A DNA stretch of 64,000 nucleotides from Streptomyces sp. JHA26 (GTDB lineage: Bacteria > Actinomycetota > Actinomycetes > Streptomycetales > Streptomycetaceae). The DNA is taken from the NCBI RefSeq assembly GCF_002005565.1, contig NZ_BDJC01000022.1, positions 1 through 64,000 of the forward strand, written 5' to 3'. Below, one piece after another: positions 1 to 64,000 of this stretch. The notes beneath the pieces are model-generated. The model had not been told where the DNA came from. It searched no databases and saw only the letters and a list, made by a program, of their open reading frames with translations. How positions within the stretch are numbered: the first letter of the stretch is position 1; every line of letters starts with the position of its first letter. A program made the position numbers and the translations under genes.

Positions 1-95
1 GCGGCGGGGGCGGCGCCGCGCGCGACCAGCCGGGGTCCGGCCAGTGCGATCCCGGTGACGGCGCTTCGGGAACGCGTCAGAAGTCCACCGGCCAT
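1..95 (-). CDS. 5' end of an unidentified protein, cut by the window edge
   Basis: An ATG at 95-93 opens a frame that runs without a stop to the window edge (about 31 codons, beginning MAGGLLTRSRSAVTG). A GAGG Shine-Dalgarno lies 5 nt before it, and it starts only 9 nt after the stop codon of the Ala/Lys-rich gene at 105, so the two are probably co-transcribed and perhaps coupled. The fragment is too short to assign to a family. A membrane protein such as a P-type ATPase is possible, but I cannot support that from these residues. Confidence 0.5.
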   Translation of the reverse strand, partial: MAGGLLTRSRSAVTGIALAGPRLVARGAAPA

Positions 96-104
96 CGCTG
101 CCTC

Positions 105-1025
105 TCAGCCCGTCTTCCGCGTGCGCGACGCGGACGCAGTCCCCCGGCTCCCACTCCCCGCCGAGCCGGCGGACCGACCGCCGGCGGCACCCTTCGCGGA
201 GGTGTTCTTCGCGGCGGTCTTCTTCGCCCCGGCGGCGGTCTTCTTCGCCCCGGCGGCGGTCTTCTTCGCCCCGGCGGCCTTCGCGGCGGCGGTCTTCCGC
301 GCAGCGGTCCCCGTCGCGGCGGTCCCCGTCGCGGTGGCCTTCTGCGCGGCGGCCCTGGTCGCGGTGGTCTTGCGCGCGGCGGTCCCCGTCGGGGTGGCCT
401 TCGCCGTGACGGCCTTCGCAGCGGCGGACCTGCGCGCGGCGGTCCCGGACGCGGTGCCCTTCTGCGCGGCGGTCCTCGTGGCGGCCGACCTGGTCCCGGT
501 CGTCCCCGCCGCGGCCGACGTGCTGCGCGCCGTCCTCGTCGCGACCGTCTTCGCCGCGGCCGTCTTCGCCGCCGCCGACCTCGCCGCCGCCGACCTGCTC
601 GCGGCCCTCTTCGCCACGGCGCTCTTCCCGGTGTCGCCGGTCTCCGCGGCCGCGCTCCTGGTCGTGGTCCTCCTCGCGGCGTTCCGCTTCGCCGCCGTCG
701 TGGCCGTCGGCGCGCTCCCGTCGGCGGTCGTCGCCCGTGCCGCCCCCGTCTCCTCCCGCGGGGACTGCTGGGGGCGCGGCCGCGTCAGCCACGCCACCGC
801 CGCTCCGGTGAGCGCCACCGGCCACTCCACCAGACCGGCGACGCCCAGCACCCCGGCCCCGGTGTAGACGACCATGCGCCGACCGCGCGGTGACACGGCC
901 CCGATCCTGCCCAGCGCCCCTTCGGCCACCCGGCCGACCGTCCCGGCGCCCGGCACCTTCCGCAGCACCGAGGCGGCCGCGTGCAACGGTCCCGGCAACG
1001 TCTGCGCCGACTTCTGCTCAGCCAT
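105..1025 (-). CDS. Ala/Lys/Thr-rich histone-like low-complexity protein
   Basis: Hypothetical protein of about 306 residues. The N-terminal third (about residues 1-100) is ordinary sequence with a hydrophobic stretch (GVAGLVEWPVALTGAAVAWL) that could be one membrane segment. The rest is almost entirely Ala, Lys, Arg and Thr in motifs such as AAKTAAAK and GAKKTAA, like the C-terminal tails of histone H1 and actinobacterial HupS/Lsr2-type DNA-compacting proteins. The basic tail suggests nucleic acid or polyanion binding, possibly at the membrane; this is inference. I chose the ATG at 1025 because GAGG lies about 8 nt upstream, although the frame is open to 1097. The TGA is followed after 9 nt by the next start on the same strand. 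Confidence 0.7.
   Translation of the reverse strand: MAEQKSAQTLPGPLHAAASVLRKVPGAGTVGRVAEGALGRIGAVSPRGRRMVVYTGAGVLGVAGLVEWPVALTGAAVAWLTRPRPQQSPREETGAARATTADGSAPTATTAAKRNAARRTTTRSAAAETGDTGKSAVAKRAASRSAAARSAAAKTAAAKTVATRTARSTSAAAGTTGTRSAATRTAAQKGTASGTAARRSAAAKAVTAKATPTGTAARKTTATRAAAQKATATGTAATGTAARKTAAAKAAGAKKTAAGAKKTAAGAKKTAAKNTSAKGAAGGRSAGSAGSGSRGTASASRTRKTG
217..278. repeat. Three tandem 21-bp repeats inside the Ala/Lys-rich gene
   Basis: A 21-bp unit beginning gtcttcttcgccccggcgg occurs three times head to tail (the third unit diverges at its end). On the coding strand each unit specifies the heptapeptide GAKKTAA. The repeat number may vary between strains through slippage. Confidence 0.85.
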
Positions 1026-1106
1026 GACTGTCCTCGCCCTGTGCGAACCGACGAAACCCTGGAACATCACCTTCCGCACATCTCCGGGTTCCCGCACCTC
1101 GGGCGG

Positions 1107-2045
1107 TCATCCCGGCGACGTCGCCCCGCGCGCCAGGGCGATCGCGTGCAGCCTCTCCAGCCGTTCCCGGGAGGTCTCGTCGGCCGGGACGTACGTCACC
1201 ATGCGGGGCCCGGCCTCCGGCCCCAGCCACAGGTCGGTGTGGTCGACGCTGACGAGGCCCACGTACCGGTTGAGGAACTCCTTGCGCTTGCTGCGGTGGG
1301 CGACCACCTCGTACCGGTCCCAGGCCTCCAGGAACTCGGCGGACTCCGCCCGCAGCCGCTTCAGCAGCATCTTCCAGGCGGGCTCGGCGAGGTGACCGGC
1401 CATCGTGGTGCGGAACCGGGCGGCCATCAGCCGCTGGGCCTCCTCCAGGTGGACGATGGACGACCGCCACTCGTCGTGGGTGAAGGACAGGATCATGCAG
1501 TTGCGGTCCTCGGGCGGCACCGCGTCCAGGTCGCACAGCAGCAGCCCGTAGGTGCGGTTGTGGGCGAGGATGTCGTACCGGCTGTTCTGCACGCACGCCG
1601 GGTACGGCTCGAACTGCTCCAGCAGGGCGCGCACCGCCGGTGAGATCGACGGGCAGACCGTCGCGGGCGTCGGGTCGACGGCACCGGCCAGCCGGAAGAG
1701 GTGGGCGCGCTCGGTCGGGTCGAGCAGCAGCGCGCGGGCGAGGGCGTCGAGGACCTGCACGGAGACCTGGATGTCACGGGCCTGCTCGAGCCAGGTGTAC
1801 CAGGTGACGCCGACGGCCGAGAGCTGGGCGACCTCCTCGCGGCGCAGCCCCGGTGTGCGGCGCCGGCGGCCGCGGGGCAGCCCGACCTGCTCGGGGGCGA
1901 TGCGTTCGCGGCGGCTGCGCAGGAAGGCGGCGAGTTCGTGCCGCCGGACCCGCGACTCCGCCTCCGGGGGCCGCAGTTCCCGGTCCGTCTCCGGGGCGGC
2001 CGTCCGGCTCGCCGCCCCCGTGCTCTCCTGGGCCGTCGTCGTCAT
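1107..2045 (-). CDS. XRE-family regulator with MmyB-type ligand-binding domain
   Basis: A 312-residue transcription factor. Residues about 35-105 form a helix-turn-helix with the signature RTPGLRREEVAQLSAVGVTWYTWLEQ, typical of the actinobacterial XRE/MmyB class. The C-terminal 170 residues match the MmyB-like ligand-binding domain (YDILAHNRTYGLL near its start). The long charged N-terminus before the HTH is variable in the family. The start ATG at 2045 has GGAG 4 nt upstream. It is divergent from an MFS exporter with about 100 bp between them, an arrangement in which such regulators usually control themselves and the transporter. A second regulator/MFS pair of the same type occurs at 35.5-37.9 kb. 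Confidence 0.88.
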   Translation of the reverse strand: MTTTAQESTGAASRTAAPETDRELRPPEAESRVRRHELAAFLRSRRERIAPEQVGLPRGRRRRTPGLRREEVAQLSAVGVTWYTWLEQARDIQVSVQVLDALARALLLDPTERAHLFRLAGAVDPTPATVCPSISPAVRALLEQFEPYPACVQNSRYDILAHNRTYGLLLCDLDAVPPEDRNCMILSFTHDEWRSSIVHLEEAQRLMAARFRTTMAGHLAEPAWKMLLKRLRAESAEFLEAWDRYEVVAHRSKRKEFLNRYVGLVSVDHTDLWLGPEAGPRMVTYVPADETSRERLERLHAIALARGATSPG

Positions 2046-2091
2046 GTCTCCAGGGTGCCGCCGACCGCATCCTGTTGCCAGGTGTTTCTTC

Positions 2092-2119
2092 TACCAGGAC
2101 AAGGAGACTCTGGTACCAG
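2092..2119. promoter_or_regulatory. Putative operator between MmyB regulator and MFS gene
   Basis: TACCAG at 2092-2097 and CTGGTA at 2110-2115 form an inverted repeat, and CTGGTACCAG at 2110-2119 is a perfect 10-bp palindrome. These lie between the divergent starts at 2045 and 2147. The half-sites CTGGT/ACCAG recur in the perfect 8-3-8 repeat at 37001-37019 in front of the other MmyB/MFS pair, which supports a regulator-binding role. Confidence 0.55.
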
Positions 2120-2146
2120 TCTGGAGGGCGCAGCAGTCTCGGTTGC

Positions 2147-3577
2147 GTGACCGAAACCATCACTTCACGTCCCGTCCGTCCGGCGGCCTCGGCGCCACCC
2201 GCGCTCAGCGGCCCCGGCCTGTTCACGGTGCTGCTGGCCGCGGCACTGCCCCTCGTCGACTTCTTCATCGTCAACGTCGCCCTGCCCTCCATCGGCACCG
2301 ACCTCTCCGCGGGCGAGTCGGTCCTCGAACTCGTCGTCGCCGGGTACGGGGTGGCGTACGCCGTCCTGCTCGTCCTCGGCGGCCGGCTCGGCGACCTGTT
2401 CGGCCGGCGGCGGCTGTTCCTGGGCGGCATGGCCGCCTTCGGCCTGACCTCGCTGGCGTGCGGTCTGGCGCCGGACGCCTGGTCGCTGGTGGCGGCGCGG
2501 GTGGCGCAGGGCGCCTCGGCGGCCGCGATGCTGCCGCAGGTGCTGGCCACCATCCAGGCGACCACCTCCGGTCCCCGGCGGGCCAGGGCCATGAGCCTGT
2601 ACGGGGCCACGGCCGGCCTGTCGATGGTGGCCGGCCAGATCCTGGGCGGCGTCCTGGTGGCCGCCGACATCGCGGGCACCGGCTGGCGTTCCGTCTTCCT
2701 GGTGAACGTGCCGGTCGTCCTGGTGGGCCTGCTGTTGGCCGCCCGCTCGGTCCCGGAGACCCGTTCGGCGCGTCCGGAGCCGGTGGACGGCCCCGGCACG
2801 GTCCTGCTGGCCGTCTCGCTCCTGACCCTGCTGGTCCCGCTCACCGAGGGCCGGGCGGCGGGCTGGCCGCTGTGGACGTGGCTGTCGCTGGCGGCGTTCC
2901 CGTTCGCGGCGGCGGCGTTCCACGCGGTGGAGCGCCGGGCGGACCGCGCGGGCCGCACGCCGCTGGTGCCGCCGAGCCTGTTCGCGATCGTCTCGCTGCG
3001 GCGCGGGCTGCTGCTGATCGTGCCGTTCTCGATCGGCTTCAGCGGTTTCATGTTCGTCATCGCGGTCGCGCTCCAGCAGGGCGCGGGCCTGGGCCCGGTG
3101 GCGGCGGGGACGGCCCTGGTGCCGCTGGCGGCGGTGTTCTTCCTCGTCTCCCTCGCCGGTCCCCGGCTGGTCGCCCGGTACGGCACCCGGGTGGTGCCGG
3201 CGGGCGCCGTGCTCCAGGGCGTGGGCCTGGCCCTGATGACGCTGGCCGCCTGGCGTTCCTGGCCGGACCTCGGCCTGGTCGAGCTGATGCCGGGCGCGGC
3301 GGTCGCCGGGGCCGGGCAGGCGCTCCAGCTCCCCGTGGTCTTCCGGATCGTCCTGTCGGAGGTTCCGCCCGCCCGTGCGGGGGTCGGCAGCGGCGTCATG
3401 ATGACGACGCAGCAGTCGTCGCTGGCACTGGGGGTGGCCGCCCTGGGCACGCTGTTCCTGTCCCTGGTGCCGGGCCTGGGCATGCGGGACGCGCTGGTGA
3501 CGACGCTGCTGGTCCAGTTGGCGACGGTGGTGCTGACGGGGTTGCTGAGCCTGCGCCTGCCGCGGACGATCGGCTGA
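2147..3577 (+). CDS. MFS multidrug-type exporter
   Basis: A 476-residue polytopic membrane protein of the major facilitator superfamily, DHA2/EmrB-like by length. The first transmembrane helix carries LPLVDFFIVNVALPSIG, the motif C-like start of drug:H+ antiporters, followed by the motif A region GGRLGDLFGRRRLFLGG after helix 2. I took GTG at 2147 because it begins just before the first helix and the frame upstream has no convincing start. No good Shine-Dalgarno is adjacent (GGAGGG ends 18 nt upstream), so the exact start is uncertain. It is divergent from the MmyB-type regulator at 1107-2045, which probably represses it. Substrate unknown. Confidence 0.85.
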   Translation: MTETITSRPVRPAASAPPALSGPGLFTVLLAAALPLVDFFIVNVALPSIGTDLSAGESVLELVVAGYGVAYAVLLVLGGRLGDLFGRRRLFLGGMAAFGLTSLACGLAPDAWSLVAARVAQGASAAAMLPQVLATIQATTSGPRRARAMSLYGATAGLSMVAGQILGGVLVAADIAGTGWRSVFLVNVPVVLVGLLLAARSVPETRSARPEPVDGPGTVLLAVSLLTLLVPLTEGRAAGWPLWTWLSLAAFPFAAAAFHAVERRADRAGRTPLVPPSLFAIVSLRRGLLLIVPFSIGFSGFMFVIAVALQQGAGLGPVAAGTALVPLAAVFFLVSLAGPRLVARYGTRVVPAGAVLQGVGLALMTLAAWRSWPDLGLVELMPGAAVAGAGQALQLPVVFRIVLSEVPPARAGVGSGVMMTTQQSSLALGVAALGTLFLSLVPGLGMRDALVTTLLVQLATVVLTGLLSLRLPRTIG

Positions 3578-3653
3578 GGCGGCCGGACGCCGATGAGTTC
3601 GGGACACGACCGGAGTCGTCACCGTGAACCGCGACGAACCGGAGGGCCCGCCC

Positions 3654-4814
3654 ATGAACGACACGAGCGCACTGCGCACCACCCTGCGACGGTACGTGGA
3701 CGACGGCACGGTGCCGGGCGCCGTGGCCCTGGTGGCCCGCGGTGACGACGTGGAGGTGGCGGCCGTCGGCCACGTGGACGCCGACGGCACCGCCCCCATG
3801 GCGCGGGACATCCTGTTCCGGATCGCCTCGCTGACCAAGCCGGTCGTCGCGGCGGCGGTCCTGGCGCTGGTGGAGGACGGCCTGTTGCGGCTGGACGACC
3901 CGGTGGACGCGTGGCTGCCCGAACTGGCGGATCCGGTGGTGGTGCGCACCCCGTCCGCCGCCGTGGACGACGTGGTCCCCGCGGCCCGTCCGATCACGGT
4001 CGAGGACCTGCTCGTCTTCCGGGCGGGCTGGGGCTTCCCGTCGGACTTCTCGCTGCCGGCGGCGCAGGCGCTGTCCGCCCTGCCGGGGCACCCCCTGCGC
4101 CCCGCGGAGGTGCCGGAGCCCGGGACCTGGCTGGCGGCCCTGGCGAAGGTGCCGCTGCTCCACCAGCCCGGGGAGGCCTGGCTGTACAACACCTGCTCCG
4201 ACCTGCAGGGGGTGCTGATCGCCCGGGTCACGGGACGTCCGCTGCCCGAGTTCCTGGCGGAGCGGCTGTTCGAGCCGCTGGGCATGGTGGACACGGCGTT
4301 CGAGGTGCCGGCCGCGAAGCGGGACCGCTTCACCACGTTCTACCGGCCCGCCCCTTCCGGTGACGGGACCCTGGAGGTGTCGGACACGCCCGACGGCCAG
4401 TGGGGTTCCCTCCCGGTCTTCCCGTCCGGGGCCGGCGGACTGGTCTCGACGGCGGACGACCTGCTGGCCTTCGCCCGCATGCTGCTCGCCGGCGGTACGG
4501 CGAACGGCCGCACGGTCCTCTCCCCCGCCTCGGTCCGCGCCATGACCACCGACCACCTCACCGCCGCCCAGCGCGAGGCCGCCCGCCTGTTCCTGGAGGG
4601 CCAGGGCTGGGGGTACGGCGGCCAGGTCGACGTGGACCGGACGGAGCCGTGGAACGTGCCGGGCCGCTACGGCTGGGTGGGCGGCAGCGGCACCTCGGCC
4701 CACCTGGTCCCCGCCACCGGGACGACGGCGGTCCTGCTCACCCAGGTGGCCATGACGGGCCCGGCCTCGACACCGCTGATGCGCGCCTTCTGGCGGCACG
4801 CGGCCGGCGCCTGA
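3654..4814 (+). CDS. Serine hydrolase of the class C beta-lactamase/esterase fold
   Basis: A 386-residue protein with the penicillin-binding-like serine hydrolase fold. The nucleophile motif SLTK lies at about residues 59-62, followed by the tyrosine motif YNTCS at about 180 and a C-terminal GWVGGSGTS segment in the position of the KTG box. No signal peptide is visible, so it is probably cytoplasmic, more like the EstB/LCP1 esterases than a periplasmic beta-lactamase. The ATG at 3654 is preceded by GGAGGG at about 7 nt; an upstream GTG at 3624 has a weaker site. It lies 76 nt after the MFS gene on the same strand and converges on glyS across a strong hairpin. Natural substrate unknown. Confidence 0.85.
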   Translation: MNDTSALRTTLRRYVDDGTVPGAVALVARGDDVEVAAVGHVDADGTAPMARDILFRIASLTKPVVAAAVLALVEDGLLRLDDPVDAWLPELADPVVVRTPSAAVDDVVPAARPITVEDLLVFRAGWGFPSDFSLPAAQALSALPGHPLRPAEVPEPGTWLAALAKVPLLHQPGEAWLYNTCSDLQGVLIARVTGRPLPEFLAERLFEPLGMVDTAFEVPAAKRDRFTTFYRPAPSGDGTLEVSDTPDGQWGSLPVFPSGAGGLVSTADDLLAFARMLLAGGTANGRTVLSPASVRAMTTDHLTAAQREAARLFLEGQGWGYGGQVDVDRTEPWNVPGRYGWVGGSGTSAHLVPATGTTAVLLTQVAMTGPASTPLMRAFWRHAAGA

Positions 4815-4886
4815 CGCCCGACGCCCGGCGGCGCGGCACCTGCGACGACGCCGGCGGACGGACCGACGGCCCGCGGAACGCCGAAC

Positions 4887-4923
4887 GCCCGCTCCTCCCC
4901 GAACGGGTCGGGGAGGAGCGGGC
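4887..4923. terminator. Bidirectional hairpin terminator between hydrolase and glyS
   Basis: A perfect 16-bp stem (4887-4902 with 4908-4923) around a 5-nt loop lies between two convergent genes. There is no long T run, which is usual for streptomycete terminators. Confidence 0.8.
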
Positions 4924-4977
4924 GCGGGTCCCGGGGTCCGGGGGCGGGGCCCCCGGCACCTCATCGGAGACGGACGA

Positions 4978-6360
<1,383 letters not shown>

Positions 6361-6473
6361 GGTGCTCTCTTCATTACGACGACGGGCGACGAAGCGAGAT
6401 GCTTCCAGAGAATTGCCTCAGGTTACCGGCGCGGGACGCCCCCCGGCCAAATCGGGGGCCGTTCGGGGGCTTG

Positions 6474-6511
6474 TTGACAACGGTTTCCACATTCGTTGAA
6501 AATGACTGTCA
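6474..6511 (+). promoter_or_regulatory. znu promoter with overlapping Zur box
   Basis: TTGACA at 6474-6479 is followed after 18 nt by GAAAAT at 6498-6503, a plausible -35/-10 pair. The 15-bp sequence at 6497-6511 (TGAAAATGACTGTCA) closely matches the Zur box known from Streptomyces (approximately TGAAAATGATTTTCA) and covers the -10 hexamer and the start codon. Zur bound here would block RNA polymerase, so the operon should be off in zinc-replete cells. Confidence 0.8.
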
Positions 6512-7491
6512 TGAACGCACGACGACGCCGCATATCCGGCATAGCGGTCACCACGGTCACCGCACTCGGTCTCGGGACCCTTTCGGCCTGCTCCACCGAC
6601 ATCGCGGCGGGCAACACGGACGCGTTCGACGTCGTCGCCTCGTTCTACCCGATGGCCTTCCTCGCCGAGCAGATCGGCGGGGACCACGTGAACGTCACCA
6701 GCCTCACCGCCCCCGGCCAGGAGCCGCACGACCTCGAGGTCAGCACCAAGCAGCGGGCCCAGCTGGAGGAGTCGGACGCGGCGCTCTACCTCAAGGGCCT
6801 GCAGCCCGCCGTCGACGAGGCCATCACCCAGTCCGGGATCGAGACGAAGATCGACGCGGCCTCCCTGACCTCCCTGGAGGAGCACGGCGACGAGGTCGGC
6901 GGCCACACGGACGGGCACGACCACGCCGCCGAGGAGGACGGGCACGGCCACGACCACGGCGAAGAGGGTGGCAAGGACCCCCACGTCTGGCTCGACCCGG
7001 TCAAGTACGCCGAGGTCGCCAAGGGCGTCGGCAAGGCCTTCGAGAAGGCCGACCCCGACCACGCCGCCGACTACAAGAAGAACACCGAGGCCCTGGTCAA
7101 GAGGCTCGGCGACCTGAACACGGCGTTCGAGACCGGCCTGAAGGACACGAGGACCAAGGTCTTCGTCACCACGCACGCCGCCTTCGGCTACCTCGCCGAG
7201 CGCTACGGCCTCACCGAGGAGGCCATCAGCGGCCTCGACCCCGAGTCCGAGCCCAGCGCCGCCCGGATCAAGGACCTCCAGAGGACGGCCGCCGCCGACG
7301 GCGTCTCCACCGTCTTCTACGAGACGCTCGTCAGCGACGAGACCGCGAAGACCCTCGCCAAGGACGCGAACCTGAGGACGGACGTCCTCGACCCGGTCGA
7401 GGGCATCACCGACGCGTCCCGCGGCGACGACTACTTCCAGGTCATGGAGGCCAACCTGAAGGCCCTGCAGACGGCCCTGGGCGCCGAGTGA
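6511..7491 (+). CDS. znuA: Zinc ABC transporter substrate-binding lipoprotein
   Basis: A 326-residue extracellular lipoprotein that captures zinc. A lipoprotein signal peptide ends with the lipobox LSAC at about residue 27. The TroA/ZnuA fold shows metal ligands in EPHDLE, DPHVWLDP and VTTHAAFGYLAERYGL, and between them a His/Asp-rich loop (HTDGHDH, GHGHDHGEE) typical of zinc- rather than manganese-specific binders. Starts are possible at TTG 6496, ATG 6502 and ATG 6511. I prefer 6511 because the -10 hexamer ends 7 nt before it, giving a leaderless mRNA, and no Shine-Dalgarno is seen. First gene of znuACB-zur. Confidence 0.93.
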   Translation: MNARRRRISGIAVTTVTALGLGTLSACSTDIAAGNTDAFDVVASFYPMAFLAEQIGGDHVNVTSLTAPGQEPHDLEVSTKQRAQLEESDAALYLKGLQPAVDEAITQSGIETKIDAASLTSLEEHGDEVGGHTDGHDHAAEEDGHGHDHGEEGGKDPHVWLDPVKYAEVAKGVGKAFEKADPDHAADYKKNTEALVKRLGDLNTAFETGLKDTRTKVFVTTHAAFGYLAERYGLTEEAISGLDPESEPSAARIKDLQRTAAADGVSTVFYETLVSDETAKTLAKDANLRTDVLDPVEGITDASRGDDYFQVMEANLKALQTALGAE

Positions 7492-7538
7492 CCGCCCGGA
7501 CCGAACAGACCGAACAGACCGACCAACCGGAGGGTGGC

Positions 7539-8306
7539 ATGACCGAGCCCGTCATCGCACTGCGCGGCGTCCGCGCCGACCTCGGTTCGCGCCCCGTCCT
7601 GCGCGGCATCGACCTCACCGTGCGCCGCGGCGAGGTCGTCGCCCTGCTCGGCGCGAACGGCTCGGGCAAGTCCACGGCCGTGCGCACGATCATCGGCCAG
7701 GTGCCGCCCGTCGCCGGGGAGATCGAGCTGTTCGGCACCCCGCGACGCCGGTTCCGCGCCTGGGCACGCGTGGGCTACGTCCCGCAGCGCACCACGGCCG
7801 CGGGCGGCGTGCCCGCCACCGTGACCGAGGTCGTCTCCTCCGGCCGCCTCTCCCGCGCCCGCTTCGGCGTCCTGCGCAAGGCCGACCACGAGGCGGTGCG
7901 CCGGGCCCTCGACCTCGTCGGCATGGCCGACCGGGCCAAGGACTCGGTGAACGCCCTCTCCGGCGGCCAGCACCAGCGCGTCCTGATCGCCCGCGCGCTC
8001 GCCTCCGAGCCCGAGCTGCTGATCATGGACGAGCCGATGGCGGGCGTCGATCTGGCCAGCCAGGAGGTCCTGGCCGCCACGCTGCGCGAGCAGGTCGCCG
8101 CCGGCACCACCGTCCTGCTCGTCCTGCACGAACTGGGCCCCCTGGAGCCCCTGATCGACCGGGCCGTCGTCCTGCGCGACGGCTGCGTCCTGCACGACGG
8201 ACCGCCCCCGAAGGCCGTCGGCCAGCACGCCCTGCCCGGCCACGACCACGTACACCCGCACGCACCCGCGGGCGCCGAACCGATCCGCACGGGACTGCTG
8301 AGCTGA
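7539..8306 (+). CDS. znuC: Zinc ABC transporter ATP-binding protein
   Basis: A 255-residue ATPase subunit that powers zinc import. It has Walker A GANGSGKS, the ABC signature SGGQHQRV and Walker B LLIMDEP, and ends in a His-containing tail (HDHVHPHAP) that may bind zinc. The ATG at 7539 has GGAGGG at a good distance. A GTG at 7488 overlapping the znuA stop (GTGA) is in frame but would add only 17 low-complexity residues, encoded partly by a short repeat (ccgaacaga). The gene ends in a 1-nt overlap with znuB, so the two are translationally coupled. Confidence 0.93.
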   Translation: MTEPVIALRGVRADLGSRPVLRGIDLTVRRGEVVALLGANGSGKSTAVRTIIGQVPPVAGEIELFGTPRRRFRAWARVGYVPQRTTAAGGVPATVTEVVSSGRLSRARFGVLRKADHEAVRRALDLVGMADRAKDSVNALSGGQHQRVLIARALASEPELLIMDEPMAGVDLASQEVLAATLREQVAAGTTVLLVLHELGPLEPLIDRAVVLRDGCVLHDGPPPKAVGQHALPGHDHVHPHAPAGAEPIRTGLLS

Positions 8307-9208
8307 TGGAACTCCTGAACTACGCCTTCATGCAACGGGCGCTGCTGGCGGCCGTCCTGGTCGGCATCACCGCCCCCGCCGTCGGCGTCTACCTCGTCCA
8401 GCGCCGCCAGGCCCTCATGGGCGACGGCATCGGCCACGTGGCCATGACCGGCGTCGGCCTCGGCTTCCTGCTCTCCTGGTCCCCGGTGTGGATGGCGACC
8501 CTGGTCTCCGTCCTCGGCGCCGTCCTCATGGAGCTGATCCGCTGGTACGGCCGCACCCGCGGCGACATCGCCCTCGCCATGCTCTTCTACGGCGGCATGG
8601 CCGGCGGCGTGATGTTCATCAACCTCGCGCCGGGCGGCTCCAACGCCAACCTCACCTCGTACCTCTTCGGTTCGCTGTCGACGGTCTCCGAGTCCGACGT
8701 GACCGCGATCTGCGTGCTGGCCGCCTTCGTCGTGCTGGTCACCCTCGGCCTGCGCCGCCAGCTGTTCGCGGTCAGCCAGGACGAGGAGTTCGCCCGGGTC
8801 ACCGGCCTGCCGGTGCGCGCGCTGAACCTGCTGACCGCCGTCACGGCCGCGGTCACGGTGACGGTCGCGATGCGTGTCGTCGGCCTGCTGCTGGTGTCCG
8901 CGCTGATGGTGGTCCCGGTGGCCGCCGCCCAGCAGCTCAGCCGCAGCTTCGCCGCGACCTTCGCGATCGCCGTCGCGATCGGCGTGACCGTGACGATCGG
9001 CGGCACGGTCACGTCCTACTACCAGGACGTGCCGCCCGGCGCGACGATCGTGCTGCTGACCATCGCCGCGTTCATCGCGCTGACCGCGCTGGCCACACCG
9101 CTGGCCCGGCGACGCGCGCGGGCCGCCGCCCTCGCCCGGTCCGCCGCGGATCCCGCAGAGTGCAGGATTCCGGCCTCCCGGGGAGCCGGTGACGAAATCG
9201 GCGCCTGA
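8306..9208 (+). CDS. znuB: Zinc ABC transporter permease
   Basis: A 300-residue integral membrane protein of the ABC-3 (ZnuB/TroC) family with about eight hydrophobic helices. The family-typical stretches LVQRRQALMGDGIGHVAM and SALMVVPVAAAQQLS are present. It forms the channel of the importer with ZnuC and ZnuA. The ATG overlaps the znuC stop as TGATG. A gap of about 58 nt follows before zur, which may have its own weak promoter. Confidence 0.93.
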   Translation: MELLNYAFMQRALLAAVLVGITAPAVGVYLVQRRQALMGDGIGHVAMTGVGLGFLLSWSPVWMATLVSVLGAVLMELIRWYGRTRGDIALAMLFYGGMAGGVMFINLAPGGSNANLTSYLFGSLSTVSESDVTAICVLAAFVVLVTLGLRRQLFAVSQDEEFARVTGLPVRALNLLTAVTAAVTVTVAMRVVGLLLVSALMVVPVAAAQQLSRSFAATFAIAVAIGVTVTIGGTVTSYYQDVPPGATIVLLTIAAFIALTALATPLARRRARAAALARSAADPAECRIPASRGAGDEIGA

Positions 9209-9266
9209 CCACTGACAGCCCGGGCTGGCACAATGGCCCCGGCAGTGCAGACATGAGGAGGCCCCC

Positions 9267-9686
9267 GTGACGACCGCTGGACCGCCCGTGAAGGGCCGCG
9301 CCACCCGGCAGCGGGCCGCCGTGGCGGCGGCTCTCCAGGAGGTCGAGGAGTTCCGCAGCGCGCAGGAGCTCCACGACATGCTCAAGCACAAGGGCGACTC
9401 GGTGGGGCTCACCACGGTCTACCGCACCCTGCAGTCCCTCGCCGACGCCGGCGAGGTCGACGTCCTGCGCACCGCGGAGGGCGAGTCCGTCTACCGACGC
9501 TGCTCCAGCGACGACCACCACCACCACCTGGTGTGCCGGGTCTGCGGCAAGGCGGTCGAGGTCGAGGGCCCCGCGGTGGAGAAGTGGGCGGAGGCCATCG
9601 CCGCCGAGCACGGCTACGTCAACGTGGCGCACACGGTGGAGATCTTCGGCACCTGCGCGGACTGCGCGAGTGCCTCCGGCGGCTGA
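9267..9686 (+). CDS. zur: Zinc uptake regulator, Fur family
   Basis: A 139-residue zinc-dependent repressor. It has an N-terminal winged helix (GLTTVYRTLQSLADAGEVD) and a C-terminal dimerisation domain with the regulatory HHHH cluster (DDHHHHLVCRVCGK) and structural zinc cysteines CRVC and CADC. Its position directly after znuACB and the Zur box at 6497-6511 identify it as Zur rather than Fur, Nur or PerR. Start is GTG at 9267 with GAGGAGG 5 nt upstream. A strong hairpin terminator follows. Confidence 0.93.
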   Translation: MTTAGPPVKGRATRQRAAVAAALQEVEEFRSAQELHDMLKHKGDSVGLTTVYRTLQSLADAGEVDVLRTAEGESVYRRCSSDDHHHHLVCRVCGKAVEVEGPAVEKWAEAIAAEHGYVNVAHTVEIFGTCADCASASGG

Positions 9687-9693
9687 GCCGCCG

Positions 9694-9723
9694 AGGGCCC
9701 GGGGCTTCGGCCCCGGGCCTTTT
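9694..9723 (+). terminator. Rho-independent terminator after zur
   Basis: A GC stem of 10 bp (9696-9705 with 9710-9719) carries a stable TTCG tetraloop and is followed by TTTT (9720-9723). It separates zur from the convergent uppS. Confidence 0.88.
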
Positions 9724-9737
9724 CCGGCCCGACGGCC

Positions 9738-10574
9738 TCAGCCCTCCGTGCTCCTGCCCTCCATGGCGAGCAGCTCCTCGTTCGGGATGGCGCCGCCGAA
9801 GCGGCGGTCCCGGGAGGCGAACTCCAGGCACGCCCGCCACAGGTCGCGCCGGTCGAAGTCCGGCCACAACACGTCCTGGAAGACCATCTCGGCGTACGCG
9901 CTCTGCCAGATCAGGTAGTTCGACGTCCGCTGCTCCCCGCTCGGCCGCAGGAACAGGTCCACGTCCGGCATGTCCGGGTAGTACAGGTACTTCGCGAGCG
10001 TCTTCTCGTTCACCTTCGACGGGTCGAGCTTGCCGGCCCGCACGTCCTCGGCGATGGCCTGCGCCGCGTCCGCGATCTCCGCGCGTCCGCCGTAGTTCAT
10101 GCAGAAGTACAGCGTCAGCCGGTCGTTGTCCTTGGTCTGCTCCTGCGCGACCTGGAGCTCCTTGGCCACCGACTTCCACAGCTTGGGCATCCGCCCCGCC
10201 CAGCGCACCCGCACCCCCAGCTCGTCGAGGGTGTCGCGGGACTTGCGGATGAAGTCGCGGTTGAAGTTCATCAGGAAGCGCACCTCCTCCGGCGAGCGCT
10301 TCCAGTTCTCGGTGGAGAAGGCGTACAGGGAGATGTTCCCGACGCCGATCTCGATCGCGCCCTGCAGGACGTCCATGACCTGCTCGGCGCCGACCTTGTG
10401 CCCCTCGGTGCGCGGCAGCCCGCGCTCCTTGGCCCAGCGCCCGTTGCCGTCCATGACGATCGCCACATGCTCCGGCACCAGCTCACCGAGCTTCGGGGGC
10501 CGCGCGCCGGACGGGTGCGGCTCCGGCGTCCTGTACTCCCGGCGCTGACGCCCCAGGAAACCGCGTACGGCCAT
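9738..10574 (-). CDS. uppS: Isoprenyl (undecaprenyl) diphosphate synthase
   Basis: A 278-residue cis-prenyltransferase that elongates farnesyl or geranyl diphosphate with isopentenyl diphosphate to make the lipid carrier for peptidoglycan. Motifs: HVAIVMDGNGRWA with the catalytic Asp near residue 42, YAFSTENWKRS, and RPSGEQRTSNYLIWQSAYAE. The 30-residue basic N-terminal extension is common in actinobacterial enzymes. It lies 42 nt downstream of recO on the same strand, the conserved recO-uppS pairing. Streptomycetes often carry a second paralogue, so the exact product chain length is not certain. Confidence 0.94.
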   Translation of the reverse strand: MAVRGFLGRQRREYRTPEPHPSGARPPKLGELVPEHVAIVMDGNGRWAKERGLPRTEGHKVGAEQVMDVLQGAIEIGVGNISLYAFSTENWKRSPEEVRFLMNFNRDFIRKSRDTLDELGVRVRWAGRMPKLWKSVAKELQVAQEQTKDNDRLTLYFCMNYGGRAEIADAAQAIAEDVRAGKLDPSKVNEKTLAKYLYYPDMPDVDLFLRPSGEQRTSNYLIWQSAYAEMVFQDVLWPDFDRRDLWRACLEFASRDRRFGGAIPNEELLAMEGRSTEG

Positions 10575-10616
10575 GTGTCTCTCGTCTCCTCGTGCTCTAC
10601 CTGTGTCCAGGACTGT

Positions 10617-11366
10617 CTAGGACTTCTCGACGTACCGCAGGGAACGCAGGCCGCGCTCCAGGTGCCAGTGCAGGTACGCGGACACCAGCCCGCTCCCCTC
10701 CCGGACGTACCGCGACTCGCACGCGTCCGCGGTCCCCCAGTCTCCCGTGAGCAGCGCACCGAGCAGTTCCAGGGCCTGCGGCGAGGGTACGACGCTGCCG
10801 GGCACCCGGCAGTCGGCGCAGACGGAGCCGCCCGAACCGACCGAGAAGAACCGGTTCGGTCCCGGCATGCCGCACTTCGCGCAGTCGCCGAAGGTCGGCG
10901 CGTAGCCGTTCACGGCGAGGGAGCGCAGCAGGAACGCGTCGAGGACGAGGTTCGGCGCGTGCTCGCCCCGGGCGAGGGTCCGCAGCGCGCCGACCAGCAG
11001 CAGGTACTGCTGCACGGCCGGCTCGCCCTCGTGGTCCGTGAACCGCTCCGCGGTCTCCAGCATGGCCGTCCCGGCGGTGTACCGGCCGTAGTCGGTGACG
11101 ATCGCGCCGCCGTACGGCGCGATGGTCTCACTCTGCGTGCACAGCGGCAGCCCGCGCCCGACCAGCTCGCTGCCCTTCGAGAAGAACTGCACGTCCACGT
11201 GCGAGAACGGCTCCAGCCGCGCCCCGAACTTCGACTTCGTGCGGCGGACCCCGCGCGCCACGGCGCGTACGCGTCCGTGACCGCGCGTGAGCAAGGTGAT
11301 GATCCGGTCCGCCTCACCCAGCTTCTGGGTGCGCAGCACGATGCCGTCGTCGCGGAACAGACTCAT
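10617..11366 (-). CDS. recO: DNA repair protein RecO
   Basis: A 249-residue recombination mediator that helps load RecA on SSB-coated DNA in the RecFOR pathway. The N-terminal OB fold begins MSLFRDDGIVLRTQKLGEADRI, the family's typical start. The C-terminal domain holds a four-cysteine zinc site (CAKC and CADC). I chose the ATG at 11366 over in-frame upstream codons (11375, 11474) on homology and a GGGAG site about 10 nt upstream. It is transcribed toward uppS. Confidence 0.94.
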   Translation of the reverse strand: MSLFRDDGIVLRTQKLGEADRIITLLTRGHGRVRAVARGVRRTKSKFGARLEPFSHVDVQFFSKGSELVGRGLPLCTQSETIAPYGGAIVTDYGRYTAGTAMLETAERFTDHEGEPAVQQYLLLVGALRTLARGEHAPNLVLDAFLLRSLAVNGYAPTFGDCAKCGMPGPNRFFSVGSGGSVCADCRVPGSVVPSPQALELLGALLTGDWGTADACESRYVREGSGLVSAYLHWHLERGLRSLRYVEKS

Positions 11367-11388
11367 GGAGTCCATTCTCCCGCATGCC

Positions 11389-11604
11389 TCAGGGCACCTC
11401 GCCCCGGCTTCTGGCGTTGGTGTACGCCGTCGCCGCGCTGAGCCGCTCGGCCGGGGTGGCGTGGCGCACGTCACCCGGTTCGGCGTCCCACTCCCGGCCC
11501 CCGCCGTACGGCCGCATCTGGACGTACGGGCCCTCGTGCCCCATGACGATGCCGACCCGGCCGGTGCGGGTGTCGACGGCGTAGGACCCGACCGGCGGCA
11601 TCAT
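11389..11604 (-). CDS. Small conserved hypothetical protein, 71 residues
   Basis: Unidentified protein that begins MMPPVGSYAVDTRTGRVG. It looks like a small beta-rich domain with alternating Gly/Val and aromatic residues, with no membrane segment. ATGATG at 11604-11599 overlaps the stop codon of the upstream small gene as ATGA, so the two are translationally coupled. Such pairs of tiny genes commonly flank XRE/DUF397 regulators in streptomycetes, and here they are divergent from one. Function unknown; a regulatory accessory is a guess from position. Confidence 0.7.
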   Translation of the reverse strand: MMPPVGSYAVDTRTGRVGIVMGHEGPYVQMRPYGGGREWDAEPGDVRHATPAERLSAATAYTNARSRGEVP

Positions 11605-11807
11605 CGCAGCACCGCCGCGAGCCGGCGCGCGGTCTCCACGGAACACCGCCCCAATTCGATGAGCGGACAAGGCGCCTCCCGCGCAAGACTCACCGGGTCG
11701 ATCCCGAGGGACGGCAGAGCAATTCCGGCCTTCTCGAGTGCTGCGCGCAATTCTTTCACCGCGTCCTCCGCTTCTTCGGCGCAGTGCGCCGAGTGTGTTG
11801 GCTCCAC
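11601..11807 (-). CDS. Small conserved hypothetical protein, 68 residues
   Basis: Unidentified, probably helical acidic protein (AEDAVKELRAALEKAGI) with three cysteines (HCAEE, PCPLI, RCSVE). It overlaps the following 71-residue gene by 4 nt (ATGA). It is divergent from the XRE-family regulator at 11924, with the inverted repeat at 11886-11900 in the shared promoter region. No catalytic motif is visible. Confidence 0.65.
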   Translation of the reverse strand: MEPTHSAHCAEEAEDAVKELRAALEKAGIALPSLGIDPVSLAREAPCPLIELGRCSVETARRLAAVLR

Positions 11808-11885
11808 CGTGCTCCCCTCACCTTTCCTCTTTCACGCTTCGTCCTCCCAGAATGCCCGCCCACCTCTACACTTGGCAGGAGCCTG

Positions 11886-11900
11886 TGCACTACAAGTGCA
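11886..11900. promoter_or_regulatory. Inverted repeat between small-gene pair and XRE regulator
   Basis: TGCACT-ACA-AGTGCA is a perfect 6-3-6 inverted repeat 23 bp upstream of the XRE start and 78 bp upstream of the divergent small gene. Its size and place suit an autoregulatory operator for an XRE dimer. Confidence 0.5.
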
Positions 11901-11923
11901 GGTCAGCGCAGGGGGGTTTGGTT

Positions 11924-12754
11924 ATGGCCAATGGTTCGCGGCAGGCCGCCTGGGAGTTCTTCGGCACGGAACTCAAGCGACGCCGGGAGGACGCCGGGAT
12001 CACCCAAGTGGAGCTGGGCGCACGGGTATTTGTGTCCGGCGGTTACATCGGCCAGTTCGAACAGGCGATTCGCAAACCGCAGTTGGACGTGGCCCAGCGG
12101 ATCGACGCGGTACTGCAAACCGACGGTATTTTCGAGCGCCTGTGCCGGAAGCTGATCGACGACCCGCGGTATGCGGATTATTTCGCGGCGGTGGCGGAGC
12201 TGGAGCGGACGGCTGTGGCCATCCTCGACTTCGAGCCGTCCGTCGTCCCGGGGCTCCTTCAAACACCGGACTACGCGAGAGCACTCACCCTGGCCACCCA
12301 TCCGTTCGCGACCGACGAGTACGTCGACGACCGAGTCACCGCCCGTGTGGAGCGGTCACGGATTCTGGACGACGCTACAAGGCCGGAGTATTGGGTGGTC
12401 GTGCATGAAGCCGTGCTCCGCGTCGCCGTCGGCGGCCCCGAGGTGACGGCGCAGGCCCTGGATCACCTGGCTGCGCTGGCCCGTCAGCGAAAGGTGCTGC
12501 TCCAGGTGTTCCCGTTCTCGGCGGGAGCGCCCGCCAACAACGGCTCACTGCGGCTCATGGAGTTCGAGGACGCGCCGCCCACCGCCTATACAGAGACGTC
12601 GTTCTCAGGAAGCCTCCTGGACGATCCGGCGGTGGTGAAGCGGGCACGCCGAGCCTACGATCTGCTCAGGGGCGCCGCGCTGTCGCCGGAGGCGTCCCTC
12701 GCCCTGGTCCGATCGGCGGCTGAGGACTTCAGACGATGCGTGAGTACGACCTGA
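11924..12754 (+). CDS. XRE-family regulator with DUF5753 effector domain
   Basis: A 276-residue DNA-binding protein. The N-terminal helix-turn-helix spans about residues 10-70 (GTELKRRREDAGITQVELG, VSGGYIGQFEQAIRKP). The C-terminal part carries DUF5753 features (EPSVVPGLLQTPDYARA, RVERSRIL, HEAVLRVAVGG). This is the WhiJ/AbaA-like class, repeated many times in Streptomyces genomes beside DUF397 genes and involved in development or antibiotic control where tested. The ATG at 11924 has a GGGGGG purine run 7 nt upstream. Its 3' end overlaps the DUF397 gene by 19 nt. Its base composition seems somewhat less GC-biased than that of its neighbours. Confidence 0.88.
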   Translation: MANGSRQAAWEFFGTELKRRREDAGITQVELGARVFVSGGYIGQFEQAIRKPQLDVAQRIDAVLQTDGIFERLCRKLIDDPRYADYFAAVAELERTAVAILDFEPSVVPGLLQTPDYARALTLATHPFATDEYVDDRVTARVERSRILDDATRPEYWVVVHEAVLRVAVGGPEVTAQALDHLAALARQRKVLLQVFPFSAGAPANNGSLRLMEFEDAPPTAYTETSFSGSLLDDPAVVKRARRAYDLLRGAALSPEASLALVRSAAEDFRRCVSTT

Positions 12755-12930
12755 GCGGCGCCCGCTGGCGCAGGAGCACCTACAGCAACGGCGACGGCGG
12801 CAACTGCGTCGAGGTCGCCGACGGAGTCCCCGGTGTCGTCCCCGTCCGGGACAGCAAGGTGGCCGACGGTCCCGTGGTCCTCGTCGGGCCGGTCGCCTGG
12901 GGGGCGTTCGTCAGGGGTCTGGTGGGGTAA
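12736..12930 (+). CDS. DUF397 protein paired with XRE regulator
   Basis: A 64-residue DUF397 protein with the classic pattern WRRSTYSNGDGGNCVEVA, VPVRDSK and W..FV near the end. DUF397 proteins act as small partners, possibly antagonists, of the adjacent DUF5753-type regulator. It starts inside the regulator gene (19-nt overlap), so the two products are likely made in a coupled way. Confidence 0.9.
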   Translation: MREYDLSGARWRRSTYSNGDGGNCVEVADGVPGVVPVRDSKVADGPVVLVGPVAWGAFVRGLVG

Positions 12931-12995
12931 TCCCCAAGACGTTTCAGGTCGTTGCCCGGATGGGGTGGGCCCCGGTGTTCCGCGAGGCTCGTCGC

Positions 12996-14486
12996 ATGAC
13001 GCAGCGCAAGCACACCATCCGCAACGCCGCCGTCGTCGGCGTCTCCACCGCCCTGCTGGCCGTCACCTCGCCCGTCACCGCCTCCGTGGCCGCGAGCCCG
13101 TCCGAGGGTCTCGACTGGACCACCTGCCAGGGCTCCGGCATCGACCCCCGTCAGCAGTGCGCCACCCTCGACGTGCCGATGGACTACGCCGATCCCGACG
13201 GTCCCCGCATCGAGATGGCCGTCTCCCGCATCCCCGCCGAGAAGCCGGACGCCCGGCGCGGGGTCCTGCTCCTGATCCCCGGCGGGCCGGGCGGGTCGAG
13301 CCTCAACGGCCCGTCGGGGAAGGGGCAGAAGCTTCCCCAGGAGGTCCGCGACACCCACGACCTCATCGGGTTCGCGCCGCGCGGCCTCGCGCCGTCCACG
13401 TCCGTCGACTGCGGGCTGGAGTACCGTGACCTCGCCACCTCCAAGCTCCGGCCCTGGCCCGCTCCGGACGGCTCGATCGACGCGAACCTCGACACCGCCC
13501 GGCGCATGGCCGACGCATGCGCCCGCAACGGCGGTGAGCTGATCAAGCACCTCAGCACCGCCGACGAGGCCCGCGACATCGACCGCCTCCGCGCCGCGCT
13601 CGGCGAGCGGAGGATCTCCGCGTGGGGAGTGTCGTACGGGACGTACGTCGGAGCGGTGTACGCACAGTTGTTCCCGCACCGCACCGACCGGATCGTGCTG
13701 GACAGCAACGACGATCCCGATCCCGGCCGCGTCAACCGCACCTGGCTCGCGGCTCACGAACGGGGAGTCGAGGACACCTTCCCGCACTTCGCCGCGTGGG
13801 CGTCGGAGCCCGGCAACCCCGACCGGGTGGCGGAGCGGGCCGCCGACGTACGGCCGCTGTTCCTGCGGCTCGCCGCCCGGCTCGACCGCGAGCCGATCCC
13901 GTGGCCCGGGGTCAACCCCGAGGAGCTGAACGGCAACGTGCTGCGGCAGACGATGCTGGACAGCTTCGCCGCCCCCAGCCGCTACCCGACGCTCGCCCGG
14001 CTGATGCGGGCCGCGGCCGAGGGCACCGTGCCGCCCGCACCCCAGGCGCCGCCCGAGGCCGTGCTGCAGAACGTCACCGCCGTGGGGTCCGGAGTGCTCT
14101 GCAACGACGTGGCCTGGCCCAAGGACGGGGCGGCATACGAGAAGGACGTCGCCGTGAGCCGCGCCAAGTACCCGCTCACCGCCGGGATGCCCCGCAACGC
14201 GATGCTCTGCGCGGCCTGGCCGTACCCGCCGCGTGAGGCGCCGGTGCGGATCACCGACCGCGGGCCGTCCAACGTGCTGCTCGTGCAGAACGAGCGGGAC
14301 GTCAACACCCCGCTCGCCGGCGCCCTGCGGCTGCGCGAGGCGCTCGGCCGGCGCGCCGTCATGGTGACCGTGGACTCCACCGGCCACGACGCCTATCTCG
14401 CCAACGGCAACGCCTGCGGAGACGCCACGGTCTCCCGCTTCCTGGCGACGGGCCGGCGGCCGGCCTCCGACGTGCACTGCCGCTAG
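12996..14486 (+). CDS. Secreted alpha/beta hydrolase, tripeptidyl aminopeptidase-like
   Basis: A 496-residue exported serine hydrolase. The N-terminal about 38 residues look like a signal peptide (basic start, hydrophobic core, AVTSPVTASVAAS cleavage region). The alpha/beta fold shows the oxyanion motif PGGPGGSS, the nucleophile elbow GVSYGTY at about residue 210, an acid in NERDVNTPL and the catalytic His in STGHDAY, with the C-terminal domain typical of Streptomyces tripeptidyl aminopeptidases (SlpD/SlpE/Tap relatives). The ATG at 12996 has GAGG 8 nt upstream. One unusual point: the stretch FAPRGLAPST replaces the FDPRGxGxS consensus after the oxyanion loop. Substrate is inferred from family. 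Confidence 0.87.
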   Translation: MTQRKHTIRNAAVVGVSTALLAVTSPVTASVAASPSEGLDWTTCQGSGIDPRQQCATLDVPMDYADPDGPRIEMAVSRIPAEKPDARRGVLLLIPGGPGGSSLNGPSGKGQKLPQEVRDTHDLIGFAPRGLAPSTSVDCGLEYRDLATSKLRPWPAPDGSIDANLDTARRMADACARNGGELIKHLSTADEARDIDRLRAALGERRISAWGVSYGTYVGAVYAQLFPHRTDRIVLDSNDDPDPGRVNRTWLAAHERGVEDTFPHFAAWASEPGNPDRVAERAADVRPLFLRLAARLDREPIPWPGVNPEELNGNVLRQTMLDSFAAPSRYPTLARLMRAAAEGTVPPAPQAPPEAVLQNVTAVGSGVLCNDVAWPKDGAAYEKDVAVSRAKYPLTAGMPRNAMLCAAWPYPPREAPVRITDRGPSNVLLVQNERDVNTPLAGALRLREALGRRAVMVTVDSTGHDAYLANGNACGDATVSRFLATGRRPASDVHCR

Positions 14487-14519
14487 CAGGTCCGGGCGCA
14501 GCGGCGGGCCGGCCAGGGT

Positions 14520-14539
14520 GTGGACGGCCGTCGGTCCAC
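14520..14539. terminator. Weak hairpin between convergent hydrolase and response regulator
   Basis: GTGGAC at 14520-14525 and GTCCAC at 14534-14539 form a 6-bp stem with an 8-nt loop in the 90-bp gap between two converging genes. Position suggests termination; the stem is short. Confidence 0.35.
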
Positions 14540-14576
14540 GGCACCGTGACTTGGGTAGGCCGCCGGGCGTCGAAAG

Positions 14577-15245
14577 TCAGCCGGTGCCCGGCGTCACCAG
14601 GCCCGACTCGTAGGCCACGACGACCAGTTGGGCCCGGTCCCTCGCTCCGAGCTTGCCCATGATGCGGCTGACGTGGGTCTTCGCGGTGAGCGGGCTCAAA
14701 CCCAGGGTCTCGGCGATCTCGGTGTTGGTGAGGCCCCGGGCGACCAGGGTGAGGACCTGGCGTTCCCGGTCCGTCAGGCAGTCGGGGCCCGGTCCGGGCG
14801 CGTCGGGGAGCGCCGGGCTGCGCAGGAAGCGCTCGATCAGGCGGGCCGTCGGGCCGGGTGAGAGGAGGGCGTCGCCCGCGGTCACCGTGCGGATGGCGTC
14901 CAGGAGGTCGGCGGGTCTCGTGTCCTTGACCAGGAAGCCGGAGGCACCCGCGCGCAGCGCCTCGACGATGTTCTCGTCGGTGTCGTAGGTGGTGAGGACC
15001 AGCACCTTCACGCCTGCCAGGTCCTCGTCGGCGGCGATCAGGCGGGTCGCCTCGATGCCGTCCAGGTCGGGCATGCGTACGTCCATGACGACGAGGTCGG
15101 CGCGTTCGCTGCGGGCCAGTTCCACGGCCTCGCGGCCGGTGCCGGCCTCGCCGACGACCTCCATGTCGGGGGCCGACGCCACCAGCAGGGCGAACGCCGC
15201 ACGGACCAGGTTCTGGTCGTCCGCCAGCAGTACGCGTATCGTCAT
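14577..15245 (-). CDS. NarL/FixJ-family response regulator
   Basis: A 222-residue DNA-binding response regulator. The receiver domain (1-120) has the acidic pair LADD, the phosphoacceptor Asp at about 55 (VVMDVRMP), Thr-Thr at about 85 and Lys at about 107 (LVKD). The LuxR-type helix-turn-helix occupies about 155-215 (LTDRERQVLTLVARGLTN, SPLTAKTHVSRIMGKLGARD). Its ATG overlaps the kinase stop by 4 nt (ATGA), so it is coupled to its cognate kinase. With the MMPL gene upstream, the likely target is that exporter's own promoter. Confidence 0.93.
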   Translation of the reverse strand: MTIRVLLADDQNLVRAAFALLVASAPDMEVVGEAGTGREAVELARSERADLVVMDVRMPDLDGIEATRLIAADEDLAGVKVLVLTTYDTDENIVEALRAGASGFLVKDTRPADLLDAIRTVTAGDALLSPGPTARLIERFLRSPALPDAPGPGPDCLTDRERQVLTLVARGLTNTEIAETLGLSPLTAKTHVSRIMGKLGARDRAQLVVVAYESGLVTPGTG

Positions 15246-16501
15246 CCGGCTCGCTCCGGGGTCAGGGTCGTTCGGGGGGTGGCGGGGGTCGGCAGGACGG
15301 CCGTCACCTCGAAGCCGTCGGCGTTCCGGCGCGGTCCGGCGTCGAGTGTGCCACCCACGCTGCGGGCCCGCTCGCGCATGCCGACGAGGCCGAAGCCGGG
15401 GGTGCCCGCCGGGTCGGGTCCGGTGCCGTCGTCGGTGACGGACAGGCGCAGGGCGCCCGGCTCGGCCCGCACCTCGACGCGGACGGACGGCTCGGGTCCC
15501 GCGTGGCGTACGGCGTTGGTCAGCGCCTCCTGCGTGATGCGGTAGACGGCGGCGCCGACCGCGGGCGGGACGTCGTCGGCCTGCACCGACAGGTCCACGG
15601 CCGCTCCGGCGAGCCGGGCGCTCTCCGCCAGGTCGGGCAGGCCCCGCAGGCCGGGCAGCGGACCGCGGGCCTCAGGGACGCCGGCGGGGTCCTGGGCCCG
15701 CAGGACCTCCAGGGTGGTGCGCAGTTCGCCGCGCGCGGAGCGGCAGGTCTCGGCGATGTCGTCGAGGGCCTTGGCGACGGCCGCGCGGTCCAGGCGCTCG
15801 GGGTCGGCGGTCAGGACGTGCGCGGCGACCGAGGTCTGCACGCCGATCAGGGTGATGCTGTGCGCCAGCAGGTCGTGCAGGTCCCGGGCGACGCGCAGGC
15901 GTTCCTCGGCGACACGCCGCCGGGCCTCCTCCTCGCGGGTGCGTTCGGCGCGTTCGGCGCGCTCCACGATGGAGGCGACGTACTGGCGGTAGTAGCGGAC
16001 GTCGATGCCGCAGAAGAGGATGGCGACGATCCAGCCGGAGATGCGGATCAGTTCGAGGGCCTGGTGGGTGTCGACGGTGAGCATGATGCTCACGGACACG
16101 GTGAGGACCGCGATGCCGGTGACGACGGTGCGCAGGGGGCGGCCGGTGACGGCGAGCGTGTAGAGCGCCACGTAGGAGGCGGGGCCCGCCGCGCTGTGGT
16201 TGTTGTCCAGCGCGTGGTACGGCACGACCAGTGCCATCAACGCCGCGAGGACCAGCAGCGGGTGGCGTCGCCGCCACACGATCGGGACGTGCGCGGCGAC
16301 CAGCAGCGTCCAGCCCAGGGCGTCCGGGCGACGGCCGTCCTCGGTGAACAGCGCCAGGCAGACGGCGGCCAGGAGGAGGACCCCCGCGAGCACGGCGTCG
16401 TTGCGGGTGCCGTGCGGGGCGGTGCGCGGGTCGCGGTTGATCGCGGCGATGATCCGCTCGGCCGGACGGGGACGGGACGCTTCCCGGGTGGTTGCCTGCA
16501 C
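15242..16501 (-). CDS. Sensor histidine kinase of the HisKA_3 (NarX/DesK-like) type
   Basis: A 419-residue membrane kinase. The N-terminal about 170 residues hold roughly five to six hydrophobic helices. A short linker leads to the H-box (RVARDLHDLLAHSITLIG), whose His is the phosphorylation site, and the ATPase domain has QEALTNAVRHAG (N box), DDGTG and GFGLVGMRERA. I chose GTG at 16501, with GGAGG 8 nt upstream; the frame continues further upstream only as the shadow of the MMPL gene. It lies 67 nt downstream of the exporter gene. No obvious extracellular ligand domain, so it may sense the membrane or bilayer stress; this is inference. Confidence 0.92.
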   Translation of the reverse strand: MQATTREASRPRPAERIIAAINRDPRTAPHGTRNDAVLAGVLLLAAVCLALFTEDGRRPDALGWTLLVAAHVPIVWRRRHPLLVLAALMALVVPYHALDNNHSAAGPASYVALYTLAVTGRPLRTVVTGIAVLTVSVSIMLTVDTHQALELIRISGWIVAILFCGIDVRYYRQYVASIVERAERAERTREEEARRRVAEERLRVARDLHDLLAHSITLIGVQTSVAAHVLTADPERLDRAAVAKALDDIAETCRSARGELRTTLEVLRAQDPAGVPEARGPLPGLRGLPDLAESARLAGAAVDLSVQADDVPPAVGAAVYRITQEALTNAVRHAGPEPSVRVEVRAEPGALRLSVTDDGTGPDPAGTPGFGLVGMRERARSVGGTLDAGPRRNADGFEVTAVLPTPATPRTTLTPERAG

Positions 16502-16568
16502 GCGTCCATCCTCCGCGACGGGCGCGCCCCTCCGGGAGGGGAGGGACGCGTTCCGCCGACCCGGCGCC

Positions 16569-18647
16569 TCAGACACCGAGGGGCTCCCGCACCTCGTCGG
16601 GCGCGGGCCGGCCGGGCTCGCGGGACAGCCGTCCCGGCCACCACACCCGGCGCCGCAGGGCGACGCTCGCGCTGGTGACCAGGTAGGTGCGGACCAGGAA
16701 GGTGTCGAGCAGGACGCCGACCGCGATGACGAAGCCCAGCTCGACCAGCTGGACCAGCGGCATGTTGACGAGCACGGCGAAGGTGGCCGCGAGGACCAGA
16801 CCGGCCGAGGCGATGACGCCACCGGTGGCGCGCAGCGCGGCCAGGGCCGCCCGGGTGGGTTCGGCTCCCTTCAGGGCCTCCTCGCGCATCCGGTGCATCA
16901 GGAAGATGCCGTAGTCGACGCCGAGGGCGACCAGGAAGACGAAGGAGAGCAGGCCGAGCCCGGGGTCGGTGCCCTCGAAGCCGAAGAGGGGGCCGAAGAC
17001 GAGCCCGCCGACGCCGAGGGCCGCGCCCCACACGGCGACGACGGCGGCGACCAGGATCAGCGGCGCGACCAACGAGCGCAGCAGCACCGTGAGGATCAGC
17101 AGCACCGACAGCAGCACGATCGGTACGACGATGGCGGTGTCCCGGGCGTTGGTGTCCTCCAGGTCGATCTGCTCGGCGCTGGGGCCGCCGACGTAGGAGC
17201 CGTCGAGTGTGTCGCGCAGGGCTTCGACGGTGGCGGTCTCGGCGGCCGACTGGGGCGGGGCGGAGGCCAGGACGGTCAGCTCCGTCCACCCGCCGCCGCT
17301 GCGGCCGGCCTCGGCGCTCTCGACGCCCTCGGTGGCGCGGATTGCGGTGAGCGCGGCCTCGGCGCGGTCGGTGGGGGCGATGACGCTGATCGGCTGGCTG
17401 CCGCGCTCCGGGTAGGCGTCGGCGAGGGTCTCCATCGCGGCGATCGCGTCGGGGCGGGTGGTGAAGGTGTCCTCCTGTTTGAGGTTGCCGGGCAGGGCGA
17501 ACGCGCCGAGCGCGAGCGCGCCGAGCAGGACGGCGCCGCCCACCAGGACGGTGCGGGGCCGGCGTTCGGCGGAGCCGCCCATCGCGGCGAACAGCGACCT
17601 GCGGGCCTTGGGGCTGCTGCCGTAGCGGGGCACGAGCGGCCAGAAGACGCGGCGGCCGAGCAGGACGAGGAGCGCGGGCAGCAGGGTCAGCATGGCGGCC
17701 AGCGCGCACAGCACGCCGACGGTGCCGAGGGGGCCCATGCCGCGGCTGGAGTTGAGGTCGGCGGCGAGCAGGCACAGCAGTCCGGCGGCGACGGTGCCGG
17801 AGGAGGCGAGCACGGCGGGGCCGCAGCCGCGCAGGGCGGCGAGCATCGCGTCGTACGGCCGCTCGATACGGCGCAGTTCCTCGCGGTAGCGGGAGACCAG
17901 CAGCAGCGCGTAGTCGGTGCCGACACCGAAGACGAGGATGGTCATGATGCCGCTGGACTGGCCGGAGACGGCGGTGCCGAAGGTCTGGTTGAGGCCGTAG
18001 GCGACGCCCATGGAGAGGTAGTCGGCGAGTCCGGCGACGGCGAGCGGGACGAGCCAGAGGAAGGGGCTGCGGTAGATGAGGATCAGGAGGAGGGCGACGA
18101 CCCCGGCGGTGGTGTAGAGCAGGGGGCCGTCGAGGGAGTCGTAGACCTCGGAGGCGTCGGTGGCGAGCGCGCCGGAGCCGCCGACCTTCACGCTGAGCCC
18201 GTCGCCGCCCCGGGCGATGTCCCGTACGTCGTTGACGAGCGCGTCGCGGGCCTTCTCGTCGGTGCCGGGCTCGGTGGAGGCGACCGGGTACATGAGGGTG
18301 GTGCCGTCCTGGGACGGGATGCCCGTCGGGCGGGCGGTGAGTTCGTGCGCGGCGGCGATCTCGGCAACCTGCCGGGCGGCGGTGGTGCGGTCGGCGGCGG
18401 TCAGTCCGGCGTCGCGGTGGTAGACGAGGACCATCTCGGTGGTCTCGCCGCCCGGCAACTGCTCCTGGATCTTGGCGACCTGCGTCGAGTCGGCGCTGGC
18501 CGGCAGGTAGTCGACGGCCCGGTCGCGCTGCACGTCGCCGAGTTTCGCCGCGAACGGCGCGGCGATCGCCAGTACGGCGATCCACAGTCCGAGCACCAGC
18601 CACGGCACGGCCCGCCGCCGCCCCGCGCCTGTCTTCTTGGCCCCCAT
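16569..18647 (-). CDS. MMPL/RND-family transporter
   Basis: A 692-residue inner membrane transporter with two MMPL repeats. Each has one helix followed by a large extracytoplasmic loop and five clustered helices, including GVGTDYALLLVSRYREEL and GVDYGIFLMHRMREE, the duplicated GxxxD(Y) motifs of the proton relay. Family members export lipids, siderophores or drugs. The start ATG at 18647 has GGGGAG upstream. It heads an operon with a two-component system, an arrangement seen for lipid- and envelope-stress-responsive MMPL exporters. The substrate cannot be told from sequence. Confidence 0.92.
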   Translation of the reverse strand: MGAKKTGAGRRRAVPWLVLGLWIAVLAIAAPFAAKLGDVQRDRAVDYLPASADSTQVAKIQEQLPGGETTEMVLVYHRDAGLTAADRTTAARQVAEIAAAHELTARPTGIPSQDGTTLMYPVASTEPGTDEKARDALVNDVRDIARGGDGLSVKVGGSGALATDASEVYDSLDGPLLYTTAGVVALLLILIYRSPFLWLVPLAVAGLADYLSMGVAYGLNQTFGTAVSGQSSGIMTILVFGVGTDYALLLVSRYREELRRIERPYDAMLAALRGCGPAVLASSGTVAAGLLCLLAADLNSSRGMGPLGTVGVLCALAAMLTLLPALLVLLGRRVFWPLVPRYGSSPKARRSLFAAMGGSAERRPRTVLVGGAVLLGALALGAFALPGNLKQEDTFTTRPDAIAAMETLADAYPERGSQPISVIAPTDRAEAALTAIRATEGVESAEAGRSGGGWTELTVLASAPPQSAAETATVEALRDTLDGSYVGGPSAEQIDLEDTNARDTAIVVPIVLLSVLLILTVLLRSLVAPLILVAAVVAVWGAALGVGGLVFGPLFGFEGTDPGLGLLSFVFLVALGVDYGIFLMHRMREEALKGAEPTRAALAALRATGGVIASAGLVLAATFAVLVNMPLVQLVELGFVIAVGVLLDTFLVRTYLVTSASVALRRRVWWPGRLSREPGRPAPDEVREPLGV

Positions 18648-18770
18648 CTGTCGGGCTCCCCTCCGGTGGGTGTCTGGGTCGGTCTCCAGACTCCCGGCGG
18701 CGGGGCGCGGGCGCGTCGGACGTGAGGGCGAGCACCGCGCTACTGCCCGGGGAGACGCGGGGCCCGCGTT

Positions 18771-18784
18771 ACTCCCCGGGGAGT
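18771..18784. promoter_or_regulatory. 14-bp perfect palindrome between MMPL and SCO2520-like genes
   Basis: ACTCCCCGGGGAGT is a perfect palindrome 11 nt after the SCO2520-like stop and about 125 bp before the MMPL start. A related sequence, ACTGCCCGGGGAG, lies about 30 bp away at 18742. It may terminate the upstream operon, or the pair may form a binding site for the response regulator of the MMPL operon. I cannot decide between these. Confidence 0.4.
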
Positions 18785-18794
18785 ACGGCGGCGG

Positions 18795-19988
18795 TCAGGC
18801 CCGGTCGACCATCCAGTTGCCGTCCTCCTCGGCGTCGACCCGCACCTCCAGCTCGCGCAGGCTCATGCTCCCCTCCCAGAGCTCCTTGAAGCGCTTCATC
18901 CGGTCCCGTACGTGTTCCTGACGGGCGATGAGCCGTGTCCTGACGTTGACGTCGCGCAGGTCCTGCTCGATCTCGAAGGACACCTCCTCGTCGAAGACGA
19001 TGAAGTCGTTGGTGGTGCCGCGCTGGAGGTGCGGGGGCAGTTCGGGAAGGACCGCCGCGCGTACCTCGATGTGCCGCAGTTCCTGCTCCTCGCACAGCCG
19101 CAGCAGCCGGTCGTCGAGCTCCCGCGCGCTCTCCAGCAGGAACAGCCGGCGCACCGACACGCCGTGTTCGTCGACCGCGTCCTGCTGGGCCTCCAGGTAG
19201 CGGCTGGCGGGCTCGCTGTTCCAGAACTCGCGGTCGACGGAGGTGCTGGTGGCGCAGATGGACTGCTCGGCGGCCCGGGTGAGGGCGAGCATCCAGTCGT
19301 GGTTCTCGCCCGGGCACTCCGCGGTCAGGTTGGTGAGGTCCGCCATGTAGCCGACGACCCGCGTCATCTCCAGGCGGACGAAGGTGTAGAGGATCGAGGG
19401 GCCGGGGGCGAGGACCTCGGCGAAGCTCTTGGCCAGTTCGGGCACGCCCTCGATGCGGGCGCGGTCGAGCGGGGGGTAGGGCTGCTCGGCGCCGTGGCCC
19501 GCCTGGACGAGGTGGTTCTCGACGAGCTGCTTCACGTCCTCGGTGTGCCGGACCAGGCCGGTCCGCAGCTCGTCGTCGTACTGGTTCAGGCCGTCGCGCA
19601 CGGCGGCGGCGTGCTCGGCCAGTGCGGTCTCCACGCGGCGGGTGTGTTCCTCCACCCGCCGGGTGTGCTCCTCCACCAGCAGGTCACGGGTGTGCGGGTC
19701 CCTCGCGCGCGGGTCCTCGGTGGGCCGGCCCAGGCCGTGGACGTACTGGACGAGCACCGCGGCGGCGGCGCACAGGGCGGCGGTCGCTAACTGCCGCAGC
19801 GGGCCGCTGTCCGGGCTCAGCAGTGCGGTGACGCTCCAGGCCAGGGCGCCGAGGACCAGGCCGGTCAGCAGGCGGCGCGGCCACGGGGACTCCCCCGTCA
19901 GGACCGCGGGGCCGGGGACCGCCGGGCCGTCCGTGCGGCCGGGTGCGACGGCCGGGTCGTCGGGCTGGGGTGACTGTGCCGTGCTCAT
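18795..19988 (-). CDS. Membrane-anchored coiled-coil protein, SCO2520-like, unknown function
   Basis: A 397-residue protein. Residues about 35-90 contain two hydrophobic segments (LLTGLVLGALAWSVTALL and LATAALCAAAAVLVQYV) that anchor it. They are followed by a coiled coil with a short internal repeat (VEEHTRR twice) at about 105-160. The C-terminal about 200 residues form a soluble domain rich in charged residues (EFWNSEPASRYLEAQQ, RRLFLLESARELDD, FIVFDEEVSFEIEQDL) that recalls PLD-like or TrmB-C-like sensor folds, without an HKD motif. Last gene of the six-gene operon, 75 nt after the preceding one. It could anchor the soluble partners at the membrane; this is inference. Confidence 0.72.
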   Translation of the reverse strand: MSTAQSPQPDDPAVAPGRTDGPAVPGPAVLTGESPWPRRLLTGLVLGALAWSVTALLSPDSGPLRQLATAALCAAAAVLVQYVHGLGRPTEDPRARDPHTRDLLVEEHTRRVEEHTRRVETALAEHAAAVRDGLNQYDDELRTGLVRHTEDVKQLVENHLVQAGHGAEQPYPPLDRARIEGVPELAKSFAEVLAPGPSILYTFVRLEMTRVVGYMADLTNLTAECPGENHDWMLALTRAAEQSICATSTSVDREFWNSEPASRYLEAQQDAVDEHGVSVRRLFLLESARELDDRLLRLCEEQELRHIEVRAAVLPELPPHLQRGTTNDFIVFDEEVSFEIEQDLRDVNVRTRLIARQEHVRDRMKRFKELWEGSMSLRELEVRVDAEEDGNWMVDRA

Positions 19989-20063
19989 CTCGCTTCTCCC
20001 CCCGTTGGGATACGCGTCGGATCGGGGTGCTGCGGGGATGTGCGTGGGAGGTCGTGCCGTCGC

Positions 20064-21041
20064 TCAGGACGCCGGCTCCACCTCCCGGTGGGCCGAGGGG
20101 ATCGCGTGCAGCGTCAGCTGGTCGCGGATGCGCTGCACCAGCGTTCGCCACTGGCGGGTGAAGCCGGGCCGCTCCTCCAGCGGGTCCCACAGCGCGGCCA
20201 GCTCCTGGGGCACCCGGGCACGCGGCATCCACAGGTGCAGCAGGTGGTGGACGGCGGGGCGCAGGGCCTCGACGACGGCGAGGCCGTGTTCCGGGCCGCC
20301 GCCCAGGCGGATGCCGTCGAGCATGCGGACCAGGGTGGTGAGCAGCCAGTCGTGCAGGGCGAGGTCGTCGCACAGGGCGGCGAGGTCGGCGCCGGCGGTG
20401 TCCTCGGGCACCCGGAGCAGGACGGTGCGCAGTTCGTCCTCGGCGAGCGTGAACCGTTCGATCGACGGGCCCTCGCCCGGCGGGGCGGGCAGGGCCGCCC
20501 AGCGCAGCCGGGTGGGGCGGGACCGCAGGGGCGGCCGGTGGTCGAGGAGGGGGTGGCGCAGCAGCCGGGTGAGCAGCCCGTCGGCGATCAGTCCGGCGTC
20601 GAGGTCGCCGTGCCGCCCGCCGCCGAGCACGCCCTGCGCGACCGCCTCGCGGGGCAGCCGGCCGAGCGGTTCGACCACGCCGGGCCGCACCAGGTAGTGG
20701 CCCCAGGGCCGGCGCTGGTCGGGTCCGGCGGCGGGGACGCGGAAGTGGGCGGAGACCTGCAGGACGCGGCCCTCGGTGAGCGCGGCCCGCGCGACGACCG
20801 TGCCGACCGCGCGGACCCGGGCGCCGTTGGCGCTGGGCAGGGGGCAGTCGACGCCGGTGAGGGTGTCGGGGGAACGCGCGTAGAGGTTGGGGCGTTCGGA
20901 GAGCAGGACGCGTTCGTCGGCGCGCAGGCCCAGGAGCTGGGCGGCGGCGCGGATGTCGAGGGCCTGCCGGGTGGGCAGCAGGCAGGTGCGGACCTCTCCG
21001 CAGGCGAGCACGGAGTCCGGCGCGTTCTCCCGCGGCGCCAT
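20064..21041 (-). CDS. SCO2521-family protein, unknown function
   Basis: A 325-residue protein without membrane segment or known catalytic motif. It begins with a beta-rich part (ACGEVRTCLLPTRQALDI) and becomes mostly helical toward the C-terminus (LHDWLLTTLVRMLDGIRLGGG, VHHLLHLWMPRARVPQELA). I recognise it as the actinobacterial family that I recall NCBI naming after SCO2521. The start ATG follows the stop of the preceding gene by a single nucleotide, so translation is coupled. It always appears, as far as I know, with the P-loop gene two places upstream, which points to a shared complex. Confidence 0.78.
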   Translation of the reverse strand: MAPRENAPDSVLACGEVRTCLLPTRQALDIRAAAQLLGLRADERVLLSERPNLYARSPDTLTGVDCPLPSANGARVRAVGTVVARAALTEGRVLQVSAHFRVPAAGPDQRRPWGHYLVRPGVVEPLGRLPREAVAQGVLGGGRHGDLDAGLIADGLLTRLLRHPLLDHRPPLRSRPTRLRWAALPAPPGEGPSIERFTLAEDELRTVLLRVPEDTAGADLAALCDDLALHDWLLTTLVRMLDGIRLGGGPEHGLAVVEALRPAVHHLLHLWMPRARVPQELAALWDPLEERPGFTRQWRTLVQRIRDQLTLHAIPSAHREVEPAS

Positions 21042-21042
21042 G

Positions 21043-22008
21043 TCAGAGCCCCGCGTAGTAGACGTAGGAGATGCGGTCGGCGACCGAGTCGGGGACGGTC
21101 GTCCGCTCGCCGGCGGACCGTTTGGCCGCCTGGTCCAGCGCGTGCGGGTCGACCTCGATCTGGTCGAGGATCACGCGGACGGCGTGCTCGACGGGCAGGA
21201 ACCGGGTCGGCAGCACCGAGCAGGTCCGGTAGGCGGCGAACGGGTCGGCGCGGGGGTTGAGCCGCAGCAGCGAGGGCAGTTCGTCCCAGTCGTCGGGGAA
21301 GCCGGCGGTGGTGTGCGGCTGGGGGACGAGGACGGCCTCGCCCTGGTTGCGCAGCAGGCCGAGGCGGGCGAGCTGCCACACCGCGGCGAGGAAGGGGCAG
21401 GACCAGGTGCGCTGCCCGTCGGCGTCGTCGCTCCACAGCTCGACGTCGAGGAAGACGGAGTGGCGGCGGGCCGCGGTCTCCCGGGGCGGCTGCCAGGGGA
21501 CGGCGCGCTTCATCGCCTGCGGGGCGCGGGCGACGGGGCTGCGCTCGCCGTTGGCCAGCCAGCCGCTCTGCGCGGCGGGCGGCCGCATGCCGTAGCTGCC
21601 GGGCGGCGGCGACTCGACGATGCGGCCGGCCACCGCCTCGGCGACGGGCACCTTGCCGGTGACGGCGCAGCCGGACTCGCGGGCGAGGTAGTCGACGGTC
21701 AGCCCCGCACGGTCGGCCTCCTCCAGGAGCATGGGGACGACCTCGGCGGGGGTGGAGAAGCGGGTGAAGTAGTCGTCGACGAGGAAGCAGGTGCTGATCC
21801 GGGCGCGCTTGCCGCCGGTGCGGGCGACGGCGGCGGCGCGGGCCGCCTCCGCCCAGGGGCGGACCTGGGTGAAGTGCTCCCGCAGCCGCTCGGGGCCGGC
21901 CTCGAAGTCCTCCATGTAGAGGTGACCCAGCTCCAGGGAGAGATGGGCCAGCGGCACCGCCTCGGTGCGCGGCTCGGCGGCGGTCTCGCGGAACCGGGTC
22001 TCCGTCAC
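21043..22008 (-). CDS. SCO2522-family protein, unknown function
   Basis: A 321-residue soluble protein beginning TETRFRETAAEPRTEAVPL. Conserved-looking blocks are LSLELGHLYMEDF, ARISTCFLVDDYFTRF and SVFLDVELWSDD; the spaced acidic residues after beta-strand-like stretches suggest an enzyme-like alpha/beta fold, but I cannot name it. The GTG at 22008 overlaps the stop of the P-loop gene as GTGA; an open frame continues upstream to 22263, but only as the shadow of that gene. It belongs to what I recall as the SCO2522 family, found with the P-loop protein. Confidence 0.78.
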   Translation of the reverse strand: MTETRFRETAAEPRTEAVPLAHLSLELGHLYMEDFEAGPERLREHFTQVRPWAEAARAAAVARTGGKRARISTCFLVDDYFTRFSTPAEVVPMLLEEADRAGLTVDYLARESGCAVTGKVPVAEAVAGRIVESPPPGSYGMRPPAAQSGWLANGERSPVARAPQAMKRAVPWQPPRETAARRHSVFLDVELWSDDADGQRTWSCPFLAAVWQLARLGLLRNQGEAVLVPQPHTTAGFPDDWDELPSLLRLNPRADPFAAYRTCSVLPTRFLPVEHAVRVILDQIEVDPHALDQAAKRSAGERTTVPDSVADRISYVYYAGL

Positions 22009-22922
22009 GGCCGCCCCCAGTACGTGTCGTCCGTCAGGCGCCGGGCGATCTCCTCCAGCGCTTCCAGGGTCTCCTTGTTGGCGATCTGGGTGGAGAGCAC
22101 GTCCTCCTCGGTGATCAGCTGTTCGCGCCACTGGAGTATGGGTTCCAGCGGCACGACGCCGAGGACGACGCTGTCGCCGATGCGGTGCTCGGCGGCGAGC
22201 CTGCGCAGCGCCTCGTCGCAGGCCTGCATCCAGGCGGCCTGGGCGGGTGAGCCCTGGGACCACAGCGGCGACTCGGGGTCGGGCACGGCGGCCCGGACGA
22301 AGCGGACGGCGGCGTGCAGCGCCTCCTCGTCGTGGCCGCGTTCGACGCCGCCGCGGATGATGCCGTGCTCGGCGTGGACCAGTCCGGAGGCGGCGATCAC
22401 GTGCTGGCGGGTCCAGCGGTGGAAGACGAGCCAGCGGAAGGGGACGAACTGCATCCGGGGGTGGGCGGTCGCCGCGAGGACCATGTCGACGGCGTAGCTG
22501 CGGCCGGCGCTGAGGTCCACGACGATCAGGTCGAACTCGCCGTTGAGACGCAGCAGCAGGTCGATACAGCGTTCGAGGGCGTCCTCGTCGGTGGCGAACT
22601 CGCCGCCGCCCGCGTCGCCGGGGAACAGGACCAGCCGGCCGGACTGGTTGGGGCGGGAGCGCAGCAGGGGGTGCTCGGTCTGCCGCCAGACGTCGATCCG
22701 GGCGGGCTCGGCGATCTCGCCCTCCAGGTAGGAGTGGAGGCCGCGTTCCTCGGTGCCGCGCATGGCGCCGGGCACGTCGAAGACGGCGGCGGCCGTGGGC
22801 GAGCCGAAGTCGAAGTCCACGTAGGCCACGTGGTCTCCGGTGAGGGCGCGCTGGTAGGCCAGGTTGGCGCTGGTCACCGAGCGGCCGGTGCCTCCCTTGT
22901 CGGAGGCGGCGAAGACGAGCAC
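22005..22922 (-). CDS. SCO2523-family MinD-like ATPase with variant P-loop
   Basis: A 305-residue protein of the SIMIBI/MinD-ParA fold. It opens VLVFAASDKGGTGRS: the signature Lys of the deviant Walker A (KGG) is present, but the second, phosphate-binding Lys is replaced by Arg (KGGTGRS instead of KGGxGKT). A Walker A'-like YVDFDFGSP follows at about residue 35 and a Walker B-like LIVVDLSAGRS at about 125. ATP binding is likely, hydrolysis uncertain. A GTG at 22928 overlaps the upstream stop (GTGA), but the AGGAGG site is 7 nt from the GTG at 22922, so I prefer the latter. Both sides are coupled by 4-nt overlaps or nearly so. Confidence 0.82.
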   Translation of the reverse strand: MLVFAASDKGGTGRSVTSANLAYQRALTGDHVAYVDFDFGSPTAAAVFDVPGAMRGTEERGLHSYLEGEIAEPARIDVWRQTEHPLLRSRPNQSGRLVLFPGDAGGGEFATDEDALERCIDLLLRLNGEFDLIVVDLSAGRSYAVDMVLAATAHPRMQFVPFRWLVFHRWTRQHVIAASGLVHAEHGIIRGGVERGHDEEALHAAVRFVRAAVPDPESPLWSQGSPAQAAWMQACDEALRRLAAEHRIGDSVVLGVVPLEPILQWREQLITEEDVLSTQIANKETLEALEEIARRLTDDTYWGRP

Positions 22923-22924
22923 GC

Positions 22925-24769
22925 TCACACCTCCTGTGCTGCGGCGCCCCTGGCCTGGGCCAGGGTGTCGAGTTCCTGAAGGACGGGCAGGGCGAGGGCG
23001 AAGGCGGTGGCGGGCCGGTCGTCGACCAGGCTGCGGGCGTGGTCGAGGCGGCTCTCGATGCTGCGCATCGCCCGGGCTCTGCTTCCGTCGGCGGCGGCGG
23101 ACGCCTCCAGCTGTTCCTTGCCGAACAGGTGGGTGGCCTCGCTGAGCAGTTCGCGGGCCAGTTCGGCTAGTTCGGGGCTGCGGATGGGCTGCTGCTCGTA
23201 CAGGTTGCGGGCGGCGACGAGGCATTCGGTGACGCGCTCGGTGATGCTCCAGGACATGCGCAGCTCGGCGTCGCGCGCGCCGGGGTAGACGGCCCGGACG
23301 TTGTCCCAGAGACCGGCGCCCTCGTCGTCCTCTATCCGCCGGTTCCACAGGTGCTCGAAGGTCTGTTCGGCGAGGCGGAGCAGCCGGTCCTGTGCGCCGA
23401 CGTTCCGGGAGAGTTCGGCGAGCTGGATGATCCGCTTGAGGAGCTGGGCGGAGAAGTCGGTCATGCGCCACAGGAGGAGCCCGCCGGAGCGCTCGGATCC
23501 GGCGAGCGGCATGGTGACGCCGGGGTTGTGCAGTCGGATGGTGGGGTCGTCCCGGGTCATCCGGCTGGTGACGCGGCCGCGGTCGGCCAGGCGTTCCATG
23601 ATGGCGACGGTGCGGGTGAGGTCGTCGTCGGTGGCCTTCCGGCGGACCAGGTCGTGGACGAGGATGGCGGCGACGGTGAGGGAGAAGTACTCGGACTCCA
23701 GCTGCAGGCCGGTGGTCTGCCAGGGCAGGTCCTCCAGGGGCCAGCGTTCGGATCCGAAGCGGGCGATCGCGGACCAGTACTGCTGGCTGAGTTCCCAGCG
23801 CAGGCGCAGTGCCTCGGCGAGCTTCTGCTGGTCGGCGTCGAGCAGACCGAGGGTGAGGGTGCGCTCGGAGAACAGGTCCTGGATACCGTCCAGGGCGACG
23901 ACGGTGAAGTACACGTAGGGCAGCCGGTCGGCGATGCCGTCGGGCTGGCCGGGCACCTGGACGGCCAGGTCGGTGACCTTGGGCGCGTCCTGGACGATGC
24001 CCCAGGCCCAGCCGCACTCGAAGAGCTGGCTCTCGTCCCGGATGCCCTCGTCGAACTGGATGCCGCGGGTGAGGCTCTCGATGATCGTGGCGCGCAGGGG
24101 ACGCAGTCTTCGGGAGAACTGCTGGAGGGCGATCCGGTCGGACTGGCTGCCCTGGCCGATGACCTGGATCAGCCTGCGGCCCTGCTCGGACTCGGCGTCG
24201 AAGACGTTGACGGTGAAGGAGCGCAGCAGGCTGATCATGGCGGAGGTCAGCCGGGCGTTCGTGGCCTCGCGCAGCTCGGCGATCGCCTTGAGGATCTCGG
24301 GGCGGGTGGTGGTGGTCTCGTAGACCTTGAGGTATCCGAGGGTGGCGAGGCAGAGCGTGACGGACATGGAGTAGGAGTCCACCACGCCCAGCTGGCCCTG
24401 CTCGTGGGTGAGCTGCCCCCGGGGGTCGGCCGGTTTGAAGTAGTGCCCGCCGGCGAAGGTGGGGCTGTCGTCCGGTCCGGTGTGGGTGCGCATGAACTGG
24501 GTCAGCGCCGTGATCAGGTTGGCGGGGATCTCCAGCCGGGTGCCGACCCTCTCCAGCGCGCGCAGCACGTCGCGTTCGGTGGTGTCGGGCTGGTCGAGGC
24601 GGAACGCGGGGACCTCGGTCGCCGGATACAGCAGGCACAGCAGCCGCTCCGCGTCCGCGACGCTGCTCAGTCCGTCGGTGGGCCCCTGGACCAGCTTCCC
24701 GTCGTCGAACGAGTGGCGGGCCATGGCCTGCCAGATGTCCAACAGGTGCTGGCGTGGCTTGATCTGCAT
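22925..24769 (-). CDS. SCO2524-family large helical protein, unknown function
   Basis: A 614-residue protein, predicted by eye to be almost all alpha-helical and without transmembrane segments. It starts MQIKPRQHLLDIWQAMARHSF. Notable blocks are AGGHYFKPADPRGQL, SYSMSVTLCLATLGYLKV, DRLPYVYFTVVALDGIQDLFSERT and LWRMTDFSAQLLKRIIQLAELS. No enzyme motif is visible; it resembles a large scaffold or solenoid. The ATG at 24769 has GAGGGG about 9 nt upstream. Its TGA overlaps the start region of the variant P-loop ATPase. I recall the family as SCO2524. The strict coupling suggests a direct partner of the ATPase. Confidence 0.8.
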   Translation of the reverse strand: MQIKPRQHLLDIWQAMARHSFDDGKLVQGPTDGLSSVADAERLLCLLYPATEVPAFRLDQPDTTERDVLRALERVGTRLEIPANLITALTQFMRTHTGPDDSPTFAGGHYFKPADPRGQLTHEQGQLGVVDSYSMSVTLCLATLGYLKVYETTTTRPEILKAIAELREATNARLTSAMISLLRSFTVNVFDAESEQGRRLIQVIGQGSQSDRIALQQFSRRLRPLRATIIESLTRGIQFDEGIRDESQLFECGWAWGIVQDAPKVTDLAVQVPGQPDGIADRLPYVYFTVVALDGIQDLFSERTLTLGLLDADQQKLAEALRLRWELSQQYWSAIARFGSERWPLEDLPWQTTGLQLESEYFSLTVAAILVHDLVRRKATDDDLTRTVAIMERLADRGRVTSRMTRDDPTIRLHNPGVTMPLAGSERSGGLLLWRMTDFSAQLLKRIIQLAELSRNVGAQDRLLRLAEQTFEHLWNRRIEDDEGAGLWDNVRAVYPGARDAELRMSWSITERVTECLVAARNLYEQQPIRSPELAELARELLSEATHLFGKEQLEASAAADGSRARAMRSIESRLDHARSLVDDRPATAFALALPVLQELDTLAQARGAAAQEV

Positions 24770-24837
24770 CCCCGTACCCCTCGTACAGATCTCGTTGCCC
24801 TGTGTTCAGACCGTGCGCTCAGACATGGTCCCCGTTC

Positions 24838-25587
24838 TCACGGGGCGGCAATCTCCGCGTTCCGCTGTCCCAGGGCGAGGAGGATTCCCTCGTGTCCCGG
24901 CCGCACCACGTGGTGCAGGTCGTGGATCTCCAGTTCCTTGCAGTAGGGGATCAGGCTCTCCCTGGCCCGGTCCTCGTTCACCCGGTAGGCCGGGTAGCGG
25001 TGTTCCCCGACCCGGTATCCGACCGACTCCTTCATGAAGGCGGCGGCGAAGGGTGCTCCCTCGCCGAGCGCGTTCATGAAGCACCGCACGCCCCGTTGGA
25101 ACTCCTCGGGGCACTCGGACATCGAGTCGGCGACGAAGAACATCGTCCCGATGTCCCAGCGGGTCTGCCCGTCGAGGTCGAAGAGGTTGCCCTGCTCCAC
25201 CCGGACGATCTCGCTGAACCGGGCCCTCGGCTCCAGGTCGCGGTAGGCCGGGGCCTCCCGGAGCTCCTCCCAGAAGGCGTCCCAGGCCGTGTCGTACCCC
25301 TGGGCGGAGGCCTGCCTCTTCAGGTACTCGACGTTCGGGCCGGCGTACTCGAGGAGGAGCACCTTCTCGCACCAGGGGAGCATGGACAGGGCGGGGTAGA
25401 GGTTCGCACCGGCACCGACGTCGACACCCCGGACGGCGTCCGGTACGGCCCCCTCGAAGCAGCGGCTGAAGTGGTCGCGCATCAGGCGCACGATCAGCCG
25501 GTCGACCTCGAGTGGGGTCCGGTAGTTGTTGTCGACATACACCTCGGGATCGAATTTCGACCAAGGCGCGTCGGCATTGCGGTCCAT
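24838..25587 (-). CDS. SCO2525-family SAM-dependent methyltransferase (NNMT/PNMT-like)
   Basis: A 249-residue class I methyltransferase. The glycine-rich SAM loop is VDVGAGANLYPALSM at about residue 55, followed by the acidic ribose-binding LLLEYAGPN. The C-terminal half (FVADSMSECPEEF, then MKESVGYRVGEHRYPAYRV) resembles the NNMT/PNMT/TEMT small-molecule N-methyltransferases more than tRNA or protein methylases. The start ATG at 25587 has AGGG nearby; a GTG at 25593 is also possible. It is the first gene of the six-gene operon, 68 nt before the SCO2524-like gene. The substrate is unknown and is a key question for the system. Confidence 0.82.
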   Translation of the reverse strand: MDRNADAPWSKFDPEVYVDNNYRTPLEVDRLIVRLMRDHFSRCFEGAVPDAVRGVDVGAGANLYPALSMLPWCEKVLLLEYAGPNVEYLKRQASAQGYDTAWDAFWEELREAPAYRDLEPRARFSEIVRVEQGNLFDLDGQTRWDIGTMFFVADSMSECPEEFQRGVRCFMNALGEGAPFAAAFMKESVGYRVGEHRYPAYRVNEDRARESLIPYCKELEIHDLHHVVRPGHEGILLALGQRNAEIAAP

Positions 25588-25912
25588 AGTCACCCTGCCG
25601 CGTTCCGTTCGCTTGTGGACAAGACCGCGCGTGCGAGCACGGGTCCTGTGGACGCCGACCGGTGAAGAGGCGTCTCCTTGTTCGCAAGATAGGCCGCCAC
25701 CATGCATCCGGACAGCCGGGAACCCGCCAGTCCACATCCTTCGGGCGCACGTCAGGCGCACCGTTGCACACCCTAACTCTCCCTTGCACGGCGGGAGTTG
25801 GGCGCTCACTCTAGCCAGAAGGAGCACCGGGCCGCCAGCGGGACCGTTCATTCCATCGAGTGCGTCCCGATGCCCGTCGTGTTGACGTCCGCACATCCTG
25901 ACTGGGGGTGGC
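25588..25912. other. Divergent intergenic region, methyltransferase / GNAT
   Basis: This 325-bp gap must contain the promoter of the six-gene operon and that of the GNAT gene. Visible structure: TTGCAC at 25764-25769 and again at 25784-25789 (exact 20-bp phase, same orientation), and AACTC...GAGTT arms around the second copy. Two helical turns between copies suggests binding on one DNA face. I see no small gene. Confidence 0.4.
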
Positions 25913-26467
25913 ATGACCGCCGAACCGCTGGAACGCGCCCTGGACCGCCACGAGCAACTCACGCAGCGGGGGCCGTTCCCGGACGCCCTGCCCCCGGTCC
26001 TGCGGACGGCACGGGAGTCCGACCTGCCTGAACTGCGACGACTCGACGAGGAGGTCTTCCAGGAGGTCGCCTATCCGGGCTTCCTGCTGCGCCAGCTCTT
26101 CGACATGTACGCGGACCACTTCCTGGTCCTCGACGGCGGCGGGGGCCGGCTGCGCGGCTACGTGCTGGCCGCCACGACGACGCCGGCGCTCGGCCGGGAC
26201 AGCTGGATCCTCGGCCTGTGCGTGGCCCGGGACCGCCGCCGGAACGGGCTCGGCCGGGAACTGATGACGGAGATCCTGGCCCGGTTGCGCCGGGACGGCG
26301 TCGAGCGGGTCCGCCTCACCGTGGAGCCCGCCAACCACGCCGCGATCCTGCTCTACCGCTCCCTCGGTTTCGATCCCGAGGGTCCCGACGCCGGACTGCG
26401 CCCGGACTACTTCGGGCCCGGCATGGACCGCCTCGTGCTGTGCCTGGACCTCACCGGGAACCGCTGA
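25913..26467 (+). CDS. GNAT-family N-acetyltransferase
   Basis: A 184-residue acetyltransferase. The GNAT core spans about residues 35-175, with motif A (LCVARDRRRNGLGRELM, acetyl-CoA pyrophosphate loop R/Q-x-x-G-x-G/A) and the downstream block TVEPANHAAILLYRSLGFDPEG. The 35-residue N-terminal extension is outside the fold. The ATG at 25913 follows GGGGGTGGC. It is divergent from the six-gene operon and ends 6 nt from the convergent TerB-like gene. Acceptor unknown; RimI-like protein acetylation or a small molecule are both possible. Confidence 0.88.
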   Translation: MTAEPLERALDRHEQLTQRGPFPDALPPVLRTARESDLPELRRLDEEVFQEVAYPGFLLRQLFDMYADHFLVLDGGGGRLRGYVLAATTTPALGRDSWILGLCVARDRRRNGLGRELMTEILARLRRDGVERVRLTVEPANHAAILLYRSLGFDPEGPDAGLRPDYFGPGMDRLVLCLDLTGNR

Positions 26468-26473
26468 GCGGCG

Positions 26474-27169
26474 TCACGACGGCGTGCCCGCCGACTCCAG
26501 CAGTCGGGTCACGTCGTCGGAGCGGAGGGTCAGGGCCGCGCCGACCGTCGCCAGGGCGTCGCGCTCGGCGGGTGTGTAGGGGCCGTCGGCCAGGGCGATG
26601 CGGGCACCCTGGAGGAGGATCGACTCGCGGCCGGCGGCGGCGAGGTGCGGGGCCAGCGGGTCCAGCGCCTCGTGGAGCTCTATGGCGAGTCCGGGCACGC
26701 AGGGTTCGTCGCGCACCCGCCCGGTGTCCGCCTCGAGCGCCTCGACCAGCGCGCCGAGCCGGTCCTCGGTGCAGTCCTCGAAGCCGGCCGCGCGCACCGC
26801 GGCGACCGCCGCCTCCAGGGAGGTGCGGGAGCAGGTGCCGCCCGCGGCGAGCACCGCGAGGGCGACGGTGTGGACGGCGTCGCGGAGCATCGCGGAGAAG
26901 CGGGTGGTGGTCGGGTGGTCGAGGACGTCGGTGCCGTAGTGGCGGCGGCAGGCCGCGCACTCGACGGTCGGCGCGGACTCGCCGCGCGGCAGCACGGGCA
27001 CCCCGAGCAGGGTGAAGCGGCGGCGGCCGGCGAGGCGCTGGTAGTTGCGGTCGCCCCCGCAGCCGGGGCAGAAGAACTCGCCGTCGCCGACGGGTGTCCA
27101 CGCGGTGCGGGTGCCCAGGACGCGGGGCAGCCGGGCAGCTCGGTCGTCTCGTCCCCGTCCAGGCAGCAC
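26474..27169 (-). CDS. TerB-like protein with N-terminal zinc ribbon
   Basis: A 231-residue protein. The N-terminal 60 residues carry two CxxC pairs (FFCPGCGGDRNY and VECAACRRHYG) that should form a zinc ribbon. The C-terminal 150 residues are helical and fit the TerB/tellurite-resistance-like fold (RIALADGPYTPAERDALATVGAAL near the end). Chosen start is GTG at 27169, with GGAGG 6 nt upstream; the frame is open to 27229. TerB proteins bind metal and membranes in stress responses; its role here is unknown. A perfect 7-5-7 inverted repeat lies just upstream. Confidence 0.8.
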   Translation of the reverse strand: MLPGRGRDDRAARLPRVLGTRTAWTPVGDGEFFCPGCGGDRNYQRLAGRRRFTLLGVPVLPRGESAPTVECAACRRHYGTDVLDHPTTTRFSAMLRDAVHTVALAVLAAGGTCSRTSLEAAVAAVRAAGFEDCTEDRLGALVEALEADTGRVRDEPCVPGLAIELHEALDPLAPHLAAAGRESILLQGARIALADGPYTPAERDALATVGAALTLRSDDVTRLLESAGTPS

Positions 27170-27210
27170 GTCGCACCTCCGTAACCGCGCGGCAACATCG
27201 CCGCGCTTGC

Positions 27211-27229
27211 GTGATGTTAGCCACATCAC
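27211..27229. promoter_or_regulatory. Inverted repeat upstream of TerB-like gene
   Basis: GTGATGT-TAGCC-ACATCAC is a perfect 7-5-7 inverted repeat about 42 bp before the GTG start. Read on the minus strand it contains TAACAT, a possible -10, so a dimeric repressor bound here would mask the promoter. Confidence 0.5.
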
Positions 27230-27297
27230 CGACGTGGAGTCAGTACCCCGGAGGAGACCTTTCCGTGACCTACTCGGGGAGATGGCCGGTATACGAC

Positions 27298-27334
27298 GGG
27301 GCCCCGCCCGCCGTCCTGCGGCGGGCGGGGCCCC
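27298..27334 (-). terminator. Hairpin terminator after leuA
   Basis: A perfect 15-bp GC stem (27298-27312 with 27320-27334) around a 7-nt loop begins about 20 bp past the leuA stop. It lacks a T run, as is common in streptomycetes. Confidence 0.85.
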
Positions 27335-27353
27335 GGTTCACCGATCCGGCTGG

Positions 27354-29218
<1,865 letters not shown>

Positions 29219-29409
29219 GATGCCCAGCACCTTAGCCGAGCCACGCCGGTCACGCGGGTCCGTATCAGTATGCGGGACCACGGAGGGTATCGGGACAAAA
29301 AGTGCCGTATACCACCTCCCGCCGCCCGGCGGGCCCTCTTGGCACCGCATTCCACCGATCACGGTCGCGGGGGGTGACAGGACCGTCACACAGTGCGATG
29401 GTTCCGGAC

Positions 29410-30480
29410 ATGACGACCAACGGGGGCTTCGAGCCCGTCTTCTGCACCATCGTGCCGCCCCACGTCCTCGACAAGCTGGCCCGGAACGCGGACCCCGTGC
29501 TGGCCGGGCCCGCCCGCCGGACCATCCAGCGCGACGCCGCCGAGCGCACCCGCCGCGGTCTGACCACCGTCATCGGCGCCCCCGCCGTGGCTCCCCGCGC
29601 GGGCGCCGAGGCCGGCAGGCCCCACCGCACGATCTACGACGCCCGGCACGGCACCGACCTGCCCGGCCGCGAGGTGCGCGGCGAGGGCGACGAGCCCGGG
29701 CGGGACGCCACCGTCAACCGCGCCTACGCGGGGCTCGGCGCCACCTTCGAGCTGTTCCTGAAGGCGTACCGGCGCGACTCCATCGACGGCGCGGGGCTGC
29801 CGCTGGACGCGACCGTGCACTACGACCGCGAGTACAACAACGCCTTCTGGAACGGCGAGCAGATGGTCTTCGGCGACGGGGACGGGGAGATCTTCCTCGA
29901 CTTCACCATCCCCGTGGACGTGATCGGCCACGAGCTGGCCCACGGCGTCACGCAGCACACCGCCAACCTGACCTACTACGGCCAGCCCGGCGCGCTGAAC
30001 GAGTCGGTGTCGGACGTCTTCGGCTCCCTCATCAAGCAGTACTCGCTCGGCCAGAGCGCCGCCGAGGCCGACTGGCTGATCGGCGCCGGCCTGCTCGCCC
30101 CGCGCGTGACGGGGGAGGCGCTGCGCTCGATGAAGGCGCCGGGCACGGCGTACGACGACGACGTCCTCGGCAAGGACCCGCAGCCCGCCACGATGGACGA
30201 CTACGTGCGCACCGGCCGCGACAACGGCGGCGTGCACATCAACTCCGGCATCCCCAACCACGCCTTCTACCTCGTCGCCACGGAACTGGGCGGCCACGCC
30301 TGGGAGCGGGCCGGACAGGTCTGGTACGACGTGCTGACCGGCGGCGAGCTGCGCGAGGACGCGTCGTTCGCGGACTTCGCGACGCTGACGGTGAGGGCCG
30401 CCCGGGAGCGCTACGGCGACGGGGACGAGCTGGAGGCGGTGCGCAAGGGCTGGGAACAGGTCGGGGTGCACACGCGGTAG
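29410..30480 (+). CDS. Protealysin-like M4 metalloprotease
   Basis: A 356-residue thermolysin-family zinc endopeptidase. HELAH at about 174-178 gives two zinc ligands and the catalytic Glu, and Glu about 198 (LNESVSDVFG) is the third ligand. A downstream NGGVHINSGIPNHAFY contains the transition-state His. There is no signal peptide. The short N-terminal propeptide contains CTIVPPHVLDKLA, resembling the PP-x-x-L motif of protealysin-type precursors, so it probably works or is stored inside the cell, or leaves by an unusual route. GTGACA (29374) - 17 nt - GATGGT (29397) ends 7 nt before this ATG, supporting a leaderless start; ATG 29398 is the alternative. The next gene encodes its likely inhibitor. 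Confidence 0.88.
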   Translation: MTTNGGFEPVFCTIVPPHVLDKLARNADPVLAGPARRTIQRDAAERTRRGLTTVIGAPAVAPRAGAEAGRPHRTIYDARHGTDLPGREVRGEGDEPGRDATVNRAYAGLGATFELFLKAYRRDSIDGAGLPLDATVHYDREYNNAFWNGEQMVFGDGDGEIFLDFTIPVDVIGHELAHGVTQHTANLTYYGQPGALNESVSDVFGSLIKQYSLGQSAAEADWLIGAGLLAPRVTGEALRSMKAPGTAYDDDVLGKDPQPATMDDYVRTGRDNGGVHINSGIPNHAFYLVATELGGHAWERAGQVWYDVLTGGELREDASFADFATLTVRAARERYGDGDELEAVRKGWEQVGVHTR

Positions 30481-30501
30481 TTCCGTACTAGACACGGTCC
30501 C

Positions 30502-30768
30502 ATGCGGATTCAGGTGAGTCGCACAGGAGGCTTCGCGGGCATCGAACGCCACGCGGAGATCGACACCGCGGGACGCCCCGACGCGGCCGAGTGGCACGCC
30601 CTGGCCGAGCGGGCGCTCGCCGGCGGACGGGACACGCCGCCCGTCGGGGTGCCGGACGGGTTCAGCTACCGGATCACCGTGGACGGCAGGACGGTGTACG
30701 CGGCCGATCCCCGGCTGACGGACGAGCAGCGCAGGCTGATCTCGCGGGTCCTGAAGGAGGGCGCGTGA
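30502..30768 (+). CDS. Emfourin-type protease inhibitor
   Basis: An 88-residue cytoplasmic protein beginning MRIQVSRTGGFAGIERHAEID and ending in a helical DEQRRLISRVLKEGA. The pattern 'I.V.RTGGFAGI' followed by an FSYRITVDG segment matches emfourin (M4in), the slow-binding proteinaceous inhibitor first found beside protealysin in Serratia. It follows the M4 protease by 21 nt in the same direction, the same protease-inhibitor operon layout. It presumably protects the cytoplasm from the co-expressed enzyme. Confidence 0.82.
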   Translation: MRIQVSRTGGFAGIERHAEIDTAGRPDAAEWHALAERALAGGRDTPPVGVPDGFSYRITVDGRTVYAADPRLTDEQRRLISRVLKEGA

Positions 30769-30825
30769 CGCCGTCCGCGCGCAAGGGCGTTGACTTCCGT
30801 CACCGGGGGTACGGATGATCCGCGC

Positions 30826-32151
30826 ATGGCGACCGCATCGAGCACGGACCCGGTGCCCCGGTTCCCGGACGGCTTCCTGTGGGGCGTGTCCACCTCGGCG
30901 CACCAGATCGAGGGCGCGGCCGAGCTGCGCGAGCGGTCGGTGTGGGACGTGTTCACGGACGAGCCGGGACGGGTCAGGGACGGCTCGACGGCGGCGGTGG
31001 CCTGCGACCACTACCACCGCTACCGCGAGGACGTGGCGCTGCTCGCCGGCCTGGGCGTGGACGCGTACCGGTTCTCGGTCTCCTGGCCCCGGGTGAACTC
31101 CCCCGGCGGTCTCGACTTCTACGACCGCCTGGTCGACGAGCTGTGCGCGGCGGGCGTCCGCCCGGTGCCGACGCTCTTCCACTGGGACCTCCCGGCGGAC
31201 CTGGACTGGCTCGACCGGGACACGGCGTCCCGGTTCGCGGAGTACGTGTCCGTCGTCGCGGGGCGGCTCGGCGACCGGGTCGGCACCTGGCTCACCCTCA
31301 ACGAGCCCGCCGAGCACACCCTGCTCGGCCACGCCCTGGGCACGCACGCCCCCGGCCGGGAGCTGCTGTTCGATGCCCTCCCGGTGGCCCACCACCAGCT
31401 CCTCGCGCACGGCCTGGCGGTACGGGCCCTGCGCGCGGCCGGCGCGGGCGACGTCGGGATCGCCAACTCGCACAGCCCCGTCCGGCCCGCCTCGGACGAG
31501 CCGGCCGACCGGGAGGCGGCGGACTTCTACGACGCCCTGCTGAACCGCCTGTTCGCCGACCCGCTGCTGCTGGGCCGCTACCCGGACGGCCTCGGCGAGC
31601 TGATGCCGGGCTCCGCCGCGGGGATCGACGCCGACCTGGAGGTGATCGCCGAGCCGCTGGACCGGTACGGCGTGAACTACTACGCGCCGGCCCGGGTGGG
31701 CGCCCCGCGGGGCGAGGCGACCGAGTCCGGCGGTGTGCGCGTCCCGGCCGGGCTGCCCTTCTCGGTGCGCGAGATCGAGGACCGGCCGCTGACGGACTTC
31801 GGCTGGCCCGTGGTCCCCGAGGGGCTCACGGAGCTGCTCACCGGCCTGGCCGAGCGCTACGGCGACCGGCTGCCGCCCGTCGTCATCACGGAGAACGGCT
31901 GCTCCTACGAGGGCCTCGACGACCGGGACCGCATCGCCTACCTCGACGGTCACGTCCGCGCCCTGCACCGGGCGCTGGAGGCGGGCGTGGACGTGCGCGG
32001 CTACTTCGTGTGGTCGCTGCTGGACAACTTCGAGTGGGCGGAGGGCTACGCGCGCCGGTTCGGACTGGTGCACGTGGACTTCGCCACGCGGGCGCGGACG
32101 CCCAAGGCGTCGTACCACTGGTTCCGGGACCTGCTCCGCGCCCAGCGGTGA
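30826..32151 (+). CDS. GH1-family beta-glucosidase
   Basis: A 441-residue retaining glycoside hydrolase, family 1. The N-terminus FPDGFLWGVSTSAHQIEGA is the family's aglycone-site signature. The acid/base Glu lies in WLTLNEPAEH and the nucleophile Glu in VVITENGCSYEG; the C-terminal SLLDNFEWAEGYARRFGLVHVD is also typical. No signal peptide, so it acts on imported di- or oligosaccharides such as cellobiose. The start ATG at 30826 has no ribosome site, but TTGACT (30790) - 18 nt - GATGAT (30814) ends 6 nt before it, which suggests a leaderless message. No sugar transporter is adjacent. Confidence 0.93.
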   Translation: MATASSTDPVPRFPDGFLWGVSTSAHQIEGAAELRERSVWDVFTDEPGRVRDGSTAAVACDHYHRYREDVALLAGLGVDAYRFSVSWPRVNSPGGLDFYDRLVDELCAAGVRPVPTLFHWDLPADLDWLDRDTASRFAEYVSVVAGRLGDRVGTWLTLNEPAEHTLLGHALGTHAPGRELLFDALPVAHHQLLAHGLAVRALRAAGAGDVGIANSHSPVRPASDEPADREAADFYDALLNRLFADPLLLGRYPDGLGELMPGSAAGIDADLEVIAEPLDRYGVNYYAPARVGAPRGEATESGGVRVPAGLPFSVREIEDRPLTDFGWPVVPEGLTELLTGLAERYGDRLPPVVITENGCSYEGLDDRDRIAYLDGHVRALHRALEAGVDVRGYFVWSLLDNFEWAEGYARRFGLVHVDFATRARTPKASYHWFRDLLRAQR

Positions 32152-32270
32152 GCGGGGACCGGGTGTACTCCGGCGCCGGTCGGATAAAAGACCTGGGTGC
32201 TGTCGGCGCGGAGTCGTACGCTGGAGACAGCAGACACACCCGTCACGCGGCGCACGCCGCAGAGGAGGAC

Positions 32271-32293
32271 GTGCAGGCCTCGAGCGCCGGCCC

Positions 32294-32297
<4 letters not shown>
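32271..32297 (+). CDS. Possible 8-residue upstream ORF coupled to phoH
   Basis: AGAGGAGGAC precedes GTG at 32271, which opens a frame of eight codons (peptide MQASSAGP). Its TGA overlaps the phoH ATG as ATGA. The phoH ATG itself has no ribosome site at normal distance, so ribosomes may reach phoH only by terminating this tiny frame and restarting. Inference from spacing; the peptide need not have a function. Confidence 0.45.
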
Positions 32298-33373
<1,076 letters not shown>

Positions 33374-33385
33374 ACCAGCACGACC

Positions 33386-33883
33386 ATGTCGATCGACGTC
33401 AACAACGAGTCCGGAACCGAGGTCGACGAGCAGGCGATCCTCGACATCGCCCGCTACGCGCTCGCGCGGATGCGCATCCACCCGCTATCCGAGCTCTCGG
33501 TGATCGTCGTGGACGCCGACGCCATGGAGCAGCTGCACATCCAGTGGATGGACCTGCCCGGTCCGACGGACGTCATGTCCTTCCCGATGGACGAGCTGCG
33601 TCCGCCGTCGAAGGACGACGACGAGCCGCCGCAGGGGCTGCTCGGCGACATCGTGCTCTGCCCGGAGGTCGCCGAGAAGCAGGGCAAGGAGGCGCCGACG
33701 CAGCACTCCATGGACGAGGAGCTCCAGCTGCTCACCGTCCACGGGGTGCTGCACCTGCTCGGCTACGACCACGAGGAGCCCGACGAGAAGGCCGAGATGT
33801 TCGGCCTGCAGGCCGCCATCGTGGACGGCTGGCGTGCGGAGAAGGGCCTGACCGGCCCGTCCCCGGCCCCGACCGTCTCATGA
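33386..33883 (+). CDS. ybeY: Endoribonuclease/rRNA maturation factor YbeY
   Basis: A 165-residue metal-dependent RNase involved in 16S rRNA 3'-end processing and ribosome quality control. The zinc-binding motif [11 protein letters not shown] (HxxxHxxxxxH) lies at about residues 120-130, and [14 protein letters not shown] is the second family signature. Slightly extended at the C-terminus. Its TGA overlaps the next ATG (ATGA), so it is translationally coupled to the CorC-like gene, a conserved phoH-ybeY-corC order. Confidence 0.95.
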
Positions 33884-35184
33884 GCCTGCCGCTCGTCGCC
33901 GGCGCCGTCGCCCTGGTCGTGGTCGCCTGGCTCGCCGCGTGCGCGGAGGCCGGCCTGGCGCGGGTCTCCAGCTTCCGCGCCGAGGAGGCGGTGCGCTCGG
34001 GGCGGCGCGGCAGCGCCAGGCTGGCCAAGGTCGCCGCCGACCCGACGCGCTACCTCAACGTGGCGCTGCTGGTCCGCGTCGCCTGCGAGATGGCCGCCGC
34101 GGCGCTGGTCACGTACGCCTGCCTGAAGCAGTTCGACGGCACCGGCGAGGCGCTGGTGATCGCCATCGCGGTGATGGTGCTGGTGTCGTACGTGGCCGTC
34201 GGGGTCTCCCCGCGCACCATCGGCCGCCAGCACCCGCTGAACACGGCGACGGCGGCGGCGTACGTCCTGGTGCCGCTGGACCGGGTCATGGGTCCGATCC
34301 CGTCGCTGCTCATCCTCCTCGGCAACGCGCTCACCCCCGGCAAGGGCTTCCGCCGCGGCCCCTTCGCCTCCGAGGCGGAGCTGCGGGCGCTGGTCGACCT
34401 CGCCGAGAAGGAGTCGCTGATCGAGGCCGAGGAGCGCCGCATGGTGCACTCGGTGTTCGAGCTGGGCGACACGCTGGTGCGGGAGGTCATGGTGCCGCGC
34501 ACCGACCTCGTCGTCATCGAGCGGTACAAGACCATCCGCCAGGCCCTCACCCTCGCCCTGCGCTCCGGTTTCTCCCGGATACCGGTCACCGGGGACAGCG
34601 AGGACGACATCGTCGGGATCGTGTACCTGAAGGACCTGGCGCGCAAGACGCACATCAGCCGGGACGCGGAGGGCGACCTGGTGTCCACGGCGATGCGTCC
34701 GGCGTTCTTCGTGCCCGACACCAAGAACGCCGGCGACCTGCTGCGCGAGATGCAGAAGGAGCACAACCACGTCGCCGTCGTCATCGACGAGTACGGCGGC
34801 ACGGCCGGCATCGTCACCATCGAGGACGTCCTCGAGGAGATCGTCGGGGAGATCACCGACGAGTACGACCGTGAGCTGCCGCCGGTCGAGGAGCTGGGCG
34901 AGGACCGCTACCGGGTCACCTCCCGCCTGGACATCGGCGACCTCGGCGAGCTGTACGGGCTGGAGGAGTTCGACGACGAGGACGTGGAGACCGTCGGCGG
35001 GCTGCTGGCGAAGGCGCTCGGCCGGGTGCCGATCGCCGGGGCCACGTCGGTCGTCGAGCTGCCCGACGGCCGTGGGCTGCGGCTGACGGCGGAGGCCGCC
35101 GCGGGCCGCCGGAACAAGATCGTGACGGTGCTGGTGGAGCCGGTGGTCCCGGCGGCGTCGGGTGCCGGGGAGGCGGCGGAGTGA
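33880..35184 (+). CDS. Hemolysin C/CorC-type CBS-domain membrane protein
   Basis: A 434-residue protein of the CNNM/CorC type. The N-terminal DUF21 membrane domain (residues 1-135, about three to four helices) is followed by a CBS pair (about 190-320, [15 protein letters not shown] and [26 protein letters not shown]) and the C-terminal CorC_HlyC domain ([15 protein letters not shown]). Such proteins move Mg2+/Co2+ or sense nucleotide through the CBS domains. It overlaps ybeY by 4 nt and the following small gene by 4 nt. Confidence 0.92.
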
Positions 35185-35540
35185 CCCCGCAGGAGCTGCG
35201 CGCGTTCTGCCTGTCCTTCGATGCGGCCGTGGAGGACTTCCCCTTCGGCCCGGAGACCTCGGTCTTCAAGGTGCTGGGGAAGATGTTCGCGCTCAGCTCG
35301 CTGGACGCGCGCCCGCTGACGGTCAACCTCAAGTGCGACCCGGAGGACGCGGTCCGGCTGCGGGCCGAGCACGAGGGTCTGATCGTGCCCGGCTGGCACA
35401 TGAACAAGCGGCACTGGAACACGGTGACCGCCGACGGCGGGCTCCCGGACCGGGTCGTCCGGGAGCTGGTCGAGGACTCGTACGACCTGGTCGTCGCCGG
35501 CCTACCGCGCGCCGACCGGCTCCGCCTCGACCGTCCCTGA
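35181..35540 (+). CDS. MmcQ/YjbR-family DNA-binding-like protein
   Basis: A 119-residue member of the MmcQ/YjbR family with a CyaY-like fold. Typical blocks are [44 protein letters not shown], and PGWHMNKRHWNTV. The GTG overlaps the CorC-like stop as GTGA. Function in this family is not established; DNA binding has been proposed from structure. Its 3' end overlaps the end of the convergent MFS gene by 39 nt. Confidence 0.88.
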   Translation: MTPQELRAFCLSFDAAVEDFPFGPETSVFKVLGKMFALSSLDARPLTVNLKCDPEDAVRLRAEHEGLIVPGWHMNKRHWNTVTADGGLPDRVVRELVEDSYDLVVAGLPRADRLRLDRP

Positions 35541-36950
35541 GCGGCGGGGGCGCAGTCCGGCCGCGACCAGGGCGGCCGCCGCGAGGACGATCGCCGCGTC
35601 CAGGACGAGCACCGTGTGCACGCCGGAGCGCAGGTCCGCGGAGGTGGTGGCCAGCACGCCCAGCAGCGGGATGCCGACGGTGATGCCGACCTGCTGCGTG
35701 GAGGTGACCAGGCCGGTCGCCAGGCCCTGCTCCTCGTCGGGGACGCCGGAGGTCACGGTCAGCCCGTAGGAGATGATCGCGCCCAGGTGGCACATGCTGG
35801 CCAGGGAGACGGCGGCCGTGGCCAGGACCACCGACCAGCCGCCCTCCCCCAGCGCCAGCAGGGGCAGCCCCAGGGCGCCCTGTCCGGCGAGCGCGCCGAC
35901 CAGGGTGCGGCGGGCGCCGAAGCGGCCGATGACGCGGGGCGCGTACGTCCCGGCCACCACCGACAGCACGCCCTGCACGCCGAAGACCAGGCCGGTCTCG
36001 AAGGCGGTCAGGTGCAGGACCTCCTGGAGGTACAGGGTGAGCACGAAGACCACCGTGGACATCATCGAGAAGGTCACCAGACCGCCCAGGTTGCCCCAGG
36101 CCACCGTGCGGCGGCGCAGCATCGGCAGCGAGACCAGCGGCGCCGAGGTGCGGGACTCGACGACCGCGAAGGCGGTCAGGAGCAGCAGGCCCGCGGCGAG
36201 GGCGACGAGGACGTCGGTGCGGCCGAAGCCGTGCTCGGCGGCGGTGGTCAGGGCGTAGATCAGGGCGAGCAGGCCGCCGGTGACGGTGACCGCGCCGGGC
36301 ACGTCGAGACGCGGGCGGTCCGGCGTCCGGGACTCGGGCAGCAGACCGGGGGCGAGGGGCAGCACGACCAGGGCGAACAGGGTCAGCAGGCCCATGGTGG
36401 AGCGCCAGCTCAGCAGGTCGGTCAGCACCCCGCCGGCCACCATGCCGACGGTGAACCCGAGCGAGAGCAGGGTGCCGGAGATGCCGAGGGCGCGGTCGCG
36501 GGCCGGGCCCTCCGGGAAGGTCGTCGTCAGCAGGGACATGCCGGTCGGCACGATGGCCGCCGCGCCGAGGCCCTGCAGGGCGCGTCCGGTGAGGAAGGAG
36601 GCCGGGTCCCAGGCGAGGGTGGCGAGCAGGGAGGCGGCGCCGAAGAGGGCGAGGCCGGCGAGGAAGAGCCGGCGGCGGCCGTAGAGGTCGCCCATGCGGC
36701 CGAAGAGCAGCAGGAAGCCGCCGGAGGGCAGCGCGAACGCCGTGACCGCCCACTGGAGGGCGGACTGGTCCATGCCGAGGTCCGCGCCGAGGACGGGCAG
36801 GGCGACGTTCAGGACGGAGAAGTCGAGCGCGACCATGAACTGGGCGGCGCAGAGCACGAACAGGACGAGCCGGTCGCGGGCCGAGAGCCGGGGAGCGGCC
36901 GGCGTGCCGGCGGGGGCCGGCGGGGTGGAGGTGGAGGTGTCGATCGCCAT
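35502..36950 (-). CDS. MFS multidrug exporter, EmrB/QacA-like
   Basis: A 482-residue transporter, with the length expected for 14 helices (DHA2 family). The first helix carries FMVALDFSVLNVALPVLG, and motif A is FGRMGDLYGRRRLFLAG after helix 2. The ATG at 36950 immediately precedes a 20-residue Thr/Pro/Ala tail before helix 1; no clear ribosome site. It is divergent from an MmyB-type regulator gene, with the perfect inverted repeat at 37001-37019 between them. The same cassette design as 1.1-3.6 kb, but the proteins are only distantly similar, so this is not a recent duplication. Confidence 0.88.
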   Translation of the reverse strand: MAIDTSTSTPPAPAGTPAAPRLSARDRLVLFVLCAAQFMVALDFSVLNVALPVLGADLGMDQSALQWAVTAFALPSGGFLLLFGRMGDLYGRRRLFLAGLALFGAASLLATLAWDPASFLTGRALQGLGAAAIVPTGMSLLTTTFPEGPARDRALGISGTLLSLGFTVGMVAGGVLTDLLSWRSTMGLLTLFALVVLPLAPGLLPESRTPDRPRLDVPGAVTVTGGLLALIYALTTAAEHGFGRTDVLVALAAGLLLLTAFAVVESRTSAPLVSLPMLRRRTVAWGNLGGLVTFSMMSTVVFVLTLYLQEVLHLTAFETGLVFGVQGVLSVVAGTYAPRVIGRFGARRTLVGALAGQGALGLPLLALGEGGWSVVLATAAVSLASMCHLGAIISYGLTVTSGVPDEEQGLATGLVTSTQQVGITVGIPLLGVLATTSADLRSGVHTVLVLDAAIVLAAAALVAAGLRPRRSGTVEAEPVGAR

Positions 36951-37000
36951 GGACAAGAGGCTGCGGGCGCCGGAATGATCGTGGGGAGCGGGCAGTTGTC

Positions 37001-37019
37001 CTGGTGGTGGCACCACCAG
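37001..37019. promoter_or_regulatory. Putative operator between MFS and MmyB regulator
   Basis: CTGGTGGT-GGC-ACCACCAG is a perfect 8-3-8 inverted repeat, 26 bp before the regulator start and 51 bp before the exporter start. It shares CTGGT/ACCAG half-sites with the 2092-2119 site. This is the best candidate for binding by the regulator encoded at 37045. Confidence 0.65.
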
Positions 37020-37044
37020 CCGGGAACGAGGGGGGAATCGGTAC

Positions 37045-37920
37045 GTGACGGACACCGGGCTCAAGACCCATCGGCGGCGTGAACTGCGGGAGTTCCTGAT
37101 GAGCCGCCGCGCACGCGTGACGCCGGCCGAGGCGGGACTGCCGGACGGCGGAGGGCGGCGCCGCACACCGGGGCTGCGCCGTGAGGAGGTCGCCGTGCTC
37201 GCCGGGGTGGGCGCCTCCTGGTACCAGTGGCTGGAGCAGGGCAGGGACATCTCCGTCTCCCCGCAGGTGCTGGACGCGGTCGGCCGGGTGCTGCGGCTGA
37301 GCGACGCCGAACGCCGGCACCTGTACCTGCTGGCCGGGCTGAACCCGCCGGCGCCCGAGGTGGAGCCCGCCCGGCGGGACATGTGCGACGGGCTGCGGCG
37401 GCTGATCGACACGTGGATGCCGTACCCGGCGCACATCATGGACCGGTACTACAACTGCGTGATGTACAACGACGCGGCGGCGATCGTGCTGGGCATGCGG
37501 CCGGACACCACGCAGAACTGCCTGGTCGACTTCTTCACGGACCCGCTGTACCGGGCCCGTTCGCAGAGCTGGGAGCGCAACGCCCGGACGGTCGTCGCCC
37601 AGTTCCGCGCGGCGTGCTCGGCCAGCCCCGACGACGAGGGGTTCCAGGCGGTCCTGGCCCGGTTGCGGGACGGCAGCGAGGACTTCCTGCGGATGTGGGA
37701 GGAGCGGGACATCGAGGACGCCGGGCAGATCCGCAAGGAGCTGGAGCATCCGCTGGTCGGGCTGCTGTGCGTGGAGTCGACGGCGCTGAAGGTGCCCGCG
37801 CGGCCCGACCTGACGATCGTGCTGCACACGCCGCTGGACGAGGCGAACACCGCGGCGAAGCTGGAGTGGCTGGCCTCGCCCCAGGGGCGGCGCGGGGCGA
37901 TGTACCCGGTGGCGGGGTGA
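37045..37920 (+). CDS. XRE-family regulator with MmyB-type ligand-binding domain
   Basis: A 291-residue regulator with the same architecture as the one at 1107-2045: helix-turn-helix at about residues 10-85 (RRTPGLRREEVAVLAGVGASWYQWLEQGRDI) and a C-terminal MmyB-like domain (DRYYNCVMYNDAAAIVLGM) that in family members binds a fatty-acid-like ligand. The GTG at 37045 follows GGGG-rich sequence. It is divergent from an MFS exporter and probably its repressor. It ends 29 nt before the cytidine deaminase-like gene. Confidence 0.9.
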   Translation: MTDTGLKTHRRRELREFLMSRRARVTPAEAGLPDGGGRRRTPGLRREEVAVLAGVGASWYQWLEQGRDISVSPQVLDAVGRVLRLSDAERRHLYLLAGLNPPAPEVEPARRDMCDGLRRLIDTWMPYPAHIMDRYYNCVMYNDAAAIVLGMRPDTTQNCLVDFFTDPLYRARSQSWERNARTVVAQFRAACSASPDDEGFQAVLARLRDGSEDFLRMWEERDIEDAGQIRKELEHPLVGLLCVESTALKVPARPDLTIVLHTPLDEANTAAKLEWLASPQGRRGAMYPVAG

Positions 37921-37949
37921 CCGGCGCGGCGCCTCCGTATGCTCTGACC

Positions 37950-38303
37950 ATGACCGACACCACCGACCTCGGCCCCGAGGACCGCAAGATCGTCACCCTG
38001 GCCCGTTCCGCCCGGGCCCGCAACGGCGTCCCGGAGGGCGCGGCCGTACGCGACGAGACCGGCCGGACGTACGTCGCCGGGACCGTCGCCCTGGACTCCC
38101 TGAAGCTCAGCGCCCTGCGGACGGCGGTGGCGATGGCGGTGGCGTCCGGTGCGACGTCGCTGGAGGCGGCGGCCGTGGTGACCGAGGCGGCGTCGGCGTC
38201 GGCCGAGGACCTGGCGGCGGTCCGGGACCTGGGCGGGGCGGGGACGCCGGTGCTGGTCGCCGCGCCCGACGGGACGGTCCGGGACACGGTGGCCGCGGGC
38301 TGA
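37950..38303 (+). CDS. Cytidine deaminase-like protein lacking the zinc site
   Basis: A 117-residue protein that aligns by eye with small cytidine deaminases (VPEGAAVRDETGRTYVAGTVALDSLKLSALRTAVAMAVASG), but the catalytic C/H-A-E becomes LKLSALRTA and the PCxxC motif is absent. It therefore cannot bind zinc in the usual way and is probably not a deaminase. A TATGCT hexamer ends 6 nt before the ATG, pointing to a leaderless message. It sits directly upstream of era, where cdd or a homologue is found in many bacteria, so it may be a relic kept for another job such as nucleotide binding. Confidence 0.78.
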   Translation: MTDTTDLGPEDRKIVTLARSARARNGVPEGAAVRDETGRTYVAGTVALDSLKLSALRTAVAMAVASGATSLEAAAVVTEAASASAEDLAAVRDLGGAGTPVLVAAPDGTVRDTVAAG

Positions 38304-38376
38304 TCCCCCCGCCTCCCGCCGGTTCGCGCCCGGTGGTGGTACGGCGGGGCTCCGGGGATCAGGGACAATGGGCGCC

Positions 38377-39330
38377 ATGAGCGTGCGTACCCAGTCATCC
38401 GAAGAGCCGGCCGAGTCTGTCCACCGGGCCGGCTTCGCCTGCTTCGTGGGCCGCCCCAACGCGGGCAAGTCCACCCTCACGAACGCTCTGGTCGGGCAGA
38501 AGGTGGCGATCACCTCCAACCGCCCGCAGACCACCCGGCACACCGTGCGGGGCATCGTGCACCGCCCGGACGCCCAGCTGATCCTGGTGGACACCCCGGG
38601 TCTGCACAAGCCGCGCACGCTGCTGGGCGAGCGGCTGAACGACGTCGTGCGCACGACGTGGGCCGAGGTGGACGTCATCGGCTTCTGCCTGCCGGCGAAC
38701 GAGAAGCTGGGCCCCGGTGACCGCTTCATCGCCAAGGAGCTGGCGGGGATCAGGAAGACCCCGAAGGTCGCGATCGTCACGAAGACGGACCTGGTCGACG
38801 GCAAGACGCTGGCCGAGCAGCTCATCGCGATCGACCGGCTCGGGGAGGAGCTGGGCATCACCTGGGCGGAGATCGTCCCGGTGTCGGCCACCGCGAACAA
38901 GCAGGTGGACCTCCTCGCCGACCTGCTGACCCCGCTGCTGCCGGAGGGCCCCGCGCTCTACCCGGAGGGTGACCTCACGGACGAGCCGGAGCAGGTCATG
39001 GTGGCCGAGCTGATCCGCGAGGCCGCGCTGGAGGGCGTGCGCGACGAGCTGCCGCACTCCATCGCCGTGGTCGTGGAGGAGATGCTCCCGCGCGAGGACC
39101 GCCCCGCCGACAAGCCGCTCCTGGACATCCACGCCAACGTCTTCATCGAACGCCCCAGCCAGAAGGGCATCATCATCGGCCCGAAGGGCAAGCGCCTGAA
39201 GGACGTCGGCATCAAGTCGCGCAAGCAGATCGAGGCGCTGCTGGGGACCCCGGTCTTCCTCGACCTGCACGTGAAGGTCGCCAAGGACTGGCAGCGGGAC
39301 CCGAAGCAGCTGCGGCGGCTCGGGTTCTGA
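38377..39330 (+). CDS. era: Ribosome assembly GTPase Era
   Basis: A 317-residue Ras-like GTPase with a KH RNA-binding domain. It binds the 3' end of 16S rRNA during 30S assembly. G1 is GRPNAGKS, G3 DTPGLHKPR, G4 TKTD, G5 VSATANK; the KH domain near the C-terminus has the GIIIGPKGKRLKDVGIKSRKQ signature. I chose ATG 38377 because GACAAT (38364-38369) ends 7 nt before it; ATG 38368 is inside that hexamer. It is convergent with the PfkB gene 22 nt away. Confidence 0.95.
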   Translation: MSVRTQSSEEPAESVHRAGFACFVGRPNAGKSTLTNALVGQKVAITSNRPQTTRHTVRGIVHRPDAQLILVDTPGLHKPRTLLGERLNDVVRTTWAEVDVIGFCLPANEKLGPGDRFIAKELAGIRKTPKVAIVTKTDLVDGKTLAEQLIAIDRLGEELGITWAEIVPVSATANKQVDLLADLLTPLLPEGPALYPEGDLTDEPEQVMVAELIREAALEGVRDELPHSIAVVVEEMLPREDRPADKPLLDIHANVFIERPSQKGIIIGPKGKRLKDVGIKSRKQIEALLGTPVFLDLHVKVAKDWQRDPKQLRRLGF

Positions 39331-39352
39331 GGGGGGCCTCCGGGCCGGGCGG

Positions 39353-40537
39353 TCAGGTCGGGCGGCGGAAGCCGATCGTCGGGACCGCCCGTCGCAGGGG
39401 CCACGGTCTGACCGGTTCGTCCGGGACCAGGTCCGCCAGGAACGCGTACCGGCTCAGGGCCGCCGGGTCCTGCCCCTGCACCGACTGGACCTTGCGCCAC
39501 CAGGTGGCGATCTCGGACCACCCGGGCGCCGACAGGGAGCCGCCGAACTCCTGGACGGAGAGGGCGGCGGTCAGCCCGGCGAAGGCGAGGCGGTCGGCGA
39601 GCGGCCAGCCGGCCAGGGTGCCGGTGACGAACCCGGCGACGAAGACGTCCCCGGCCCCGGTCGGGTCCAGGGCCTCCACGGCGATGGCCGGGACCTCGGC
39701 GCTCTCCCCCGTCCGCCGGTCCACCGCGTAGGCGCCGTCCGCGCCGAGGGTGACCACCGCGAGCGGCACGTGCTCGGTCAGGGCGTGCGCGGCGGCGCGC
39801 GGGCAGGTGGCGCCCGTGTAGCGCATGGCCTCCTCCGCGTTCGGCAGGAACGCCTCGCAGTGCGCGAGGTCGGCCAGCCCCGCCAGGTCCCAGGCGCCGG
39901 TGTCGTCCCAGCCGACGTCGGCGAAGACGCGGGTGCCCCGTGCGGCGGCCTGCGCGATCCACGGGGCGCTCACGCCGGGCGTCAGGGAGGCGACGGCGGC
40001 ACGCGCGCGGGGCGGGCAGTCGGGGGCCGGTTCCTCGGGCGGCGGCTCGTGGCCGTGGGAGACCATGGTGCGCTCCCCCTCGTACGCCATGGAGACCGTC
40101 ACCGGCGAGTGCCAGCCGGGCACGGTGCGCGAGGGGGTCAGGTCGATGCCCTCGCCCTGGGCGAGCGCGTCCCAGCAGTAGTCGCCGTAGTGGTCGTCGC
40201 CGAAGGCCGCGGCCAGCGAGGTGCGCAGGCCGAGGCGGGCCAGCGCGGTCGCCATGTTGGCCACGCCGCCCGGGCTCGACCCCATCCCGCGGGCCCAGGA
40301 CTCGGTCCCGCGCACCGGGGCGGAGTCGAGCCCGGTGAAGATGACGTCGAGGAAGACGGTGCCGGTGAGGTACACGTCCCAGGGCGGGTCCTGCGGGGTG
40401 CGCAGGGCGGCCAGGGGGTCGACCTGCGCGTGCCGGTGCGATCCCTGGTCCTGCGGGTGGCGGTGTGTTCTCTCGTCGGCGGACATGGCGGTCATGACGG
40501 TCACGTCGGACGCCGCGGACACGGTGGACGCTGTCAC
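39353..40537 (-). CDS. PfkB-family carbohydrate kinase
   Basis: A 394-residue sugar or nucleoside kinase of the ribokinase fold. The N-terminal signature is SSPGGVANMATALARLG and the C-terminal ATP/anion-hole motif with the catalytic Asp is LDPTGAGDVFVAGF. A His-rich N-terminal 40 residues precede the fold. The GTG at 40537 has GGGAG 8 nt upstream; the frame upstream is open but is antisense to glucarate dehydratase DNA. It is downstream of that gene (164-nt gap) in the same direction, so a 2-keto sugar acid such as 2-keto-3-deoxygluconate is a plausible substrate; that is inference. Confidence 0.88.
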   Translation of the reverse strand: MTASTVSAASDVTVMTAMSADERTHRHPQDQGSHRHAQVDPLAALRTPQDPPWDVYLTGTVFLDVIFTGLDSAPVRGTESWARGMGSSPGGVANMATALARLGLRTSLAAAFGDDHYGDYCWDALAQGEGIDLTPSRTVPGWHSPVTVSMAYEGERTMVSHGHEPPPEEPAPDCPPRARAAVASLTPGVSAPWIAQAAARGTRVFADVGWDDTGAWDLAGLADLAHCEAFLPNAEEAMRYTGATCPRAAAHALTEHVPLAVVTLGADGAYAVDRRTGESAEVPAIAVEALDPTGAGDVFVAGFVTGTLAGWPLADRLAFAGLTAALSVQEFGGSLSAPGWSEIATWWRKVQSVQGQDPAALSRYAFLADLVPDEPVRPWPLRRAVPTIGFRRPT

Positions 40538-40701
40538 GGTGCGCTCCCTGGCATGGTGCGGATCAGGCCAGTGTGCACCACGGCGCCGACAACGCGGTGG
40601 CGTTCGCGCCGTGGCCGTCGGCCTCGCGTCGGCCCCCGGTGCGTCCCGGGGGCGGGGTTCCCGGTCGGTGGTCGCGGTAAGGGAGTGGGCGTCGCCGGCG
40701 C

Positions 40702-41997
40702 TCACCAACGGGGGACGGACGGGGTGACCCACGCCGGGTCGGCGGCCCGCATCGCCGCCGCGTCGTCGCGGTCGCGGAGGGTGCCGTCGTCGTCGAGCCA
40801 GCGGCGGTGGAGGAACGCCAGCCTGTCGCGGTCGAGTTCGACGCCGAGGCCGGGGGCGTCGGAGACGGCGACCTCGCCGCCGTCGAAGGCGATCCGCTGC
40901 GTGAGCACGTCCTCGGACTGCCAGGGGTAGTGGGAGTCGCAGGCGTGGTGGAGGTTCGGCACGGTGGACGCCACGTGGGTCATGGCGGCGAGGCTGATGC
41001 CCAGGTGGGTGTTGGAGTGCATGGAGACGCCGACGCCGAAGGTGCGGCAGACGGCGGCGAGCTGCTGGGTGTTGCGCAGTCCGCCCCAGTAGTGGTGGTC
41101 GGAGAGCACGACCTGGACGGCGCCCTCGGTGAACGCCTCCCGGATCTCGGCGAACGTCGTCACGCACATGTTGGTGGCGAGCGGCACGCCGGTCCTCGCG
41201 GCGACCTCGGCCATCGCCGGGGTGCCCAGCGCGGGGTCCTCCAGGTACTCCAGGACGTCCCCGAGCTCCGCCGCGACCTTCAGCGAGGTCTCCACGGACC
41301 AGGCGCCGTTGGGGTCCAGGCGCAGGGGGTGCCCGGGGAAGGCCTCGGCGAGGGCCCTGATCGCGGCGATCTCCTCCTCGGGCGGGAAGACGCCGCCCTT
41401 GAGCTTGAAGGAGGTGAAGCCGTACCGCTCGGTGAAGGCGCGGGCCTGCGCGACGACGCCGGCCGGGTCGAGGGCGGCGCCCCAGTCGTCCTTCTCGCAC
41501 GCCACGCCCTCGGGGTGGTCCGCCCACTTGTAGAACAGGTAGGCGCTGTACTCGACGGCGTCGCGGACCTTGCCGCCCAGCAGCGCGTGCACGGGCAGGC
41601 CGAGCGCCTTGCCGAGGGCGTCGAGACAGGCGACCTCGAAGCCGGAGACGACGGACAGGCGCAGCTTGTCGGCGGTCTGGACGCCGCGCAGCCCGCCGAC
41701 GTCGACCCGCCCGGAGACCCGGGAGGAGTCGACGGCGACCTCGTCGGCGAGGGGGAACAGGCCGTTGAGGTCGCTCACCTGACGCCCGACCAGCTTGTCG
41801 GCGAAGGGGCGGGCCAGTTCCAGGTACTTGGTGTCGCCGTAGGTCTCGCCGACGCCGGTGATCCCGTCGGCGGTCTCCACCTCGACGATCAGGCGGGGAG
41901 TGTACGGCTGGTGCACGCCCTGGGTGTTGAGCAGCGGCGGGTCGGCGACGAGGATCGGCGTCAGGCGGACGGCGGTGACGGTGAGGTCGCGGGTCAC
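40702..41997 (-). CDS. Glucarate dehydratase-like enolase-superfamily enzyme
   Basis: A 431-residue enzyme of the mandelate racemase/enolase superfamily. The N-terminal cap and TIM barrel show FTSFKLKGGVFPPEEE with the KxK base, LRLDPNGAWSVE and LEDPALGT metal ligands, VVLSDHHYWGG, and the second base in GVSMHSNTHLGIS, features that point to glucarate/galactarate dehydratase (giving 5-dehydro-4-deoxyglucarate). Start is GTG at 41997 with AGGAG 8 nt upstream. First gene of a probable sugar acid operon with the PfkB kinase, divergent from an IclR regulator. Confidence 0.9.
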   Translation of the reverse strand: MTRDLTVTAVRLTPILVADPPLLNTQGVHQPYTPRLIVEVETADGITGVGETYGDTKYLELARPFADKLVGRQVSDLNGLFPLADEVAVDSSRVSGRVDVGGLRGVQTADKLRLSVVSGFEVACLDALGKALGLPVHALLGGKVRDAVEYSAYLFYKWADHPEGVACEKDDWGAALDPAGVVAQARAFTERYGFTSFKLKGGVFPPEEEIAAIRALAEAFPGHPLRLDPNGAWSVETSLKVAAELGDVLEYLEDPALGTPAMAEVAARTGVPLATNMCVTTFAEIREAFTEGAVQVVLSDHHYWGGLRNTQQLAAVCRTFGVGVSMHSNTHLGISLAAMTHVASTVPNLHHACDSHYPWQSEDVLTQRIAFDGGEVAVSDAPGLGVELDRDRLAFLHRRWLDDDGTLRDRDDAAAMRAADPAWVTPSVPRW

Positions 41998-42129
41998 GGT
42001 GCGGCTCCTGCGGGGTCGGGTCCGGCGGTGAGCGGGGTCTTCGGTGCGGTCGGTCCGGCGGCGGGGGCGGTGGGCGGGGCGCGGCCGTCACGGGTGGGCG
42101 CCGGAATCCACACCCACCACCCCTGTCCC

Positions 42130-42157
42130 CGTATGCAGACGTCATCCACGTATGAAG
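42130..42157. promoter_or_regulatory. Direct repeat in the glucarate dehydratase/IclR intergenic region
   Basis: CGTATGCAG at 42130 and CGTATGAAG at 42149 are direct repeats 19 bp apart, between the divergent starts at 41997 and 42219. They are a reasonable binding site for the IclR protein, whose family often uses AT-richer pseudo-repeats in such gaps. Confidence 0.4.
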
Positions 42158-42218
42158 ATGGAGATTAGGGAGGTGGACGGCGGGCGTCAATGGGGCGACG
42201 TCCGTCTACGATCGGCGC

Positions 42219-43013
42219 ATGTCGGAGACGGGGGGCGCCGCGGGCGGCGTCCGCGAGGTGAAGTCGGCGGCGCGCACGGTCGAGCTGCTGGAGGTGCTGG
42301 CCGCGCGCGGGGACCGCCCGGCCCGGCTCCAGGAACTGGCGGACGAGCTGGACGTGCCGCGCAGCTCGATGTACGCGCTGCTGCAGACCCTGATCTCGCG
42401 GGGCTGGGTGCGCACCGACGTCACCGGCTCGCTGTACGGCATCGGCATCCGCGCCCTGCTCACCGGCACCGGCTACCTCGACTCCGACCCCCGCGTGCGG
42501 GCGGTGCGGCCGTATCTCGACGAGGCGTCCGAGGCGCTGGGCGAGACGATCCACCTGGGGCGGCTCGACGGGCGCGACGTGGCCTACCTGGCGACCCGGG
42601 AGTCGCACGAGTACCTGCGCACCATCAGCAGGGTGGGGCGCCGGCTGCCCGCCCACGCGGGCGCCCTCGGCAAGGCGCTGCTGGCGGAACGCCCGGACGC
42701 GGAGCTGCCCGAGGGCCCGTACGAGGCGCTGACCCCGAACACGCACACCGACCGGGACTCCCTGGCGGCCGACCTCGCCCGGGTCCGGGAGCGCGGTTAC
42801 TCCGTCGACCGCGAGGAGAGCGTGACGGGGATCGTCGGCTTCGGCTTCGCGCTGCGTCACGAGGTCCCGGCCCTGGACGCGATCAGCTGCTCGGTGCCGC
42901 TGGCCCGCCTGACGCCGGCTCACGAGGCGCGGATCGTCGCGGTGATGAGGGAGATCCGGGCCAAGGCGGAGGCGACGATTCCGACCGGGGGCAGCTCCGT
43001 CCACTGGCGGTGA
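42219..43013 (+). CDS. IclR-family transcriptional regulator
   Basis: A 264-residue regulator. The N-terminal winged helix (residues 10-70: SAARTVELLEVLAARGDRPARLQELADELDVPRSSMYALLQTL, in part) is followed by the IclR effector domain with GETIHLGRLDGRDVAYL and GRRLPAHAGALGKALL. Divergent from the sugar acid genes, so it likely controls them in response to a sugar acid. TACGAT (42207) ends 6 nt before the ATG, consistent with leaderless translation, and no ribosome site is present. Confidence 0.93.
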   Translation: MSETGGAAGGVREVKSAARTVELLEVLAARGDRPARLQELADELDVPRSSMYALLQTLISRGWVRTDVTGSLYGIGIRALLTGTGYLDSDPRVRAVRPYLDEASEALGETIHLGRLDGRDVAYLATRESHEYLRTISRVGRRLPAHAGALGKALLAERPDAELPEGPYEALTPNTHTDRDSLAADLARVRERGYSVDREESVTGIVGFGFALRHEVPALDAISCSVPLARLTPAHEARIVAVMREIRAKAEATIPTGGSSVHWR

Positions 43014-43052
43014 CGGCCGCTTCTACCCAGGCTTCGGGACGCCAAACACCCA

Positions 43053-43068
43053 TGTGATCCAGATCACA
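43053..43068. promoter_or_regulatory. CRP-type palindrome upstream of MFS gene
   Basis: TGTGATCCAGATCACA is a perfect 16-bp palindrome fitting TGTGA-N6-TCACA, the CRP/FNR-class consensus, and it keeps the GTG-N8-CAC core used by actinobacterial Crp. It lies about 120 bp before the MFS start and just after the IclR stop. Confidence 0.65.
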
Positions 43069-43187
43069 CCCCCTCGCCTGTTTTCCGCCTCCTCGCGCTT
43101 GATACAAATTGCGCGCGCGTTCCTGTCCGTCGACGGTCGTCGCCCCCTTCCCTTCCCCCCTTCCTTCCGCATGCCCTGGGAACGCCC

Positions 43188-44537
43188 GTGTTCGCCCCCC
43201 GCACCACCCCCTGGCCCCTCGTCGCCCTTTTCACGGCCGGGTACCTTCCTCCCTACCTGCTGCCCACCACCGTCGGCAGACTGGACACCGGTCTGCCGCT
43301 GACCGCCACGCAGGCGGGCGCCGTCGGCAGTGCGCTGCTGCTGAGTTCGGCGACGGCGGGCCTGCTGCTCGCCTCCCGGGTACAGCGGATCGGCGCCCGG
43401 ACGCTGGCCCGGTTCGGGCTGGTCCTGGCCGTCGTCGGCTACGGTTCCGCCGCGCTCGCCACCGCCGTCCCGGCCGTCGTCGCCGGCGCGGTCCTCGGCG
43501 GCTTCGGTTCGGGCACCGCCACCACGGTCGCCGCCACCCGGATCGCCGCCGAGCGTGACCCCCACCGGGCCTCCACCATGGGCCTGCTGGCCGTGTCCGC
43601 GCTGGCCGGCGCGGTGTACCTGACGGTGCCGCACCTGGGCCGGGCGCACGGCCTGCCGCTGGCCGCGATCGCGCTGACCGCCCTCGCGGTGTGGCCGCTG
43701 ACCGGCCGGCTGCCGGGCGGGACGGCCGCGTCGCCGGCCTCGCGCGACGCGGACCCCGCCACCCCGCTTCCCCGCCGCCGCTCCGGAACGGTCCTCGCCG
43801 CCACCGTGATGTGCTGGTCCCTCGCGCAGAACTCCCTGTGGGGCGTCAGCGGCCGGATCGGGCTGACGCAGGCCGGACTCGGCGACGCCGCCCTCGGGGT
43901 CGTCTTCGCCGTCGCCCTGGGCGCGGGACTGGTCGGCGTCCTGGCGGCCGGCGCGCTCGGGTCGCGGCTGGGACGGGCGATGCCCGTCGGCGGGGGCACG
44001 GTGCTGATCGCGGGCTGCATCGCGGTGAGCGCGTCCGCGACCACCCCCGCGACGTTCGCGACCGGCGAGATCGCCTGGAACACCGTGTACCCGGTCGTGC
44101 TGTCGTACCTGATCGGCCTCGCCGCCTCGCTCGACCCGCGCGGCCGGTGGGCGGTGCTCGTCGGGTCGGCGTCCTCGCTGGGCACGGCGGCCGGTCCGCT
44201 GACCGGCAGTGCGCTGTCGGCGCAGGCCGGTTACGCGGGCATGGGCCTGGTCCTCGGCGCCGGACTGCTCCTGGCCGCCGTGCCGATGACGGCCGTCGCC
44301 CTGCACACGGGCGGACGCCCGCTGCTGCCCGGCGCGATCCGCCGCCGCGGCGGCACCCCGGCCGCCCTGGTCGCCGCCGCCACCGGCACGCCCAGCGGCT
44401 CCGTGCCCGAGGTCGGCGCCCCGGAACAGCCGGTCGTGGAGATCGACGTGGACGCACCGGCCGTGCCGGTGCGGCGCGCCTACGACACGGCGGGACCCCG
44501 GGCGGCCGCGTCCGCACCGGGGGCCGGGACCGACTGA
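43188..44537 (+). CDS. MFS transporter with long C-terminal tail
   Basis: A 449-residue major facilitator protein with about 12 hydrophobic helices. The start has LVALFTAGYLPPYLLPTTVGRLD in helix 1; the linker between the halves is short and charged. The last about 65 residues after the final helix are a soluble Pro/Ala/Val-rich tail (VPEVGAPEQPVVEID) of unknown role. The GTG at 43188 has GGGAA upstream. Preceded by a CRP-type palindrome at 43053-43068 and convergent with the adenosine deaminase gene, 3 nt away. Substrate unknown; not obviously a member of the drug-export branch. Confidence 0.8.
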   Translation: MFAPRTTPWPLVALFTAGYLPPYLLPTTVGRLDTGLPLTATQAGAVGSALLLSSATAGLLLASRVQRIGARTLARFGLVLAVVGYGSAALATAVPAVVAGAVLGGFGSGTATTVAATRIAAERDPHRASTMGLLAVSALAGAVYLTVPHLGRAHGLPLAAIALTALAVWPLTGRLPGGTAASPASRDADPATPLPRRRSGTVLAATVMCWSLAQNSLWGVSGRIGLTQAGLGDAALGVVFAVALGAGLVGVLAAGALGSRLGRAMPVGGGTVLIAGCIAVSASATTPATFATGEIAWNTVYPVVLSYLIGLAASLDPRGRWAVLVGSASSLGTAAGPLTGSALSAQAGYAGMGLVLGAGLLLAAVPMTAVALHTGGRPLLPGAIRRRGGTPAALVAAATGTPSGSVPEVGAPEQPVVEIDVDAPAVPVRRAYDTAGPRAAASAPGAGTD

Positions 44538-44540
44538 GCC

Positions 44541-45539
44541 CTACGCCGTCGGGAACGCGTACGCCTCCACCTCGGCCAGGTACCGCGCCCGCAGCTCCTC
44601 GTCGTCCTCCAGGAAGGAGGCGAGGAAGGAGTTGCGGGCCAGCTCCCGCAGCCGCTCCTCGGTGAGGCCGAGCGCGGCGCGCACGGCGTCGACGTTGTCG
44701 CCCGCGTAGCCGCCGAAGTAGGCGGGGTCGTCGGAGTTGACCGTGCACATCAGCCCGGCGTCCAGCATCGCGGGCAGCGGGTGGTCGGCGAGGGTGTCGA
44801 CCGTGCGCAGCCGTACGTTGGACAGCGGGCACAGGGTCAGCGGGACGCGGTCGCGCACCAGCCGCTCGACCAGCGCCGGGTCCTCCATCGAGCGCAGACC
44901 GTGGTCGATCCGCTCGACGCCCAGCACGTCCAGGGCCTCGGTGACGTACTCCGGCGGCCCCTCCTCGCCCGCGTGCGCGACGCGGCGCAGCCCGAGGGCG
45001 GCGGCGGCCTCGTACACCTCGCGGAACTTCACCGGCGGGTGGCCGACCTCGGCGGAGTCCAGGCCGACGCCGGTGATGCGGTCCAGGTACGGCTTCGCGG
45101 CGTCGAGGGTCGCGAGGGCCGACTCGGCGGACTCGTCGCGCAGGAAGCACATGATCAGCCGGGTGGAGACGCCGTGCTTCTCCCGGCTGCGGCCCAGCGC
45201 CCGCCACAGGCCCTCCACGACCGTGCCCATCTCCACGCCCCGGGCGAGGTGCGCCTGCGGGTCGAAGAAGATCTCCGCGTGCCGTACGCCCTGCGCGGCG
45301 GCGCGGGCCAGGTAGGCGTCGGCCAGGTCCTCGAAGTCCCGCTCGGTGCGCAGGACGGCCATGAGCTCGTAGTACAGGTCCAGGAAGGACTGGAGGTCCT
45401 CGAAGCGGTACGCCTCGCGCAGGGCGTCCGTGTCCGCGTAGGGCAGGGCCACACCGTTGCGGGCGGCCAGCTCGAAGGCCAGCTCCGGCTCCAGGGTGCC
45501 TTCGATGTGGAGGTGCAGTTCAGCTATGGGCAGAGGCAT
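44541..45539 (-). CDS. Adenosine deaminase family protein
   Basis: A 332-residue TIM-barrel metallo-deaminase. Zinc ligands lie in AELHLHIEGTLEP, HAGEEGPPE carries the zinc-binding His and catalytic Glu, HGLRSMED the next His, and VNSDDPAYFGG the metal/catalytic Asp. The spacing could fit either adenosine deaminase or the related adenine deaminases of the Add-like group. ATG 45539 has TACGAT ending 6 nt before it and no ribosome site, suggesting a leaderless message; an in-frame GTG at 45563 is the alternative. It is 20 nt downstream of RNase Z. Confidence 0.9.
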   Translation of the reverse strand: MPLPIAELHLHIEGTLEPELAFELAARNGVALPYADTDALREAYRFEDLQSFLDLYYELMAVLRTERDFEDLADAYLARAAAQGVRHAEIFFDPQAHLARGVEMGTVVEGLWRALGRSREKHGVSTRLIMCFLRDESAESALATLDAAKPYLDRITGVGLDSAEVGHPPVKFREVYEAAAALGLRRVAHAGEEGPPEYVTEALDVLGVERIDHGLRSMEDPALVERLVRDRVPLTLCPLSNVRLRTVDTLADHPLPAMLDAGLMCTVNSDDPAYFGGYAGDNVDAVRAALGLTEERLRELARNSFLASFLEDDEELRARYLAEVEAYAFPTA

Positions 45540-45559
45540 CAGAGCATCGTACGGCGATG

Positions 45560-46465
45560 TCACCGACGTTTCGGAACCGGGACGCGCATCAGGTCCCGGG
45601 CCACGGTCAGCTCCCCCTCGTACCCGGCGGCCCTCGCCTGCCGCTCGAACTCCTCGGGGTCGGAGTAGCGCTGGCTGAAGTGGGTCAGGACGAGGTGGCG
45701 CACGCCCGCCTCCCGGGCGGCCCGCGCCGCCTGGCCGGCGGTGAGGTGGCCGTGGTCGGCGGCGAGCTCCTCGTCCTCGTCGAGGAACGTCGACTCGATG
45801 ACCAGCAGGTCGCAGCCCTCGGCGAGCTCGTGCACCCCCGCGCACAGCCGGGTGTCCATGACGAACGCGAACCGCTGGCCGCGGCGGACCTCGCTGACCT
45901 CGTCCAGCGGGACGCCGTTCAGCGAGCCCTCGCGCCGGATGCGGCCCACGTCGGGGCCCTCGATGCCGTGCGCGGCCAGCCGTTCGGGCAGCATGCGCAG
46001 GCCGTCGGGCTCGGTGATCCGGTAGCCGTACGACTCGACGGGGTGCGAGAGCCGGCGGGCCTCCAGCGTGTAGGCGCCGGTGACCGCGAGGGGTCCGTCC
46101 ACGTCGACCGGCGCCTCGGTGAGGGCGACCGTCTCGCGGTAGGCGGTGGCGTACCGCAGGCGGTCGAAGAAGTGCTGCCCGGAGCGCGGGTAGTGGGCGG
46201 TGACCTCGTGCGGGACCCGGTCCAGGTTGACGCGCTGGATCACGCCGGCCAGGCCGAGGCTGTGGTCGCCGTGGAAGTGCGTGACGCAGATCCGGTTCAG
46301 GTCGTGGGCGGCGACCCCGGCGCGCAGCATCTGGCGCTGCGTGCCCTCGCCGGGGTCGAACAGGATGCCCTCGCCGTCCCAGCGCAGCAGGTAGCCGTTG
46401 TGGTTGCGGTGCCGGGTCGGGACCTGGCTGGCGGTGCCGAGGACGACGAGCTCACGTACGGACAC
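45560..46465 (-). CDS. rnz: Ribonuclease Z
   Basis: A 301-residue metallo-beta-lactamase-fold nuclease that trims the 3' end of pre-tRNAs. It has the family start [23 protein letters not shown], the metal motif [13 protein letters not shown], a further Asp in FVMDTRLC and the [18 protein letters not shown] pair near the C-terminus. GTG start at 46465. It lies 15 nt after the HIT gene and 20 nt before adenosine deaminase, so the three are probably one operon with an extra promoter. Confidence 0.94.
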
Positions 46466-46480
46466 GGTGCCTGTCCGGGC

Positions 46481-46834
46481 CTATCCGGGGGGCCATGCGA
46501 GGCCCCGGCCGCCGAGGACGTGGGCGTGGGTGTGCCACACGGTCTGGCCGGCGCCGCTGCCGGTGTTGAAGACGACGCGGTAGCTGTCCAGCTTCTCGTC
46601 GTCGGCGACGGCCTGGGTCTCGCGCAGGACGTCCGCGGCGACCTCCGGAGCACCGGCGGCGAGGGCGGCGGCGTCGCGGTAGTGGGCCTTGGGGATCACC
46701 AGGACGTGGGTGGGCGCCTGGGGGTTTATGTCGCGGAACGCGACGGTGGTGTCCGTCTCGCGGACGATCGTCGCGGGGATCTGACCCGCGACGATCTTGC
46801 AGAACAGGCAGTCGTCCTGTGGCTCGCCGGGCAT
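46481..46834 (-). CDS. HIT-family (histidine triad) protein
   Basis: A 117-residue HINT-type nucleotide hydrolase. CLFCKIVAGQIPA at the N-terminus includes the CxxC pair of zinc-binding members, and the triad is HTHAHVLGGRGLAWPPG. It hydrolyses AMP-lysine-like or nucleoside phosphoramidate substrates in known relatives. ATG 46834 has AAGGAG 7 nt upstream. Confidence 0.93.
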   Translation of the reverse strand: MPGEPQDDCLFCKIVAGQIPATIVRETDTTVAFRDINPQAPTHVLVIPKAHYRDAAALAAGAPEVAADVLRETQAVADDEKLDSYRVVFNTGSGAGQTVWHTHAHVLGGRGLAWPPG

Positions 46835-47087
46835 GGGCGCTCCTTACGGTGGTGATCTTCTGGGGGCATCGTAGCGAGCCCGGGTGCGTGGGGCGCCGCG
46901 CGCCGGGGTGGCCGCCGGTGGGTTGCCCGCCCGCGCGTGCGGGGCGCGGGGGCCTCCCCCGGAGGGAGTACCCCCGGCGCCCGCCCTCCCCCACGCTCGC
47001 GCGGGGGACCCCCTCGCCCCCGGGGGTGCCCGCCGGGCCGCTCGGGCGCCGGGGGAGGCACGACCGTCCGCAGCCGGTCGGCCGTGG
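46835..47087. repeat. Intergenic region with GC-hairpin repeats of the streptomycete type
   Basis: This 253-bp gap between the HIT and tricorn genes holds a run of short hairpins: CCTCC-CCC-GGAGG (46953-46965), CCCCC-10 nt-GGGGG (46988-47007) and CCCCCGGGGG (47017-47026). The words CTCCCCCACGCTCG and GGGAGTACCCCC are a recurrent repeat between streptomycete genes. Probably a dispersed intergenic element that also terminates the tricorn transcript. No gene seen. Confidence 0.7.
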
Positions 47088-50000
47088 CTACGGAAGGCTC
47101 GGCGGTGTCTTCGCCGGGGTCTCCTCCAGCGCCTCCAGGGCCAGCCGGATCGCCTCGTCCAGCTGGGGGTCGCGGCCCGCCGCGTGGTCCTGCGGCCGCT
47201 GCGGGACCTCCACGTCCGGATCGACGCCGTGGTTCTCCACGCCCCACCCCTGGCCCTCCAGCCAGAACGCGTACTTGGGCTGCGTGATCAGCGTGCCGTC
47301 GACCAGCCGGTAGCGGCTGTCGATGCCGACGACCCCGCCCCAGGTGCGGACGCCGACGACCGGGCCGATGCCGAGCGCCTTGATCGCCGCGTTGACGATG
47401 TCGCCGTCCGAGCCGGAGAACTCGTTGGCGACGGCGACGACCGGCCCGCGCGGCGCGTCCAGCGGGTAACTGGCCGGCCGCATGCCGCGCGGCAGGTCCC
47501 AGCCGACGACGCGCCGGGCCAGCTTCTCCACGACCAGCTGGGAGGTGTGCCCGCCGCGGTTCTCGCGGACGTCGACGACCAGGCCCTCGCGGACGACCTC
47601 GACGCGCAGGTCGCGGTGGAGCTGGGCCCAGCCGGAGCCGACCATGTCGGGCACGTGGAGGTAGCCGAGCCGGCCGCCGGACCTCTCGTGGACGTGGGCG
47701 CGGCGGTCGGCGACCCAGGCGTGGTAGCGCAGCGGCTCCTCGTCGGCGAGGGGCACGACGACGGCGTGCCGCAGCCCGCCGCCGCCGGCCGGGGAGACGG
47801 TCAGCTCGACCGGCTTGCCGGCCGTGCCGACGAGCAGGGGGCCGGGCCCGGTGACCGGGTCGACGGGCTGTCCGGCGACCGCGACGATCGCGTCACCGGC
47901 ACGCACCGCGACGCCGGGCGCGGCCAGCGGGGAGCGGGCGTCGGGGTCGGAGGTCTCCGACGGCAGGACGCGGTCGACGCGCCAGGTGCCGTCCTCGTGC
48001 CGGGAGAGGTCGGCGCCGAGCAGGCCCTGCCGGGCACCGCCGCCGTGGCCGCCGTACGGGGTGACGTAGGCGTGCGAGGTGCCGAGCTCGCCGTGCACCT
48101 CCCACAGGAGGTCGACCAGGTCGTCGTGGGTGGCGAGGCGGTCCAGGACGGGCCGGTAGCGGTCGAGGACGCCGTCCCAGTCGACGCCGTTCATGTCGGG
48201 CCGCCAGAAGTTGTCCCGCATGATGCGGCCGGTCTCGTCGAACATCTGGCGCCACTCGGCGGCCGGGTCGACGGTCTGCCGGACGCGGCCCAGGTCGACG
48301 GTGATGTTGGTGTCGCTGTCCTCGTCGCCGGAGGCCCGCCGGTCGCTGGGGACGACCTTGAGGCGTCCGTCGGTCCACAGCAGCACCCGCTTGCCGTCGC
48401 CGCTGACCTCGAAGTGGTCGGCGTCGCCGGCGAGGTGCTCGACGCGGTGCTGGGCGAGGTCGTAGCGCTCCAGCTCGGTGTGCGGGCCGGGGTCGTCCGG
48501 GTTGGCGCGGGAGGCGCCGAGGACGCCGGTGACCGGGTGGCGCAGCCACAGGACGCCGTCCTTGGCGGCGCGCAGCCGGGAGTAGCGGGCGGCCTCCACC
48601 GGGAAGGGCACGATGCGGTCGGCGAGGCCCTCGATGTCGATCCGGGTGGTGGGGGTGCCCTCGCTGTCGGGGGTCTCCTCGCGGTCCGGGGTCTCGAAGG
48701 GGCGGCCGTGGCGCTGCGGGCCGAAGGGCGAGGGGGTGGTCGCGGCCAGCGTGATCAGGTACGGACGGGCGCCCTCGACGAAGGCCAGGTCGAAGACGTG
48801 CTCGTCGTAGACCGGATCGAAGGAGCGGGTGGAGAGGAAGGCGAGGTGCTTGCCGTCCAGGGTGAAGGCGGGCGAGTAGTCCCGGAAGCGCAGCGGGGTC
48901 GCCTCGGCGACCGACAGGTCGGTGGTGTTGGCGAGCTTGAGCTGGCGCAGCGGGGAGGGACCGGGGTGGGACCAGGCCAGCCAGGCGGAGTCGGGCGAGA
49001 AGACGAGGCCGGAGGCGTCGCCGTCCTCGCTGCGGTCGACCTCGCGGACCTCGCCCGTCTCCCGCTCGACGAGCAGGACGCGGCCGTCGTGCGAGGCGAC
49101 GGCGGCCCGGCTGCCGTCGGGGGCCATGGCGAGGTTCAGCACCCGGCCGAGCTGCCCGGCGGCGAGGCGGCGCGCGGTGGCGCCGGGCGCGAGGCCGGTG
49201 GCGGGCGCGAACTCCAGGGCGTCGTCGCCCTCGGCGTCCGTCACCCACACCACCCACTCCTCGCCGTCGGCGCGGAAGGTGCGCGGCAGCCGGGTGCGCA
49301 CGCCGGGCGTCGCCGCGAGGGCGCGGGCCGGTCCGGAGCGGTGGGTGACCCAGTGGACGCCGCCGCGCACGGCGACGGCGCTGCCGCGGGCGGTGTGGTC
49401 GGGGGACGCGGAGCCGAACCAGCGGGCGGCGTCGACCGGGTACGCCTGGAGGTCGGTGCGGGAGCCGCCGAGCCGGATGTCGAGCCGGCGCGGCTCGGCG
49501 CCGTCCAGGTCGTCCAGCGTCCACAGTTCACCGGCGGACGAGTAGACGACGCGGGTGCCGTCGGTGGCGGCGTGCCGGGCGTAGAAGCCCCCGACAGGCG
49601 TGTGCCTGCGCAGGTCGGAGCCGTCGGCGAGGGAGGAGTAGAGGGCTCCGGTGCCCTCGTGGTCGGAGAGGAAGGCGAGCCGCTCGCCGACCCAGAACGG
49701 GTACTCGATGTTGCCGTCGAGGTCGCTGTGCAGCCGTACGAACTCGCCGTCGCCCTCGGCGTCGATCCACAGCTTGCCCGCCGTGCCGCCCCGGTACCGC
49801 TTCCACCAGGCGGCCTCGCGGCCCATCGGCGCGGACAGCAGCACGGTGCGCGGGCCGTACGCGACGTCGCCGACGGGTCCGTAGGGCAGGGTGGTGGCGG
49901 GTCCGCCGTCGAGCGGGACGGCGCGGGCCCAGCTGCGGCGCAGGCTGGCCTGACCGTAGGTGCTGAGGGCGAGGACGCGGCCGTCGGCGGTCCAGCCGCG

Positions 50001-50285
50001 GACCTGGGTCCTGAGGCTGCCCCAGTGGGTGAGGCGCTTGGCCGGGCCGCCGTCGACGGGGGCGACGTGCACCTCGGGGGCGCCGTCGCGGGTGGAGGTC
50101 CAGGCGACGGTGGTGCCGTCGGGCGAGATGCGCGGGTGGTTCACCGGCATGTTGTCGGCGCTCACCCGCCAGGCCCTGCCTCCGTCGAGCGGGGCGAGCC
50201 ACACGTCGTCCTCGGCGGTGAAGGCGACCAACTCGCCGTGCGGGTGCGGAAAGCGGAGGTAGGCAGGCGCTGCGGGCTGAGTCAC
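47088..50285 (-). CDS. Tricorn-type S41 protease
   Basis: A 1065-residue giant protease that degrades oligopeptides released by the proteasome or other proteases. The order is a beta-propeller region with repeated PD40-like motifs (RISPDGTTVAW, LVFSPDSAWLAWSH, about residues 15-600), a linker, a PDZ domain (about 780-850) and the C-terminal S41 serine protease core, with GTSHAYVTPYGG (His), DVRENRGGHTS and NEFSGSDGDIVNAA (nucleophile Ser). GTG at 50285 lies 6 nt after the hexamer TAGGCT, so I prefer it over GTG 50291. The length and the proteasome-containing host fit the actinobacterial TRI peptidases. Confidence 0.93.
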   Translation of the reverse strand: MTQPAAPAYLRFPHPHGELVAFTAEDDVWLAPLDGGRAWRVSADNMPVNHPRISPDGTTVAWTSTRDGAPEVHVAPVDGGPAKRLTHWGSLRTQVRGWTADGRVLALSTYGQASLRRSWARAVPLDGGPATTLPYGPVGDVAYGPRTVLLSAPMGREAAWWKRYRGGTAGKLWIDAEGDGEFVRLHSDLDGNIEYPFWVGERLAFLSDHEGTGALYSSLADGSDLRRHTPVGGFYARHAATDGTRVVYSSAGELWTLDDLDGAEPRRLDIRLGGSRTDLQAYPVDAARWFGSASPDHTARGSAVAVRGGVHWVTHRSGPARALAATPGVRTRLPRTFRADGEEWVVWVTDAEGDDALEFAPATGLAPGATARRLAAGQLGRVLNLAMAPDGSRAAVASHDGRVLLVERETGEVREVDRSEDGDASGLVFSPDSAWLAWSHPGPSPLRQLKLANTTDLSVAEATPLRFRDYSPAFTLDGKHLAFLSTRSFDPVYDEHVFDLAFVEGARPYLITLAATTPSPFGPQRHGRPFETPDREETPDSEGTPTTRIDIEGLADRIVPFPVEAARYSRLRAAKDGVLWLRHPVTGVLGASRANPDDPGPHTELERYDLAQHRVEHLAGDADHFEVSGDGKRVLLWTDGRLKVVPSDRRASGDEDSDTNITVDLGRVRQTVDPAAEWRQMFDETGRIMRDNFWRPDMNGVDWDGVLDRYRPVLDRLATHDDLVDLLWEVHGELGTSHAYVTPYGGHGGGARQGLLGADLSRHEDGTWRVDRVLPSETSDPDARSPLAAPGVAVRAGDAIVAVAGQPVDPVTGPGPLLVGTAGKPVELTVSPAGGGGLRHAVVVPLADEEPLRYHAWVADRRAHVHERSGGRLGYLHVPDMVGSGWAQLHRDLRVEVVREGLVVDVRENRGGHTSQLVVEKLARRVVGWDLPRGMRPASYPLDAPRGPVVAVANEFSGSDGDIVNAAIKALGIGPVVGVRTWGGVVGIDSRYRLVDGTLITQPKYAFWLEGQGWGVENHGVDPDVEVPQRPQDHAAGRDPQLDEAIRLALEALEETPAKTPPSLP

Positions 50286-50377
50286 CCTCACAGCCTAAGC
50301 AGGGGCGGGGACGATCGACAGGGGTTCGGATCACTTCCCGCCCGGCGCCCGGGAGCGCGGTGGTCGCGCTGGGCGGG

Positions 50378-50893
50378 CTACTTGCCCTCCACGGGCCGGC
50401 AGTGCGGGTCGTCCGGGCACCAGATGGTCCGGGTGACGGTGACCGTGGGGCCGGGTCCGTTCCGGGTGGGCCGGTCCGCGGGCGGGGCGCCGGTGGCGTC
50501 GCAGTCGCCCAGCCCCTTCACCCGGAACCACTCCTTGCCGTCCACCTTCGCCGTCAGGTTCCCGCGCACGCAGGCGCCGTTGACGACCCGGGTCACCTTG
50601 CCGTCGACGGTGATGTCCTGGCCGGTGTCCGTCCTGCCCTCGCAGTGGACGGAGGCGACGGTCTTCTCGGCCGCCGAGGCGGTGCTGTCCTCGTCGCCGA
50701 AGGAGGCGGTGCAGGTGAGCCAGCGCACCTCCGCCTTCTGCCGCTCCAGCTCACGGGTCACGGTCTGGTCGGTCGTGTAGGCCACGGCCGCGGAACTGGG
50801 CGCGCCCGGTTCGCACGCGACGAGACCGCCGACGGCGACGGCCGAGCCGACGACCACCGGAGCCACTCGCCAAATCCGCCTCGAAGCCCCCAT
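50378..50893 (-). CDS. Small lipoprotein, unknown function
   Basis: A 171-residue exported lipoprotein. The signal sequence ends in the lipobox GGLVAC at about residue 27. The mature part contains two pairs of cysteines (LTCTASFG, SVHCEGR, NGACVRG, GDCDATG) and a Pro-rich C-terminus with a CPDDPHC motif that suggests additional disulfides. The middle segment resembles DUF4333-type small cysteine domains, but I am not certain. It is divergent from the gene at 50965 and lies between tricorn and rsmE. Confidence 0.78.
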   Translation of the reverse strand: MGASRRIWRVAPVVVGSAVAVGGLVACEPGAPSSAAVAYTTDQTVTRELERQKAEVRWLTCTASFGDEDSTASAAEKTVASVHCEGRTDTGQDITVDGKVTRVVNGACVRGNLTAKVDGKEWFRVKGLGDCDATGAPPADRPTRNGPGPTVTVTRTIWCPDDPHCRPVEGK

Positions 50894-50964
50894 GGAGGGC
50901 AGCCTGCCACCGCACCGGGCCCGACGGTAGGGCGCATACGGCCACTCCTCACTACCGTGGGCGC

Positions 50965-51321
50965 GTGCGCAGCGGACGCCGGCTCAGAAAGCTCGTCGTG
51001 GACGGGGCCACCGCCTACGTGTGGTCGGTGCGTCACCGGCACAGCGTCACGGGGCCCTGCCAGGAGGTGCTCGCCCTGTCCCGGGACGGGACGCGGACCC
51101 GCCTGGTGTTCCGGGGCGGCGGGGGCCGGTACGTCCCCGACGGGTTCCTGCCCTCGGGCTGTGTGGCCGTGGGGGACGACTCGCTCAACCTGCACGAACC
51201 CGGGGTCGTACGGGCCTTCGTCGACGAGGCGGCCCGGCGGGGCCTGCTCGACCGGTCCGCGGAGCTGGACGGCTGGGAGCTGTTCCCCGCGGTCGTCGCC
51301 GCCCGCACGGCGGACGGCTGA
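50965..51321 (+). CDS. Conserved hypothetical protein, 118 residues
   Basis: Unidentified protein starting MRSGRRLRKLVVDGATAYVWSVRH. It appears beta-rich with a C-terminal helix (VVRAFVDEAARRGLL) and a WELFP motif; no membrane segment and no catalytic motif. GTG at 50965 follows TACCGT (50953-50958) by 6 nt, a leaderless arrangement, and has no ribosome site. It is convergent with rsmE. Related small proteins are widespread in streptomycetes but their function is not known to me. Confidence 0.75.
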   Translation: MRSGRRLRKLVVDGATAYVWSVRHRHSVTGPCQEVLALSRDGTRTRLVFRGGGGRYVPDGFLPSGCVAVGDDSLNLHEPGVVRAFVDEAARRGLLDRSAELDGWELFPAVVAARTADG

Positions 51322-51330
51322 CCGGGGCCG

Positions 51331-52080
51331 TCAGGACCAGCGGCCGGTGCGGGCCAGGAGGACGGCGGTCGCGGCGGTGCCCGCGGTGGAGGTGCGCAGG
51401 ACGCTGCGGCCCAGGCGGTAGGGCTTGGCGCCTGCCTGGGCGAAGAGCGCCAACTCCTCGGGGGACACGCCCCCTTCGGGTCCGACGACCAGCACGATGT
51501 CGCCGGAGGCGGGGAGTTCGGCGGCGGCCAGCGGCTCCTCGCCGCTCTCGTGGAGCACGGCGGCGAAGGCCGCGCCGGCCAGGAGCGACGCGACCTGCTT
51601 GCTCGTCGCCGCGTCCGCGACGTCGGGGAAGCGGACCCGGCGGGACTGCTTGCCGGCCTCCCGGGCCGTCGCCCGCCACTTGCCGAGCGCCTTCAGGCCG
51701 CGGTCGCCCTTCCACTGGGTGATGCAGCGGGAGGCGGCCCACGGCACGATCGCGTCGACCCCGACCTCGGTCATCGTCTCGACGGCCAGCTCTCCCCGGT
51801 CCCCCTTGGGCAGGGCCTGGACGACGGTGACGCGGGGCTGCTCCGGCGGCTCCTCGTGGACGCCCTCCAGGCCGGCCACGACCAGGCGGTCCTTGCCCTC
51901 GGCGGCCTCCACCACGCCCTCGGACCAGCGGCCGCGTCCGTCGGTGAGGACGACGTCCTCGCCGGGGCGCAGCCGCTTCACGGAGACGGCGTGCCGTCCC
52001 TCGGGGCCGTCGAGGACGTACCGCCCGCCGGGCAGCCCCCCGGACGGCAGCGAGTCGACCACGAACACCGGAGCCGTCAT
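51331..52080 (-). CDS. rsmE: 16S rRNA (uracil-1498-N3)-methyltransferase
   Basis: A 249-residue SPOUT methyltransferase that modifies U1498 of 16S rRNA. A small PUA-like N-terminal domain (RYVLDGPEGRHAVSVKRLRPG) precedes the trefoil-knot domain with VVGPEGGVSPEELAL and LGRSVLRTSTAGTAA, which bind SAM. The ATG overlaps the stop of the upstream flavoprotein as ATGA, so it is translationally coupled to it. Confidence 0.94.
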   Translation of the reverse strand: MTAPVFVVDSLPSGGLPGGRYVLDGPEGRHAVSVKRLRPGEDVVLTDGRGRWSEGVVEAAEGKDRLVVAGLEGVHEEPPEQPRVTVVQALPKGDRGELAVETMTEVGVDAIVPWAASRCITQWKGDRGLKALGKWRATAREAGKQSRRVRFPDVADAATSKQVASLLAGAAFAAVLHESGEEPLAAAELPASGDIVLVVGPEGGVSPEELALFAQAGAKPYRLGRSVLRTSTAGTAATAVLLARTGRWS

Positions 52081-53162
52081 CGGTCCGTACCTCCGTTCAC
52101 GTACCGCGTCAACGCCGCCTCGGCGGACGCGAGTTCGTCCACCAGGACCGCCACCAGCTCACCGGCGGGCAGGTCCCGGGCCATCCGGTGGCCCTGTCCC
52201 GCCCACAGCGCCATGCCCTGCGCGTCGCCCGCCTTCGCCGCCGCCTTGCGCAGGGGCGCGGTGAGGTGGTGCACCTCCGGGTAGGCGGCGGGGGCGTAGG
52301 GGCCGTGCTCGCGCAGGAAGCGGTTGACCAGGCCGCGGGCGGGCCGGCCGGAGAAGGCGCGGGTCAGTTCGGTGCGGACGAACAGCGGGTCGGTCAGCGC
52401 CTGCTTGTGCAGGGCGTGCGCGCCGGACTCGGGGGTGGCGAGGAAGGCGGTGCCGAGCTGGGCCGCGCTCGCGCCGGCCGCGAGGACCGCGGCGATCTGG
52501 GCGCCGCGCATGATGCCGCCGGCGGCGACGACGGGCAGGCTCACCGCCTCCCGGATCCCGGCGACCAGCGACAGCAGTCCGATCCCGGAGCCGCCGGTCT
52601 CCGGGTGGTCGCGGTGGGTGCCCTGGTGTCCGCCGGCCTCGACGCCCTGCGCGATCACCGCGTCGGCGCCGGCCTGTTCGACGGCCCGGGCCTCGTCGAC
52701 GGTGGTCGCCGTGACCAGGGTGAACGTGCCGACGCGGTGGAGCGAGTCGACGACCTCGCGGCTCGGCACGCCGAAGTGGAACGACACGACGGGCACCGGG
52801 TTGTCCAGCAGTACCGCGAGCTTGGTGTCGTAGCCGTCGTCCCGGCCGCACTCGGGATCGCCGAGCTCGGTCCCGTACCAGGCGGCCTCACCGGCCAGCT
52901 GGTGGGCGTAGACGCCCACGGCCGAGGGGTCCGCCGTCTCCGGCTGCGGCATGAAGAGGTTGACGCCGAACGGGCGGGCGGTCAGCCCCCGCAGCTGCTT
53001 GATCTCCTGGTACATCCCGTCCGCGGTCTTGTACCCGGCGGCCAGGAAACCCAGCCCTCCCGCCTCGCAGACCGCGGCGGCGAGCCGCGGTACGGAGACG
53101 CCGCCCGCCATGGGCGCCTGCACGATCGGGTAGGGGAAGAGATCGGTCAGTGCGGAGGACAT
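52077..53162 (-). CDS. Nitronate monooxygenase-like FMN enzyme
   Basis: A 361-residue TIM-barrel flavoprotein of the 2-nitropropane dioxygenase/nitronate monooxygenase family. FPYPIVQAPMAGG at the N-terminus and IAQGVEAGGHQGTH, VVAAGGIMRG and QLGTAFLATPESG bind FMN. The family detoxifies propionate 3-nitronate in bacteria and also includes enoyl reductases. It overlaps rsmE by 4 nt. The pairing is conserved in streptomycetes as far as I remember, but has no obvious functional link. Confidence 0.9.
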   Translation of the reverse strand: MSSALTDLFPYPIVQAPMAGGVSVPRLAAAVCEAGGLGFLAAGYKTADGMYQEIKQLRGLTARPFGVNLFMPQPETADPSAVGVYAHQLAGEAAWYGTELGDPECGRDDGYDTKLAVLLDNPVPVVSFHFGVPSREVVDSLHRVGTFTLVTATTVDEARAVEQAGADAVIAQGVEAGGHQGTHRDHPETGGSGIGLLSLVAGIREAVSLPVVAAGGIMRGAQIAAVLAAGASAAQLGTAFLATPESGAHALHKQALTDPLFVRTELTRAFSGRPARGLVNRFLREHGPYAPAAYPEVHHLTAPLRKAAAKAGDAQGMALWAGQGHRMARDLPAGELVAVLVDELASAEAALTRYVNGGTDR

Positions 53163-53306
53163 GAGCGCATGGTGTCACGTCCTCCGCACACGTCCGAATC
53201 CGGGTTTCCGTCGGCATACGCCAGGAGCGTCCGCACCGCGAAGCCCCGCCGACGGCCGGCGCCGGCGCCCGTCGGACGTGTCGGCCGGCGCCGTCGGAGA
53301 CGCCGG

Positions 53307-54443
53307 TCAGCGCCCGTTGAACGCGTCCTTCAGCCGCGAGAACAGGCCCTGCTGCCCGGGCTGGAACTGGCCCTGGGGCCGTTCCTCGCCGCGCAGCTTG
53401 GCCAGCTCGCGCAGGAGGCGTTCCTGCTCGGGGTCGAGCTTGGTCGGGGTCGTCACCTCGACGTGGACGATGAGGTCGCCCCGGCCGCCGCCGCGCAGAT
53501 GGGTGATGCCGCGCCCGTGCAGCGGGATCGACTGGCCGGACTGGGTGCCCGGGCGGATGTCGACCTCCTCCAGTCCGTCCAGCGTCTCCAGCGGCACCTT
53601 CGTGCCGAGGGCCGCCGCCGTCATCGGGAGGGTGACCGTGCAGTGCAGGTCGTCCCCCCGGCGCTGGAACTGCGGGTGCGGGAGCTCGTGGATCTCGACG
53701 TACAGGTCGCCGGCCGGGCCGCCGCCGGGGCCGACCTCGCCCTCGCCCGCGAGCTGGATCCGCGTGCCGTTGTCCACACCGGCCGGGATCTTCACGGTCA
53801 GGGTGCGCCGGGAGCGGACCCGGCCGTCGCCCGCGCACTCGGGGCACGGGGTCGGGACGACGGTGCCGAAGCCCTGGCACTGGGGGCAGGGCCGGGAGGT
53901 CATGACCTGGCCCAGGAAGGACCGGGTGACCTGCGACACCTCGCCGCGGCCGCGGCACATGTCGCACGTCTGGGCACTGGTGCCCGGGGCCGCGCCCTCG
54001 CCGTTGCAGGTGTTGCAGACGACCGCCGTGTCGACCTGGATGTCCTTGGTCGTGCCGAACGCGGCCTCGTCCAGCTCGACCTCGAGGCGGATCATCGCGT
54101 CCTGGCCCCGGCGGGTGCGCGAGCGCGGACCGCGCTGCGACGCCGTGCCGAAGAACGCGTCCATGATGTCCGAGAAGTTCCCGAAGCCACCCGCGCCGAA
54201 GCCGCCCGCGCCACCGCCGCCGGCCTGCGAGAGCGGGTCGCCGCCGAGGTCGTAGACCTGCTTCTTCTGCGGGTCCGACAGCACCTCGTAGGCGGCGTTG
54301 ATCTCCTTGAACCGCTCCTGGGTCTTCGGATCGGGATTGACGTCCGGGTGCAGCTCGCGGGCGAGCCTCCGGAACGCCTTCTTGATCTCGTCCTGGGACG
54401 CGTCGCGGCGTACGCCGAGCACGGCGTAGTAGTCCGTGGCCAC
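53307..54443 (-). CDS. dnaJ: Chaperone DnaJ (second copy type, dnaJ2)
   Basis: A 378-residue type I J-protein, co-chaperone of DnaK. The J domain (residues 1-68) has the HPD motif in ELHPDVNPDP. The Gly/Phe linker is GGGGAGGFGAGGFGNF. The zinc domain has four CxxCxGxG repeats (CNTCNGEG, CDMCRGRG, CPQCQGFG, CPECAGDG), followed by two C-terminal barrel domains. The GTG at 54443 directly follows the hrcA TAG with no gap. This hrcA-linked gene is the second of the two actinobacterial dnaJ genes; the other sits with dnaK-grpE. Confidence 0.95.
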   Translation of the reverse strand: MATDYYAVLGVRRDASQDEIKKAFRRLARELHPDVNPDPKTQERFKEINAAYEVLSDPQKKQVYDLGGDPLSQAGGGGAGGFGAGGFGNFSDIMDAFFGTASQRGPRSRTRRGQDAMIRLEVELDEAAFGTTKDIQVDTAVVCNTCNGEGAAPGTSAQTCDMCRGRGEVSQVTRSFLGQVMTSRPCPQCQGFGTVVPTPCPECAGDGRVRSRRTLTVKIPAGVDNGTRIQLAGEGEVGPGGGPAGDLYVEIHELPHPQFQRRGDDLHCTVTLPMTAAALGTKVPLETLDGLEEVDIRPGTQSGQSIPLHGRGITHLRGGGRGDLIVHVEVTTPTKLDPEQERLLRELAKLRGEERPQGQFQPGQQGLFSRLKDAFNGR

Positions 54444-55460
54444 CTACGACTCCGCCAGGATCTGTCCGACGTACCGTGCCACTGCGCGTACCGCTCCCAT
54501 CGTTCCCGGGTAGTCCATGCGGGTCGGTCCGACCACGCCGAGCTTGGCAACCGCCTCGCCGCCCGAACCGTAGCCCACCGACACGACGGACGTGGAGTTG
54601 AGTCCTTCGTGGGCGTTCTCGTGACCGATACGGACGGTCACGCCCGGATCCTTCGCCTCGCCGAGGAGCTTGAGGAGCACGACCTGCTCCTCCAGGGCCT
54701 CCAGGACGGGCCGGATCATGAGGGGGAAGTCGTGCCCGAAGCGGGTGAGATTGGCGGTGCCGCCGATCATCAGCCGCTCCTCGTTCTCCTCGACCAGCGT
54801 CTCCAGCAGGGTGGAGAGCACGGTGGAGACCGTACCGCGGTCCTCGGCCTCGAAGGCCTCCGGCAGATCCTCGACCAGGCTCGGGACGTCCGAGAACCGG
54901 CGGCCCGCGACCCGGCTGTTGAGCCGCGCGCGCAGGTCCGCGAGGGACGCCTCGCCGAAGGGCGCCGGGCAGTCGACCATCCGCTGCTCGACCCGCCCTG
55001 TGTCCGTGATCAGCACGAGCATCAGGCGCGCGGGCGCCAGGGAGAGCAACTCCACGTGCCGCACGGTCGAGCGGGTCAGCGACGGGTACTGCACGACGGC
55101 GACCTGCCGGGTCAGCTGCGCGAGCAGCCGCACCGTGCGGGCCACCACGTCGTCGAGGTCGACGGCGCCCTCCAGGAAGTTCTGGATGGCACGCCGCTCG
55201 GGCGCGGTCATCGGCTTGACGCCGGCCAGCTTGTCGACGAAGAGCCGGTAGCCCTTGTCGGTCGGGATCCGCCCGGCGCTGGTGTGCGGCTGGGCGATGA
55301 AGCCCTCGTCCTCCAGGGCCGCCATGTCGTTGCGCACGGTGGCCGGGGAGACGCCGAGGTTGTGCCGCTCGGTGAGGGCCTTGGAGCCGACGGGCTCCTC
55401 GGTGCCGACGTAGTCCTGGACGATCGCGCGCAGCACCTTCAGCCTGCGTTCACTGAGCAT
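54444..55460 (-). CDS. hrcA: Heat-inducible transcription repressor HrcA
   Basis: A 338-residue repressor of class I heat-shock genes; it needs GroEL to fold into its active form, so heat or unfolded protein releases groES/groEL. The N-terminal winged helix is [28 protein letters not shown] and [20 protein letters not shown], followed by the GAF-like core and a dimerisation insert. The ATG at 55460 has GGAGG 8 nt upstream; the frame upstream is only antisense to the neighbour. A CIRCE operator lies about 40 bp upstream, so hrcA-dnaJ2 is autoregulated. Confidence 0.96.
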
Positions 55461-55498
55461 CGCGCACACCTCCAGAAACCGTCCGCCCGGTGTTCTCC

Positions 55499-55525
55499 CT
55501 GGCACTCTGCGTGTGCGAGTGCCAG
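55499..55525. promoter_or_regulatory. CIRCE operator of hrcA-dnaJ
   Basis: CTGGCACTC-9 nt-GAGTGCCAG is a perfect 9-9-9 inverted repeat, matching the CIRCE core (GCACTC-N9-GAGTGC). It lies between hrcA and the divergent metallo-beta-lactamase gene and should bind HrcA. Confidence 0.95.
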
Positions 55526-55622
55526 ACTTCCCCGGCCCAGTGTACGGCCGTGGGGTACACCCCCGGCAAGGCCGGGGCGCCGCCGTCGTACCCGGGGCCC
55601 GCGCGGCGCTAGCGTCGACGTC

Positions 55623-56348
55623 GTGACGGTGACATGGGAGGACCTGGGGTGGGAGCGGCTGGCGGCCGGGGTGGGCCGGTGCCGCCTGCCCGTGTGGGAC
55701 TGCACGGCGGGGCTGGTCGTCGGCGCGGACGCGGCGCTGGTGGTCGACGCCGGGTCGAACCTCGGCGAAGGCGCGCGGTTGCGCAGGGCGGTGCGGGAAC
55801 TCGCCGGGCACCGTGTGACGCATCTCGCGCTGACCCACCCGCACTTCGACCACGTCCTCGGCGCTCCGGCGTTCGCGGGCGTGGAGGTGTTCGGGGCGGT
55901 GGGCACGGCCGCGCTCCTGGCGGACGGCCGGGAGGCGCTGCGGGCGGACGCGGTGGCCGAGGGCCTGGACGCCCGGCTCGCGGACGAGGCCGCGGACGCC
56001 CTCGTCACGGTGCGCCACGAGGTGTGCGGCGAGTGGACGCTCGACCTGGGCGGCGGCCGGCAGGTGCTGTTGGCGAACGTGGGCCCCGGACACACCGGCC
56101 ACGACCTCGCGGTACTGGTGCCGGGCGACCCGGAGACCGTGTTCTGCGGGGACCTGGTCGAGGAGTCCGGCGAGCCGCAGGCGGGCCCCGACGCCGTGCC
56201 GTCGCGCTGGCCGGCCGCCCTCGACCGGCTGCTCGACCTGGGCGGCGAGGACGCGCTGTACGTCCCCGGTCACGGAGCGGTGGTGGACGCGGCGTTCGTG
56301 CGGGCCCAACGGGACGCGCTGGCCGCGCGGTTCGGCGTGTCGCGCTGA
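55623..56348 (+). CDS. Metallo-beta-lactamase-fold hydrolase
   Basis: A 241-residue protein of the MBL superfamily. The metal motif is [14 protein letters not shown] (H-x-H-x-D-H), with further ligands in [11 protein letters not shown] and FCGDLVE and a final VPGHGAVVD. It lacks the RNase Z or glyoxalase II signatures, and the substrate is unknown. GTG at 55623 follows TAGCGT (55610-55615) by 7 nt. It is divergent from hrcA with the CIRCE element in the 162-bp gap, so HrcA might also influence it. Confidence 0.88.
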
Positions 56349-56382
56349 TCACCGGGCGGGCGTTCCCCGTATCGTCGGCAGA

Positions 56383-57201
56383 ATGCGCCAGTACTCCGCC
56401 GACCTGACCCCTCCGTGGAAGAAGCCGCAGCCGGTACCGGAGGTACCGGCCGACCCCGGTCTGGTGGTCGAGGAGCCCGGCACCGGGTTCTGCGGTGCGG
56501 TGATCCGCTGTGAGGCGGGCACGGTGACCCTGGAGGACCGCTTCGGCAAGCACCGCGTCTTCCCGCTGGAACCGCGCGGGTTCCTGCTGGAGGGCCGCGT
56601 GGTGACGCTGGTGCGGCCGTCCTCGTCCTCCGGGCCGGTACGGCCCTCCCGTACGGCGTCCGGTTCGGTCGCCGTCCCCGGCGCGCGGGCGCGGGTGGCG
56701 CGCGCCGGGCGCATCTACGTCGAGGGGCGGCACGACGCCGAGCTGGTCGAGAAGGTCTGGGGCGACGACCTGCGCATCGAGGGCGTCGTCGTGGAGTACC
56801 TGGGCGGTGTGGACGACCTGCCGTCGATCGTCGCCGACTTCGCGCCGGGCCCGGACGCGCGGCTGGGGGTCCTGGTGGACCACCTGGTGCCGGGATCGAA
56901 GGAGTGGCGGATCGCGCAGGCGGTGACGAGTGAGCACACGCTGGTGGTGGGCCACCCGTACATCGACATCTGGGAGGCGGTGAAGCCGTCGTCGCTGGGG
57001 ATCGAGGGCTGGCCGCGGGTGCCGCGCGGTCAGGACTGGAAGACGGGGGTGTGCCGGGCGCTCGGCTGGCCGGCGGAGAACACCGGCGCGGTGTGGCAGG
57101 CGATCCTGGCCCGGGTCCACTCGTACAAGGACCTGCAGCCGGAGCTGCTGGGGCGGGTGGAGGAGCTGATCGACTTCGTCACGGGTAGCGGTGGGGCCTG
57201 A
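56383..57201 (+). CDS. DUF3097 protein
   Basis: A 272-residue actinobacterial protein with N-terminal beta-rich segment (residues 1-90) followed by an alpha/beta domain beginning RIYVEGRHDAELVEKVWGDDLR, which looks Toprim-like: an acidic EGRHDAE motif and later a VDHLVPGSKE motif. This would place it among topoisomerase-primase-like nucleic acid enzymes, but function is not established. ATG at 56383 lies 7 nt after TATCGT. It follows the MBL gene by 34 nt and overlaps the 3' end of the convergent Uma2-like gene by 23 nt. Confidence 0.9.
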   Translation: MRQYSADLTPPWKKPQPVPEVPADPGLVVEEPGTGFCGAVIRCEAGTVTLEDRFGKHRVFPLEPRGFLLEGRVVTLVRPSSSSGPVRPSRTASGSVAVPGARARVARAGRIYVEGRHDAELVEKVWGDDLRIEGVVVEYLGGVDDLPSIVADFAPGPDARLGVLVDHLVPGSKEWRIAQAVTSEHTLVVGHPYIDIWEAVKPSSLGIEGWPRVPRGQDWKTGVCRALGWPAENTGAVWQAILARVHSYKDLQPELLGRVEELIDFVTGSGGA

Positions 57202-57769
57202 CCTTCTCGTAGACGGCGAACTCGCTGGTGTCCAGTTCGATGCCAACAGGCTCCAGCGGTGTCATGTCACCGAACTTCGTGAGCCGCTGGCACCGGTAGT
57301 CAGCGTGCTCGCCACGGCCGGTCGGCTCGGTGAGCAGGACGCACTGCCCCATGATGGGATCGATGATCAAATAAGCGGGCACCTTGGCCGCTGCGTAGAT
57401 GGAGCGCTTTACTCCGTAATCACGGTCGACGCTCGTCTTGGAGACGACTTCAACGAGCATGGTGATGACCTCGGACGGCATCAGGCGTCCGTGCTCGGGG
57501 CCCGTGCCTCGTTCGATCACCACGAGATCCGGCTGCGGCTCACTGGACTCTTCGAGAATCGCGATGTCCTGAGTCTGAAGTCGCCGCCAGCGGCGGCGGG
57601 GAATCTGGTCCACCACCGCTTCCACGATGTCGTTGTGAGCCACGTCCGGCCCCGCCATCATCACGATTTCCCCCCGGAGGAGCTCGACCTTGAATTCATC
57701 GGGGAACGCGAACTCCTCGAAGAACTTCACGATGTCGGTGGTCATCGGTCGGTCATCCACAGCGGTCAT
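57179..57769 (-). CDS. Uma2-family putative restriction endonuclease-fold protein
   Basis: A 196-residue Uma2 (DUF820) protein with a PD-(D/E)xK nuclease fold. The putative catalytic residues lie in EPQPDLVVIERG (Asp) and MLVEVVSKTSVDRDYGVKRSIYAAAKVPAYLIID, quoted here in part as E-V-V-S. Genes of this family are numerous in Streptomyces and mobile-element-rich bacteria, with unclear function. GGAGG lies 9 nt upstream of ATG 57769. It uses more TAT, TTG and GAT codons than its neighbours, which hints at recent acquisition. Converges on DUF3097 with a 23-nt overlap. Confidence 0.85.
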   Translation of the reverse strand: MTAVDDRPMTTDIVKFFEEFAFPDEFKVELLRGEIVMMAGPDVAHNDIVEAVVDQIPRRRWRRLQTQDIAILEESSEPQPDLVVIERGTGPEHGRLMPSEVITMLVEVVSKTSVDRDYGVKRSIYAAAKVPAYLIIDPIMGQCVLLTEPTGRGEHADYRCQRLTKFGDMTPLEPVGIELDTSEFAVYEKVRPHRYP

Positions 57770-57857
57770 CTCCGCAGCCCTCCGGTTTCCGCCACCGTGC
57801 GATTGCGGCAGCAGCCTACGAACCAGGTTAGGGACCGAACTTCCGTCCCGCGCGGAT

Positions 57858-57873
57858 TCACTCGCCCGAGTGA
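57858..57873. terminator. Perfect 16-bp inverted repeat at the hemW stop codon
   Basis: TCACTCG-CC-CGAGTGA is a perfect 7-2-7 inverted repeat that directly abuts the hemW stop codon (57874). It could be a compact terminator for hemW, or an operator for the Uma2-like gene, whose start is about 100 bp away. No T run. Confidence 0.45.
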
Positions 57874-59106
57874 TCAGTCCACCAGGTCCCGCACCACCGC
57901 GTCCGCCAGCAGCCGCCCCCGCAGGGTCAGCACGGCCCGCCCCTCCTCGTACGGCCCCTCCTGGAGGAGCCCGTCGGACAGCGCCCGGCGCGAGGCGGCG
58001 AGCCCCTCCTCACGGAGGAGGGAGAGCGGGACGCCCTCCCGCAGCCGCAGCTCCAGCAGGATCCGCTCCACCCGCCGGTCCTCCTCCGTCAGCACCTCGC
58101 GGCCCGCCCCCGGCGACTTCCCCGCCGCCAGCGCCCCCGCGTACGCCCCCGGGTGCTTCACGTTCCACCAGCGCACCCCGCCCACGTGCGAGTGCGCCCC
58201 CGGACCGGCCCCCCACCAGTCGGCGCCCCGCCAGTACAGCTCGTTGTGCAGGCACCGCCCCGCCTCGGAGGTCGCCCAGTTCGACACCTCGTACCAGTCG
58301 AAGCCCGCCGCGGACAGGGTCTCCTCGGCGATCAGGTACCGGTCGGCGTGCACGTCGTCGTCGGTCATCGGGACCTCGCCGCGCCGGATGCGCCGGGCGA
58401 GCTGCGTGCCCTCCTCCACGATCAGCGCGTACGCGGAGACGTGGTCGGGGCCGGCGCCGAGCGCGGCCTCCAGCGAGGCCCGCCAGTCGTCGTCGGACTC
58501 GCCGGGGGTGCCGTAGATCAGGTCGAGGTTGACGTGGTCGAAGCCGACCGCGCGGGCCTCGGCGACGCAGGCCTCGGGGCGGCCGGGGGTGTGGGTGCGG
58601 TCCAGGACCTTCAGGACGTGCTGCCTGGCGCTCTGCATGCCGAAGGAGATCCGGTTGAAGCCGCCCTCGCGGAGGGTGGCGAGGTAGGCCGGGTCGACCG
58701 ACTCCGGGTTGGCCTCGGTCGTCACCTCCGCGTCCGCCGCCAGGCCGAACTCGTCGCGGATCGCGTGCAGCATCCGCACCAGGTCGCCGGCGGCCAGCAG
58801 GGTGGGGGTGCCGCCGCCGACGAAGACCGTGCGGACCTCGCGCGGGTCGTCGCCGAGCACCTTGCGGGCGAGGCGCACCTCGTCGACGAGCGTCTCGGCG
58901 TAGTTGTCCCGGGAGGCGAGGACGCCGCCGGTGCCGCGCAGCTCGGTCGCGGTGTAGGTGTTGAAGTCGCAGTAGCCGCAGCGGGTCGCGCAGTACGGGA
59001 CGTGCAGGTAGAAACCGAGGGGGCGGTCGGCGGCGCCGTCGAGCGCGGACGCGGGCAGGGCGCCGTCGGCGGGGACGGGCTCGCCGTCGGGGAGTGCGGA
59101 GGGCAT
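57874..59106 (-). CDS. hemW: Radical SAM protein HemW (heme chaperone)
   Basis: A 410-residue radical SAM protein of the HemN-like family. The iron-sulphur motif is YLHVPYCATRCGYCDF (CxxxCxxC), followed by VFVGGGTPTLL and a C-terminal HemN_C domain. The absence of the HemN-specific N-terminal part and its place beside hrcA-dnaJ and lepA identify it as HemW, a heme chaperone, rather than coproporphyrinogen oxidase. I chose ATG 59106 because GACAAT ends 7 nt before it, as at era; ATG 59115 overlaps that hexamer. Confidence 0.93.
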   Translation of the reverse strand: MPSALPDGEPVPADGALPASALDGAADRPLGFYLHVPYCATRCGYCDFNTYTATELRGTGGVLASRDNYAETLVDEVRLARKVLGDDPREVRTVFVGGGTPTLLAAGDLVRMLHAIRDEFGLAADAEVTTEANPESVDPAYLATLREGGFNRISFGMQSARQHVLKVLDRTHTPGRPEACVAEARAVGFDHVNLDLIYGTPGESDDDWRASLEAALGAGPDHVSAYALIVEEGTQLARRIRRGEVPMTDDDVHADRYLIAEETLSAAGFDWYEVSNWATSEAGRCLHNELYWRGADWWGAGPGAHSHVGGVRWWNVKHPGAYAGALAAGKSPGAGREVLTEEDRRVERILLELRLREGVPLSLLREEGLAASRRALSDGLLQEGPYEEGRAVLTLRGRLLADAVVRDLVD

Positions 59107-59133
59107 GCGTTCCATTGTCCCGTACCGCCGCGC

Positions 59134-61170
59134 TCACTCCGCCTGGAGCACCAGCAGGGCGAGGTCGTCCTCCGGGGGCCGGGCCCCGAACTCGTGCACC
59201 AGCCGCCGGATGCGTTCGGCGATCAGCCCGGCGTCCAGCCCCGCGCACCCGGCGAGGGCCGCGGCGAGTCCGTCGCCGTCGTCGAACTGGCGGGAGCCGC
59301 TGCGCCGCTCGGTGACGCCGTCCGTGACGCACAGCAGGGTCTCGCCGGACCGCAGCTCGAAGGTCTCGCTGGTGTACGTCGCGTCCTCCAGGACACCGAG
59401 AAGGGTCTGCGGCTCGGCGACCGTGCGGACGGTGCCGTCGGGGGCGAGCAGCAGCGGCAGCGGGTGGCCGGCGGAGGCGAGGGTGCAGCGGACGACGCCG
59501 TCGCCGACCGGGACGAGTTCGCCGTAGAGCAGGGACAGGAACCGGGTCTGCGGTCCGTCGCCCGGGGCAACCGGACGGCCGCCGACGGCGACCAGGGCGC
59601 GGGCGGCGGCGTCCGCGGCCTCGGTGGCGTCGTCGAGGAGCAGCTGGTTGAGGCGGTCGAGGACGTCGGGGACGCCGTATCCCTCGCGGGCCAGCAGCCG
59701 CAGCCAGGGCCGGGCGAGCCCGATGACGACGGCGGCCTCGGGGCCCTTGCCCTGGACGTCGCCGACGGTGAAGCACCAGCGGCCGTCGCCGGCCGGGAAG
59801 AGGTCGTAGAAGTCGCCGCTGGGGCCGCCCTTGTCGCACGGTTCGTAGACGAGGGCGCTGCGCACTCCCGGGATCTCGGCGACGGCGCCGGGCAGCAGGC
59901 CGCGCTGGAGGACGGCGCTGATGGTGGCCTGGCGGGCGTACTGGCGGGCGGCGCCGATGGCGAGCGCCACCCGGCGGCCGAGGTCCTCGACCAGGCCGCT
60001 GATCTCCTCGGGGAAGGCCGGGACGCCGGCCCGCCCGATGACCAGGGTGCCCAGCGGCCGGCCGCCGGCGACCAGGCGGTAGGCGAGCGCCGCGCCGTGC
60101 GGGCCGAGCGCGGCGCTCGGCCAGGGATGGGCGACGGGGCCTGAACGCCACGGGTCGCGGGCCCGGGGCGGCTCCTTCTCCAGGGCCTGCCACAGGTCGT
60201 CGACGCGGCTCTCGCTGCTGTGCCAGACGCGGGCCGGCCGCGCTCCCCCGACCGCTCCGGCCTCGTCGCCCCAGGCTCCCCGGCCCAGGGACTCGTCGTC
60301 GAGCCACACCGCGCACCAGTCGGCCAGGCGCGGCACGATCAGCTGGCCGGTGAGGGAGGTGACCAGGTCCTCGTCCAGCTGTCCGGCCAGCAGGTCGGAG
60401 GCCTCGGCGAGGAAGGACAGGGCGCCGCGGCCCAGCCACTCCCGGTCGCGGGCGCCGCGCCGCGCGGGTCCGGCCGTGTCGTCTCCCCAGTCCGGCCACT
60501 GCGCGTGGTCCGGCCCGTCCGGCCCGTCCGGCCCGTCCGTCCCGACGGCCGTGTCCGTCCCGACGGCCGCGTCCGTCCCGTCGGCCCCGCGCCCGGTGGC
60601 GGCCGGGGCTCCGGGGCGCCGCGGGTCCGGCTCCGCGGCGTACGCCTCGGCCCGGTCGGCGGCCTCGTCGTCCGCCGCGGACAGGCGGGCCCACACCGTC
60701 TTGGCGCCCGGCAGGTAGGTGATGCCCCAGGCCTGCGAGAGCGCGGCGACGAGCCGCAGGCCGCGCCCGTACTCGGAGGTGGCGTGCGGCGTCTCGTGGT
60801 CACCGCCCCTCGGCGCACGGGAGGGGTACTGGTCGACGACCTCGACGACGAGCGCGCCCGTCCCCTCCAGCCGGCAGACCACCTCGACGTCGGTCCCGGC
60901 GTGCACGACGGCGTTGGTGACCAGCTCGCTGACGACCACCAGCGCGTCGGCGCAGAGGTGACCGGTCAGCTGGTGCGCCCCGGGCAGGCCGAGCGCGGCC
61001 CAGTCGGCGAGCGTGGCCCGCACCATCGCGCGGGCGGCGCCCGGCGCGAGGGAGCTGCCGAGCAGGGCCACGCGCGCCCGCGCGCGCTCCTGGGCGGACA
61101 TCTCGGCAGCGGGCGCGGACGCCCCGCTGACACAGGAGACGGTCTCCCGTTGCGTCGGAATGGCCCCCAT
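59134..61170 (-). CDS. SpoIIE-type PP2C phosphatase with anti-sigma-like ATPase and GAF domains
   Basis: A 678-residue signalling protein. Residues about 25-165 form an HATPase_c domain of the RsbW/SpoIIAB type (VVVSELVTNAVVHAG, EYGRGLRLVAALSQAWG). A low-complexity Asp/Gly/Pro linker (about 190-230) with short repeats (VGTDTAVGTD, GPDGPDGPD) follows, then a GAF-like domain (about 245-410) and a C-terminal SpoIIE phosphatase domain with PSGDFYDLF, TVGDVQGKGPEAA and LLCVTDGVTE. It probably tunes a sigma factor through an anti-anti-sigma partner (partner switching). ATG at 61170. Such kinase-like plus phosphatase fusions are frequent in streptomycetes, with few known partners. Confidence 0.92.
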   Translation of the reverse strand: MGAIPTQRETVSCVSGASAPAAEMSAQERARARVALLGSSLAPGAARAMVRATLADWAALGLPGAHQLTGHLCADALVVVSELVTNAVVHAGTDVEVVCRLEGTGALVVEVVDQYPSRAPRGGDHETPHATSEYGRGLRLVAALSQAWGITYLPGAKTVWARLSAADDEAADRAEAYAAEPDPRRPGAPAATGRGADGTDAAVGTDTAVGTDGPDGPDGPDHAQWPDWGDDTAGPARRGARDREWLGRGALSFLAEASDLLAGQLDEDLVTSLTGQLIVPRLADWCAVWLDDESLGRGAWGDEAGAVGGARPARVWHSSESRVDDLWQALEKEPPRARDPWRSGPVAHPWPSAALGPHGAALAYRLVAGGRPLGTLVIGRAGVPAFPEEISGLVEDLGRRVALAIGAARQYARQATISAVLQRGLLPGAVAEIPGVRSALVYEPCDKGGPSGDFYDLFPAGDGRWCFTVGDVQGKGPEAAVVIGLARPWLRLLAREGYGVPDVLDRLNQLLLDDATEAADAAARALVAVGGRPVAPGDGPQTRFLSLLYGELVPVGDGVVRCTLASAGHPLPLLLAPDGTVRTVAEPQTLLGVLEDATYTSETFELRSGETLLCVTDGVTERRSGSRQFDDGDGLAAALAGCAGLDAGLIAERIRRLVHEFGARPPEDDLALLVLQAE

Positions 61171-61295
61171 GACGGCTCCCCGGGCAGTTCGTGCGCATGC
61201 TGCGCAGTCGTTGCCGACAGAGTGACAGACCGGACCCGCCCGGACGCACGGAGTTACCGAAGTGGGCCGTCATGGGTGAGATCCGTGCTAAGCGC

Positions 61296-61334
61296 ATGCT
61301 CGAACACGGCCGGAAGACGGACACGTTCGAGCAT
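61296..61334 (-). terminator. 10-bp inverted repeat between fadD and the phosphatase gene
   Basis: ATGCTCGAAC at 61296-61305 and GTTCGAGCAT at 61325-61334 are perfect arms separated by 19 nt. It begins about 30 nt past the acyl-CoA synthetase stop, so termination is likely; the relatively low GC of the arms for this genome also allows a protein-binding site controlling the phosphatase gene. Confidence 0.5.
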
Positions 61335-61362
61335 CGGCCGTACGCACGGCGCCGTCCGCGCG

Positions 61363-63240
61363 CTACGCCTCGCGCGCGCCCGCGTACATCTCCTCGATCA
61401 GGTGCTTGTACTCGCGCTCCACCACCGGTCGCTTCAGCTTCAGGCTCGGGGTGATCTCGCCGTGTTCCACGTCGAGGTCGCGGGGCAGCAGGCGGAACTT
61501 TTTGATGGTCTGCCAGCGCTGGAGGCCCTGGTTGAGCTGCTTGACGTAGCCGTCGACCATCTCGACCGTCGCCGGTGCCGCGACGATGTCCGCGTACGGC
61601 TTGCCCTCCAGGCCGTTCTCCTTCGCCCACTCCGTGATCGCGGCCTCGTCGAGGGCGATGAGGGCGGTGCAGAAGTTCCGGTCGGCGCCGTGGACCAGGA
61701 TGTTGGAGACGTACGGGCACACCGCCTTGAACTGTCCCTCGACCTCGGCGGGGGCGATGTACTTGCCGCCCGAGGTCTTGATGAGGTCCTTCTTGCGGTC
61801 GGTGATGCGCAGGTAGCCGTCGGGTGAGAGCTCGCCGATGTCGCCGGTGTGGAACCAGCCGTCGGACTCCAGGACCTCGGCGGTCTTGTCGGGCAGCTTG
61901 TGGTAGCCCTCCATGATGCCGGGGCCGCGCAGCAGGATCTCGCCGTCGTCGGCGATGCGCACCTCGGTGCCGGGCAGCGGCTTGCCGACGGTGCCGGTGC
62001 GGTAGGCCTCGCCGGGGTTCACGAAGGAGGCCGCGGAAGACTCGGTGAGGCCGTAGCCCTCCAGGATGTGGATGCCGGCGCCGGCGAAGAAGTAGCCGAT
62101 CTCGGGCGCGAGGGCAGCCGAGCCGGACACGCAGGCCCGCAGCCGGCCGCCGAATGCCTCGCGGATCTTGGCGTAGACGAGCTTGTCGGCGACGGCGTGC
62201 TTGGTGCGCAGTCCGGCGGGGGCGCTCGCGGTGCCGGTGCGCTTGAAGTTGTCCTGGCTGACCTTGGCGTACTCGCGGGCGACGTCGGCGGCCCACTGGA
62301 AGATCCTGTACTTGGCCCCGCCGCCCGCGCGGGCCTTGGCGGCGACGCCGTTGTAGACCTTCTCGAAGATGCGCGGGACGGCCGCCATGTAGGTCGGCCG
62401 GACGACCGGCAGGTTCTCGATGATCTTGTCGACGCGGCCGTCGACGGCGGTGACGTGACCGGCCTCGATCTGGCCGGAGGTGAGCACCTTGCCGAAGACG
62501 TGCGCGAGCGGCAGCCACAGGTACTGCACGTCGTCCCCGGTGACCAGGCCGGTCGCGGCGATCGCCTTCGCCATGTACGACCAGTTGTCGTGCGGGAGGC
62601 GGACGCCCTTGGGGCGGCCGGTGGTGCCGGAGGTGTAGATGAGGGTGGCGAGCTGGTCCTTGGTGATCGCGCCGACCCGCTCCTTGATGAGCTGCGGTTC
62701 CGTCCGCAGGCGGGCCGCGCCCCGGCGCTCCAGCTCGTCGAGGGTGAGGACCCAGTCCTCGGTGGTGTCCGCGCCGGTCGCGTCGATCACGACCACGCGG
62801 GTGAGGTCGGGCAGCTCCGCCCGCCTCTCCCTGGCCTTGGCCAGCTGGGCGGCGTCCTCCGCGATCAGCACCCGGCTCTCGGAGTCGGACAGGATGTACG
62901 CCGACTCCTCGGCGTTGGTCTGCGGGTAGACGGTGGTCGTCGCGGCGCCGGCGCACATGATGCCGAGGTCGGCGAGGATCCACTCCAGCCGGGTGGAGGA
63001 GGCCAGCGCCACGCGCTGCTCGGGCTCCACGCCGAGCTCGATCAGACCGGCCGCGATCGCGTGGACCCGCTCGGCGGCCTGGGCCCAGGTGAGCGACTTC
63101 CAGTCGTCCGGTCCCTCGCCGGAGGCGGGCGGCACCGGGTAGCGGTACGCCTCGGCGTCCGGCGTGGCGGCCACCCGTTCCAGGAAGAGTCCCGCCACGG
63201 AGGGCGGACGGTTCTCGATCAGTGTCTGTGTGTCGCTCAC
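61363..63240 (-). CDS. Long-chain fatty acid--CoA ligase
   Basis: A 625-residue AMP-forming acyl-CoA synthetase. The P-loop-like AMP motif is TLIYTSGTTGRPKGV at about residue 195, the GYGLTESSA motif contains the adenine-binding Tyr, and WFHTGDIG and ITDRKKDLIKTSGGKYIAP are the adenylation/thioesterification hinge. Length and sequence match FadD15-type long-chain synthetases of actinobacteria. The start is GTG at 63240. Upstream lies a palindrome (63347-63356) that could bind a fatty-acid-responsive regulator. Confidence 0.93.
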   Translation of the reverse strand: MSDTQTLIENRPPSVAGLFLERVAATPDAEAYRYPVPPASGEGPDDWKSLTWAQAAERVHAIAAGLIELGVEPEQRVALASSTRLEWILADLGIMCAGAATTTVYPQTNAEESAYILSDSESRVLIAEDAAQLAKARERRAELPDLTRVVVIDATGADTTEDWVLTLDELERRGAARLRTEPQLIKERVGAITKDQLATLIYTSGTTGRPKGVRLPHDNWSYMAKAIAATGLVTGDDVQYLWLPLAHVFGKVLTSGQIEAGHVTAVDGRVDKIIENLPVVRPTYMAAVPRIFEKVYNGVAAKARAGGGAKYRIFQWAADVAREYAKVSQDNFKRTGTASAPAGLRTKHAVADKLVYAKIREAFGGRLRACVSGSAALAPEIGYFFAGAGIHILEGYGLTESSAASFVNPGEAYRTGTVGKPLPGTEVRIADDGEILLRGPGIMEGYHKLPDKTAEVLESDGWFHTGDIGELSPDGYLRITDRKKDLIKTSGGKYIAPAEVEGQFKAVCPYVSNILVHGADRNFCTALIALDEAAITEWAKENGLEGKPYADIVAAPATVEMVDGYVKQLNQGLQRWQTIKKFRLLPRDLDVEHGEITPSLKLKRPVVEREYKHLIEEMYAGAREA

Positions 63241-63346
63241 GACATCCTCCGGGCCCGCGACGGTGCGGCTGGCTCAGGTGCGGCTGGTGTCACTCTCGGG
63301 CGTTGTTCGGGCTGGTGTTCTCGCGACCGTCTCCGGCCGTTGTTTA

Positions 63347-63356
63347 ACTCGCGAGT
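63347..63356. promoter_or_regulatory. Palindrome upstream of the acyl-CoA synthetase gene
   Basis: ACTCGCGAGT is a perfect palindrome, with further partial symmetry in flanking TTA and TAA. It lies about 107 bp before the start and resembles TetR-family operators found ahead of fatty-acid genes. It may overlap the promoter; TTAAAC on the minus strand is adjacent. Confidence 0.45.
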
Positions 63357-63447
63357 AACTATGGGGCAGGCATCAGGGTAAAGGGCGACCGGCCCGTGCG
63401 TAAGACTCCGCGCCCGGTCACTTCACCTCATGGTCCGCCCGTGACGT

Positions 63448-63489
63448 GCGAAGGGGCCCGCCGCGCTTGCGTGCGGCGGGCCCCTTCGC
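63448..63489. terminator. Strong hairpin terminator after lepA
   Basis: A perfect 17-bp stem (63448-63464 with 63473-63489) around an 8-nt loop lies 35 nt past the lepA stop. Confidence 0.88.
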
Positions 63490-63524
63490 GCCCGTTTCGC
63501 CCGGGGTGTGCGGGAAGGCCGTGG

Positions 63525-64000
63525 TTACTTCTTGGCCTTGCCCGATCCCGCGCTGTCGTCGCTGGAGAGGACGGCGATGAAGGCCTCCTGGGGAACCTCC
63601 ACGGAACCCACCATCTTCATCCGCTTCTTGCCCTCCTTCTGCTTCTCCAGCAGCTTCCGCTTGCGGGAGATGTCACCGCCGTAGCACTTGGCGAGGACGT
63701 CCTTGCGGATGGCGCGGATGGTCTCGCGGGCGATCACCCGGGATCCGATGGCGGCCTGGACCGGCACCTCGAAGGCCTGCCGCGGGATGAGTTCCTTGAG
63801 CTTGGCGACGAGCCGCACGCCGTACGCGTACGCCTGGTCCCGGTGGGTGATCGCCGAGAAGGCGTCGACCTTGTCGCCGTGCAGCAGGATGTCGACCTTG
63901 ACGAGGCTGGAGGTCTGCTCGCCGGTGGGCTCGTAGTCGAGCGAGGCGTACCCGCGCGTCTTCGACTTCAGCTGGTCGAAGAAGTCGAAGACGATCTCCG
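63525..64000 (-). CDS. lepA: Elongation factor 4 (LepA), C-terminal part
   Basis: The C-terminal 158 codons of LepA, running off the window edge. The piece [21 protein letters not shown] and [38 protein letters not shown], quoted in parts, is typical of the LepA-specific C-terminal domain, with [23 protein letters not shown] (quoted for its key G-G-D-I-S-R-K) contacting the ribosome. LepA back-translocates stalled ribosomes or helps 30S biogenesis. The gene ends with a short Ser/Asp/Gly tail and a strong terminator. Confidence 0.96.

Follow-up and report, generated by a model that had tools for sequence, protein, structure and literature searches.

Organization of the locus

The window, i.e., the whole stretch of 64,000 nucleotides from Streptomyces sp. 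JHA26 that was analyzed, carries six genes read from the minus strand, together with a divergent acetyltransferase gene:

25913..26467, plus strand: GNAT acetyltransferase, divergent from the operon, a conserved partner
25775..25799, no strand: imperfect inverted repeat (AACTC..GAGTT) in the GNAT/MT intergenic region, a possible operator
24838..25587, minus strand: methyltransferase (MT) of the SCO2525 family, SAM-dependent and NNMT/PNMT-like
22925..24769, minus strand: SCO2524-family protein of 614 aa, a predicted alpha/alpha toroid (residues 1 to ~527) with C-terminal helices
22005..22928, minus strand: SCO2523-family variant P-loop ATPase of 307 aa, MinD/ParA/Mrp-like, with the motif DKGGTGRS
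21043..22008, minus strand: SCO2522-family protein, no known fold by sequence, with a weak HUP (class I aaRS-like) lead
20064..21041, minus strand: SCO2521-family protein, no known fold
18795..19988, minus strand: gene 6, with N-terminal hydrophobic segment(s), a coiled coil and a C-terminal DUF6879-like stretch

All six minus-strand frames of the original prediction were present between 25587 and 18795, and so were its three close joins, i.e., GTGA overlaps at 22928/22925 (SCO2524/SCO2523) and 22008/22005 (SCO2523/SCO2522) and a single nucleotide (position 21042) separating SCO2522 from SCO2521. The spacings calculated from the coordinates were 68 nt for MT/SCO2524 and 75 nt for SCO2521/gene 6. 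The five NCBI families that it had named were also correct, as each protein passed its NCBIfam cut-off (bits/cut-off: SCO2525 312/240, SCO2524 932/300, SCO2523 505/200, SCO2522 487/200, SCO2521 417/150), while the divergent GNAT and the DUF6879-like stretch of gene 6 are parts that it did not contain.

The comparison set consisted of 80 other loci, the best among 408 relatives that were identified, nearly all of them from Streptomyces. The same gene order was present across this set, with a SCO2524/SCO2523 gap of ≤ 6 nt in 80/80 loci, the 4-nt SCO2523/SCO2522 overlap in 75 of the 80 and the 1-nt SCO2522/SCO2521 gap in 71 of 79; with order and joins kept across 80 other loci, the arrangement exceeds chance. 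The expectation of coupled joins thus holds within Streptomyces, but outside this Streptomyces-dominated set the tight join persists only at SCO2524/SCO2523. In the loci of the class sample, for which gene starts were picked by script, this join measured − 4 to 14 nt (22/22), whereas SCO2523/SCO2522 was ≤ 5 nt in 12 of 20 loci (gaps up to 119 nt) and SCO2522/SCO2521 in 11 of 22 (gaps up to 164 nt). In two loci (L062 and L068) the simple gene caller behind the neighbourhood views missed SCO2524, and the frames that it set over SCO2523 and SCO2522 were often wrong, so that it was not used for any count.

Promoter and terminator scans of positions 18600-26500 found none, and an Rfam scan of 14000-30000 gave no match. 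Farther along the window, a frame of 969 aa (29386-32295) had no family match and probably represents a spurious antisense frame; it served as flank marker in the neighbourhood and empty-site comparisons.

A four-gene core with three satellites

Among 197 genomes of the class, SCO2521, SCO2522, SCO2523 and SCO2524 scored above cut-off in the identical 23, always in one order, and no core family passed its cut-off without the other three. As these four were always together and the other genes varied, we divided the cassette into a core of four and three optional genes. The predicted co-occurrence of all six genes was therefore accurate for the core and too broad for gene 6 (20 of the 23 core genomes) and the MT (16), while the GNAT, which had not been listed, was found in 18. 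Within the genus, 7 of 20 genomes had the core, a count that includes the genome of the window; in the sample as a whole it occurred in four actinomycete families, where four protein families without known function are thus inseparable. One genome (G184) had the core alone, with MT, GNAT and gene 6 all below thresholds, and in two loci (L076 and L078) gene 6 sits between SCO2523 and SCO2522, splitting the core yet staying in the unit. For an experimenter, this definition (4 + 3) guides the choice of genes to delete and of partners to assay.

The alignments covered 14 (A1), 14 (A2), 18 (A3) and 17 (A4) of the 23 core genomes, 13 of 16 MT (A6), 16 of 18 GNAT (A7) and 17 of 20 gene-6 copies (A5; L066, L067 and L072 were omitted, the frame of the last being truncated by start choice). 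Gene-6 orthologues (E ≤ 1e−10) were found in 20/197 genomes, every one an operon genome, and GNAT orthologues (E ≤ 1e−25) in 18/23 operon genomes, with two weaker matches outside. Because operon genomes were the source of both A5 and A7, the recovery of those genomes is by construction, and the informative part of both searches is the near absence outside them.

Pairwise distances correlated among the core proteins (r 0.955–0.978; 94 to 103 rows per gene, after incomplete or very short frames were dropped). In the subset from the leuA site (53 rows), four operon pairs reached r 0.89–0.94, compared to 0.65–0.77 for LeuA vs. operon genes.

The ATPase and its putative toroid partner

The variant P-loop of the original prediction was confirmed, and is a fixed trait of the family: the Walker A motif of SCO2523 reads DKGGTGRS in the window, and the signature lysine K11, the P-loop arginine R16, and the aspartates D38, D40 and D138 were invariant in 103/103 sequences. 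These represent 100 distinct sequences, since the two sets of loci, 22 in the class sample and 80 named, share some copies (L062/L123 and L065/L122 are identical in all five proteins compared, and L060/L087 in SCO2523). SCO2523 is matched by Pfam CbiA, and resembles MinD/ParA/Mrp (SIMIBI) proteins in keeping K11, Ser/Thr 17, D38/D40 and D138, but differs from MinD/ParA in having Arg in place of the P-loop Lys before Ser/Thr in all 103, and lies far below the MinD equivalog TIGR01968 (24.9 bits vs. a cut-off of 212.9). With the cross-dimer Lys, the Walker A' and the Walker B Asp retained, the Lys-to-Arg replacement suggests a slow or long-lived ATP-bound dimer and not a dead remnant, although the Arg may simply abolish nucleotide binding. 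SCO2523 would be a natural deviant Walker A ATPase with Arg, and thus a direct test of what the P-loop Lys is needed for.

The AlphaFold2 model of SCO2524 (mean pLDDT 74.7, pTM 0.76; alignment of 47 rows, almost entirely from Streptomyces, made up of the window and 46 of 59) is predicted to be an alpha/alpha toroid. In VIA it aligned best with chain D of 9u61, a C3 convertase complex (Z 16.5, rmsd 4.0, 282 aligned), and with AGE-type epimerases at Z ~15, values to be read against the best Z of 14 that mostly helical models typically reach; LanC-like and prenyltransferase folds were not among the matches listed. Foldseek returned nothing at E ≤ 0.001 for this model (best E 0.028). None of SCO2524, SCO2522, SCO2521 and gene 6 had a useful match when solved structures were searched by sequence (best 5mq9, E 0.042).

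Gene 6, the modifying enzymes and the divergent intergenic region

A member with membrane segments had been foreseen, and gene 6 fits this description. By simple hydropathy, the window copy has one hydrophobic segment (residues 40-58), and one or two such segments occur within the first 220 residues in 18/18 class-sample and 73/77 named-locus copies. Given the 4/77 copies without one, and the absence of gene 6 from G184, membrane tethering would not be obligatory. DUF6879 matched 15 of 17 gene-6 members at E ≤ 0.5 (best 5.1e−8), the window copy at E 0.014 with 15.3 bits vs. the Pfam cut-off of 23.9; a DUF6879 search of the own genome gave no match, with the controls silent too. An apolipoprotein-type Pfam match reached 22.6 bits.

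The MT passes Pfam NNMT_PNMT_TEMT (PF01234; 30.5 bits vs. a gathering threshold of 25) and matches NNMT/PNMT structures in the PDB at E ~1e−7. It shares with NNMT/PNMT/TEMT the SAM motif D.G.G.N.YP (94/95), but its substrate region diverges and aligns weakly. The GNAT (Pfam Acetyltransf_1, 61 bits) has Ard1/RimI-type N-alpha-acetyltransferases as its closest solved structures. It lies next to the MT in 78 loci of the comparison set of 80; the two exceptions, L118 and L125, begin at or near SCO2524.

In the region between these two genes, the pattern AACTn(10-18)nAGTT was found in 45/54 leuA-site loci (mean of 0.34 in mononucleotide shuffles) and in 0/24 other loci. The pattern was picked after viewing the sequences and the loci are related, hence its conservation could be by descent; the repeat at 25775..25799 is a possible candidate operator.

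Possible roles of the cassette

We tentatively favor a membrane-linked ATPase complex run by SCO2523 and acting in growth and development, an explanation that we regard as plausible rather than probable. In this chromosomal cassette of seven genes, with the GNAT divergent from MT-2524-2523-2522-2521-gene 6, the core would most likely form one complex driven by SCO2523 as a deviant-Walker-A ATPase. The main partner of SCO2523 would be the toroid SCO2524; of all the joins, the one between their two genes stays tightest. Gene 6 would anchor the complex at the membrane, the optional MT and GNAT may modify one of its subunits or a substrate, and the whole would serve growth and development in Streptomyces and a small number of further actinomycete families. 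In S. coelicolor, sco2521-sco2526 is called an operon and put in the HupS regulon in an excerpt of PMC11472566, which also cites SCO2525 as needed for normal growth, and an excerpt of PMC6344877 places SCO2525 under HrdB, with a role in morphogenesis. This evidence on development relates to SCO2525, one of the genes that the cassette can lack; its primary paper is Gehring et al. 2004 (J Bacteriol 186:3570).

Co-occurrence and tight joins also fit a metabolic pathway. In such a small-molecule pathway, which we consider possible but rather unlikely, SCO2522 would be a HUP ligase (class I aaRS/MshC-like) and SCO2524 an enzyme of toroid fold; SCO2523 would power or gate the process, and its product, a dedicated signal or cofactor, would be tailored by GNAT and MT. 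The two small-molecule-type transferases in the unit, the epimerases, glycosidases and terpene cyclases among the toroid neighbours of the SCO2524 model, and the many invariant D/E/H/N/W residues of SCO2522, which look enzyme-like, are consistent with it. The 50 VIA matches listed with the SCO2522 model are what we take to be HUP folds (class I aaRS, two universal stress proteins, MshC and one CDPS), but there is much redundancy among them, since one MetRS and TyrRS variants recur in many entries, and the best of them (Z 7.6, rmsd 4.1, 172 aligned) is at the level that, according to the tool's own note, unrelated models reach. The model itself is poor (pLDDT 52.9), probably because the 51 rows of its alignment (the window plus 50 of 67 non-redundant loci) are nearly all Streptomyces, and its top Foldseek rows are of mixed folds, with nothing at E ≤ 0.001. 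A cyclodipeptide synthase, prompted by the CDPS row, was rejected by sequence (hhalign vs. 16 CDPS sequences, probability 0.5%), a comparison that leaves room for distant kinship in structure, and a common origin of SCO2521 and SCO2522 was, separately, rejected as well (hhalign probability 0.2%). Furthermore, the GNAT was missing in 5/23 core genomes. The MT had no match in 7/23, so the making or sensing of a methylated small molecule, originally put forward as the function, is not supported as the central one, and a dedicated methylated product is less likely than the ATPase complex in growth and development.

A conflict or phage-defence system is likewise less likely and has little support; a conflict role had been considered possible in the original prediction. 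In this reading, a catalytically dead MinD-like decoy or switch would act with gene 6 as a SLATT-like 2TM effector. It retains a low probability owing to the patchy presence within the genus and to the MinD/ParA-like domains of MoxR-vWA conflict systems, which are predicted to be inactive in an excerpt of PMC7159879. A faint SLATT_fungal match of gene 6 points in the same direction, but its 14.8 bits are below the NCBIfam cut-off of 35, and Pfam revealed no MoxR or vWA partners (VMAP / MoxR-vWA ternary conflict systems) in the six operon proteins and 10 neighbouring frames. The single PADLOC match of the seven proteins covered 39 residues in the ATPase P-loop (18.8 bits), with none beyond it, and PHROGs gave ParA-like and acetyltransferase matches and otherwise weak function-unknown families (E 0.03 or worse). 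The cassette occupies two main chromosomal sites in Streptomyces, one of them the leuA site, and empty sites were found in relatives. A mobile-element reading was rejected, as SCO2524, the sole query, had no match in collections of 72,556 plasmid and 50,697 phage records or in the viral contigs. The absence of SCO2524 from these collections, the few sites, and the growth, morphogenesis and HupS context given in the excerpts cited above make a defence role improbable.

Even less probable is an ATP-switched enzyme complex of a new kind. Here an amino acid would be activated, or received from tRNA, by an aaRS-derived HUP SCO2522, and the product would take its shape from the toroid SCO2524, while a MinD-like Arg-P-loop dimer at the membrane would gate the release of a developmental signal, with optional acetylation and methylation for tuning. 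Mrp/ApbC-family Fe-S carriers bind their cluster through a CxxC motif. A metal or Fe-S cofactor carrier module is highly improbable, as the closest solved relatives of SCO2523 are indeed Mrp/ApbC/Cfd1 (3kb1 E 3.9e−6, 2ph1, 8zkc, 6g2g) but match only ~70 N-terminal residues, while the 307-aa window sequence has no CxxC pair and its P-loop Lys is replaced.

Comparison with known systems

Conservons (cvn) of Streptomyces are defined by GTPase, roadblock and DUF742 proteins. The cassette resembles them as a conserved multi-gene operon around a nucleotide switch, but differs in that its six proteins have no GTPase, roadblock, DUF742 or kinase Pfam match. An excerpt of PMC11472566 names cvn12 in the same HupS group as sco2521-sco2526. 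A further close likeness is to this S. coelicolor operon itself, as the families SCO2521 to SCO2525 are all above their cut-offs here, and SCO2526 would be the GNAT, judging from gene order with SCO2528 as leuA. Earlier publications already describe the operon and a developmental role for SCO2525, as seen in the excerpts cited, and to these our analysis adds gene 6, the split into core and satellites, the two chromosomal sites and the invariant Arg.

Composition of the cassette

The six minus-strand genes around a variant P-loop ATPase lie where the original prediction had placed them, with neighbours overlapping by GTGA at 22928/22925 and at 22008/22005 and a single nucleotide (21042) between another pair, and five of the proteins passed the NCBIfam cut-offs of the families it had named (SCO2525, SCO2524, SCO2523, SCO2522 and SCO2521). 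Together with a divergent acetyltransferase gene absent from its list, they form a seven-gene cassette (26467-18795) in a genome of 7.3 Mb:

25913-26467, plus strand: GNAT acetyltransferase
25775-25799: imperfect inverted repeat in the divergent region between acetyltransferase and methyltransferase, present in 45 of 54 leuA-site loci
25587-24838, minus strand: SCO2525-family methyltransferase
24769-22925, minus strand: SCO2524
22928-22005, minus strand: SCO2523 ATPase
22008-21043, minus strand: SCO2522
21041-20064, minus strand: SCO2521
19988-18795, minus strand: gene 6

Among named records the closest SCO2524 relatives were S. flaveolus (97%) and Streptomyces sp. SID5910 (96%), very near records possibly not being among them. 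A 969-aa frame at 29386-32295 (minus strand), which lacks any family match and overlies plus-strand genes, is probably a spurious antisense frame.

Conservation of the core and the satellites

SCO2524, SCO2523, SCO2522 and SCO2521 exceeded their cut-offs in the identical 23 of 197 genomes of the class, in constant order but with gene 6 inserted between SCO2523 and SCO2522 in two; in a phylum-wide sample, SCO2523 did so in 4/149, all from this class. Every genome with SCO2525 (16/197) or a gene-6 orthologue (20/197, E ≤ 1e−10) fell within the 23, of which 18 carried an acetyltransferase orthologue (E ≤ 1e−25; two weaker matches elsewhere). The four operon genomes of one actinomycete family (f58) had the core and gene 6 without the methyltransferase or acetyltransferase, and at one locus (L075, genome G049) the acetyltransferase lay downstream. 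The named loci, the best 80 of 408, comprise 78 with a Streptomyces title, one from Kitasatospora and one from an unclassified actinobacterium; across them the order acetyltransferase (divergent)-methyltransferase-SCO2524-SCO2523-SCO2522-SCO2521-gene 6 was conserved, the genes being present in 78, 79, 80, 80, 80, 79 and 77 loci, respectively; loci missing a gene (L102, L104, L113, L118, L125) stop at that side. Because of these co-occurrence and order counts, the unit is a four-gene core plus three satellites.

Within the best 80 of 408 loci, the SCO2524/SCO2523 join was ≤ 6 nt in 80/80, SCO2523 and SCO2522 overlapped by 4 nt in 75/80, and the SCO2522/SCO2521 gap was 1 nt in 71/79; satellite joins were loose (medians 65 and 76 nt; 68 nt for methyltransferase/SCO2524 and 75 nt for SCO2521/gene 6 in the window). 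In the class sample, whose 22 loci also represent other families and whose join lengths depend on the start codons picked by the script, the corresponding core values were −4 to 14 nt in 22/22, ≤ 5 nt in 12 of the 20 loci where the two genes adjoin, and ≤ 5 nt in 11/22. Pairwise distances, whose correlations include the effect of shared ancestry, correlated at r 0.955-0.978 among core proteins, 0.92-0.94 among satellites and 0.79-0.95 between satellites and core. The LeuA-site subset (53 rows) gave 0.89-0.94 for four operon pairs vs. 0.65-0.77 for LeuA against operon genes, a weak control since LeuA is very conserved.

Chromosomal sites

Within the genus, the cassette was confined to 7 of the 20 genomes, the window's genome included. 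All 13 cassette-free genomes retained the leuA-TerB site, and none of the roughly 15 kb taken there from each held operon genes; in seven, the MMPL gene follows directly after TerB (140 to 960 nt away), leaving an empty site. Among the 73 loci with sufficient flank, 51 were at the leuA/TerB site, 19 had a different common flank and 3 stood alone. Given the empty sites and differing flanks, the cassette has therefore moved, or been gained or lost, as a block. Other-site loci carry a different repeat (CTTGA..TCAAG) in the divergent region in 8 of 24 cases. SCO2524 was absent from the plasmid, phage and viral collections searched.

Core and satellite proteins

Residues K11, R16, D38, D40 and D138 were invariant in 103 SCO2523 sequences (100 distinct), with the motif KGGTGRS in 102 and KGGAGRT in one. 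In MinD/ParA proteins the signature lysine connects the two halves of the dimer, and hydrolysis relies on the Walker A' aspartate. As both are kept while the P-loop lysine is arginine, the residue pattern suggests a slowed switch, not decay. The SCO2523 model also weakly matched open frames of 1,300-1,750 codons (genomes G193, G184, G202, G256, G301 and others), which may belong to large proteins of several domains, a related P-loop domain among them.

The SCO2524 structure model (mean pLDDT 74.7, pTM 0.76) aligned with a best Z of 16.5 over 282 residues and 12.8 at rank 50, where helical models typically give 14 and 6 (up to 13). Going by title or by known fold, we take the listed matches to be alpha/alpha toroids (C3/C5 TED, AGE-type epimerases, GH76, squalene-hopene cyclase); Foldseek alone gave no match below E 0.001. 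The predicted ring could be either an enzyme or a scaffold. For SCO2522 the model was poor (pLDDT 52.9), and its 50 listed, highly redundant rows are, by title or by known fold, presumably HUP folds; the best Z of 7.6 is what chance gives when a model has no clear match, and the top Foldseek rows were mixed, so the modelled HUP fold is a lead only. Sequence search of solved structures returned no match for SCO2521.

Gene 6 carries one or two hydrophobic segments within its first 220 residues in 18/18 class-sample copies and in 73/77 from the best 80 of 408 loci (one in the window), as well as an apolipoprotein-type coiled-coil match and a DUF6879-like C-terminal stretch. The methyltransferase belongs to the NNMT/PNMT family (Pfam). 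Among solved structures the acetyltransferase is nearest to Ard1/RimI-type N-alpha-acetyltransferases, and it falls under the RimI cut-off (46.7 vs. 86.4 bits). Distant SCO2525 relatives (28-30% identity) were seen in four operon-free congeners (loci L162-L165 in G275, G212, G319 and G293), and a second short SCO2525-like stretch upstream of the acetyltransferase (G265:C554:20898-21098, 71 bits) is perhaps a remnant duplicate.

The S. coelicolor counterpart

SCO2525 is said to influence colony growth and development (Gehring's work of 2004). Flanking genes in the window encode an MMPL transporter, a histidine kinase with response regulator, TerB, leuA and PhoH (Pfam). In published passages, leuA is SCO2528 (PMC6585502), SCO2519 is a membrane protein with a putative efflux role (PMC6585502, PMC11538686), suggested as a possible exporter of undecylprodigiosin (PMC11538686), and sco2517 is named together with ecrA1/A2 (PMC11472566); as far as these sources go, the neighbourhood agrees with the S. 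coelicolor layout. By position, the transporter, kinase and regulator at 14577-18647 are SCO2519 and the EcrA1/A2 pair. Further passages assign the sco2521-sco2526 operon to the HupS regulon and state that normal growth needs SCO2525 (PMC11472566, citing Gehring 2004), name SCO2525 as a target of HrdB that has a morphogenetic role (PMC6344877) and describe it as an earlier mutagenised SAM-dependent methyltransferase (PMC3017869); those on the locus names SCO2519 to SCO2528 describe no mechanism.

Possible mechanism and relation to known systems

The most likely mechanism, which we put forward tentatively, is an ATPase complex that would include a membrane tether, would have two optional modifying enzymes and would act in growth or development. 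A small-molecule pathway is a rather less likely reading, from which the evidence separates the ATPase complex poorly. A defence system is improbable, less likely than either; the conflict-system analogy in the original prediction may stem from the statement, in a passage of PMC7159879, that MinD/ParA-like domains of MoxR-vWA systems are predicted inactive, and the defining partners of such systems were not found among the 16 frames scanned in the window (Pfam). Fe-S carriage is very unlikely and also ranks below both the ATPase complex and the small-molecule pathway; the nearest solved chains to SCO2523 were Mrp-type proteins, matching its first 70 residues.

The named families, the operon and a published phenotype are already known. 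To these, our analysis adds the composition (four core genes plus acetyltransferase, methyltransferase and gene 6), the behaviour of the cassette with its empty sites, the family-wide arginine and the toroid prediction. Not demonstrated as a new kind of system, the cassette is a clean, testable case.
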